DNA of 64,000 nucleotides from Arion vulgaris (taxonomy: Eukaryota > Mollusca > Gastropoda > Stylommatophora > Arionidae): contig CM036775.1 of the NCBI GenBank assembly GCA_020796225.1, forward strand, positions 15,390,875 to 15,454,874. The letters run 5' to 3'. Shown here piece by piece: positions 1 to 64,000 of the stretch; the stretch's first letter is position 1, and every line of letters begins with the position of its first letter. Both the position numbers and the translations under genes were made by a program. Below the pieces are notes generated by a model. The model saw only the letters and a program-made list of their open reading frames with translations, was not told where the DNA came from and made no database searches.

Positions 1-87
1 ACTTGAGTCGGGCACTATATCTAGTTATTTGAGGTATCTGTGGCATAAAGAATAGGTGATTGCATATCGTTTCAAAGGTACTTGGTC

Positions 88-232
88 TGTCCTTAGTAGA
101 CCAACACATTCGAATTTCTGCGACGCTTTTTTAACTAGGTAGCTTTCCTAGGCCCCTACCACAGTTGCTTCTTATGACATGCCTTATAGGTCGCTGTGGT
201 ACTATTATTTGCTTCCTTGCCGGCACCCCACG
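88..232 (-). mobile_element. SINE family B, partial
   Basis: Reverse of the B family: CTTTCCTAGGCCCCTACC and CATGCCTTATAGGTCGCTGT. Truncated at its 3' side. Confidence 0.75.
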
Positions 233-689
233 GGCAATATACCATATAATAGCCATCCATCGCAAGCGATGACAACAATTTCAAAGTTGCGCTGAATGCG
301 ATATTATGTCCTTATTTCACATATGACACACAGTGTGTGATGTTATCAACGGCACGTCGGCCATCTTTACTTCCCAGTGTTTCTCTGTTACCAAATTGGA
401 GCTGTGTTTACATTGTTTATTCGTTACTGAACTGACGTAACAGCACTCTAGGCAGACCCATATGTGCTCAGTCTCCCCCAAATAGATTTCGAAGGATATG
501 CGTACTGATGGTTCCTGTAGCTCGCTGGTTAAACACACTTCCCTCTCTGCCCCCTCAAGTATCTAGCTCTACTTTAACAACGTGTAATTCCAAACTCCCT
601 AAATCGCTGGATTGATTAAACATGGTCATCATCCAACAGTAGGTTGTCAATAGACTGAAGAACATCCCCTTTATCCATCATAAATTCCC

Positions 690-1430
690 CAACAATCGAT
701 GCTTTACATGCAATCATGTTCGCTCTCTCGTTGCCACTAATACCCGCATGACCAGGACAGGTGATCCATATAAGTTGACATGAGAGCCGTTACAGTAAGA
801 ACAAATCCACACGTAAATTCCATGTGAAACTATGTTATATTATCGACGTCATGGCACATTGGGCATTCACATTCGTGTCTCGTCCTCCGCTACAGAAACC
901 ATCCCAAAGTCTATTTGCTCACCGTACCCATGAGAAGCTGATTAGTATAACTTCTCTCTCTACCACGAAGACGACACTGTCTGGCATGTCCAAACTTAAT
1001 GCCTAATTCTCGAACTCGTTCCAGTGTATGATACTCGCTCATGTCACATACATGAGAGCGTACCGCATTGATGATATCGGCTCTGGTCATGCTTCTGCCC
1101 GCTTGAATTGGGGCATTGTTTGCAAGAAAGTAAGCACGCTCGTTACCCTGAACTTCAGTATGTCCAGGTGTGTACAGCCAAGTCATTTTCTTGAGATGTG
1201 ATCTCCGAATGATGTCCACCCATTCCACGCGCAATCTTCCAAATTCAATCCTTTGAAGCATATTCATCGAGTCTGATATGATAATCGTAAGGGTTACCTG
1301 TTGCTTAGCCACCCATGACAGAGCCCTGATGGCAGCGGTGATCTCCATAGTCATGCTTGATGTTGTTGTCTCGAAAGCGCCGCAGTCCTCCTCATGCAGT
1401 GTGCTACCGTTTCGTTGTGCTGAATAAGCC
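690..1430 (-). mobile_element. LINE fragment, RNase H domain
   Basis: On the minus strand the translation includes TMEITAAIRAL, SDSMNMLQRI and YTPGHTEVQGNERA, the E, D and GH...N-E-RAD blocks of the RNase H domain in non-LTR retrotransposons. A stop near 911 and frame breaks show it is dead. Confidence 0.8.
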
Positions 1431-1617
1431 CATGAAATTATGTAGTAAAGCTAGTTTAAAAAAATAGAAGCAGAATACACAGTAAATATATAATATTACG
1501 TGAAAGGGGACATAACTTCTCAATCAATTAAATAAATGCCATGCCTGGCGGCGTAAGAGATCATGTCTCTCCACAACTCTCTCTCTCTTCCTAGTCCAGT
1601 TAATCATTTCTGACGTA

Positions 1618-1868
1618 CGCCCGAGTGGTTACCGGGGCCCAAATTTGGGATGTAAAAATAGAACCACTGTAACCTGCCACGCATGTCGTAAGAGGCGACT
1701 AAGGAGGTTCGGCTGAAATCGGATGCACGTGTCCTAAGCGTGTAGAAGTCTGTGCGTTTAGGGGTCTACTAAACCAATGTGCAATGTATACATATTCTTG
1801 GCAAAGATCAAACATATCACAAATAGTTATTACAATTGATCATAAAGAACGAACAAAGAATAAGAAGA
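1618..1868 (+). mobile_element. SINE family A
   Basis: Head CCCGAGTGGTTACCGGGGCC, core GTCGTAAGAGGCGACTAAGG, A tail (GTGTAGAAGTCTGTGCGTTT ... CAAAGAATAAGAAG). Confidence 0.9.
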
Positions 1869-2099
1869 TTTCTGACGTCAATCTTCCACATCTCTCCTGT
1901 CCTGTATTTTATCTGTTGTCATGAAATGTTTCAGATCTCATCTTCGCATTATGTGCCTGAAGAATATTGATTGCCTGATTCTTATTATTTTGATAAGATA
2001 TCTGTGTGTGCATGCTTCTATTTAAACCTCATCAGTTGTTGTTTTCGCTGACCATGTTATTTTTAGCTTTCTAATGTAAAACCACATCTTTGTGGCTCC

Positions 2100-2375
2100 C
2101 AGCGATCTTATTATTGTTTATTCACTATCCATGATTCGCTGCCATACAGAAGTGTTGGTTCAATATAGCACTGGAGTACTCTTCCGCAGTGACATTGGTA
2201 GTGAATTCACGCACAGTATGCTTTTCATAACCTCTGCTTTCGCTTGAGATATTCTACTCCTTATCTCTGTTGTACATCTTCCATCTGATGTTATGAATGT
2301 TCCTAGATTCTGGATTCGATGGACTTGTTTCAGTATTGTGTTGTTTATTATGACATTGCCATCAATATGCAATCC
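2100..2375 (-). mobile_element. LINE fragment, reverse-transcriptase end
   Basis: The minus strand reads HRIQNLGTFITSDGRCTTEI, ISQAKAEVMKSILCVNSLPM and on into LRKS. This is the region after the RT palm in a LINE. It meets a plus-strand piece of the same family at about 2376, forming an inverted junction. Confidence 0.75.
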
Positions 2376-2640
2376 GGCAATCAAGGTTCTTCGGGCATAT
2401 AATGCGAAGAGAAGGTTAGAACATTTGGTGACAACAGGTAAAATTCCAGGAAGGGGAGATCGTGAAAGACAGAGGGAGAAGATGTTGGATGGCTTGACAT
2501 CATGGTTCGACACAAGATCGACGTCAGAACTGATTACATGCACCAAGCAGAGAGTTGTGGAGAGACATGATCGCCTACGCAGACAGGCATGGCACTTGAT
2601 TGATTGCTCAGTAGTTTCTAAGAAACGTAACTACTACAAG
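2376..2640 (+). mobile_element. LINE fragment, C-terminal end
   Basis: It reads IKVLRAYNAKRRLEHLVTTG and RQAWHLIDCS, like the 3' part of the copy at 50745-51245. Translation shows the usual GDRERQREKM linker. Confidence 0.75.
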
Positions 2641-2689
2641 ATTATAACGACTTTACAAAAAATACGGTTAAATCCCCTGTAATTTGTAA

Positions 2690-3018
2690 AACTCTTTCAA
2701 ACTGAACAAGGGCCCGAATGTACAGACACATATACCCCAAACCTGTTATTCTATAATTAATAACACTTTTTCTATCTTATTTTTATTAATTAAATTAATT
2801 ATTTATTAATGCGTCATGCACTTGCCTTCAAGAAGTTTTGAAAAACTTATTTACACATACAATATTTAATCCGCTAAAGTTCGATTTAACTTTTACATAT
2901 TCTCTACGCGCACAAAATTAAATTGGACGACTTGAAAAATTTGTCGTTTGTAAATTTCCGAGAAATCTTTGATTGTTAATGCCGATATCTCACAGTTATT
3001 ACTTGTACAGTTGGAAAA
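2690..3018 (+). other. AT-rich upstream region of ERCC6L
   Basis: About 330 bases without recognisable repeats or reading frames directly before the first coding exon. It presumably holds the promoter and 5' UTR. I see no convincing TATA box or ETS core. Confidence 0.4.
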
Positions 3019-3088
3019 ATGGACATTGAGGATAAAGTAGCCAACATATCTCTGAAGGACGAGTCTAGAAACATGTCACCTACACACA
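3019..3088 (+). CDS. ERCC6L: ERCC6L exon 1 (start codon)
   Basis: ATG at 3019 opens 23 codons ([15 protein letters not shown]...) and the exon ends before the donor GTAAGTAT at 3089. It ends in phase 1, and the following A|GT codon fits the next exon. The peptide is acidic and not family-diagnostic. The start was chosen because it is the only ATG that joins exon 2 in phase; an extra upstream UTR exon cannot be excluded. Confidence 0.7.
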
Positions 3089-6000
3089 GTAAGTATTCTA
3101 TTCTGTGTTTAAATTCTTGAGACTGCTGGACTCGGCTGGAGCATATGTTTTAAATGTTTACTTTTAACTTTAAGTTTATTGTCACTTTGCGAAAGTTTGT
3201 GGCTTCTCGTTTCCCCAGGTCATATGTGTTCCTGTTAATATCGTTTCTGTTTCTTAATAGACGTATCGTTGCTGCCACTCTTTATGTGGGAAGTATTTTC
3301 ACAGAAGATTGTAAAATGGACCAAGAAATCTAGATTTAAGATTATGATTATCACTAGACACAATTATATATGTTATAAAAATATAGAGGCTAAGAGTAAC
3401 TTCAGTAAGAGTGCGTTTACAAGTCAAATATTTGCCCCGTTAAAAATCACGCTGCAACCATGCAATGAACTTAAAATTATGTTTAAGATCATTCATATTT
3501 CAAGTTTATGCAAAATTTCATCACCTTACTCTTGGTTACTAAGATGATGAAATTTTGCATACACTGACAGACTTGAAATATGAATGATCTTCTTACACAC
3601 ACAGTCTGAGTGTAGTAAGTTCAGTAAGTTACACAAATTTTTTGGTTTTTTTACAAGTAACATTCATTGTCAGCTTATGTCCATGTTTGTTTGTATGGGG
3701 TATATAAAAATCGTGTCAGTGTAACAGGACATATTTTTAAAGATTTAAAAGTTAATAAAACGTTTTCACACTGTGTGATCTGTATGTGATCTGAGCCTAA
3801 GAGTGATTGTACATTGTCTATGCCAGTTATGCGCCTACAAGTAGGTCAACACATCTGATTTCTGTGATGCTTTTTATTTACTAATGTAGTTTCCCTAGGC
3901 CCCTACCTTAGTCTCCTGACTCTCCTCTTATGTCTTGTAGGTCGCAGTGTTACTATTCTTTGCTCCCCTTGTCACTTTGGGCTCTGGACACACAGGGGAG
4001 TTCCTTCTAGATAGATCTATTTGTTCTCTTCTTCGGGTCCATGGTATACAGATGATCCTTCTGTAACACTTATATAAAAAAAACCACATTAAATAGGGGT
4101 TCTCAATGGTGAAGTGTTTAAGATGTTTGCCTGTCGTTCTGAAGGTTATGGGTTTGAATCTTGATCGAGTTACATGTGCAATTTTCCCATAATATCCCTA
4201 GGATTGCTACGAGAGTGTGTGCTTTGTGCAACACTCTCGGCAGATGGCGTGCTATCTCTGCCGTGTCAGGATGGGGCCATATGGGAAACCTGGTGTAATG
4301 AAGTCAATCCTTTCCGTTAGACCCTTTAGCACATATGTTTTTTTCCTCTGCCTTGTTAAATGTCCATGTTTCACAACTATACTTTGGCCACTGAGAATGT
4401 GCATGCTCTTAGTATTCAGATCTTTGTTTTATGTCATTTCATAATGTGATAAATTTTATTTATTACAAATGTTATCTGTTACAGGTAATTCTTTGCAAGA
4501 TCGTGGCACTCACAAATCTTCCACAGGATCAGATTCTGGTGAAGATCCAGCTATGCGGGGAAAATTTATGCAGCTTGTGACAAAAGCTCGCCAGTTTACA
4601 GGGGTTTGGGAGACATAGCAAATGCCATCAAGTTGAATGAGGAAGCACTGGCCATTCACTTCAGTGATAAGTTGCAGAGAAGAATTGCAAAGATGAAGGT
4701 AACGGAACAAAAGTTATATTACTTTTCTTTCTTCTTTTGTCCTTCTCTGCTGTTTTGTTACTAAGCGTATCTGGTTTAACTGATGATCGGTTTCCGAGAT
4801 AATGCACTCTGGGTAGCTTGATATGTTGTGGTATTGTGGAGTTTTAAGATGTCTGTAACAGCATCAACCCATCCTTTTCTTGGTTTGCCTCTTCCTCTTG
4901 ATGACTCCATTTTCATGTTGTTTGCTCTTACAACTGGTGTATTCGGGTTCATTCTGACCAAGTGGCCAAACCATTTGAGTCTGTTTTTTCAATGAATCTA
5001 ATAGCAGGTGTTGTTCCGACTGTTCTTCTAATTTTCTCATTTCTTATATGGTCACTTCTTGTTTTATTTACTGCTTTCCTCAAGCATCTCATTTCACAGG
5101 TGGTAATTTTCCTTTCTTATTCTTTTGTCAGTGTCCATGTTTGGCACTGGTAGCACATTACTTTTAACACAACCAAATTATTCTCCAGTGGAGACCAGCT
5201 CCCTGTGGCATATCAGGAAATGGTACCGTAGGTGAATATGTCAGTAGTACCTATATCAAAATTCCAGATACCGAAACCCTCATAAGAGCAAAGATCCCAA
5301 GCGTCAACACTCCGTCACAGAAGGCCCAAGTGAGATTGAATGGTGAAGTTGCTCAGATGCCTAATAAACGCATCCCAAAACAGTTGATGTATGGCAGCTT
5401 GAGTGGGACAGACGTTCAGCTGGTGGACATAAAGTTTTAAAGACACTCTTAAAGTGTCTCTGAAATGCTTCGATATAGACACCACATGCTGGGAATCCCT
5501 GGCGCAATATCGCCAAACGTGGCGCTGCAACAACACAAGAGGAACTTGCATAGCTGAGAATCATACCATTGAGGCACAAAGAAAACGAGCTGTGCGAAAA
5601 AACAGAACACACAACACCCACATGTCTAACCTTGATCATGTATGCCCCACCTGTGGTAAGGGATTGTGCTCTAGGATTGGACTCTACAGTCACCTCTGCA
5701 CACACCAGAGAGGTGCAGCAGCACACGTCTGAGACTGTTGTCATCATCGCTTCCAAGCCTCCATGTGACAACTAGCAAAATTAGTGGTAGATGAAACAGA
5801 AAATTCTGGACAGCCTAATCGCCTGTGTGCTGCCAGGGCCTACAAGGGAAGCAAAGAATAGTACCACTGCGACCTACAAGGCATGTCATAAGAGGCTACT
5901 GATGTAGGACCTAGGGAAGCTACCCTAGTAAATAAAAAGCATCGCAGAATCGGATGTGCTGGCCTACTTGTAGGTGCATAACTGGCACCAACATATAATT

Positions 6001-9000
6001 GCTCTTAGGCTCAGATCACATACAAATCACACAGAGTGGTTAACAATGGATCGATGTGAGCATTTGAAGAAGAAGAAGGACAGCCTAATTCATGGCATGA
6101 AATAGTATTAACATCCAAATTAATGATGATGACAGAAGTTTGTGAGATCTGTTCCCATTCTTAGTAGTTCCTTTACTTTGGTATCTAAATTACAAGTACC
6201 TCTGAAGTCGGAGTAAGGATCACCTGAATGGCAAGGGACACTGGTGATAAGAAAAGTAAGCCTTCATGCAAAAATCAGTCAGAGGCACCATATTAGCTGC
6301 CATGACTACACCTGAATTCATAGCAGGCGAATGCATCTGAAGTCGGAGAAGGCATACCTATATGGTGGGGGACACTGATAATAAGGAAAGCAAGCCTTCA
6401 AACAAAAATCAGTCAGATGCGCCCTGATTGAGCCTGAATTCATAGCGGGCGAACACAAGAAGAAGAATAGTTGACGGACAACAACAAAAATTCATATTAG
6501 CTCACATCCATATGATGATGACTTTTTTTTGGTTTGCTTTAAAAATGAAGAAAGTTTGATAATTTCTTCTTCGCCCTAGGAGGCATAGGTCCACAACCAA
6601 GGCCTTCCAAGTCCGCCTATCCAAGGCCATCTTTACCAGATCTCTCCATTCTCTCTCCATTTTCTTGCATTCCATCTCAACTCCTGTCTCCAGGTGTTCC
6701 TTGGTTCTTCCCCTACCTCTACTGCCCTGGGGGTTCTATTGGAGAGCCTGTCTCGTGATGCTGTTAGGGGGTTTCCTCAGTGTCTGTCCGATCCATTGCC
6801 ACCTTCTGCTCCTTATCTCTTGTTCTACCTGCTGTTGTCGAGAAGGTGAGTCGGCAGCCTGATTTCCTTTAGAATTTCACCGAGTCGCTTCATCAGACCC
6901 TCCTTGCGATCCTTTTTCTTCCTCGGTGGCTGAGCTATGAATTTTCCTGGTTGTGGTTTTTGTAACTATCTAATGTTTTTTACGGGTGGGGTAGCTAGCC
7001 AAAACACCTAGCCTCCTTAATCACCTCTTACGACATGGTGCGGTAACAGTGGTTCTATTCTTTACACCCCAATTTGGGCCCCAGTAACCACTCAGGCGTT
7101 GCTAATTTGATATTGTCATATTTTTTTCTTAGCATTTTTGGCAGAACAAGGGAAAATGATGCTGACGTGGAGGTTGAAGGTCAGATGAGATCGTTGGGTC
7201 AAGGCTTTATGTTGCATGTAAACCTGTATGATAACATTTATAAACACCAGAAGGAGGGAGTGTTATGGATGTGGTCCTTATTCCTTCGTGGCAAGGGAGG
7301 AATTCTAGCAGACGACATGGGGTAAGTCTGGCAACTTGTCACATTTTTCTATGTACTTGCAGATTTATTTGTTCTGCCCACGTGTTGCCGGTGTCCGCAA
7401 GGGGAGCAAAGAATAGTAACACTGTGACCTACAAGGCATATCTTAAGAGGCAACTGAGGTAGGGGCCTAGGGAAGCTACCTAGTAAATAAAAAGCGTTGC
7501 AGAAATTGGATGTGCTGGTCTACTTGTAGGTGCACAATGTGCAATCACTCTTAGGTCAGATCACACATATACAAAGAGGGTTTAACAAGTGGTCGATATG
7601 GAGCGTTCAAGAAGAAGGAAGGTTTATTTGCTCAGGTGTACAAGGTGTGTTTTGTGCCTGACTCCGCATCCAGTAGAGTTAGGGTCTGCTAGTCTTTCTT
7701 AGGAGGAGCGTAAAGAGAAAATTAGTAGCTTGCTGTGCCCAAGTGGTTACCGGAGCCCAAATTTGGAATGTAAAGAATAGAACCACTGTTACCTGCCATG
7801 CATGTCGAAGAGGCGGCTAAGGGGATTTGGCTGAAGTCGGATGCACATGTCCTAAACATGTGCAAGTCTATGCGTTTAGGGCGTACTAAACCAATGTGCA
7901 ATGTATACACATTCTTGACAAAGATCAAACGTATCACAAAGAGTGATTAAAATTGGTCGAAAAGAACGAACGCAAAGAAGAAGTAGCTTGCTGATTGATT
8001 GATAGAACCATCATCATTACACTGCGTTGAGTAACCATGTATACCCAATCTCTTTCTTACACAGGAAGATCTCAGTAGCAGTACATGAACTCAGTAACAC
8101 CGGCGAGGGTCCCCGATGTAATTTAGAAGATTGTAAAAATTATTTTATAGGATTTTATTTTAAAATCTTTCTAATGAATTGTGCTGCAGCACAATAAAGC
8201 CGCAAGACCTGCTAACTGGTTTCTCTGTACATAACCAAGGCAAAGACGACAAAGTATAGTACATCAGTGAACTTTAAGCTTGTCTCTAGTAAGATATTTT
8301 ATTCTTATTTTCAGGTTAGGTAAAACCATACAGATTATAGCATTCCTAGCTGGTCTGTTTGATATGGACAAGATCAAGTCAGTGATGATTGTAGTTCCTC
8401 TCAGTGTCTTGCCAAATTGGCTGAATGAGTTTAAGAAATGGTTGGTTTTACGCTTATCTGCTTTTTGTTTCCTTGTTGTTTCATTACCTGTATGTTTTAT
8501 TTACTTTTTGGTTAAACAGAACCTGCAATGGATTACTTGCATGTGTTAAAACAATTATTTTCACGATCCAGAAGCACTTGAGCTGAAAGTTTCAGCGAAC
8601 ATGACACCGAACCTGGCCTGCTGAACACCGTAAATCTGGGAACTGTAGCTTTTCTGCCAGTCCGCAGAGTTGAACCCGCACTACAGAGGACTAGTCACCG
8701 TAGCCCAACCTGCAGACACGCTGGCACGCGGAAACAATTTAAGAAACTATGTTTCTTCAGATAGCACAATTGACATGGAAGCATTTTTCAGCAAATGGAA
8801 GAATAACTAACAATTCAAAATAGATGCAATAAATCAAATCATAGGACAAGTGGCACCAATTATGAAATTCAAACATGTCACCATGAGTACTTCTTCTTTG
8901 TCGCCGCTATGAATTCAAACGTAGTCACTTCTGACTGATTTTTGCGTGAAGGCATGCTTTCCTTCTTATAAGTGTCCCCCGCCATACAGGCATGCCTTCT

Positions 9001-12000
9001 CCTACTTCAGAGGTAGCCATGAGTCCTAAAAGAGCATTGTTCAACACAATATTTCTCCCAACATTATGCTATCAATGCCAAACCTGACTCTGACATCAAA
9101 CGATAGAATAAAACTAGCCACAACAGAAATGAAGTGTCTACGCAGAATGTTGGGAGTATCAAGAAGAGACTGGTTGAGAAATGAAGACATCAGTACTGAA
9201 CTTCACCAAGAAACAACAAATTAAATGGTTCGACCACATAAGCAGATAACCAACTGACAGTGTACCTCAAAGAGCAATGCTACTCTGATACAGTATATGC
9301 AAAGCAAAAGGCTGTCCACGCAAAAAGTTGACCTGAAATATCTCAGGTGAAAACACTTTTATGTAGCACTCATAAAAGCCTGTTCTTGAAATCTCTTCTT
9401 ATCCTGACGCTGTGATGCAAAACAGGATTAGATGAAAGAAAGAAGACAATTGCAAAACTAATATTAATGTTAGTGATAAGTTGCTGCCATATGTCACATT
9501 GAAATCTGAAAGAATTAAGAGAGGGAAGAGAAACATTTATTTATGCATATCTCTCTCTTGCGATCACCGCCCAGACAGATGTACCAGATCTCCCCATAAA
9601 TTCTATTCATGTAGAAATCTGATTCATGCAGCCTTAGCATTGGTGTGTTTTACGTCACATCTTCAGCACCATTTGGAGCTCTGGTGCTTATCCTTGGTGA
9701 TGTGTCCGGTTTCAGCCAGCTTTTACTCGCTTCGCTATCCGTTTTGTGGCCATCTAGTGTTTTTTACGGTGTGGGGTAGCTAGCCCCACGACCAACCTCC
9801 TTAGTCGCTCTACAACATGCGTGGCAGGTAACAGTGTTCTATTCTTTTCACCCCAATTTGGGCCCCGTAACCGCAGGCAATTTATGCATATGTTTGTCTT
9901 CATGCAGGACTCCAGGAATAAATGTAATGCAGTTCCATGGAAGCTCAAAGAAGGATAAAGAGAGAGCTTTGGCTAAAGTAAGAACCAAGGGTGGAGTATT
10001 GATGACAACATACGGCCTGGTCGTGACTACCAAGGAGACTTTTGCAGAGAGACACGGGCAGGAGTTTTTATGGGTAATTTTGTATGAATGGATCAGCAAG
10101 TGGCATTTCTATCAATATGTATAATTTATATCCTCTTCGAATTGCAGAGCCCTCTTTAAACATATGACCACTCCAAATCCCTAAGATGCCATAAATTACC
10201 TCACACGACAAGAAGTCATTATTTTCCGCCTTAGGACACAACATGTGCCCCTGAATTCTCACCTACATCGAATCCATCCAAAGATTGCCCCTCAATGTCA
10301 ACTGTGTGACTATTCAGAAGAAACTGTCACACACCATCTTCCAGTGTCCTGCACTCAGTGACCTACGCCACAAGTACCTACCTCCATACCCAGATGTTGA
10401 AAACACTCTATGCTAACACACCACAACTCAGACAAACCTGTAAATTCACTACCATGGCCTCAAGTCGAAGGGCAAATGCTCAGATGATTGCTGGATCGGT
10501 AAAGTAAAGTAAAAGTAAAGTATATCCTCTTGTGTCTCGTTTGACACACAAGGGGTCTTAATGGTGAAGTAGTTAAGTTGTTTGCCTTTCTGACTGAAGG
10601 TTCTGGATTTGAATCTGGGCCGAGACATATGTGCACTTAGCGTGGCGTTTGGGTTTCTAGGAGTTAATTTATTATTGTATTTGGTCAGAAAATGGGCAGG
10701 ATTTTTCTTAAACATTTAATTTGGAATGTTTTTGTATATACAGATGGGTCGGTTTAACGTGGTGAGAAGTCCGGCTGGGGTTTCTTGGCTAATGCGCATG
10801 GCAGGGTTGTTGCAGAGCGAAGTGGGGCATACAGGACAACTACTTCTAGTATGAGGATGGAGATTGAGGCCGTTACTGCTGCCCTCCATTGGATCTCTGG
10901 GACTTCATTTACTGGGGCCGTTGTTGTATCTGACTCTCAGTCGATGCTTCACAAGATCCAGAGGGCAGGTTTCGCATAAGTGGATGTCGTCTATAGAAGT
11001 TTCTAACCTCCAGAGGCTTACGTGGATATACTATCCTGGGCATGCGGGTGTTTGCGGTAATGAGAGAGCGGGCAGGTTTGCATCAACAGCATCAATTGTT
11101 GGGGAGTTGAAGATGGATAAGGGGGATATTCTTCGGTCTCTTCGCAACTCTGTTGTATGAGGACACTAAAATCGATGTAGAATCGATCAAGCGATTTAGG
11201 CAGTTTGTAGTTATCCGTGGTACAAGTCAAACTGGATGCCTGTAGAGGCAGAGTGAGAGGTGTGTTTAATCAGCGAGCCACGGGAACCATCAGTATGCAT
11301 ACTCTTCGATATCTGTTGGGGAGACTGAGCACCAATGGGTCTGCCCGGAGTGCAATGACGTCAGTTTACTAACCAATAACCAATTTGAAATGTCTCCCAA
11401 TTTGTGTATGATGTTGATAGTAATTTTTTCTGGGCATACTTCCAGGACTATGTCATCCTAGATGAGGGGCACAAGATTAAGAATCCAACCAAGACCTCCA
11501 AGAGCATTCATCTGGTTCCAGCTAAACACAGACTAATCCTTACGGGTACACCAGTACAGAATAATCTCAAGGTATAAATCTTCTTCTTTGCATTCGTTCT
11601 TTACTACCAATTTTAATCACTCTTTGTGATATGTTTGATCTTTGCCAAGAACGTGTATACATTGCACATTGGTTTGGTGTGCCCCTAAACGCATAGACTT
11701 CTACACGCTTAGGACACATGCATCCGATTTCAGCCAAACCTCCTTAGACGCCTCTTACGACATGCATGGCAGGTAACAGTGGTTCTATTCTTTACACCCC
11801 AAATTTGGGCCCGGTAACCACTCGGCGCAAGGTATAAATGATTCTTACGGTCACATTCTGTTTGTAGTTGCTAATTTAGTTGCCATAGCGCCCGTGTGGT
11901 GCCGGGGCCCGCAAAGAGTAGTACAACTGCAACCTACAATGCATGTCGTAAGAGGTGACTAATGGAGAGCGGATGCTACCTAGTAAATAAAAAGCAGCGC

Positions 12001-12292
12001 AGAAATCGGATGGGCTGGCCTACTTGTAGGTGCATAACTGGCACAACGACAATCGCTTTAGGCTCAGATCACATACATATTACGCAGAGTGGTTGACAAG
12101 TGGTCGATATGGAGCGTTCAAAGAAGTTGCCATATAAATATAAACTGCTACCGTAGTTGACCTGTAACCTTTGAAGTCAGAGAAGGTATGCGTGTATGCG
12201 AGGAACACATAAAAGGAATGCAATTTAAAAAATGAGACTACTTGTAATTTTTAGTCACAGAATTTCATTTTAGTGCCGTTTAGGAATTTAGT

Positions 12293-12344
<52 letters not shown>

Positions 12345-15300
12345 CACCGCCAGACCGATGTACCAGATCTCCCCATAAATTCTATTTATGTGGAAATCTG
12401 ATTCATGCAGCCTTAACATTGGTGTGTTTTACTAAAACGTCATATCTTCTGCACCATTTGGAGCTCTGGTGTTTATCCTTCGGTGATGTGTTTGGTTTCA
12501 GCCAGCATTTACTCGGTTCGTTCTCCGTTCTGTAGCCATCTAATGTTTTTTACGGTGTGGGATAGCTAGCCCCACACCCAACCTCCTTAGTCGCCTCTTA
12601 CGACATGCGTGGCAGGTAACAGTGGTTCTACTCTTTACACCCCAATTTGGGCCCTGGTAACCACTCGGGCGTTATTGTCTTCTATATGTTCTGTGCCATG
12701 TAAGAAGTGAAGAAATTCATCTCTGTTGTATCCTTTGCTTGATAAAGACCTTTTGATCAAAACGTTGCTGTGTATTGTTTTTGTATTTTGTAAGTGTCAG
12801 TAGCTCAAGCAGTAGTGAGTTCAATCACAAACCCAAGCCTACCTGGTTCAAACCCCACAGTGAGCAAGTTTGGAAGCAAATTCGTTTCTGTGGGATTTTT
12901 ACAGAAGGTAAAAATAGACCTCACCATTCAGAAAGCAATGGCAAACTACTGAACGTATACGTGATGCCTAGAAAATCAACTACTGCTTACTGTGGTTGAT
13001 GGCTACGTCCTGTAAAGGATATGCCAAGATTTTAATTTCATTTTGTAAAACTACAGTGCTTTGTTTTTACGTGTTTCCTAATAACTATGCCTACCAAAGC
13101 TTCTCATAATGATAGATGCACCTTTTGTTCTTGTAACAGAAAATGTGGTCTCTCTTTGACTATGTGCATCAAGGGTTCTCATAATGATAGATGTACTTTT
13201 GTGTCTTGTAACAGGAAATGTGGTCTCTCTTTGACTATGTGCATCAAGGGTTCTCATAATGATAGAAGCACCTTTTGTTCTTGTAACAGGAAATGTGGTC
13301 TCTCTTTGACTATGTGCATCAAGGGTTCTCATAATGATAGATGCACCTTTTGTTCTTGAAACAGGAAATGTGGTCTCTCTTTGACTATGTGCATCAAGGG
13401 TTCTCATAATGATAGATGCACCTTTTGTTCTTGAAACAGGAAATGTGGTCTCTCTTTGACTATGTGCATCAAGGGTTCTCATAATGATAGAAGCACCTTT
13501 CGTTCTTGTAACAGAAAATGTGGTCTCTCTTTGACTATGTCCATCAAGGGTTCTCATAATGATACATGTACCTTTTGTTCTTTTAACAGGAAATGTGGTC
13601 TCTCTTTGACTATGTGCATCAAGGCTCATTGCTTGGTACTGTCAGGACCTTCAAGATGGAATTTGAGACTCCCATCATTCGAGTAAGCATTTGTTTGTGT
13701 GTTACCTTATGTCTGTTATTCTAAAAATAAACTTGCAGGACACAATTCTAGATACCGAAGTCCTCATAAGAGCCAAGATCCCAAGCGCCAACACCTTCTT
13801 GTAGATGGCTTAATTGAGATGGACTGATCACATTGCTCGGATGCCTGATATACACATCCCAAAACAGTTGGTGTAAGGTGAGCTTGAAGGCGACAGATGC
13901 CCGTCTGCCCAGCGTGTTCGTAGCGCGTGGACTACGGGTGACTATCCCTCTGTGTGTGCGGGTTCAATTCCGGGATGGCAGAAAAAGCCACAGATTCCCA
14001 GATTTACGGTGTTTGTGGCACCGAACCGAAGGGTTACGATGTCCATGGCACCGAGCCAAAGAGCTGAAAAGCTTGAGTGCTTCTGGATCGGGGGGAAAAA
14101 AAAAGGCAACAGATGATCAATGGACAGAAAAACGCCTCACAGGCACTGATTAGCTACTGAATTGAAAACAGTTTGTGGCTGAATTAAATTTAGGTCCTAT
14201 TTTTCAGTTGCAGGTTTATGTACAAATTCAGCTGCAGTTCTAATTCTGGCATTAATGTTCTCATCTATAGCTCCTCCCGAATATGAGACACTGAGGCAAA
14301 CTCACTGGCCTAACGAAACAACACTCACAGAAAACTACACAGACCTCTGTGTGAGCTACAAAAGACAGTGAAGTTCATACAAGAGACAACATTGAATATA
14401 TAGACAAATTTCAAGTGAACGAAAGGGAGGATCTATAGCTCCTGATTGGCTGATCTTGATTCCGAAGTAGACAAATTCACCATCATCTTAAATATCCCTT
14501 CCCTCAGTCAATATCGGAGGGGAAACCTGACAGACCTGAAGCTGACTGCTCAATTTGTGGTCCACATTAAATTAAGCGCATGACCAGAGATCGCTGAAGA
14601 AGAAGATTCAATATCGGATCTTGCTGTATGTCGTTGCTTTGCAGTAATTTTGTTATCTCTTGGTTGATTTTAAGATCGACTCGTTGCAACAGGGCATCTA
14701 CTTTTCCTGATGTATTGTAGTCTATGGGAGAGCAAGGCAAAATCATCCACAATGTCCAGGTTTTCTAATTTTGACACAAGTGTCCACTGAATGACTTTCT
14801 TTATAATGATCAAATTTGGACACGCTCATGCCATTCATTTACACACATCTGTGTCATTCTTCATCTATACCTCCACAAGTGAATGTCTGCGCTCATTTAT
14901 GTTATGCGATCAACGTCATGGCACATTGGTCATTCCCATTTGAGCTCTCGTCCGCTCGCATGCATCTTCTCTCTCTACCATAAGACGACATGTCTGGCAT
15001 GTCCAAACTTAATGCCTAATTCTCGAACTTGTTCTGAGACTTGCCCATGTCACATAAATGAGAGCGTACTACATTGATGATATCGGCTCTGTCCATGCTT
15101 CTGCCCGCTTGAGTTGGGGCATTGCTTGCAAGAAAGTCAGCACACTCATTACTCTGAACTCTAGCATGTCCAGGTGTGTACAGCCAAGTCATTTTCTTGA
15201 GATGTGATCTCCGAATGCTGTCCACCCATTCGATGCAAAGACTTCCAGATTCAATCCGTTGATGCATTTATGTAATATGGGCGCGTCTCAGACACTGAAA

Positions 15301-18300
15301 CCTTTCTTTCTTTTCTCCCTCTGACGTGAAAGCCGGCCTTTTGCTTTTGACACTGGAATGAATGCGAGAATTATGAGTTAAGTTTGGACATTCCAGACAC
15401 AGGCATCTTCGTGGTAGAGATAGAAGTTATACTAATCAACTTCTCATGGGTACAGTGAGCAAATGGACTTTGGAATGGCTGCTGCAGCAGAGGACAGAGC
15501 ACACATGGGAATGTCCTGTGACGTCGTTCGCATAACATAACAAGCAATTGTGATGGTTAGCTGAAGATATGTTGATTTCACGTTTATCAAAACTTTGTTA
15601 ATTTCAGGCTCGTGAAAGAGATGCAACTGCAACTGAAAAAAAATTGGGCCAGGAAATGGCGCAAACCCTAAAGACCATTATTCAACCTTATTTCTTGCGA
15701 AGAACCAAAGCAGAAATTTCTGGTGAAAATGTCGATGGGAGAGAAGACTCAAAGGAGCTGAAGTAGGGAAAGAACAGGGCTGTTCTGGTTTATTTTGTTT
15801 CATATTTTTAATTTACCAATGTCCATAAGTATTATTGCTGACTTTGCATAATTGGGAAAGGAGACAAAAGTTTAATTGCTTCTAAACAGAAGCGTCCTTT
15901 GTGTTCTTGTTTGTCGGTAATTTATTTGGGTCATATATTCAGATTTTTAATTTACCACTGTTAGTATATGTACAAAAGTTAAATTGTTTAGGTCATGTGT
16001 GATTCCTGTACTGATCTACGGATGTGAAAGATGGAAATCAACAAACAAAATTGGAAAAAATGTCTCAAAAAATTACTAAAAATAAAATGAAGTGGTTTAG
16101 TTTCGTTTCTAACAACACAGTTAGAGATAGAACACACCAACAACCCGTATCAAATATTATAAGGAAACAAGGTGGAAATATTTAGGTCATGTTCTTAGAT
16201 CAGACGAAAAGAGACTAAATCAACAAGTCCTTATGTGGTCACCAGTTGGGAAAAGAAAACGTGGAAGACCTAAGACCACTCTACGAAGAACAATCCTACA
16301 GGAAAGTAAACTACTGGGATATAAAACCATACAAGATCTCCAACTGCTAGCAACGAACCGCATCACATGGAGATCTAAAACCTCTGCCCTATGTGCCGCC
16401 TTTGGTAGAAAAGAAACAAACTAAGCATCATTGTTGATGCATAATTGGGAAAGAATACAATAGTTTAATTGCTTCTAAACAGAAGCGTCTCTTGTGTTTT
16501 TGCATGTCAGTAATTTATTTGGGTCATACGAAGGGTTCTGAAGATACATCAGCACAAAAATTGATACAAAACTGTAGACTATCTGACATTTTTTCAGATT
16601 TCCCTAGGATTGCTCCTTTATCTATGGAGTTTGCGCTTTGAGCAACTCTGCGCAGATGGTATGCCATTTCTGCCAACAGGTACGGGTTATATGTGGGGAA
16701 ACCCGGTGCAGGGAAGTCAGTCCTTCGCCGTTAGACCATATTAGATTGTATGACATTGGGGTCCAAGGCCCCAAGCACTGCTAGAAGTTTGAAACAGAAG
16801 TTTATTATTCAATTAGAACACATTGTGCCCGAGTGGTTACCGGGGCCCAAATTTGGGGTGTAAAGAATAGAGCCACTGTTACCTGTCATGCATGTCGTAA
16901 GAGGCGACTAAGGAGGTTTGGATGAAATCGGATGCATGTGTCCGCTAGGAATGCTAACCCGAAACAAATGCTTGCAGAAAACGGATGCACTAGGCCGTAA
17001 GGCGCATAACATGGTGCAACGACCCTCACAATGAGGAATGGGATAACGGATTCTACAGTCGCAAATCTGCCTTGGAGATTTAGCCATGCAGTAAGAATGT
17101 CAGACCTACCATCACGAGGGTGGCTAAAATTTACTGCAGGAGGAGGTCAACACAAACGGGGAAACAGAAATCATAGGAATTATATCCTACAGAACTGCCC
17201 CCAGTATGCAGACCTGAGAAGAAAGAGGTGGCCTACTTACACCAGCGTCCAAGACAAACAGTATGGCGTAGCTGATAATCTGAGGCAGACGGCTGCCTTT
17301 ATTAGAGAATCCAAATTCCAATCTAGTGAGAACGCAGAAGAAGAAGAAAAGAACACATTGTAACAACCGGTAAAATCGAGGGGAGATGTGACAGAGGAAG
17401 ACAGAGAGAGAAAATTTTAGACAGCCTGACTTCATGGCATGGAAGAGCGTTCAACACTGAGATAATAGCAAATATAAATCATTGACAAGAGATTTGTGGA
17501 GATCTATGATCACATATGCCAGCAGGCACAGCTCCTGATGGTGATAATTCATTTTACTATCTATCATATATTGGTCTGTTTACATTGGTCTGTTTACTTT
17601 AGAATGCCCACTATGACCCGTAAAATGACCTGGTCATTTGGTTGTATCTAACTGAGACTCAACAACAAATCTACAAGGACTTTGTTAGCCTGGATCAAGT
17701 CAAAGAGGCAAGAATTCTTTGTTTGTCATGAATATTCTTCTTCACCCTTAGTTATGCCACTAGGGAGGTGTAGATCTGCAACCTAGGCCTTCAACGCCTG
17801 CCTATCCAATGCCATATTTTCCAGATCTCTCCACTCCACATTTTTTTGGTATTCTGTTTCCAACTCCAGTTTCCAGGTGTTCTTGTGTCTTCCCTTACGT
17901 CTATTGCCAAAGGGGTTCCATCGGAGATCCCATCTCGCAATGCCGTCAGGTGGTTTCCTCTGTGTGTGGTCTATTCATAGCCACCTTCTACCCCTAATCT
18001 CATGTTTCACCTGCCGTTGTCCCGCTCTGTCTCACAGTTCCTTGTTTGTGGTCCTGTCATAACAATCGCAGATGCAGTATCCTGCACAGGCATCTATTGA
18101 TGAATACCTGAAACTTTGTGGTGTTCCCCTTAGTTGTTCTCCATGTCTCCGCTCCATATAGGACAGCTTTTACATTTGAGTTAAATATCATATTAGTTTT
18201 TCATCCTGAATATGAATTTTTTTTTTTTTTTGGTTGTCAATGGATACCAATGAGAGATTTAGGGAGTTTATAATTACACATTCTAGCCAAATGGATTAGA

Positions 18301-21300
18301 GCGTGCCTCCCATGCAGGAGACCCGGGTTCAAATGAATGGTACGGCCAAGGAGTTTTTTCTGTCAGGTGCATAAAGAAAAATCCTAACTTGAGAAGTTTT
18401 GTGGCGACTGCACTAACCATGTGGCCATTAAATTCCACAGACATATGTCCCCTCTGTCCTACACTGCCTAAAAAGCGGTATTACAGTCAGTAATGAGTTG
18501 GTTTTCTGTTTTAAAAAAATAATAATAATTACACGTGCAAGTAGGGCTGGATGCTTTAGGGACAGAGAGAGAAGTGTGTTTGACCAGCAAGCTACAGGAA
18601 CCATCAGTATGTATACCCTTCGAGCCTGTTGGGGGAGAATGAGCACCTATTGGTCTGTCCGGAGTGATGTGACGTCAGCTCCGTAACCAATAGCAGTGAG
18701 ATATACAGAATGACTTGCGAAAAGATTGATTAATCAACATCGAACTGGTATTGAGAGCCGCTGGATTTGTTGAGATGAGGATCAGAGCATATATTGACGT
18801 ATCCGGAGTGCTATGATGATAGTCCTCGTATAACTGATTGCCAGTGTGTTGCCTGGGCTTGCAAGAGAAGCAAAAAATGGTAACACTAAGACCTACAAGG
18901 CATGTCATAAGAGGCAACTGAGGTAGGTGTCTAGGGAAGCTACCCTAGTAAATAAAAAGCGTCGCAGGAATCAGATGTGCTTGCATGCGCATAACTGGCA
19001 CAAAGTACAATTGCTCTTAGCCTCAGATCATATACAGCTAACAAAGGATGGTTTAACTCTTAACCATTGGCAGGTTTTTAAGGTTTTTTTCTATATTTTT
19101 GATGCCCTGCTCTATATTTAGCAACCATACAAGTTCTTTGCATTGAAAATAGGCATGTTATATATGGTTGGAAAGCTAATTGGATGGGCTATCAGGATAT
19201 ATGGTTTTAACATAAGTGTGATGTAATTTATGATATCCGTGACCTACTTATGAAAAATCTAAAAATAGATTATTCTACAAATGACACATTCTTTTACAGT
19301 CATAAAGAAAGAAAAAAATAAGTAGGACGAATATAATGGAATCTTTTATTACAGTCTTTTAAAGTCTTCATATTTGCAAAACATATATGAATTTAAACAT
19401 GTTTGGAAAATATGAAAAGCAGTAATCATGAAATTTAAAATATTCAATATTTTCATATTTTAAAGTAAAAAATTCAATAAATTTGACCTTCAAGAGAAAA
19501 TGATGCCGAATTGGTCTAGTAAGCAGCCCATAAAGAACTAATACTTATAGTATCATACATAAACATTAAATAGGTATATAATTTCTAAACCTTGCAAGTA
19601 AAAGATATTATTGAACAAAAATATGATTACGCAATGATATTTGATAGACAAACTAATCAGGAAAAAAGTTATCAGGCATCTTGCAAACAGACTAAAGTGA
19701 CACAGTCAAAGAATGTTCATCTGACCCAAGCATAGATATTTCAAGAATCACTGGTGTCTTCATCAGCACAGTAATCTGAGTTATTAGAATCTATTTTATC
19801 ACATATTTTGGGATTTTTGGCTGCAGAAATTTGGATGTTTCTACAAAATGGCAAGTGGGAAATGAGGTGTGCTCCAGTCAACGAGATTAGAAATCTAAAA
19901 AACATATAATTAATTTTTTTATATTTTTTATTAGATTATCATATGTTCTGTATTAGATAACATAAATTTTACCAACTTAAATGCAAAATAGATACAAAAT
20001 TATGGCCACTTAAATAGGCATGTTGCATCGATCATAAATGATCGAAATTCCATTATCCCAATGGTTACGGGTTAACAAGTGGTCGATATGGAGCGTTCGA
20101 AGAAGATTGGATATATTTCTTCCCACTTTCTTTCCTGTGCATCTATTGCTGAGTTGACATTTTTTCCCACTTATTTTCCCGTACACTGGAACGAGTTCAA
20201 GAATTATTAGTTAAATTTGGACATGCCAGACAGTGTCATCTTTGTGTTAGAGAACGAAGGTATACTAATCAACTTCTCATGGGTACGGTAAACAAGTGGA
20301 CTTTGGGATGGCTGCTGCAGCAGAGGACAGAGCATGAATGGGAATGCCCAATATGCTGTGACTTTGATCGCATAACATAATTTTATTTCCTGTGCATCTC
20401 TTGCTGAATTTACATAGTTCTTCCATATCCTAGACATACCTTGTTTCTAACCCTCCTTGGCTTACTCATCCTGCTTCTAGCTACTCATGACAAAAAAGTC
20501 ACCACTGGTTGCTCTGACAGTGCTCAAGAAGATATGTGACCACCCAAGACTTCTAAGCAAAAGAGCTTGCCTACAACTTGGGCTAGATGGTGAAAGGTGG
20601 GTGTATACATTTTATTTTTAAAAATGGATTCCATTTCCTTTAACACTTGTTGTTAGATTCATTGAAAAACAGAAACTCAAATGGTTGGGCCACTTATCTA
20701 TATTCTCTTCGTGTCCCGATTGACACATATGACGCCCACAAGAGACTTCCACTGCTGCCTTTCTACCAACCGTCTCCCACGCCAGGCCGCACTCCTTCAA
20801 CTCTCCACAATTCTTCCCATCAGCTATCCATCTGAGAGCTGTCTAGCATCTCCCACTGGCATAGATACATGTCCAAACCACCTCCGTCTTCATCTTTTAA
20901 TGATGGTCTCCAAAGATGCACAGTCCGTTTGTTTCCAAAGCTCCTCATTTGTTATGGTATTTGGCCAGAAAATTTGCTGGTTTCTTCTTAAACATTTATT
21001 CTGAACACCTGGTGAGAATGAACCTGACTATACCAGCTGCAAGAGAGCACAACCTGAAAATGTAATCATCAAGAGGAAGGGGCAGACCAAGAGAAATGAT
21101 GGATTGGAGTTACAGACATCTTAAAACTCCACATTACCTCAGCATATCAAGCGACTGAGTGTGCACTATCTCGGAAACCGATCATCAGTTAAACCTGCAG
21201 CGCCTAACGGTAAAAAGTAGAGGAGGATGAAAGGAGGAGAAGATTTCCTTTATTGATTTCATTTTATGTTATTAGTTTTATTTGTTTAATGTTTTAATAT

Positions 21301-24300
21301 TTTGTTGCTGATTGCATTAAAAAAAATATATCATTTTCTTTATTGGTTATATTTTTGTATGAATTTTTTTTTTTTAAATTAATTTTGTATTGATTGAAAT
21401 ATATTGTTAAAGATTGATTTTTAAAAAACATTTGTGTTTTGAATTAAGTTGTTTAGATTGATGAAAAAATGAAGGACTGAGAAGACCATCATGGAAGGAG
21501 GCATACGGGCAAAGAGAAGAAGAGGAAGACCACGGAGAAGATGGATTCAGGATGTAACTGATGGTTTGAACATGACGGCTAAGGAGGCAGGACATCTGGC
21601 CTATGAGAGAGAGAAGTTCCGGAGGACTGTTGGGGTGGCAAAGTTCTGCTCAGGACAAGCTATTTGATGATGATGAGATTGATTCTATTTTTAAAGATTT
21701 GTTGTAATTTTTATAATGATTTAGATATTATCATTTTAATTTACCCCAAACAAAGCTATTTTTAGATATGTTGTAGGAATTCTTAGGTATGTAATTCTCA
21801 TCCTTTAGGACAGTCGATTTTAAGGAGAGGGAAAGTAATTTGTCAAATGTAGGTCAAAAATTATTAGCTGATGGCGGGGAAAGTCTGAAACTGTTTGGCT
21901 AATCCATCAATTGATTACTGACCATTACTGAAGACATAAATCATGAATTTCCTTGAAATGTCAGCATTGACACACGACAAGGAGAGTAGCGTTGCTTGTC
22001 TTTTCAAACTTGTTCTTCTTCGAACGCTCCATATCAACCACTTGTTAAGCACTCTACGTCATTTGTATGTGATCTGAGCCTAAGAGCGAGTGTATGCTGT
22101 GCCAGTTATGCGCCTACAAGTAGGCTAGCACATCCAATTTCTGCGATGCTTTTTATTTACCAGGGTAGCTTCCCTAGATACTACATCAGTCGTCTTTTAC
22201 GACATGCCTTGTAGGCCACAGTGGCACTATTCTTTGCTTCCCTTGCGGGCCCTGGCAACACACAGGTGATCTTTTCAAACAGAAACCCCTAAAAACATTA
22301 ATGGAATAAACCTCATGATGTTTGTAAATCACCGGACAACTCCAGGAACCCCAGTCTCCCTTTGTTTGGGGTGAATTAAAACGACAGTACCATGATCAGA
22401 AAGAACTCAAAATCAAAGAAAACAGGCTGATGCTACAAATAAGAAAGAAAATTGAGATATTTTGGACATATAAAAAGACATGAATGGCTGGAAAAGATCA
22501 TCATGGCAGGAGGCGTACCTGCAAAGAGAAGAAGAGGAAGACCACGAAGAAGATGGATTCAGGATGTAACTGATGGTTTGAACATGATGGCTGTAGAGGC
22601 AGGACATCTGGCCTATGAGAGAGAGAAATTCCAGAGGACTTGGGGTGGCAAAGTTCTGCTCTTGACAAGCTATTTCTCACCGAGTGGTTACAGGGGTCCA
22701 AATTTGGGATTAAAAAAGAATAGAACCACTGTTACCTGCCACGCATGTCGTAAGAGGTGACTAAGGAGGTTAGGCTGAAATCGGATGCATGTGTCCTAAA
22801 CGTGTAGAAGTCTATGCATTTAGGGGCCTACCAAACCAATGTGCAACGTATAACGTTCTTGGCAAAGATCAAACATATCACAAAGAGTGATAAAAATTGG
22901 TCGTAAAGAACGAACGCAAAGAAGAAGAACAAGCTATTTGATGATGATGATGATTATGATTTATAACATAAACATTTCTTTGCACTTGTTTCAGTGTTGA
23001 TAACATATAAACATTTTCTGTCCAGTTTTACTGAAGAAGATCTGGAACAACCTGGGATGTATGAAAGTGCAGTCACAAATATTAAGAAGATTGCAGATGA
23101 TATCCTGATGAACGATTCTGGGAAGATGCAAGTCCTGGTCAACCTGTTGGATAACTTCAAGAGTGAAGGTCATCGCACGCTAGTATTCTCTCAGTCTCGC
23201 AAACTCCTGGATATTATTCAGAAGATTATTACCAACAGGGTAAGGTGTTACTCATCATTATTATCCACTTGTCTTAAAACAGGACTTTATCATTTGAACA
23301 TCACCGTGACCTTGTGTTGCCTTGGCTCTCAAGGGGAGCAAAGAATAGTAACACTGCGACCTACAAGGCATGTCATAAGAGACGACTGAGGTAGGGACCT
23401 AGTGAAGCTACCCAAAAAAGCATAGAAGAAATCAGATGTGGTGGCCTACTTGTAGGCGCATAACTGGCACAGCGTACAGTCGCTCTTAGGCTTGGATCAC
23501 ATACAAATCACAAAGTGTGGTTTAAAAAGGGGTCGATATAAAACATTCGAAGAAGAACATCACCTTCATTTTTTTTCCTGTGCGCACAGGAATAATGAAC
23601 AATCTGATTGATATGATCTGGCATGACTGCGAACATAATATATAGTATCTGTTTGGGGGACTTCCTAGAGTAGTTGATAGTAGCTCGGCCTGCTAGCTGT
23701 GAGACGCCTCATAGCTCGGTTCAAACCTACTGTCCGGCATTTGTTCGAGTCCCTGGTCTTACTCAGGACGATAACGTGAGTACCTCTGAAGTCTGAGAAA
23801 ATCTGCCTGTATGGCGAGGAATACTAATTACGAGTACAATGTGCACGTTGCTGCCATTGTAAGAAATTGGAAAAACGGATTTTCACGCAAAAATCAGTTT
23901 CAGAGATGAAACTTCGTCTGAGTTGAAGCGGACGAAAGAAAAAAAGAATAGTATCTGTTTATACTCCACTCTCACACATAATAGGAGCTGCCAGAAAACT
24001 ACAGACCTTCATAAATGAATGTTTACGTAGAATAGAGGGACTGAGATTGTATGATAAGATTACGACGAGAAACACAGAGAAAGAACTAAACAGATACCAG
24101 TGGAGAAAGAGCTAAGGAAGAGATGCTGGCGATGGATAGAACATACATTGAGAAGACCGACCGGAAGAATTGCAAGACAGGCACTGTTTTGGTACCCACC
24201 GGGAAAGGGGAGATGGGGAAGGCCTAGACAGACCTGGAGAAGAGAGCTGGAAGCTGATATTAAAAGGATAGGTAAAACTTGGAAGGGATGGCAAGAGAGG

Positions 24301-27300
24301 AAGAGCTGTGCTCCGTTGGGAGTTGAAAGGTGAAGAAGAACTGATAACTGATTCAAAAAGTTCTTCTGAATTTCTTTCTCTTAAAGACCAGATGACCTGC
24401 CTCAGTTGCGAAGATCGATACAAGATATGGTAGATGATTTGCACAAATAGCACATCTTCATCCTTCCCCCCTAGGGAGGCATATGTCCACAACCAAGGTT
24501 TGCTAAGCTCTGCTATCCAAGGCCATCTTTTCCATATATCCCCACTCTCTCCCCATTTTCTTGCATTCCAACTCCCATCTCCAGGTGTTCCTGGATCTTC
24601 CCTTACTCCGTTACCTATTTTCCGGGTTGAAAAAAGGCGAGTCGGCAGCCTGATTTCCATTTGGATTTCATCGGGTCGCTTCGTGAGTCCCTCCTTGCTA
24701 GACCTTCTTCCTCTGGTGGTGAGCTATGAATTTCCCTGGTTGTACTTTCCGTAGCTATGTAGTGTTTTTTATGGGGCGAGGTAGCTGCCCACACCCTACC
24801 TCCTTAGCCACCTTTTACGGCATGCGTGGCAGGAAACAGTGGTTCTATTCTTTACACCCCTAATTTGGGCTTTGGTAACCACTCGGACAAGAAGCACAAC
24901 TAACTGGTATGAATCAGAGACATAGAAAACAAGTACCAAAACAGACAGTCGCAGAATAGACTTTGAGGAATTCTCAGAATTCGTTGGGATCAGAGAATAT
25001 CAAATTCTGAGATCACCTGGTGCACAGGCATCAACAATATCAATGAGAAAATAAAAAAAGAGGAGATTGGAGTGGTTGGGACATACATTAAGAATGCAGA
25101 AGACCAGGCACTCACATGTGACTTTGAAGTGGAATCCGTGAGGCAAGAAAGTTAGGGGAAGACCTAGAGAGACATGGAGCAACTGTAGACAAAAAGCCTA
25201 TGTCTACAGTTCTAACAAATCTATGTTTTAAAGTGTTTAGTGCTGTCTTCTTTAGGGACATAAAGTTGTTCGACTCGATGAGACCGTCGCACATGTTGCT
25301 GAGCAATATAAAATTGATGACTTAAAGGATATTGTGCTGTCTTCCTTAGGGACATAAAGTTGTTAGACTTGATGGGACAGTCGCCCATGTTGCTGATCGA
25401 TATAAAATTGATGACTTAAAGGATATTGTGCTGTCTTCCTTAGGGACATAAAGTTGTTCGACTCGATGAGACCGTCGCACATGTTGCTGATCGATATAAA
25501 ATTTATGACTTAAAGGATATTGTGCTGTCTTCCTTAGGGACATAAAGTTGTTAGACTTGATGGGACCGTTTCACATGTTGCTGATCGATATAAAATTGAT
25601 GACTTAAAGGGTATTGTGCTGTCTTCCTTAGGGACATAAAGTTGTTCGACTTGATGGGACCGTCGCCCATGTTGCTGAGCGATATAAAATCTATGACTTA
25701 AAGGATATTGTGCTGTCTTCCTTAGGGACATAAAGTTGTTAGACTTGATGGGACGTTCATGTTGCTGATCGATATAATTGTGACTTGAAGTATTGTGCTG
25801 TCTTCCTTAGGGACATAAAGTTGTTAGACTTGATGGGACCGTCGCCCATGTTGCTGAGCGATATAAAATCTATGACTTAAAGGATATTGTGCTGTCTTCC
25901 TTAGGGACATAAAGTTGTTAGACTTGATGGGACCGTTTCACATGTTGCTGATCGATATAAAATTGATGACTTGAAGGGTATTGTGCTGTCTTCCTTAGGG
26001 ACATAAAGTTGTTCGACTCGATGAGACCGTCGCACATGTTGCTGATCGATATAAAATTGATGACTTAAAGGATATTGTGCTGTCTTCCTTAGGGACATAA
26101 AGTTGTTCGACTTGATGGGACTGTCGCACATGTTGCTGAACGAGATAAAATTGTGAAAGAATTCCAGCGCGATGAGTCTATCTCAGTCTTTCTTTTGACA
26201 GTACAGGTAAGTTTTTTTTAAAAATGTATTTCTCGTAGGGATTGTTTAATGCATTTTGTTTGTATTGTATTGCTGGGTTCCGCAAGCAGAGCAAAGAATA
26301 GTAACACTGCTGGGTCTAGAGAAGCTACCCTGGTAAATAAAAAAGCATTACAGAAATCGGATGGGCTGGCCTACTTGTAGGCGCATAACAGGCACAACAT
26401 ATCACTCTTGGGCTCAGATAACATACAAATCACACAGAGTGGTTTGTCAATATGGAGCGTAAGAAGAAGAAGTTTGTAATGTAATTTGTGACTTTATTGC
26501 AGTGTGCCTGCGGGACCCGTGACGTGCGTGTCATATATTCATGGCACACTATTTTACTCTGCTGGCTTTAACGTTAATTAGACTTCAAGAAAACACTATT
26601 TTTCAGTTATTTTCCTAACACTCCTATCCTTCCGTTCGTTTGAAATATTGTCTATATATTCTCTCTCGCGATCACCGCCCAGATCAATCTACCAGATCTC
26701 CCCATAAATTCTATTCATGTGGAAATCTGATTCATGCAGCCATAGCATTATTGTGTTTTACGTCACATCTTCAGCACCATTTGAAGCTCTGGTGTTTATC
26801 CTTCGGCGATGTGTCTGGTTTCAGTCAGCGTATACTCAGTTTGTTCTCCGTGCTGTAGCCATCTAGTGTTTTTTACGATATGGCGTAAAGCAAGTCCCAT
26901 GCCCAATCTCCTTAGTCGCCTCTTACGACATGCGTGGCAGGTAACAGTGGTTCTATTCTTTACACCCCAATTTGGGCCCGGTAACCACTCGGGCCATCTA
27001 TATATTCAATGCTGTCTCGTGTATAAACTTCACTGTCTTTTGTAGCTCACACAGAGGTCTGTGTAGTTTTGTGTTGTTTCGTTAGGTCAGTGAGTTTGCC
27101 TCAGTATATCATATTCGGGTCAGTCTTGAAGTATGTGCTCTGCAGTCTGATGTGCCTGTACACATGACTGAATTGCCAATTAGCACTTCCATGGAAATGA
27201 TCTCGCTTTTGCAATCTTGTTTTATTTTGTAACCATCCTACTGCTCCACTAATTAACTTTTTTGACTGAAGAAAGAGTCTGCATCTTAACGACAGTAACA

Positions 27301-30300
27301 TTTTTATTCTCTCATCAACGCTTTCAATAGACATCATCAACACTCTCAATAGACATCATCAACACTCTCAGAGAAAACTTTTGACTGGCAAAGTTAAGTT
27401 GTTGCCTTGCATTCTGACGGTCTTGAATGTAAATCTGGGTTGCATTATTTCATTCCACCCGTTTGGCACCTGGACCCACAAGGGAAGCAAATATTAGCAC
27501 CACTGCGACCTACAAGAAAGAGCGCTGATGTAGGACCTAGGAAAGCTACCTTAGTAAATAAAAGCGTTGCAGAAATTGTATGTGCGGGTTTACATGTAGA
27601 CTCATAACTGGCACAACGTACAATAACTTAGGCTCAGATCACATATAAATCACACAGAGTGTTTGAAGAATAAGAAATTTCGTTCCCAAGTCTTTTTTTT
27701 GAAGATCTTTAGAAATGAAATATCTGACAATATTCCTGACAGTTGACCTGCCCTTTCTGTGGAGAGGGGCTGAGGTCATATGTGAAACCTAGTGCAATAA
27801 AGTAAATCCGTCACCTTTAGACTCAAAGTGTTCTGTTGGTCAAAGAAAAAATACTGAACTGACATAATATACCATATGGTATCTTCTTCTCTACGTTCGT
27901 TCTTTACCACAATTTTAATCACTCTTTGTGATATGTTTGATCTTTGCCAAGAACGTGTATACGTTTCACATTGGTTTGGTAGGACACGTGCATCCAATTT
28001 CAGCCAAACTTCGTGTCGCCTCTTACGACATGCGTGATAGGTAACAGTGGTTCTATTCTTTACACCCCAAATTTGGGCCCTGGTTACCGCTCGGGTGTAC
28101 CATATGGTATACAACAGGTTATTGTGTTTTTTTCTATTATAAATGGGTATTCTCAACTGTAGGTCTGACCATAACATACTTTGTGTTACCAGAGCCAAAC
28201 ATGGACAATAAGCAAAGCGCAGTCACAAAAAATAACTACATGAGAAATGCGCTGGCTGCAAAAACGTTACCGACAAGACAAGTCACCAACATCAGCATAA
28301 GAAAGAAAGTTGTACGGAACCTTACTTGGATTACATTGAGAAACAAAGAATGAAGTGGTTTGGTCACTTAATAAGAATGCATCCAAACTCCACAATATAC
28401 AGTCTTCCACAACAGAACATCAGGAAAGAAGGAAAGAGGAAGACCACGGAAAAGATAGTTATATGGCATAGCAGAATCCTATCAAAGAGGAAAAATAACA
28501 ATCACCCAAGCCACCAGAACAGCGCAAGACAAAAAAAACAACACTGGGCAACAATCCGGTAGCAGTGGGACGACAAAAGAAGAAGATTCTCAGCATGTAT
28601 CACCTCCATCTGCTGAAAGAGCATGGTTCTGCTCTCATCAAAACTGATTAACTGCACCAGAGAGAGAAAGAGTTGTGGAGAGACATGATCGCCCACGCCG
28701 GCAGGCATGACACTTGATTGATTGATACATTCTCTTTTCTATTTTTTCAGGTTGGTGGTGTAGGTCTGACCATAACATCTGCTGATCGAGTTATCATCTG
28801 TAAGTACTGATTTTTTTCTCTTTACCAGGAGAGTCAGAAATAGCGCATAAATTGCAAACATTCATCAACTGGTGTCTGCGCAGAATAGAGGGAATAAGAT
28901 GGTATGATAGGGTCACAAATGAGGAACTTATGGAGAGAACAAGACAGATTCCAGTGAACGAACAGGTTAAAAAGACGCTGGCGCTGGATAGGACACACTT
29001 TGCGAAAACCGGAGGGAATATAACAAGAAGGGTCCTTGCCTGGAACCCGCAGGGGCAGCGAAAGAAGGGAAGGCCGAGAAATACATGGAGACGAGATTTG
29101 GAGGCGGAGATCAACAATATAAAGAAGAGCTGGAGGGAGCTGCAGGAGATAGCTAGAGATAGGAAGACTTGGCATGAGTTGGTTGAGGGCCTATGCCCCA
29201 ACCCGGGGTAAAGGCAAAGAGAGAGAGGAGAGTCAGAGTTGCTGTTGTAATTTTTAATAATCTCCCTTAGCAGTTCTCTTTTCACTCTTAGTTGTTGGAG
29301 CACTTGTTTATTAGTTGTCTTCTCTTTCCGTGAGGATGCGGAGGGTGGGATCTCTTGTGTTGTAGAGGTTCGCTGCTCGATTCTCATTCCAAAACTGTTT
29401 GGTTTGCTCCCTCTTGGATTCATCAGGATATTTGTCCAGGGATCCCTGACCTCAGTGTGGGTGAGATCGAGTTCCTAGTCCTATCGGAGACGGACGATAA
29501 AACATGTCTTGTGTTCAAGTTGAGCATGTAAAAGAACCCTTCGCAGTTCAAAAGAGCAGATTGAGAAGCCACTGCCCAGACAAAATTCATTAGAAAGATT
29601 TTTTTAATGTTCCAACAAAATATTTTCACAGTCTTCTAAATAATACCAGGAACCGGCGCTACAGAGTTTGAGCGTTGCCGCTGAGATCTTCCTGTGCAAG
29701 AAAGAGATCAGAGCGCACATGAGCCTAATCCAAGCCTAAGAGCAATTGTAAGTTGTGCCAGTTTTGTGCCTACAAGTAGGCCAGCACATCCGATTAACGC
29801 TTTTTATTTACTAGTGTTGCTTCCCTAGGCCCCTACCTTAGACGCCTCTTACGGCATGCATTGTAGGTCACAGTGTTACTATTCTTTGCTGCCCACTGCA
29901 ACACACAGGTGCTTATTAGCGTTGAATCTGGCAAGTCAAATTGAGCGCCTGGGATGTATCCCTAAGAACCCGTAGACAGCGCTGTTCTAGGCGTTCCACA
30001 ACTGTTCTCTACTTCTTCTTGCGTTCACCCACTAAGAATTTATGCGTAGTCAGGCCGCCTGGTATGGCGCACTGACTGATTTTTTCATGAAGGCCTACTT
30101 ACCTTTTTATCTGTGTCCCTCACTATACAGGCAGGACTTCTCCAACTTCAGCGGTAGTTTGTTCTTTTATTTACCAGAAAATGTTCTCAAGGAGCGTCTA
30201 ATTCTTCCACAGATGACCCAAATTGGAATCCTGCGACTGATGCCCAGGCTGTCGACCGTGCATATCGTATTGGACAGGCCAAGAATGTGGTTGTCTACAG

Positions 30301-33300
30301 GCTGATAACCTGTGGAACTGTTGAGGAGAAGATCTACAGGCGGCAGGTGTTCAAGGACAGCATTACGAGACAGACGACTGGCAGTAACACGAATCCGTAC
30401 AGGTTAGCTTAGCTAGATATTGTTTGGTGAATGTGTGCACGGTGAGAACCAATAGACACGGTGAGGCAGGCATCGAAGAAGAGCAAACATGCATGCGGAC
30501 GATGCACGAGTGAGCCCAACATTGGGGGTTTGATGCGAACCACCCAAATGTGCAGAAAACTGGAAAGCCCAGCAGAGACCTGAATCCAGTGCGTTTCCGC
30601 TCAGAGGGAACAACTTACCTTGTCGCTTGATTGGGGACAATCAAAGACTAGTGGAGTAAACTGTACACAAATCTGGACGGGAGGCAAACCAAGTAGTCCA
30701 AATAAAGACCGGTAACCTGGGTAGATGACGCTAAGCAACCCGAGAGGGTAGGTGGTCTAAGGGTCGCTACCCTAAAAGAAAATAGCAACCTGTTGCCTTG
30801 CAGGTCGGCTGGGGATAGCTAAAGGCTAACGGAGAGCGAACCCAGTAAATGCTGGTTGAAATCAAAATACGTTTCTGAAGGACAAATTCCAAATGGTACT
30901 GAAGATGTGCGTAAAAAGCTGTCTTGACTGAGGTTGTTTATATATCACGATAAGAATTATAAAAATGACAACAAAGAACAAACAAGAGAGAGAGAGATAT
31001 TGTTAACAAAATCCCTAGGGGAGTCTCTCGCGATCCCGGCCTAGACTGATGAACCAACTTTTATCATGAATTTTACCATGTTTTTAAGGGACTCTGTTCC
31101 TCCGTACAGCTTCTCGCGAAGCCCTGTGTTTTTAGACCAGGTTTCTTTTCTTATGCCTGCTGTCAGTTGACAATCTTGCAGAACGTGCTCTCCCGCCATG
31201 TCCGCCTTTTTGCAGGGGCACAGGCTAGTTGTGCCAATTTTAAATTTCATGTCGGAGCTTGGGGGTCTAAGGTTACACACACTTGCCGTGCGCTCCGAAT
31301 GTCATTGGTTAGAATCTGGACTGCGCCATTCTGTTCACAGGTGAATTCTTTCCCAGAGGCCCCTGGGAATTTTGCAGGAGCTATGGAGTTTGTGCTTTGT
31401 ACAATATTCTCGGCCGGTGGCATGCCATGTCTGTGTAGAGGAACCGAGCCATATGGGGTAAAACCTGGTGCAATGAAGTCAATCCTGTGGCTTTAGGTCC
31501 TTTAAACAAAATTCTGTTCATGTTAACTTAGCCAGACTTTGTTAACAAAAACCTCCATCGGACCTCGCCCGTGTACTACAAAAACAGTGAAGTTCATACA
31601 ATAGACAACATTGAATATATAGACAAATTTCAAGCAAGAAGGAAGGAAGAACCTCTTTCAGTTAACTTTGTTAACAAGAATCTCTTTAACAAGAACCTCT
31701 ATCAGTTAACTTTATTAACAAGAACCTCTATCAGTTAACTTTATTAACAAGAACCTCTATCAGTTAACTTTGTTTACAAGAACCTCTATCAGTTAACTTT
31801 TTAACAAAAACTCACCGGTTAACTTTATTAACAAAACCTATCAGTTAACTTTATTAACAAGAACCTCATCAGTTAACTTTGTTTACAAGAACCTCTATCG
31901 TTAACTTTGTTAACAAAAACTTGTATATGTAGGTTTAGAGTTATCTAAGTAATTTTTTTAATTAAAAGTTGAGATTTGAGCTGGTGACGTGGTTGATGTT
32001 TTAAAAAAAAAAAGATGGATTAGAATTAAAATGTGATTTGTGTTAAAATGGTTTGGATTAGAGTTATAGATGTGATATATGTTAAAATATACATGCTATT
32101 TGGCAATAACTACATGTTCCCCATCAGGTATTTTACCAAGATGGATCTGAAGGAGCTGTTCACTCTGGATGATCCAAGATTCTCCAAGACTCAAAGGCAG
32201 CTACAGAACATGCATGGCAACCAAAGAGAGACAGACTCCGGTCTGGATGAACACATTGCTTTCTTGCATACACTTGGTGAGGGTAGTGGAGGCTTAGAAG
32301 AAAAACACAAGAAAAACTTTGTTAAAATTGTTGTATGAACTGGTTAGAAGAACAGTGAAGGAAGGGAAGCTGTTTGAAATCAGTATTTGAACTGGTTAGT
32401 AGGAAGGAAAACTGGTTTGTAAGTGAAGGAAAACTGGTTAGTGTAAGGTGAAGGAAAACTGGTTAGTGATGGAAGGTGTGAAGGAAAACACTGGTTAGTG
32501 TAAGGTGAAGGAAAACTGGTTAGTGTAAGAGGTGAAGGAACACTGGTTAGATGTAAGATGTGGAAGGAAAACTGGTTAGTGTAAGAGTGAAGGAAACTGG
32601 TTAGAATAAGTGTGAAGGAAAACTGGTTAGTGTAAGGTGAAGGAAACTGGTTAGAATAAGTGTGAAGGAAAACTGGTTAGTGTAAGGTGAAGGAAACTGG
32701 TTTGTAAGTGTGAAGGAAAACTGGTTAGTGTAAGAGTGAAGGAACACTGGTTAGAATAAGTGTGAAGGAAAACTGGTTAGTGTAAGGGTGAAGGAAAACT
32801 GGTTAGTGTAAGGGTGAAGGAAAACTGGTTATTGTAAGAGTGAAGGAAAACTGGTTAGTGTAAGAGTGAAGGAACACTGGTTAGAATAAGTGTGAAGGAA
32901 AACTGGTTAGGATGAGTGTGAAGAACAACTGGTTAGAATTAGAGGAAAGGTAAACTGGTTGAAACCAATGTTTTAACTGATTATGATAATATTGGAGAGT
33001 TTGAACTGGAATTAAAGTGAAGGAAAACTGGTTGGAACTGATGGTTGGACTGGTTAGAATAATGTTGAATGTTTGATCTGGTTAGGATACGGGTGAAGTA
33101 CAACTAGTTAGAACTAATGGTTGAATGTAGTGATCTTGTGTGCGTAGAACTTGTAAAACAAATTATTCATACCGGTTTTCTCATTGTTTGAAAGCCATGT
33201 ACTATTTTCAGATATATTTGGCATCAGTGACCATGACCTTATGTTCAAGCAGACATGTGACAGAGACGATGAGGATGATGATGTGGAGTTAATGATCGGG

Positions 33301-36300
33301 AAGAGGAGGGAGAAATGATGCACATTTCATTGATTATCGGGTGAGTATGGATAAAAGCAGCATTTGTTTTCTACACTGTCGCTAGTCACCAAGTTAAATA
33401 CAAACAAGATTCAGACCTTTGTCAACAGATGTCTTTGATGTATTCTCAGACTGAGATTGTATGACAGAGTTGCAAACACAGACTTGTGAATAAGATAAGA
33501 ACAGAACACAAACCCATGATGACCCAGGCTAAGAGAAGAAAATGCTGATGAGTCGGGCATACCCTGCAGAAGACAGTTGAGTCACTAGACAAGCACTTGA
33601 GTGGAACCCGCAAGGAAAAGTGAATGTCCTAAACAGACCTGGAGATGGAGTCTTCTTAAGGAACTGAGTGAAGCTGGACTTGCCTGAGGCCATAAAGAAA
33701 ACAGCCAGAGATCGAGAAAAGTGAAGAACAACTGTTGAGTCCTATGCTTCATGAGGATCGGAGAAGAATTAGTACGTAGTTTCCACGTATGGTGTCTGTG
33801 CAGAATCAAGGGATTGAGATGGTGTGATAGGGTCGCAAATGTGGAACTTATGGAGAGAACAAGACAGGTTTCAGTAAACCAAGATGTTAAAAAAACGCTG
33901 CCGCTGGATAGGACATACTTTGAGAAAATCAGATGGGAATATAACAAGAAGAGTCCTTTCCTGGAACCCATAGGGACAGAGAGGCAGTCCTATAAATACA
34001 TGGAGATGAGATTTGGAGGCAGAGATCAACAATATAAAGAAGAGCAGGAGTGAGCTGCGGGAGATAGCTAGAAATAAGACTTGGCATGAGTTGGTTGAGG
34101 GTCGATGCCCTAATCGGGGTTAAAAAAGCATGAGAGAGATTTTCAACATTTACTTGATACAATGAAATGAGACGACTTCCATGAATTCTTTAACTCTTAG
34201 TAGACCAGGGTAAAAGTCATATTTTTACACGCCATTTATTTTTAGAATAGAAACACCCTTTAGTGTGGTTTCTTGTAAAATGGCGTTCAACCCAAAGCCA
34301 CGTAGTGTGGTGTTTGGTCCACAAGGAGTTAATGCCAGTGTGTTGCCGGGGCTCACAAAGGGAGCAAAGAATAGTAACACTGTGACCTACAAGGCATGCC
34401 GTAAGAGGCGACTGACATAGGGACCTAGGTAAGCTACCCTAGTAAATAAAAAGCATAGGAATCGGATGTGCTGGCCTACTTGTATTCGCATATCTGGCAC
34501 AGTGTACAATCGCTCTTAGGTTCAGATCACATACCTCTTCTTTGAGCGCTCCATATCGACCACTGTGCGATTTGTATGTGGTGTGAGCCTAAGAGCGATT
34601 GTATGTTGTGCCAGTTATGCACCTGCAAGTAGGTCAACACATCCGATTTCTGAAATGCTGTTAATTTACTAGGGTAGTTTCTCTAGGCCCTTCACCAGTT
34701 ACATCTTACGACATGCCTTGTAGGTCACAGTGGTACTATTCTTTGCTTCATTTGCGGGCCCCAGCACCACACGGTCGAGATCACATACAAAGAGTGGTTT
34801 AACAAGTGGTCGATATGGAGCGTTCAAGAAGAATTCTTTAATGTTAATTTTTCTGTTACAGTTTTCATGGTATCTGCTCTGTTCACTTGCAAACTTTTCT
34901 GTTGATGCAAATTCCTGTGCTCATATTGTATATGTTGCTAACATCACAGGTGAAGAAGGCACAGATGCTTATTGCTGAAGAGTCCACTGGTTGTATTCCC
35001 TATGAGCAGAGGAGTAAAGGAGTAAAGAAATATCCCTCAGCAACCACCACCTCCACTGTTCCAGGAGTTCCCAGACAAAACCCATTATTCACTCAAGGTA
35101 AAATTCTTATGTTATGCGATCAATGTCATGGCACATTGGGCATTCCCATGCATGCTCTGTCCTCCGCTGCAGCAGCCATTCTAAAGTCCATTTGCTCACA
35201 GTACCCATGAGAAGTTGTTTACTATATCTTCTCTCTCTACCATGAAGACTACACTGTCTGGCATGTCCACACTTAACGCCTAATTCTCGAACTCGTTCCA
35301 GTGTCTGAGTCGTGCCCATGTCACATAATTGAGAGCGTACATTCTTATATTCGTCAGAGCGGTACATGGGGCCAGAATTAGTGATGTAAAGAATAAAATT
35401 ACTGTTACCTGCCATGTGTGTCGTAAAAGGCGACTAAGGGGATTGGGAGTGTGGGGCTAGCTACCCCATGCTGTAATAAAAAACACTAGATAGCTACAGA
35501 AACCACAACCAAGGAAGAAGAAGGACCCTGCAAGGGGGGAAGACCCGGGAACACCTGGAGACTAGAGTTGGGGATGGAATGTAGGAAAATGAGGAAAGAT
35601 CTGGAAATGATGGTCTTAGGTTGGAAGGCCTAGTTGTACTCTTATGCCGCCCATGTGGTGCCGGGGCCCACAAAGGAAGCTAAGAATAGTACCACTGCGA
35701 CCTACAAGGCATGTAAGGGCTGATGTAGGACCCAGGAAAACTACCCTAGTAAATAAAAAGCATTGCAGAAATTGGATACGCCAGCTTACTTGTAGGCGCA
35801 TAACTGACACAACATACCATCGCTCTTAGGCTCAGATCATATACAAATCACACAGTGGTTAAAGAGTGGTTGATGTGGAGCGTTCAAAGAAGAAGAGGAA
35901 GAAGTGGATCTATACCTCCCGTGGGATGAAGAGAAGAAAAAGAATGAAGATGAAGTGTTGAAATATGCAGATTCTTAGTATGGCCACTCTTATCTTATCT
36001 TAACCACATTTGCAGTGAAGCTTCAGTGGGAGATTTAGTTTTCTATCTTGCGCCAGGTGTGTTGCACTTGACGTTGTCAGTCCATGCTTTCGCAGTGACT
36101 CTGAGATATCTACCTATCGTGTTCTTGGCGTGCCTCATGCTCTGCGCCCTGAATGTCGATTATTGTAGGCACATGATGGTAGTAAATGTGGTTCCATTCT
36201 CATTAGATGGCTGAACCACTTGATTCTTTGCTTCTCGATGTACTGTATGCATGGTATAGTACCAACGATGCTTCTGATATTCTCGTTTCTCACTCTATCT

Positions 36301-39300
36301 CTCCTTGTAACATTGACAGCTTTTCGTAGACATCTCATTTCACATGTTGTAATCTTTCTTTCTTGTGTCTTAGTCAGGGGCCATGTTTGGCAATGATGGC
36401 AGAGAGTTGGAATAAATATGCAGTTTATTATTTGTCAATTACACTAAGATGATTGTGTCATGCAGGTGAAAACAGCCCTTCTGAATTTCTCTCTGAATGC
36501 CAGATGTCCTGCCTCTGCAGCCGTCATGCTCAAACCATCAGTAAACATCCTGAATCCATCTTCTCTGTGGTCTTCCTCTTCTCTTATTTGCAGGAATGCC
36601 TCCTTCTATGATGGTCTTCTCCTACCCCTCGTACTTTCTATTCTCAAATCCTGTTGTGCCTTTCAGCGTCAGGTTGAAAAAGGAGACACCTGGAGCAAGC
36701 TTTATGCGTCTTTCTTTCTTTTCTCCAGTCCTGATTTGTCTCACAGCTTCAGGGTAAGATGAGATTTCTAGAACAGGCTTTTGTGTGCGCTTCATAAACA
36801 TTGTCTTTCAACACCTCTTTCTTACACACGATTTTGAACTGCCAAGGGTTCTTTTATGTGATAAACTTGAACACAGGACCTATGTTTTATCATCCATCTC
36901 TGATAGGACTAGGAACTCGATCTCACCTACACTGAGATCAGGGATCTCTGGAAAAATATCTCAATGATTCCACAAGGGATCGAACCGAGTACCTTTGAAA
37001 TGATAGGCTAACACTTAACCACTATGCCACAGAGACCCCCATAATATAAAACAGATATTGTACACATAGACTGACTTTGACCAGTAGTGCATTTCGTATG
37101 ACAACAAGCAGCATGACAATGGAGGTACTGGCGGTGACTAATGCTTTATGTTGGCTGGAGTCACAAAACTACACTCATGCGTGCATTCTGAGTGATTCAT
37201 TGAGTTTGATCCGGAAGATGGTTCGGTGCGAAGGCAATGGACTGAATCACTACAAGCGTCAACAATTTGCAGAATTACACTTACCTTCATTCCAGGGCAC
37301 ATGTGGGTCATTGGCAATGATAGAGCAGACTGGCTGGCTCGCTCTGCCACTATATCAGAGGGCCAGCCAATGGATAGAGCTGATATTTTGAACACCCTCA
37401 TAGAGTGTGGTTGCAAAGAAGATTTTCATTTACACCAATCCACTTCAACTACTAGATTGCAAGAGCTTGGATTGAAGAAGCAAGAAAAGAACAGAACAAC
37501 AGGTATACGAGTAGGCTCATCAATCAATATCGAACGGTCAGTCGCTGGACGCTGTTGGAGATATTGCGGAAGAGATCGGAGCACCTATGGACATGTCCAG
37601 AGTGCAATGAAGATATTTCAAACTGAAACTGTCCATTTTTGTATAGTTCATTATTATGATGAACTCATTATTTATTATTATTATTTGTGGTCTTCTTTCT
37701 GTCCAGTCATTCCAATAAGAGGAAATTCTACTGAAAGTATAAATGAGGTATCAGATGAAGACACTATTGATGACAAGTTTGATAAGTCCTTACATGAGGT
37801 TATAGATCTGACTGACTCTGATGATCAAGGTTCTCCACCAGAGAGGGACATCAAGAGAGAGGTTTGATTTTTGTTTGGGTATTTTTTTTTTTTTTTCCAG
37901 AAGCACTTGAGCTGAAAGCTCTTCGGTTCGGTGCTACGAACACCATAAATCTGGGGAATCTGTGGCTTTTTCTGCCATCCTGTGGAATTGAACCCGCACA
38001 CACAGACGGATAGTCACCCGTAGTCCAACGCGCTACGAACACGCTGGGCAGACGGCTTGTTTGGGTATAATTTGGTGGTACAGTTGAGTCTGCGTAAATC
38101 GATCAGTTCTGGACCCTGCAGGAAAAAAGTTTATTCGTCAGATCGCCTTGGGAAGCTACCCTAGTGAATAAAAAAACATCACAGAAATCAGATGTGCTGG
38201 TCTACTTGTAGGCACATAACTGGTACAACATGCAATCACTCAGATCACATACATACTGCAAAGAGTGGTTTAATAAGTTGTCGATATGGAGCATTCGAAG
38301 AATAAGTCATCAGGTCACCATCACTGCACATCGAACGAATTAGTCCATAAGTCGCCCGAGTGGTTACCGGGCCCAAATTTGAGGTGTAAAGAATAGAACC
38401 ACTGTTACCTGCCATGCGTGTCGTAAGAGGCGACTAAGGAGGTTTGGCTGAAATCGGATGCACATGTCCTAAACGTGTAGAAGTCTATGCGTTTAGGGGC
38501 CTACCAAACCAATGTGCAACGTATACACATTCTTGGCAAAGATCAAACATATTACAAAGAGTGATTAAAATTGGTCGAAAGAACGAAGAAGAAGAAGAGT
38601 CCATAAGTGCTCCGATCTCCTCAGTATTTCTCTCAGCGCGTGGCAACTGACAGCACTGGTTCTTTGTTGGCTACCAGTATAGTGTTCTTGTCTAACTATA
38701 CCACGCTTGATTCGAATTCTTGCAGTCTGATTAGTGTCCTCTCTCTTTAGGGAACTCAGAATATAAGCCTGGTTAATTGCTCGTCCGCTTTTTACCTGCA
38801 CACGCCTATCATTGCTTTCATTTCCCCTTACATCTGCATGCCTTGGCACAAAAATAAAACTGATTCTTGTCAGCCTAAATTTCTTCAGCAACTCAAACCA
38901 TTGTCTCCGAGTGCAGCCTGTTTCAATCTTCCTGAGCATACTCGCTGAAAAAACATGCATGGATACGTCTGTGATTCCAGCCAGACCATCGCTTTAGTTA
39001 CTGCCATGATTTCCATAGAGAGACTGCTTGTAGTCATGGCAAAACCACCGTCTTCCTTCACAACATTCCCTCTGACTTGAACAGTGAAAGCCCATAAGCT
39101 CTTCATGTGTTGAATCACTGACCCATCTGTATAAATTATTCTTATGTGACTTAGTTTGAATTAGAGCTCACAACCTTCAGGACGACAGGCAAATGTGACT
39201 GGCAAATCTGAGCGACAGTGTGTGAACTCCATAGCACCGGTGAGGTCCACGATGTAATTTAGAAGATGGTGAAAATATGTTGTAGGAATTTTATTTTTTA

Positions 39301-42300
39301 ATCTTTCTAATTATTTTTGCCTGGGCAGAGGCTTTCCAGTCTGCTCTTCTCGATTTTGAACTGTCGAGGGTTCTTTTACATACTCAACATGAACACAGGA
39401 CCTACGTTTCTTCTTCTTCTGCATTCTCACTAGATTGGGATTTGGATTCTCTAATAAAGGCAGCCATCTGCCTCAGATTATCAGCCACGCCATACAGTTT
39501 GTCTTGGACGCTAGTGTAAGTGGGCACCTCTTTCTTCTCAAGTCTGCACACTGAGGGCAGTTCTGTAGGATATAATTCCTATGATTTCTGCTTCCCGCTT
39601 GTGCCGACCTCTTCCAGCAGTAAGTTTTGGCCACCCTCGTGATGGTGGGTCTGACATTCTTACTGCGTAGCGAAATCTCTGAGGCAGATTGACGGCCGTA
39701 GAATCCGTTATCCCATTCCTCATTGTGAGGGGTCTTTGCACCATGTTATGCGCCTTATGGCCTGGTGCATCCGTTTTCTGCAAGCATTTGTTTCGGTTAG
39801 CATTCCTAGTGGACACATGCATCTGATTTCATCCAAACCTCCTTAGTCGCCTCTACGACATGCGTGGCAGGTAACAGTGGTTCTATTCTTTACACCCCAA
39901 ATTTGGGCCCCGGTAACCACTCGGGCGGGACCTACGTTTGATCATCCGTCTCCAATAGGACTACATAAACACAGGACCTACGTTTGATCATCCATCCCCA
40001 ATAGGACTAGGAACTCGATCTCACCTACACTGAGATCAGGATCTCTGGAAAAATATCCTGATGGCTCCACGAGGGAGTGAACTAAGTACTTTTGAAATGA
40101 GAGACAAGCACCTAACCATCTGTACCACAGAGACTACTAACTACTTTAGAAGTATGCAAGTCGATGTCTGTAAACATTGGAAGAAGAAGAAGGGTATGTT
40201 TTTGAATATTATGAAACTGCATGCATCACTGGAGAGCCGCAGTAGCATAGTTCTTGAACTCGCTTCTTTCCCTAAAAATAACAGACACTTAATAATCACT
40301 TGAACAGAATTCATCCACAACACACTCCAGAGTGCCAACTGTGCGCACATCATCATGAAACCGTTCACCACCACCTCTTCAAGTGTCAAGCACTAGAAGA
40401 CATCAGAAAGACCCGCCTTCCTCCAAGGCCAGATAAATGGAACACATTATACGGAACAACTTACAAACACATGCAGATACCACTACATAGCATTGGGCGA
40501 AGGGCAAAAGCTCAAGTGCCGCTGGATCATTGAAGAAGAAGAAGATGAGATCTGGTACGTCAGTCTAAGTGGTGATCGAGAGAGAACTCGCTTCTTATGT
40601 TAGTTGTAAGGGTTCAATTCCACAGGGAGCGGGAATATTTTTCCGACTGTAGCTGCTCTCAGATCGACCAAGCCTCAAATGGGTACCAGGAAAAGCACTG
40701 GGAAGTTGACCACATCATCCATCGTGTGCCAGCAGTCAATGAAAACTGCGGGCCTAATTCCCTTATCACCCAATATACCTCAAGGTATGAAAAAGGGTTG
40801 CTTTAATTTTTTTACTTTACTTATGCATTACTAAACATTCATACACAAATAATGCATTAAATATTTTTTTCAGCTCTTACTATCTCCAAAGAAGAAGACG
40901 CTAAATTCATCCAGCAACTCTCCAGTGAAGCAGGAAAAGGGAAGAAAACCTTTCCAAGCTTTGACACCTGAGGAGGTAAAACAACGCTCACCTCGAACTC
41001 CCACTGTGACAAGAGCTGGAGAAATCATAGCAGAAGAGCTTCTGATATCTCCTGATACTCTTAGTCCTATCATCAAACTAGAGAAAGTATTTGGACAACA
41101 AGATATGTTTGAGAAATCTGATATTGATCATAGGTTTAACTCTATCAAATCCAGCCTCAGTTCCCCAATATTAAAAGCAGGCTTTTTATCCCATACAAGA
41201 CCACTAGGATCACCCCAAAAAAGTATCCATAGTCCCAGAAAGTATTCCTCATCGCAGTTAGGAATACTATCACCATCATCTAACAAGCTTGTTTCGAAAG
41301 TACCCTTACAAAATAGTTTCTCAGTGGGGGCAACATCAACACCCCGTAATGCACAGAATACAGAGATTTATGTTGAGGAAACGCCTAACAGTACCTCAAC
41401 TTCAACAACAGCAATCTGTCATCCCCAGTTCACAGAAAACTTCTAGACATTTCTAAGAAACTTTCGTTTGTTGCGGATTCTGATTACAGTGTTGACAGCA
41501 TTGTAGAAGAATCTCCGGTGGTTAAGAAGAAACACAAGACTCATTCATTGTCAGAGTCACTCTTATCAACACAAAGTCATGACCAATCTCCCATGGAAGT
41601 CACTGATATCTTTTCTGAGGAACCAACCCACAGGCTTGCAACAGAGAACGCCAACGCTCACGAAGAAGCTTCAAAGTCGATATCGCTTCAGGAAGACTTA
41701 AATGAACCAGACACTAGTCTAGATTTTAACTCAAGTAACATTTCATCTTCTAAACACAGCTTTATACAGCCTAATACGCACAAAGAAAATGTTAAGAAAT
41801 CTGGCTCAAATAAGAGACGAAGTGTGTGTTTACAGAAACGAGTCATGGAAACCAATTCTGATGATGACAGTATTGACAGGCAGGAAGCAGATGAGAACAG
41901 CGAGGAAGATGTTGTCAGTGATGAAGATGATAAAGAGAATGTCCAGATGTTTGTCAAACGTGCAGGGGGAAGGAATAGAATTGTGTCAGACAGCGATTCA
42001 GAAGAAGGATCATGCTTCGAAGTTGAAGAAAGTGAAGAGGAGGATAGATACAGTCAGGAGATTAGTGAGAGAGGAGGCAGCTTGGCAGCAGAACAAGCGG
42101 AAGCCCAGGAACAAGGTATGTTGCTCTCACTCTTCTTGTTCACATTCATCTATCGTCTCTGTGTACTCTCGTATAATAATAATAACTCCTCTTGTATCAT
42201 TATACGCTTTCATAGGGCCTGCAAGTAATTTCTCCATTTCGCTCTGTCCTGGACAACTCACTCAAGCTTTTCTTTTATGAAATTGACTACATGTGAAATC

Positions 42301-45300
42301 GTTGCTCGAAAAGTTACCAACAACACAAGAAAAGACAGAATCACTAACATCAGCATAAGAAAGAAAGTTGGCACAAAACCGTGCTTGAATTACATAGAGA
42401 AACAAAGAATGAAGTGGTTTGGCCACTTAATAAGAATGCATCCAAACTCCACAGTATACAGAGTCTTCTACAACAGAACATCGGGAAAGAAGGCAAGAGG
42501 AAGACCATGGTTAGATGGCGTAGCAGAATCCTGTGAAAGAGCAAAGATAACAATCACACAAGCCACCAGAACAGCGCAAGACAAAAACAGAAAACCGCGA
42601 CACTGGGCAACAACCCGGTAGCAGTGTGATGACAGAAGAAGAAGAAGACTCCAATATGCCTGTGTGTTGCCGGGCCCACAAGGGGGCAACAAATAGTAAC
42701 ACTGCGACCTACAATGCATGTCGTAAGAGGTGACTGTGGTGGGGGCCATGGGAAGCTACCCTAGTAAATAAAAAGTGTCACAGAAATCAGATGCCCTGGC
42801 CTACTTGTAGGCGCATAACTGGCAAAACGTATAATCGCTCTTAGGCTCGGATCACATACAAATCACAAAGATTGGTTAACAAGTGATCGATATGGAGCGT
42901 TTGAAGAAGAAGACTTCGATATTTCTTGCCTCTGTCAGCATAGTTCTTTCCAGGGTTTCCCCAGGGCATACTCTCTTTCTTGAACCCTTTGCCTCCCACT
43001 TCTCTCTCTGTTTTTCTCTGTCTCTACCCTCAATTTTACCAGTTGTCATAATGCATTCTAAACCTCCCCTCATCACATGCCTGAAAAATGATGACTGCCT
43101 CTTTCTTATATTGATGATAAGCTTTCTCTGTGTCTTGATCTCATTCATCACCACTGAAGTCGGAGAAGCCTCGCCTGTATAGCGGGGTAAGTAAAAAGTA
43201 AAGGAACCCTTTCATACCTCGTGGTATATAGGTCAATACAGTGTTAGGCCTGTATTTTCATTGACCGTCGGCACACGATGGGTGATGTGGTCAGCATCAC
43301 GCCGGCGCCTTTACTTTCCCAGAGCATGTCTGGTACCCAGTTGAGGCTGGGTCGACCTGAGAGCCGTCGCGGTCGGGAAAATTCCACGCACATTGCGGGA
43401 GCTGAACCCAGACCACCAGCCTTGGTATAGCGGGGTACACTGATAAAAAGGAAAAGCAGGTCTTCACGCAAAAATCAGTCAGAAGTGCCATACCAGGTGC
43501 CCTGACTACGCTCTGAATTCATTGCAGGCGAAAGCAAGAAGAAGAATCACCTAAACATTAGTGTAAGAATATTGATCACATTCCGTCCGAATAGTTACTG
43601 AGGCCCAAATTGGGGTGTAAAGAATAGGACCACTGTTACCTACCACGCATGTCGTAAGAGGCGACTAAGGAGGTGGGGCTAGCTACCCCACACCGAAAAA
43701 ACGCTAGATGGCTACAGAACGGAGAGTGAACCGGGTAAACGGCTGAAACTGGACACATCACCGAAGAATAAGCACCAGAGCTCCAAATGGTGCTGAAGAT
43801 GTGACGTAAACACACCAATGCATGAATCAGATTTCCACATGAATAGGATTTATGGGGAGATCTGGTACATCGGTCTGGGCGGTGATCGCGCGACAGAGAT
43901 CTCATTCAACACAGTACTCATATAACCACATAAATTTGTATGTCTGTCTCATTCTCGGTGTACCACATGTTTGTGCCATACATTTTTTTGAAATGCACAT
44001 TATATATTTATTTTTCTTCAAGTTTCTGCGCTCAAGAATACATTATGTTATTTTTGTGATTAGATGAAAGTGAATCAGAAACTGCAGCTTGTCATGAAGA
44101 TATACTGGACAGTGATGTCGATGAGGAGCAGAATGAAAATTTCAAAATTTGATCGCTGTGGCACGGTAAGTTTTTGTGTGTTTTTTATGATTTACACTGA
44201 TGAGGCACCTTTGTCAACAGAAGTCGTCGGCGTATTCTCAGACTTAGATTGTATGACAGAGTTGCATACACAGACCTGTGGATAAGAACAGGACAGGAAC
44301 CCATGATGACCCAGGTCAAGAAGAGAAAATGGTGATGGGGAGGGCATACCTTACGGAAAACACAGGTGAGTGTCACTAGACATGCGCTTGAGTGGAACCC
44401 CCAAGGAAAACGGAAAAGAGGATGTCCTAGACAGACCTGGAGACAAAGTCTTCTTGAGGAACTAGAGGATGCTCGACTATCCTGGGAGACCATAAAGAAA
44501 ACAGCCAGAGACCAGGAAATGTGGCAAACAACTTTTGACTCCCTATGCTCCTCGAGGAGCGGAGAGAAATAAATCACTGAGGAGGAGCAGAATGATAGAT
44601 TTCAAAATGTGATTGCTGGGGCATGATAAGTTGATATCCTTTTTCTGATTTGCGCTGGAATGAAGTGTCTCTATTTTCTTATTTCTTTTTTTTAAACAAT
44701 GGCTAACTTTTGTGAGATTTTTTGATTGATAGAACCATCATCATTGCACTTTGGTGAGTAACCATGTGTGCTCCGATCTCCTTCTTACACAGAATGATCT
44801 CAGCTGCAGTAACAACCCTTTAGCACAGGCGATGGTCCTTGGTGTAATTTTGAAGATAGCGAAGATATTTTGTAGTAATTTTTAATCTTATCTTGATCAA
44901 ACGGAAGCCTTTCATTGAATTTTGTCTCAATCACAAAATTTGGATGCAATGCTGCTATCAAGAATGGATCTGCAATGGGCAAAAGTGACATCACCAACGT
45001 TCTAGGAGAAAACATACATTCTGAAGATTTCAACGAAAAAGATAAGCGGTATCTTACTCAATGCAATAAAGTTTCCCTTTGCTTCTTATATTCTTATCTT
45101 GACATCTTTATTTGTTCTTCCTTCTGTGTCTATGTAGCTACCAAGGTATGTGTATGATTCTACATCCTGTAGAGCTGTTTCCTCCAGCATAATCTGGTTT
45201 ACATTTATTGCATTTATTCTCAAGACCTTGGTCTTTTTCCTGTGTATTTTCAATCCTAGTTGCTGAGACTTATTATTTAGAATGTTCATTTTATCTTTAA

Positions 45301-46212: not shown

Positions 46213-46299
46213 CACACTGTCTCTTCGATATTTTTGTTACTACGAATTTATTAGATTTTCACTTTAAATTAATGTTAGTTATACAGACATTAATTATTA

Positions 46300-46560
46300 T
46301 TATTCTCGTTCGCTGTTAAATGTCCACACAATGAGTCTGGTTCTCTGGATATATGTTGTGTTTGTTAGTTCATCAAGGCTTCCAAACAGCTTTTCATGGA
46401 TGTTTGTCTCTTTTGGCCAGTGTTCTTTCTGCAGTTAATTCATCAGGTGACAATCTTGCAGGATGTGTTTGACTGTCTGTGCTATCTGTCCACATGCACA
46501 TCTAGGTGTTGGAATCAGGCTTAGTCTGTGTAGAGAGTCGCAGTAGCATAGTTTTTAGTA
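46300..46560 (-). mobile_element. LINE fragment, terminal zinc knuckle
   Basis: Minus strand carries a C-x-C...H...DC knuckle (CACATGGACAGATAGCACAG) similar to 31020-31300. It starts about 90 bp after the ERCC6L stop. Confidence 0.65.
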
Positions 46561-46599
46561 AACTTGCGGCTTATGCGTGTAGTCCGAGGTATTATCTTA

Positions 46600-47730
46600 T
46601 CTTAACCACATTTGTCATGGAGAGAGTTAGTTTTCTATCTTGTGCCAGGTGTGTTGCGCTGACGTTGTCAGACCAAACTTTCGCAGGGACTCTGAGATGT
46701 TATCTATCCATCATATTCTTGGCCTGCATCTTGCTTTGCTTTTCGATGTACTGTATGCATGGTATAGTCCCAACGATGCTTCTGATATTCTCGTTTCTCA
46801 CTCTATCTCACCTTGTAACATTGACAGCTTTTCGTAGACATCTCATTTCACATGTTGTAATCTTTCTTTCTTGTGTCTTAGTCAGAGGCCATGTTTGGCA
46901 CTGATAGCAGAGAGTTGGAATAAATATGCAGTTTATCTGTTGTCGTTTGACTGCCATGTTAATGCTTGGATGTTTTAATAGTGGTGACAGTTGGTATGTC
47001 ACTGCGTTTGCCTTCTGGCATCTAGTCTCGATTTCTCTGTCCATCTTTCCATCTACTGTGAATATACTTCCGAGATATTTGAATTCTGGAGTCTGTTGTA
47101 TTTTATATTATTCACATGTATATTTAGTTAACCTGTTTATTGTCATGACTTCTGTTTTGGAGGTGTTAATTTTCATGTCATATTTTTCACATGTCGCTTG
47201 CAGTGCATTTATGTGTTGTTGAAGTTTGTGCTCGTTGATTAAATTGTAGTTGTTATCGAGGTTGTTATCTGTCTTGGTTTCTTACGTTATCCTGTCTTGG
47301 TTTCTTACGTTATCCTGTCTATGTATATATTGAAAAGTTTAGGCGAAAGCACACATTCCTACTTTACTCCTGATGATAATTTAAATTCGTCTGTTAAGCT
47401 GTAGCTTGTTCGTACTATGCTTGAGCATTTTTGGTATAGCGCTCTAATATTGTCTAATAGTTGGCCTTGAATTCTGTATTCACTTAGTATGGCCCATAGT
47501 TTGTTTCTGTTTATTCTATCAAAGGCCTTTTCTTGGTCTATTAATGCTAAGTTGAGCTGTTTGTCATATTCAGTGGTGTTTTCACTGAGTTGCCTTGATG
47601 ATGATGGGCATAAATGAAAAAACCTAACCTGAACAGTTTCGATCCATGGCAGCTCCTTCTGATATTGTAGCCAAGCCAGCCAATCTATCAGCTCGTTCAT
47701 TACCCTAACTCCTGCATGCAAAGGGAAAAA
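46600..47730 (-). mobile_element. LINE fragment, RT domain and post-RT region
   Basis: Minus-strand RT motifs: LALIDQEKAFDRINRNKLWA and RALYQKCSSIVRTSYSL (RT blocks around the catalytic sheet), then [15 protein letters not shown] and [12 protein letters not shown] downstream. Several frame breaks; the longest LINE remnant of this family here. Confidence 0.85.
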
Positions 47731-47875
47731 TGATTTCTCTGATCACTGTCTGTACCGGTACCTCCATCCAGTTTTATCTCACCATTCCTGATTCGATTTT
47801 ACGAATAATGCTCATGGAGTCACTGAGTGCGAAAACGCAAGAGTAGTTATGAGATGCCAACCATTTCACCACCTC
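47640..47875 (-). mobile_element. LINE RNase H fragment
   Basis: The minus strand has the end of an RNase H domain (MHAGVRVMNELIDWLAWLQY), overlapping the boundary with the RT remnant, so two LINE insertions meet here. Confidence 0.65.
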
Positions 47876-47924
47876 TGTAACCGCCCGAACCCTTGTCTAT
47901 AGGGAAGGGAGATAGTGGGACAGT

Positions 47925-48345
47925 GCAGCATTTGGCGATGGAGGGAGAGTGCAACATATGGAGAAGGGAAATGTAGGGACAATGCAGCACATGGAGACGG
48001 AAGATAGTGGGACAGTGCAGTCTGTAGGGGAGGGACAAGTGCAGCATGTGGAGACGGAAGATAGATGGACAGTGCAGTCTGTAGGGGAGGGACAGTGCAG
48101 CACATGGAGACGGAAGATAGTGGGACAGTGCAGACTGTGGAGAAGGGAGATAAAGGGACAGTGCAGCACATGAAGACGGAAGATAGACGGACAGTGCAGT
48201 CTGTAGGGGAGGGACAAGTGCAGCATGTGGAGACGGAAGATAGATGGACAGTGCAGTCTGTAGGGGAGGGACAGTGCAGCACGTGGAGACGGAAGATAGA
48301 CGGACAGTGCAGTCTGTAGGGAAGGGAGATAGAGGGACATTGCAG
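47925..48345 (+). repeat. G-rich complex minisatellite
   Basis: Repeated blocks of GGAGACGGAAGATAG, GGACAGTGCAG and TCTGTAGGGGAGGG, with higher-order spacing of roughly 65-125 bp, for example matching blocks near 48016 and 48205. All frames are fairly open because of the composition; the apparent proteins are not supported. Confidence 0.85.
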
Positions 48346-48529
48346 CCTGTGAGAATGTCGTAACACATAGTGAGAACATTATCATAGATAAGAAATCTTG
48401 AGTAAACAGTCAGATGTGGCAATGTACTAGTGTTCCAAACTGGAATGGTTATATTATGCTTCATCATTTGTCTACTTTGTTTATCTGCCTAATTAATCAC
48501 CACTATTATCAAAAACATTTGTAAACATA

Positions 48530-48868
48530 CTTTTTTTTTTTTTTTTCTTTCGTCCGCTTTCAACTCAGACGAAGTTTCATCTCTGAAACTGATTTTTGCG
48601 TGAAAATCTGTTTTTCCAATTTCTTACAATGGCAGCAGCGTGCACATTGTAAATTACTTTACACTGGCAGCCGTGTGCTCAATGTACTGGTAATTAGTAT
48701 TCCCTCGCCATACAGGCAGATTTTCTCCGACTTCAGAGGTACTCATGTTATCGTCCTGAGTAAGACCAGGGACTCGAACAAATGCCGGACAGTAGGTTCG
48801 AACCCGAGCTATGAGGCGTCTCACAGCTAGCAGGCCGAGCTACTATCAACTACTCTAGGCAGTCCCCA
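48530..48868 (-). mobile_element. SINE family E
   Basis: Same layout as 45400-45750 with a longer poly-T. AAACATACT (48523) and AAACATACT (48875) mark a likely TSD. Confidence 0.92.
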
Positions 48869-49027
48869 AAATTGTAAACATACTAAACGTTGAAGAAGAA
48901 ATTCTTCTGCATATTTATATTTACTATTGTTTCTACTGATGCGCAAGCTGGATTTTATTGAAGAATTATATTAAATCTGTTATTGATACTTGTTTGTTTT
49001 ATTTCTTATTGTAAAGGTTAACTCCTT

Positions 49028-49261
49028 GTACGCCAGAGTGGTTCCAGGGTCCACAAGGGAAGCAAAGAATAGTACCACTGTGACCTACAATGCATGTCGT
49101 AAGAGGCAACTGATGTAGGTCCCTGGGATGCTACCCTATTAAATAAAAAGCATTGCAGAAATCGAATGTGCTGGCCTACTAGTAGTCGCATAACTGGCAC
49201 AACGTATAATCGCTCTTAGGCTCAGATGACATACAAATCACACAGAGTGGTTAACAAGTGG
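49028..49261 (+). mobile_element. SINE family B, 3' truncated
   Basis: CGCCAGAGTGGTTCCAGGGT to GAGTGGTTAACAAGTGG; the end of the tail is lost. Confidence 0.85.
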
Positions 49262-49327
49262 ATTGTTCTTGCTGCTGGGAACACCCTCCTTATCCATCCT
49301 AAGCTCCTCACAATCGATGCAAACCTC

Positions 49328-49580
49328 GCCCGAGTGGTTACCGGGCCCAAATTTGGGGTGTAAAGAATAGAACCACTGTTACCTGCCAAGCATGTCGAAA
49401 GAGGCGACTAAGGAGGTTTGGCTGAAATCGGATGCGCATGTCCTAAACGGGTAGAAGTCTATGCGTTTAGGGGCCTGCCAAACCAATGTGCAACGTATAC
49501 ACGTTCTGGCAAAGATCAAACATATCACAAAGAGTGATTAAAATTGGTCGAAAGAACGAACGCAAAGAAGAAGAAGAAGA
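49328..49580 (+). mobile_element. SINE family A with TSD
   Basis: GATGCAAACCT at 49316-49326 and 49584-49594 flanks the element. Confidence 0.93.
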
Positions 49581-49851
49581 GAAGATGCAAACCTGTCCGT
49601 TCTCTTATTGCTGCAAACACCTACATAACAGATTTGCTTCAAATAATTAACTACGCTTCCAATTGTTGGAGTCTCTGTTGCGTAGAGGTTAGCTGCTCGC
49701 CTCTCGTGCCAAAGGTACTCGGTTCGCTTCCTCGTGGATCCATCGGGATGTTTTTCTAGCGATCACTGACCCTGATATCAGTGTAGGTGAGGTCGAGTTC
49801 CTATCAACTCAAGAATAGCAGACTGGAAAGCCGATGTCCTGGCAAAATTCT

Positions 49852-50004
49852 CCTTCTTGCGTCAGTTTTACGACCAATTTTAATCACTCTTTGTGATATG
49901 TTTGATCTTTGCCAAGAACGTGTATACTTTGCACATTGGTTTGGTAGGTCCCCAAACGCATAGACTTCTACATGTTTAGAACACGTGCATCTGATTTCAG
50001 CCTA
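49852..50004 (-). mobile_element. SINE family A, partial
   Basis: Only the tail half (CTTGCGTCAGTTTTACGACC to CATCTGATTTCAGCC) is present. Confidence 0.85.
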
Positions 50005-50406
50005 GAGAGCAAAATTCATTAGAAATAGATTTTAACTAAAAAAATATCTTCAGAATTACATTGGGGACCTCCCGGTACTACAGAGTACGTGCACTGCAGG
50101 TGAGAACTTCCTGTGTAAGAAAGATATCGTCAGAGCAAGGTGCAGTGATGATGGTTCAATCAATAAACCAACAAAACAGAATCAACAACTCAGGGTTTAC
50201 CCCTACGCATTCAGCCCCTTTGCGGGAACTTATATTCCTGGCAGGATCGAACAGGTCACTTAGCGGGCCCGGACTAAATACGGCTTCCTGGTCCTCCAGG
50301 GTTTAGCTTGAATCTATCTCATCCAGATCTGCAAACATAGACTGAGGTCAACAATAGGATATCCAAAGCCAGTGTTGCATTTGGAAGGCTCATTCAGCAG
50401 TGTTTC

Positions 50407-50739
50407 TCTCTCGCGATCACCGCCCAGACCGATGTACCAGACTTCCCATAAATTCTATTCATATGAAAATCTGACCCATGCAGCCTTAGCATTGGTGTGT
50501 TTTACATCACATCTTAGCACCATTTGGAGCTCTGGTGCTTATCCTTCGACGATGTGTCCAGTTTCAGCCAGCGTTTACTCGGTTCGCTATCCGCTCTGTA
50601 GCCATCTAGTGTTTTTTTACGGTGTATGGTAGCTAGCATCACACCCAACCTCCTTAGTCGCCTCTTACGACATGCGTGGTAGGCAACAGTGGTTCTATTC
50701 TTTACACCCCAATTTGGGCCCGGTAACCACTCGGGCGAC
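50407..50739 (-). mobile_element. SINE family C
   Basis: CTCTCGCGATCACCGCCCAG to GGTAACCACTCGGGCG. Confidence 0.9.
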
Positions 50740-50744
50740 AATGT

Positions 50745-51250
50745 TTCTAATAGTCTCTTTTGTATCTTATGTATGCGTGAACTCACTACCAATGACATTG
50801 CGAAAACGAGTACTCCAATGCTATATTGAACCAATACTTATGTATGGCAGCGAATCATGGACAATGAACAAACAATCAATACGATCATTGGAAGCCACAG
50901 AGATGTGGTTTTACAGAAGAATGTTGAAAATTCCATGGACAGCAAAGAAAACAAATGTGGAGGTTTTAAATCAGGCCTGCACACAAAGAAACCTTATCAA
51001 AAGAATAAGAATCCGACAATCAAGATTCTTCGGGCATATAATGCGAAGAGAAGGTTTAGAACATTTGGTGACTACAGGTAAAATTTAGGGAAGGAGAGAT
51101 CGTGGAAGACAGGGAGAAGATGTTGGGTGGCCTGACATCATGGTTCGACAAAATATCGATGTCAGAACTGATTAGATGCACCAAGCAAAGAGAGTTGTGG
51201 AGAGACATGATCGCATACGCCGGCAGGCATGGCACTTGATTGATTGATTG
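50745..51250 (+). mobile_element. LINE fragment, post-RT region
   Basis: Reads NSLPMTLRKRVLQCYIEPIL, MYGSESWTMNKQSIRSLEA, MWFYRRMLKIPWTAKKTN and ends in RRQAWHLID. Open for 138 codons, the least decayed of its family; one break near 51088. Confidence 0.88.
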
Positions 51251-51300
51251 TATCTTATGACTTCTTGTTACTTCCCTATTTTCCCACAATCGTTTCGGTT

Positions 51301-51456
51301 GTTGGAATGTTAACGGACACTATATTTCCTGTTGGAATGTTAACGGACACTATATTTCCTGTTGGAATGTTAACGGACACTATATTTCCTGTTGGAATGT
51401 TAACGGACACTATATTTCCTGTTGGAATGTTAACGGACACTATATTTCCTGTTGGA
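51301..51456 (+). repeat. 30-bp perfect tandem repeat, 5 copies
   Basis: Five identical 30-bp units start at 51301, 51331, 51361, 51391 and 51421, each GTTGGAATGTTAACGGACAC plus TATATTTCCT. A sixth starts at 51451 and diverges. Perfect identity points to recent expansion. Confidence 0.95.
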
Positions 51457-51582
51457 ATAATGGTGGAAATATGGTCCCAGAATTAAAGTACGCATATGAC
51501 ACAGTTCTCTCAAATGGTGCCAAGTGTGATGGAACAGCTAATTCATCTAACAAAAACACAGCGAAGATCAGTGCCGTTTTAT

Positions 51583-52162
51583 CGTCAGAGAGGCTACCGG
51601 GGCCCAAAGTTGGGGTATAAAGAATAGAACCACTGTTACCTGTCACGCATGTCGTAGGAGGTTTGGATGAAATCGGATGCATGTGTCCTAAACCTGTAAA
51701 GTCTATGCGTTTAGTGGCCTACCGGGGGACTGCCTAGAGTAGTTGATAGTAGCTCGGCCTGCTAGCTGTGAGACGCCTCATAGCTCGGGTTCGAACCTAC
51801 TGTCCGGCATTTGTTCGAGTCCCTGGTCTTACTCAGGACGATAACGTGAGTACCTCTGAAGTCGGAGAAAATCTGCATGTATGGCGAGGGAATACTAATT
51901 ACGAGTACATTGAGCACACGGCTGCCAGTGTAAAGTAATTTACAATTGCACGCTGCTGCCATTGTAAGAAATTGGAAAACAGATTTTCACGCAAAAATCA
52001 GTTTCAGAGATGGAACTTCGTCTGAGTTGAAAGCGGACGAAAGAAAAAAAAAAAGTGGCCTACCAAACCAATGTGCAACGTATACACGTTCTTGTCAAAG
52101 ATCAAACATATCACAAAGAGTGATTAAAATTGGGCTTAAGAACGAACGCAAAGAAGAAGAGC
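51583..52162 (+). mobile_element. SINE family A interrupted by SINE E
   Basis: A-family sequence runs 51583-51723 and 52054-52162. AGTGGCCTACC at 51713-51723 and 52054-52064 is the duplicated target. The core is shortened (CATGTCGTAGGAGGTTTGG). Confidence 0.93.
51724..52053 (+). mobile_element. SINE family E, nested, with 11-bp TSD
   Basis: Starts GGGGGACTGCCTAGAGTAGT and ends GGACGAAAGAAAAAAAAAAA. A-box side GTAGCTCGGCCTG and perfect B box GGGTTCGAACC. It is a recent insertion by its TSD and clean A tail, and it defines the full-length family (330 bp). Confidence 0.95.
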
Positions 52163-52247
52163 CGTTTTATGAATACAAAGAAAACTAAAATAATGTCTAC
52201 CAACATAGCAAAATCTCAACCTGAAAAAGGCCACCAATAATGAAGAC

Positions 52248-52495
52248 ATTCTTGTTCGAACACTCCATATCGACCACGTGTTAACCACTATGTGATCTGA
52301 GCGTAAGAGTGATTGTACGTTGTACCAGTTATGGCTTACAAGCACAACCTACTCTACAAATATAGTAGGTCGTGCTACAAGTATGCCAGAACTTCCGATT
52401 TCTGCGACGCTCTTTATTTACTTACTAGGAGCTTCCTTAGCCCCCTGCCTCTTACGACATGCTTTGCATGTCGCAGTGGTACTATTCTTTGCGCA
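52248..52495 (-). mobile_element. SINE family B
   Basis: Reverse: CGAACACTCCATATCGACCA to CAGTGGTACTATTCTTTGCG; joined directly to a plus-strand partial copy. Confidence 0.85.
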
Positions 52496-52585
52496 CTGGC
52501 GCAACGTACACTTAGGCTCAGATCACATACAAATCACACAGAGTGGTTGACAGGGGGTCGATATGGAGTGTTCGTAGAAGAAGAG
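52496..52585 (+). mobile_element. SINE family B, 3' half
   Basis: ACTGGCGCAACGTACACTTA to GGAGTGTTCGTAGAAGAAG. The preceding inverted copy makes a palindromic pair. Confidence 0.82.
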
Positions 52586-52655
52586 AGAGAATAAACAACA
52601 TCATATCCCGCAAATTCAAATATTTTGGTTACAATGATTTGGGGAGAACAATTTA

Positions 52656-52901
52656 GTTCTTCTTCTTTGCGTTCTTTCTTTACAACTAATTTTAATCACT
52701 CTTTGTGACATGTTTGATCTTTGCCAAGAACGTGTATACGTTGCACATTGGTTTGGTAGGCTCCTAAACGCATAGACTTCTACACGTTTAGAACATGTGC
52801 ATCCGATTTCAACCAAACCTCCTTATTCGCCTCTTACGACATTCGTGGCAGGTAACAGTGGTTCTATTCTTTACACCCCACATTGGTAACCACTCGGGCG
52901 A
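52656..52901 (-). mobile_element. SINE family A
   Basis: TTCTTCTTTGCGTTCTTTCT to GGTAACCACTCGGGCG; GAACA(A)TTTAGTT occurs on both sides, a probable TSD. Confidence 0.9.
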
Positions 52902-53147
52902 ACAGTTTAGTTTAGTCGTCAGATCAACATCACTGCCCGTCGAACCAATTAGTCCATAAGTGCTCCGATGTTCCCCTCAGTATATCTCTCAGCGTGTGGT
53001 GACTAACGACCCCTGTTCCTTTTTGGTTTACTATTCTTCTTTGGCTACCAGTATAGTGTTCTTCTCTAGTTACACTATATTTGACTTGACATTCTTGCAG
53101 TCCATTTAGTGTTGTAAATTCACCACTATTACTTGAACCATGTACAC

Positions 53148-53151
<4 letters not shown>

Positions 53152-53179
<28 letters not shown>
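53152..53179 (+). repeat. (CT)n microsatellite
   Basis: About 14 CT units about 145 bp before the hAT element. Confidence 0.9.
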
Positions 53180-53181
<2 letters not shown>

Positions 53182-53325
53182 GTTTAGCTGCTAAAGACGT
53201 ATATATACGTTTTCCACATTTACTTCTAAAGACGCATTAACACGTCTGTTATTATCTTTCCTCTGTGGGCTTAAGACGTGTTAACACGCTATACATTGCT
53301 ACTGTCACTGCTACAGGGGTACATT

Positions 53326-54606
53326 CAGCGCCGGATTAGCCTAGTAGCAGAAGTAGCAAATGCTACGGGCCCCGCGCCTATGTGACAGATGAAAATGGAA
53401 AAATAACCAGATGTTATATCAAAAACACGCAATTTGTCTCAATTTTTAAATGTCGTGTGATGGTGCTGAATCCAACGAAATCGAAGCAGAAAATACAGAA
53501 GACGTGTCCCCCTGTGTAGTAGATGAGGGAAGTGCTATAGAAGAATCATCTTTACCAACATTACCATTAAGATCAGCAACTCTTCACGATTTAGCCACAT
53601 TTTCCACAAGACAAACTGAAGTCGAATGTACAGCAAGTTCTCCCAATTTAGCCATATCATCTTCAAGCCAAAGAGAGGCAGAAAGCATAGCACATGCTTC
53701 AAATGTAGCAACATCATCTACAAGCCAAAAACACAACGAAAGTAAAATGTACTCCAACGGTATTGGTGAATGGCCAAACAACTTCAATCGAGATTAATGG
53801 ATTGTGAAAGAAAGTAGCGAAGTGCAACATATGAACAGTGATTTCATGTCTTAAAAAAAAACCAAAAAAAAACATACGATAAAGAAAACAACCCACGATT
53901 TTGTCGAAAGTCGTTTTTCACATACACGCATACACCAACAAACAAAACTCACGTGAGAGATTGGTTGTGTTATACATAAACTAAAGGACAACTGTTCTGT
54001 TTTGTTTGCAAAGTTATTGATTTAGGCTGTACCATAGAGTGACTGGTGTACTTGGAATACTCCGGCAGTTAAAATCTATTACAGCAGAAGAGATCTTGAA
54101 AAGAACTCCAAATATTGTCAGCTCTTACCAAGAGGATTTGGAAGAAAGCCTAGGCGACGAACTTATGCAGTTCACTGAACTTCTTAAAATTAATGTATCT
54201 GCTGCTATTAGCAACGAAAAGCATGAGGCTCTTGAACTGCAATTTTATAAACTTATAATGGAAAATTCATTAGAGTCGTGTTTCCCAAATGTAGAAATAG
54301 TCTTACGAATTTACTTGTCTTTAATGATTACTAACTGCAGCGGAGAACGTTCTTTTCAACATTAAAGTGTATAAAAGTGAGTTAAGAAACATGATGGGAC
54401 AAGATCGTCTAAATAACCTCACCTTAATGAACATTGAATGTAATTTACTTAGAGAAATTGATTTGTCTATTGCTATCTCTAAATTTGCTCACATTAAATC
54501 GAGACAAGTTTGTTTGTAAAAGTTGTGTTTTATTTTATTATCATACAAAACCTAGGGCCCCGCGCTAAAATTTGCTACGGGCCCGCGCTAGCCTAATCCG
54601 GCACTG
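53326..54606 (+). mobile_element. hAT-family DNA transposon, internally deleted, with 8-bp TSD
   Basis: The target-site duplication GGTACATT lies at 53318-53325 and 54607-54614. Terminal inverted repeats start CAGCGCCGGATTAG on the left and CAGTGCCGGATTAG on the right (reverse complement), with GGGCCCCGCGC inside both ends. Inside, 53450-53796 reads as the start of a transposase (about 115 codons, Ser/Thr/Glu-rich). 54039-54365 and on to about 54520 reads as the C-terminal dimerisation region (LRIYLSLMITNCSGERSF, RLNNLTLMNIE). The zinc-finger and catalytic middle are missing, so it is not autonomous. The 8-bp TSD and the C-terminal motif are typical of hAT elements, probably of the ZMYM-like type. 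Confidence 0.93.
53450..54520 (+). pseudogene. hAT transposase remnant
   Basis: Two in-frame blocks remain. 53450-53796 is N-terminal, low complexity, and ends at a stop. 54039 to about 54520 has hAT C-terminal dimerisation motifs, with a frame break near 54363 just after ERSFQ. The central RNase-H-like catalytic region is absent, so no active enzyme is expected. Confidence 0.85.
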
Positions 54607-54924
54607 GGTACATTCACGTTTGTGACCTATAAACAAAGAGTAGCTATTTGTAGCTCAGCCTGTAGTAGGGTCCCCTCCTATGACCCTACTTTATTGAAGA
54701 TTTGGTAATGATGTTAGTGATAGTGTTCAACGATGTTACAAAGCACGAACTCAAGTTGGTAGACTTCATACAAGTTTTTATTCATGATACTTATGGTCAG
54801 ACTAAACACGTCTGTCAGGTTTCCTGTCGTCTCTTCTATTTGTTTTTCTAATTTCTCTCTAGCAACCGTTCTCTCAATCGTCATTTCCTAGCTACACAAA
54901 AACACTTCAATGCAGATCTTAGTT

Positions 54925-55370
54925 GCAGAAGGCCCAACTGAGATGGGTCGGTCACGTTGCTCGAATGCCTGATAAACGCATCCCAAAACAGTTGATGTAT
55001 GGCGAGCTTGAAGGGGGCAGACGTTTAGCAGGTGGACAGAAAAAACGCTTTAAAGACACTCTTAAAGTGTCTCTGAAATGCTTCGATATAGACAATACGT
55101 GCTGGGAATTCCTTGCGCAAGATCGCCAAATGTGGCGCTGTAACAACAAAGAGGAACCCGAATAGCTGAGAATCATCGTATTGTTGAGTCACAGAGAAAA
55201 CGAGCAGCGCGAAAAGACAGAGCACACAACACGCACATGTCTAACCTTGATCATGTATGCCCCACCTGTGGTCGGGGATTCTGTTCTAGGATTGGACTCT
55301 ACAGTCACCTCCGCACACACCAGAGAGGTGCAACAGTACACGTCTGAGATTGTTGTCATCATCGCTTGCG
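54925..55370 (+). mobile_element. LINE C-terminal with C2H2 finger
   Basis: Reads [40 protein letters not shown] and, after a break near 55165, the CPTCG...H...H finger. Almost identical to 59468-59935 in inverted orientation. Confidence 0.9.
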
Positions 55371-55489
55371 ATGGACGGCTATTAATTAATTAATATTACA
55401 CAAAAACGTCATTGTCTCGTAGTTATGTGTTGCACTTCTACTTAGAGAGTGCAACACATAGTCTCAACTATATAATATCTAATTATACT

Positions 55490-57390
55490 ACTCTAACTAT
55501 CTGGCTAACTGTCCATTCCTCCGCTGCCACCTGGGGGACTATGACAAGCCTTCAGAAAGTATGTAGCAGCGAAAGGATTAAGGAATGTATAATATAAACC
55601 TGGTCCATTGCTCGCCCGTTTTTTAACAGCAGACTTATTTGCATGCCTATCGTCGAGTTCATTTACTCTTACACCTGCATGCCCTAACATAAAATAAAAT
55701 TGATTTTTGTCAGCTTAGACTTCCCCAGCGACTCCATCCATTGTCTCAGAGCCCATCCTATTTCAATCGTTCTAAGCGTTCATTTGAAGATCATCTTCAT
55801 CGGACATGTCCATAATTGCTCCGATCTCCTCCAAAGCATATATCTCAGTGTGTTTAGGCTAACAACTCCCGTGCTGTGTTGATTGATGTATCTACTGGGT
55901 TTTCTCGTGGTTTTCTGTCTTGTGCACCTATCGGTATGCACAACTTGCGCAACCGAGATAGAGAGTACCCTTTATCTTCATCGTTGAAATCTTCAGAGCG
56001 TATGTTTTCTCTGAGGGCGTTGATGACGTCGCTTCTGTCCATAAAAGACCCATTCTCAATCGTTGCATTGCCTGCCAGTGTATCTGCTCTCTCATTGCCC
56101 TTCACCCCAGCGTGACCCGGTACAAAGATGAAGGTAAGTATCTGGATTATCGAGTTTTGTATTAATTGCATCCACTGCCTTCCTATATAACCGGCCTTGA
56201 TCTTCTGTATCATGCTCATAGAGTCGCTGAGCATGCATACTTGAGTGAATTTGTCAGGGATTTTGTCACCGCCATGACCTCCATAGTCATGCTGCTGGTA
56301 GTTGTCGTATATGCGCCACTTGCCTCTTTGATGACTTTTCCTTTCGCTCTAGCCGTAAAGGCCCATGCACTCCGACTGTGCCGAATAACAGAACCATCAG
56401 TGAAGACAACAGCATTATCCTCCGATGTGTAGTCATTTATTACTGCTTCAACTTCTGCATTGACTATTATGGGCAGCGAATCTCGACTTGGTTTATTTAT
56501 CGTGGTGACTACTATAAAGGATTGTTTGTGTTCAGTGGGTATTGGTATCCACTCTTCTCCATGGTCGATGTCTTGAATGGCACATACGCGTTGTATGACC
56601 TCTTCTACGCGGCCCAGCCACGTTTAAATTTATTGCCTTAGCAGTCTAGTTCATTGTGTAATGGATGTGTTAGGTCTTGGGTGATTTTAAGGTAGGCAAC
56701 TGTTTTACGAAGCACAATTCCATTACTCTAAATGATGTGTCTTTGGTGCATCCAAGTATGATTCGCATTGCTTAGTTCTGTATCTTCTCTAGACTGTGAA
56801 TTTGCGTCTTGCTTAAAGTGAGTATTGCCAATGTGTATTCCATGACAGACATAATCAACCCCTGGTAGAGAATAACAAGCAGACGTTATCGGTAACATGT
56901 GGCAGCCATGACCCTCATGACCGCCAGTCCCTTTCTGGCCTTGGTGATCATGGTGTCCAAATGTGCCCTATAGTGTATATTTCTGTCAAATTTTCTCCTA
57001 AATACTTCATAGTGTTAGTCCTAGGTATTTCCTTCCCATACATATGTATGGCCGGGGTAGTTGTCCTCACTAAGTGGTTGTTGAGGTAGAACCGTGTTAC
57101 AGTAGCTTTTTATGTGTTGATTTGTGCATTAGATGTTTGACACCACTTGGATATGCGTCCCAATTCATCCTGCATTTCTTCCGTAGTCTTTCTTCTGTCT
57201 TTGCCTTGGCGGTACACAAGTATGTCATCAGCATAGGATAAAATTCTTTCCAACCCCGTATTCTGATTCTTTGTCACTTTAATGGTTTATATATTGAATA
57301 ATATCGAGGATATTGGTGACCCCTGTTGTAGTCCCGGATGTACTATTTATTCCAGAGCATACTCATTGTCATCACTCTCTGCATAATATG
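55490..57390 (-). mobile_element. Long decayed LINE: RT thumb, RNase H
   Basis: Minus-strand RNase H blocks are at 55854-56330 (MLSDSMSMIQKI, LTFIFVPGHAGVKGNERADT). Upstream on that strand (56640-57300) stretches with KATVTRFYLNNHLV and IPRTNTMKYLG mark the RT thumb. There are many stops. It is the longest single LINE remnant in the window (about 1.9 kb). Confidence 0.85.
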
Positions 57391-57599
57391 GATGAAAATA
57401 ACCATCCCCCACGAAATATTTAGTGCCGCACAAAAACAATACGCTGACGTTCGCCAATTTGAACCGGAAGTGTCTGGAGAACAGTAATGGAGGCCATAGT
57501 TCCTGGAATAGAAGGCTGGGAACGAGAATGAAAATGAAAATACAATGTATGGTATGAGAGATGAACTACAACTAGAAGTTGGATTACAATACAGTGCAC

Positions 57600-57780
57600 G
57601 CTCATTTGTGGGATATGGACCAGTCTCAGATACTGGACCGATTGCGAGAATTAGAAGTTAGGTTTGGACAGTCCAGACAGTGTCGTCTTTGATAGAGAGA
57701 GAGATAGAGAGAGAGAGAGAAGATATACTAATCAATTTCTCATGGGTCTCTTCTCAAAAGACTCTGCACCCTTGCGCAAT
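57600..57780 (+). mobile_element. LINE fragment with GA-rich expansion
   Basis: TTTGGACAGTCCAGACAGTG and ATACTAATCAATTTCTCATG match the knuckle region of 20160-20385. A GAGAGATAGAGAG expansion sits where the other copies have a short GA-containing run. Confidence 0.6.
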
Positions 57781-57819
57781 ACCGCTTTCCACACAACTCT
57801 GTCATCAGCTAGTTTTTCC

Positions 57820-58075
57820 GCCCGAGTGGTTACCGAGGTCAAATTTTGGGAGGGGGTAAAGAATAGAACCACTGTTACCCACCACGCATGTCGTAAGAGG
57901 CGAATAAGGAGGTTTGGATGAAATCGGATGCATGTGTCCTGAACATGTAGAAGTATATACGTTTAGGCGCCAACCAAACCAATGTGCAACGTATACACGT
58001 TCTTGGCAAAGATCAAACATATCACAAAGAGTGATTAAAACTGGTCGTAAAGAACGAACGCAAAGAAGAAGAAGG
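57820..58075 (+). mobile_element. SINE family A, full length with 13-bp TSD
   Basis: AGCTAGTTTTTCC at 57807-57819 and 58076-58088. The element starts exactly at GCCCGAGTGG and ends GAAGAAGAAGG, so it fixes family A at about 256 bp with a GAA-type tail rather than poly-A. Confidence 0.95.
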
Positions 58076-58209
58076 AGCTAGTTTTTCCCATGTACTGGGA
58101 TCTATAGAAAAGTTTTTCATTGAGACCTTGCAGACATCTTTATATATGAGCAGTGATCTGCCCTGGTGCCTCTTCCCTGATCTGTATACTACATATATAT
58201 AATGGATCT

Positions 58210-58745
58210 AAATGCAATGGATTGATTTCATAACCAAGATTAATATATACAACAGCTGTGTGCTATCAACTTTAAAATACTGATCTGAATGCCGAAGAAT
58301 AACGAAACAAAATATGTTCAAACTCTCCTCCCTCCATACAACTTGTCTGCGAAAGATCTTACGTGTGTTCTTGCCAAATACTATCTCTAACCAAGAACTA
58401 CTTGCACAGTGGCAACAAGAGAATATATGAGCACCATCATTCAAAAGAGACGCTGGAGATGGATCGGACTAGTGATACGCATGACGACTAACTCTGTTAC
58501 GAAAATTGGCACTGAGATGGACACCAGAGAGTAAACGAAAACGTGGAAGGCACAAAACGACACGGAGAACAGTAGAGAAAAAACTGAAAGAAATGAACCA
58601 TAACTTGAACACCCACCATACAGAGGACGGCCAGTAATAAAGTGGTGTGCATATGTTGCTGCCCTAAACCAGAGCCAACTATAAACTACTGGGCCTTTGG
58701 GCTCAGGTAAGAATTGTGGGAAATCAGACTCCAACTACACCACGT
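58210..58745 (+). mobile_element. LINE fragment, terminal domain
   Basis: Reads TCLRKILRVFLPNTISNQEL and RWTPESKRKRGRHKTTRRTV with stops. Related to the WRWIGH-type tail. Confidence 0.75.
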
Positions 58746-58869
58746 GACCTCACATTCCAGTATTGGTCTATATAGACGAATTAATTTTAAAATAAACACA
58801 AAATTCTAACTCGAAGTTATATTATGCAACAAGTTAAGTTTAACAATAAGGGATATCAATACTATAAAT

Positions 58870-59290
58870 GGAGCGGAGACATGGAGAACGACTAAGGTGA
58901 ACACCAAAAAGCTGCAGACATTCATCAATAGATGCCTACGCAGGATACTACATTTGAGATGGTATGACAATACCACAAACAGAGAACTGTGGGATAGGGC
59001 AGGACAACGGCAGGTGGAACAGGAGATAATGAGCAGAAGGTGGCGATGGATAGGACACACACTGAGGAAACCCCTTACAGCATCGCAAGACAGGCTCTCC
59101 GATGGAACCCCAGGGCAATAGAAGTAAGGGAAGACCCAGAAACACCTGGAGACAGGAGTTAGAGATGGAACGCAAAAGAACGGGGAGAGAGTGGCGAGAT
59201 CTGGAAAAGATGGCCTTGGATAGGCGGGCTTGGAAGGCCTTGGTTGCGGACCTATGCTTCCCTAGGGGCGAAGGGTGAAGAAGAAGAATA
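58870..59290 (+). mobile_element. LINE fragment, terminal domain
   Basis: Reads [33 protein letters not shown] and, in another frame, a TWRQE end, closing GGCGAAGGGTGAAGAAGAAG. The same 3' end forms the tail of the C2 composite SINEs. Confidence 0.85.
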
Positions 59291-59467
59291 CTATAAATAT
59301 TTTTCACCAGTAAAGAACCATAGACTCACAGAATTGAGTAAAATTGCAAAAATTCGTGCAGTGTTCTATCAAACATCTGTAATTTCCAGACCCCTTTTCT
59401 GATCTTGGTCAGGGAATATCCGTTCAGTTGTCTGGAGTTGGCTGTGCCTAAGCAATGGTAATAGCCG

Positions 59468-59935
59468 TCCATCTCAAGCGATGATGACAACAATCTCAGA
59501 CGTGTACTGTTGCACCTCTCTGGTGTGTGCGGAGGTGACTGTAGAGTCAAATCCTAGAACAGAATCCCCGACCACAGGTGGGGCATACATGATCAAGGTT
59601 AGACATGTGCGTGTTGTGTGCTCTGTCTTTTCGCGCTTCTCGTTTTCTCTGTGACTCAACAATACGATGATTCTCAGCTATTCGGGTTCCTCTTTGTTGT
59701 TACAGCGCCACATTTGGCGATCTTGCGCAAGGATTCCCAGCACGTATTGTCTATATCGAAGCATTTCAGAGACACTTTAAGAGTGTCTTTAAAGCGTTTT
59801 TCTGTCCACCAGCTAAACGTCTGCCCCCTTCAAGCTCGCCATACATCAACTGTTTTGGGATGCGTTTATCAGGCATTCGAGCAACGTGACCGACCCATCT
59901 CAGTTGGGTCTTCTGCAACACGGGGCGTCACAGGC
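59468..59935 (-). mobile_element. LINE C-terminal with C2H2 finger (inverted copy)
   Basis: Reverse complement of nearly the whole 54925-55370 segment, including [15 protein letters not shown] codons and the CPTCG finger. Microsatellite (AG)n follows at its 5' side. Confidence 0.9.
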
Positions 59936-59936
59936 T

Positions 59937-59966
<30 letters not shown>
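59937..59966 (+). repeat. (AG)n microsatellite
   Basis: About 14 AG units at the 5' boundary of the minus-strand LINE fragment ending at 59935. Confidence 0.9.
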
Positions 59967-59968
<2 letters not shown>

Positions 59969-61264
59969 TGGTGTGTGTGTGTGCTCAGTCACTTCCAGTC
60001 TCAAGTATAGTTTTATAAATTCTGTGATTTGGTTATGAGCGTCTTTCGAAACAAAGCTGTTAAATGAGCCGGAAGTTAGATCACTACCTTTCATTATGAC
60101 CAAACTGCTGCGCAATGTCACAGAGTGTTGAAACAGGGAAGTGTAAAGTATAAGGTAAGCATCTTTGATTCTTCACAGAGTTTTTTCCGACTGCACACTG
60201 CAGTAAATATTTCACACTGAGAAGAATACTACACTAATTTGTACTAAACCCTTGCAACATTTTAGAGCATATTGGTATCTTGTTCAATTTTTATTTTAAA
60301 TTTGGTACAGAAATATTATATTTTTGTTAAAATAATCTAATCCACCTTTTCCCCTCACACATATACACTTTAAGAATTAACACATCCGCAAGAAGAATGT
60401 CGTTATTTTTGTGTTGTCTGCGTTCTGTTCTGAACAGTTTGGTACAGAATATATGATATTCTTCAATTTAACGTAAGTGAAAATAAATATGCATACACAA
60501 TTTTAACTCAGTTGCAAAGTTTACATTTTACTAAAAATAAATGTATCTGGAAGCTGAGAAAATTATAAACATTGTGACACTTGTTGTGAATGAGAAATAA
60601 GTAATAATAGAATCGTAACTTTCTGACTGAAGTCAGACGAATATTTCAGTTGCTTACAACATGACACTGCAATAAAAATAGCAACAGAGTTTTACTAAAG
60701 TGTGCATTTCAATTTAATAGAATTTGATTGGACAGATCATTTACAATAGATGGTATGCATAACTGAACTAAAACTATTACTCCATGCATTCGGGACTAAC
60801 TCTGACTAACTGCAGATGAAAGTTTATTAAAGTTTACTCAAGTCATTTACTGAACGTCAGGTGAATCAAAATGAAATGGACTGCAAGTACTGACTTCGTT
60901 TCAGATGAGAGCATTACACCTTTCTGTTTTATAAGAAATTATATTACTTATAATGAACGTTTGACACTCTCTAACTTGGTAAATTATTATGTAGTACTTG
61001 GTTAATTTTCCATGATGTTGCATAAGCCTTGGCATAAGGAAGTGTAAATCATGGTGATCATTTTGAATCTTTGGAAAGTAGAGTTATATAGTATATATAC
61101 TGATTACACTGGCGTGTCTGTTGTCTACAGTTCTATATTTAAAATATTAAGTTAGAAACATTAAATTGTTTAAGAATCTGCTAGAAATACTAGTAATGTC
61201 ATCAATACATCATATTGCACATTACATATATATTATATATAATGCAGATTTCATATTAGTTAGT
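59967..61264. other. Apparently unique AT-rich intergenic sequence
   Basis: The longest stretch without SINE or LINE matches in the window. There are no long reading frames. It separates the repeat field from gene 2 and may hold its promoter (see 60069-60154). Confidence 0.5.
60069..60154 (+). promoter_or_regulatory. Possible promoter and non-coding first exon of gene 2
   Basis: CCGGAAGT at 60069-60076 is a perfect ETS-type core, a motif common at CpG-poor housekeeping starts. About 80 bases further on, AAG|GTAAGC at 60152-60160 is a near-consensus donor. The acceptor at 62404 could receive it. The stretch lies in otherwise repeat-free DNA. This is inference from motifs only. Confidence 0.3.
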
Positions 61265-61640
61265 GGTAGCTTGGAGTGTAGCATCATGATCAATTAGTAG
61301 CCTAACATTCATTCTTGATTGAAATATTTTGATGTTCCAAACATTGAGAAGCTGGTATTTTGACATTAAAAATATCTAAAACTTTCTGAGCTCTAAATAT
61401 TTGTTGGGGCTGCCAGAGGCAAGGAGTGGCATCTTGGTGTAGCTTGGAGTGTAGCATGACACTATAATGCATCATGATCAATTAGTAGCCTAACATTCAT
61501 TCATGATTGAAATATTTTGATGTTCCAAACATTGAGAAGCTGGTATTTTGACATTAAAAATATCTAAAACTTTCTGAGCTCTAAATGTTTGTTGGGACTG
61601 CCAGAGGCAAGGAGTGGCATCTTGGTGCTTGATGTAGCCA
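61265..61640 (+). repeat. Direct tandem duplication, about 173-200 bp
   Basis: The segment beginning GTAGCTTGGAGTGTAGCA at 61265 repeats at 61438 with a small insertion (TGACACTATAATGCATCA) and few changes, up to GGAGTGGCATCTTGGTG. The identity suggests a recent event. Confidence 0.85.
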
Positions 61641-61659
61641 CCGTACAATTTCTTAGTCT

Positions 61660-61893
61660 TCGAACGCTTCATATCAACCGCTTGTTAAGCCTCTCTTTGT
61701 GATCCGAGCTTGAGCGAATGTACGTTGTGCCTGTTATGCACCTACAAGTAGGCCAGCACATCCTATTTCTGCGACACTTTTTATTTACTAGGGTAGATTC
61801 CCTAGGTCCCAACTTCAGTCGCCTCTTGCAACATGCCTTGTAGGTCACAGTGTTACTATTCTTTGCTCCCTTGCAAGCCATGGCAACACACAG
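61660..61893 (-). mobile_element. SINE family B
   Basis: TCGAACGCTTCATATCAACC to GCAAGCCATGGCAACACAC. Confidence 0.87.
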
Positions 61894-61939
61894 CGAAACA
61901 CTGTAAAATAAGACAAAACATAAAAAAATGCAATAATAA

Positions 61940-62315
61940 TAAAGCAGTGGAAAAACATATATGGGCATTTGAATATAAGTGTTACAGACGAGTCCTCCTT
62001 ATATCTTGGACAGAGAAGAGAACAAATAGATCTATCCAGAAAGAACTCAAAATCAAAGAAACCTGGCTGATGCTACAAATAAGAAAGAGAAAATTGAGAT
62101 ATTTTGGATATAAAAAGACATGAAGGGCTGGAGAAGACCATCATGGAAGGACGCATACTGGCAAAGAGAAGAAGAGGAAGACCACGGAGAAGATGGATTC
62201 AGGATGTCACTGATGGTTTGAACATGACGGCTGCAGAGGCGGGTCATATGAGAGAGAAATTTCAGAGGACTGTTGGGGTGTCAAAGTTCTGCTCAGGACA
62301 GGCTATTTGATGATG
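61940..62315 (+). mobile_element. LINE fragment, [12 protein letters not shown] tail
   Basis: Reads [40 protein letters not shown] and [12 protein letters not shown] with GATGATGATGA tail, ending about 90 bp before the acceptor of gene 2. Confidence 0.85.
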
Positions 62316-62404
62316 ATGATTAAAAAATGCCAATTTCAGGTCAAACAAAGATGAATTGTATACATTTTTTGTAGATTAAATCTGAAACGTCTTTATTATT
62401 TCAG

Positions 62405-63552
62405 GAATTCATTGGAATGCCTATATCATTTGATGCCATTAGGAAATGCACTAGAAAAAAAAGTAGTCAAAACAATACAACAGAATGATGAATCAGGGAG
62501 ACATCAATTCAAGTCATGGGACTCTGCCAGACACAAATTCATCACCCAAAACCGTGGTTGCCATCCTCAAGCAAGTCAAGGAGCAACATGCTTCTAAAGA
62601 GACAACTAGAATGCAGCAACAACCTCAGATTCAAACTAAAAGGGTCATACAAGGAACAGACCAAACTCTTCGGTCTCCTGCTATATTGAGTCAGCTTAAT
62701 AGGTCTAAAGGCAGCCCACTAAGTCATGTGACTTCATCTTCGGTAATATCCTCTGGTATACCTTCATCTTTCAGTAGGAGCATGTCACCAATGGTGAAAG
62801 AACATAACCATACGGTTGCCATGAAAAACAACCCTTTGAACCATGATCTTACATCATGTATTGCTACACAGTTGATGAAAGGCACAGCAATGTCAAATAC
62901 CAAAACTGTGCCAAATCTACTGAGATCAGCTTTGCAAGGAAACATGCCAGACCATATGCTTAATTCTAAGAGTGAAGATAAAATGGTGGCAGCTGTAACA
63001 TTTGCACCTGGAAGCATTCCCAGCTGTAACCAGCTGAACAAACAGTCACCGGTTAGTCACAATTCTTCAAACAGCGTTTCAAACCCACATCATCTTGGAA
63101 GTACATTCAAGAAAATACAGTCTACTATCACTGGGTCTGGTGGTTATTTATGCCAGGGAGAGACTCACTCTAGAGACTCAAAGTCTTTTACTGTCCAAAA
63201 CCTACTGGCTTCTACAGATGGAACAATTCAAACTATTAATGTATCTCACATTCCAAAGTCTGTGAATGATGGCTCCAATATTAGAACATTATCTGGCAAT
63301 GTGTCTTCACTGCAGTTCTCAACTGCTCGTTCCTCTCAGAACAGTGCCAAGGAAATTGCTCAGCAGATACGTAAGGAGGCAAATGGCCAAAAGTCAAGTG
63401 CCCAACTGGCAGGCACACAACAGCAGCTAAGAAGCCAGATCAAGAGCTCTCGCAGCATTGATGCACATCTTGCACCTCAGTTAAGTCCTGCGACCTTTCC
63501 AAAGAGACATTCATTGTTTCAGGGAACATCTTCCAAGGAGAGTGAACAGCAG
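62405..63552 (+). CDS. Unrecognised gene 2, first visible exon (Ser/Thr/Gln/Asn-rich), continues past window
   Basis: A good acceptor (TTATTATTTCAG) ends at 62404 and a donor GTATGG starts at 63553 in phase 0. From ATG 62485 there are 356 open codons with biased composition (Ser, Thr, Asn, Gln, Lys), no Cys-rich or membrane segments, and short charged helices such as ILKQVKEQHASKE and AKEIAQQIRKEANG. It is probably a disordered nuclear or regulatory protein; I do not recognise the family. The start is uncertain. In the main frame, stops lie at 62431 and 62464, which favours ATG 62485 as a true start after a 5' UTR. But the acceptor frame is itself open for 27 codons (EFIGMPISFDAIRK...) and would join the main frame with one extra A near 62484, so the exon may be internal. 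Confidence 0.75.
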
Positions 63553-63629
63553 GTATGGTTATAAATAGATAATATATAAGGAAAACTGTATTGATTATAT
63601 GTGGGCGTCTGAAGCTTAAGCAGTAGTGG

Positions 63630-63880
63630 TTGAATGATTGATTGGACCATCATCATTGCATTTTGGTGAGTAACCATGTGTGCTTTAAACTCTTTCTTAC
63701 ATAGGAAGATCTCAGCTGTAGTGCACAAACTCTGTAGCACTGGCAAGGGTCCCCAATGTAATTTTGAAGATGGTGAAGATGTTTTTGTAGAAATTTTATT
63801 TTGAATCTTTTCGAATGAATTTTGTCCGGACAGCGGCTTTCTTGCCTGCTCTTCTCGATTTTGAAATGCCAAACGTTCTT
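63630..63880. mobile_element. Dispersed 3' repeat (also at 8000-8230, 44725-44910, 39226-39390, 50020-50150)
   Basis: The segment GATTGATTGGACCATCATCA through CTGTAGCACTGGCAAGGGTC and TTTTTGTAGAAATTTTATTT recurs five times in the window. No protein is visible; it may be a LINE 3' UTR. Confidence 0.65.
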
Positions 63881-64000
63881 TTACATGCTCAAATTGAACA
63901 CATGACCTACGCTTTATCATCCGTCTCCGATAGGACTACGATCTCTGGAAAAATATCCAGATGGCTCCATGAGGAAGCAAACCTAGTACTTTTGGCACGA

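Follow-up and report, generated by a model that had tools for sequence, protein, structure and literature searches.

A repeat lying over an intron-exon junction was reported in a 2007 study cited in PMC5941971, where it is indicated to affect alternative splicing. Competition between 3' splice sites is treated in PMC9225289, which credits Reed and Maniatis with experiments in which the upstream 3' site was chosen, with distance held responsible. The paper also describes an overall upstream preference that is only reduced under exon definition, and states that, where the flanking introns exceed 250 nt, sites are recognised across the exon and the pair with the shortest exon between them is favoured. 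PMC2891723 describes how introns are gained through tandem duplications, with splice signals multiplied and duplicates carrying premature stops. NAGNAG tandem acceptors also place acceptors in series before one exon.

The gene described here lies in a 64-kb stretch of gastropod DNA (the window) and shares features with each of these systems. Like the 2007 repeat, its repeats cross an intron-exon junction, but here every unit was verified, base for base, to contain a whole acceptor with the start of its exon, and two arrays occur in one gene. Like the experiments of Reed and Maniatis it involves several competing 3' sites, but these are natural, number seven and ten, and have long flanking introns. 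The upstream site was chosen there, whereas here the last one gives the protein and its use is predicted. The tandem duplications of PMC2891723 created a new intron inside an exon, while here an existing acceptor is multiplied and there is no convincing new donor. In contrast to NAGNAG sites, the acceptors are separated by 75-94 nt, and each has its own tract and probably a branch point as well. No description of arrays in which whole 3' splice sites are repeated together with exon starts was found in the literature searched, in a search that was not exhaustive. The features are as follows, with the acceptor copies that precede the real one called decoys.

4609-4698, + strand: upstream coding stretch of the same gene, 70% identity to the Lymnaea N-terminus
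about 7143-33340, + strand: ERCC6L exons A-N, 14 contiguous exons (tblastn guide, then phase-matched reading)
11446-11571, + strand: exon D, upstream of array 1, ending ..NNLK AAG then gtataa (exon reading)
13101-13550, + strand: array 1 decoy units 1-6, 75 bp each (repeat and unit comparison)
13140, 13215, 13290, 13365, 13440, 13515, + strand: array 1 decoy acceptors, first exon base (unit comparison)
13551-13625, + strand: array 1 unit 7, with the real acceptor at 13590 (unit comparison)
13590-13682, + strand: exon E, 93 nt, phase 0-0, 31 residues, donor CGA then gtaagc (exon reading)
23026-23239, + strand: exon I, upstream of array 2, donor AGG then gtaagg (exon reading)
25240-26153, + strand: array 2, ten units, each repeating the acceptor together with about 60 nt of exon J (TRF, unit comparison)
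25256, 25350, 25444, 25538, 25632, 25726, 25811, 25905, 25999, + strand: array 2 decoy acceptors (unit comparison)
26093-26206, + strand: exon J, 114 nt, phase 0-0, 38 residues, donor CAG then gtaagt (exon reading)
34935-35096, 40889-41089, 41797-42018, 46033-46170, + strand: C-terminal coding stretches of the same ERCC6L gene

The gene is ERCC6L / PICH, an SNF2-type ATPase. Its coding stretches were located by tblastn with a guide protein, and the exons were then read from the sequence. The assignment follows from two domains in the joined exon A-N protein, SNF2-rel_dom (PF00176, 1.5e-67) and Helicase_C (PF00271, 6.1e-27), from its relatives, many of the best 120 of 3140 protein matches being named ERCC-6-like, and from the N- and C-terminal extensions. 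The top identities among these best 120 are to gastropods (Lymnaea 79%, Bulinus 78%, Elysia 76%). In a set of 14 relatives hand-chosen from the 120 listed, with up to two gaps allowed per column, 154 columns are invariant and 153 of them are also kept here. Exon E, called exon 7 in the initial annotation, is the fifth of the 14 contiguous mapped exons, and at least one further coding stretch lies upstream, at 4609. No near-identical, same-species protein derived from a transcript occurs among the matches listed in three protein searches (the best 120 of 3140, 5 of 5 and the best 120 of 153). The proteins of seven chosen relatives have no insertion at exon E, an observation on protein that does not bear on decoys.

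The frame is open and conserved when exon D is joined to 13590 and exon I to 26093, and exons A-N are stop-free apart from breaks in G and N. Twelve of the 13 mapped introns have GT-AG ends and one has GC-AG. The latter follows exon G, which apparently ends in a GC donor (GAG then gcaaga, 17707-17709), the only non-GT donor mapped. Exon G (17603-17707) has a one-base frame break, and further breaks are probable in exon N (33212-33340) and near 41.4 kb; they may be assembly indels or early decay. The four introns flanking exons E and J are 1.9-2.9 kb long. A predicted protein of Elysia marginata lacks exon J: where exon I ends it goes on directly with the beginning of exon K and then ends; the omission may be an annotation fault.

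Array 1 (13101-13625, 525 bases) is a minisatellite of seven head-to-tail 75-bp units at the start of exon E. TRF reports it at 13101-13624 with period 75, 7.0 copies, 95% matches and a score of 948; a repeat search finds the 75 spacing six times, and each of the seven units agrees with the consensus at 70-74 of its 75 bases. These results bear out the initial annotation, which had seen seven 75-bp units each with a pyrimidine tract, a CAG acceptor and an exon start, and its list of acceptor positions from 13140 to 13590 is correct on base-by-base reading of the units. The array edges are sharp, since only 22 of 75 bases upstream and 18 of 75 downstream match the consensus. Each unit contains TTCTCATAATGATAG (ATAC in the last unit), a pyrimidine-rich stretch, an AACAG acceptor and the 35 opening bases of the exon. 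The exon start was said to run to 36 bases; it is indeed shared, but base 36 is C in the real exon E and G in all six decoys. Units 4 and 5 are identical to each other, and there is no other identical pair. Searching the host genome with the array 1 sequence gives at least one match, a lower bound. A reverse-strand ORF of 187 aa crosses array 1, a frame of the kind that a unit length divisible by three keeps open.

The real acceptor of array 1 is the last one, at 13590, because it alone reads into the conserved ERCC6L frame, and the six decoys precede it as had been proposed. Each decoy meets an in-frame stop at codon 15 (6/6). The annotated product, a peptide starting with E and followed by TAA TGA TAG, holds for the early stop, but decoys 1 and 6 read otherwise at the peptide and decoy 6 continues TAA TGA TAC, so the third stop is missing there. 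With a general acceptor matrix the real acceptor scores 10.4 and the decoys 5.3-8.05. A matrix made from 11 other acceptors of the gene also puts the real site first, at 10.15 against 5.5-7.6. Unit 7 is the sole unit with ACATG upstream (the others have AGATG or AGAAG), the only one with T at -7, and alone has no AG in the interval from the likely branch-point region to the tract. The acceptors of array 1 had been called near-identical, which is partly right, but the real site scores highest and sits in the sole unit with no AG in that interval; the description suits array 2 better. The acceptor core of array 1 is no less variable than the rest (7/36 against 4/34 columns, P = 0.52), and its exon part has one synonymous change of two, too few for a coding test. 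Folding of 13060-13720 (z -0.86, with 5 of 20 shuffles at least as good) does not support an RNA structure hiding the array 1 decoys.

Array 2 lies 12.5 kb downstream in the same gene, at the start of exon J, and was absent from the initial annotation. Its ten units are set at eight steps of 94 bp and one of 85. Over positions -20 to +15 units 2-10 show no difference, and the local sequence therefore offers nothing to mark the true acceptor. All nine decoys reach a stop, at codon 21 or 34, and the real copy before exon J is the only one open to the donor. Among the eight decoys compared (unit 6 was excluded for its 9-nt deletion), all eight have TAT for the GAT of the real exon (Y for D), and three have RLDET for RLDGT (E for G). 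The real copy keeps the family residues at both positions. The acceptor core has one variable column of 36 against 13 of 59 in the rest (P = 0.015, with units 1, 6 and 7 excluded and the region picked post hoc), a difference that plain neutral drift does not predict. Of the 13 changes in the exon part, eight are synonymous where 26-30% are expected (P 0.008-0.017). This excess suggests that the units exchanged with the coding unit in the past.

The two arrays together hold 15 decoys, six in array 1 and nine in array 2, and these 15 near-identical false 3' splice sites apparently all have to be skipped for protein to be made. The predicted exon lengths are 93 and 114 nt from the real acceptors, and 168-543 and 208-951 nt by way of decoys. 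By the general matrix the decoys score 5.3-8.4, within the true range of 11 other acceptors of the gene (4.3-12.1). This is weak evidence, since acceptor-like AGs are plentiful in the window, outside the arrays too, where 146 of 4289 AG sites score at least 7 and 84 at least 8, arrays included. A premature stop follows every decoy (15/15), as in a poison exon, but the earlier term "built-in poison sequence" reads too much into this. The chance of a stop in a 25-codon in-frame unit is about 70% (1 - (61/64)^25), and the 94-bp unit shifts the frame with every copy, so stops are almost unavoidable.

Minisatellites are common in this genome. A 200-kb sample, taken as 20 x 10 kb at the 10-Mb point of 20 contigs and thus fixed rather than random, has 88 loci with a period of at least 20, covering 16.8% of the bases, with arrays up to about 2.6 kb. 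The window itself has nine such loci and 5.3% coverage. With 88 loci in 200 kb, captures of an acceptor are expected somewhere in the genome. Two in one gene exceed random placement, with P 0.0017 for five loci over 13 acceptors (post hoc), and P about 0.01 against the genome sample with an assumed 18 acceptors, or 0.004 for units of at least 50 (also post hoc). A perfect 14-bp tandem duplication (ATTGGTCTGTTTAC x2) is found at 17570-17597 in the tract of exon G, ending five bases before the exon, and is the third repeat at an acceptor of this gene.

The favoured reading, to which we give a probability of about 0.6, is that two independent minisatellites each captured a 3' splice site and that the last acceptor is chosen by exon definition. 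It is built on the anatomy, frames, stops and gene conservation, all of them observed. For the duplication history we infer ordinary minisatellites, each started by a tandem duplication that chanced to include a 3' splice site. The stretch first duplicated would have begun about 34-39 bases before the acceptor and ended 35 or about 60 bases inside the exon. This would have happened twice independently within one ERCC6L gene, in a minisatellite-rich gastropod genome, and the occurrence of the same design twice with different units and different exons speaks for it. The pre-mRNA would then have seven and ten acceptors, of which the last of each series alone gives protein. Since the four flanking introns exceed 1.9 kb, splicing at exons E and J should go by exon definition, which would favour the acceptor nearest to the downstream donor, that is, the last copy; in array 1 this is also the strongest by score. 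Tolerance of the arrays by the gene is presumably due to this preference of exon definition for the donor-proximal acceptor. Use of a decoy would lead to a premature stop and presumably to nonsense-mediated decay. Some leakage to decoys is expected from the overall upstream preference described in PMC9225289. Use of the last acceptor is thus a fair prediction rather than a certainty, with stop-bearing products likely to arise to some extent. The eight synonymous changes of 13 in array 2 are above expectation for copies that never coded and count against the favoured reading, as do the low variability of the acceptor core in array 2 and the excess of two captures in one gene over random placement.

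The arrays could instead be tolerated in a relaxed or dying gene, one of two ERCC6L copies left by genome duplication that has recently lost its function. Stylommatophora underwent a genome duplication according to PMC12328838, and the frame break in exon G and the probable ones in exon N and near 41.4 kb fit such a history, but those breaks are equally explicable as assembly indels. The retention of 153 of 154 invariant columns, the stop-free exons outside the G and N breaks, and the 12 GT-AG and one GC-AG introns make it unlikely. Regulated poison acceptors, with decoys used in some cells, nonsense-mediated decay lowering ERCC6L output and array length setting the level, are a somewhat less likely proposition. 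They would account for the stops after 15/15 decoys and for the identical core of array 2 units 2-10, but chance alone predicts stops in such units, exchange between units can also give the invariant core, and the array 1 decoys are weaker than the real site and variable at the acceptor. Ranked behind this, and doubtful, is the idea that the arrays are working ladders, in which distance to the downstream donor decides among up to ten near-identical acceptors, a fixed fraction that takes decoys is destroyed and minisatellite length tunes ERCC6L dosage. If it were true, many other genes in this repeat-rich genome would carry ladders.

An assembly artefact, with a true copy number of one or much smaller and mis-assembled reads, is more doubtful again. 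The source assembly has possible indel errors in coding exons, but the units differ from one another in a fixed order and one array 2 unit has a 9-nt deletion, which would not come from copying one stretch of reads. Similar arrays are also frequent in the 200-kb sample, although that is drawn from the same assembly. Stepwise removal of the decoys by recursive splicing or zero-length exons, raised in the initial annotation, has nothing for it but the repetition itself and is very improbable. None of the 17 acceptors has AG followed by GT, and the best internal GT scores 1.7 in array 1 and 2.7 in array 2, against 3.8-12.6 for true donors (matrix scores of the 13 GT donors among the 14 mapped). 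Recursive splicing and removal of micro-exons were rejected on the low donor scores and the absence of AG then GT.

Array 2 is a natural competing-splice-site experiment, with ten acceptors, nine of them identical in the core, one conserved exon and long introns. If the gene is expressed, RNA reads over array 2 would show directly if position is enough to select a 3' splice site. The locus also shows that minisatellites can straddle exon starts of a conserved gene while the frame stays open through the last copy.

Two further repeats lie in introns of this gene. A 20-bp part of exon K (28759-28778) recurs without change at 28158-28177, some 600 bp upstream in the preceding intron. A minisatellite of about 26-bp units, many of which have GTGTAAG-like motifs, at 32390-33081, fills most of the M-N intron.
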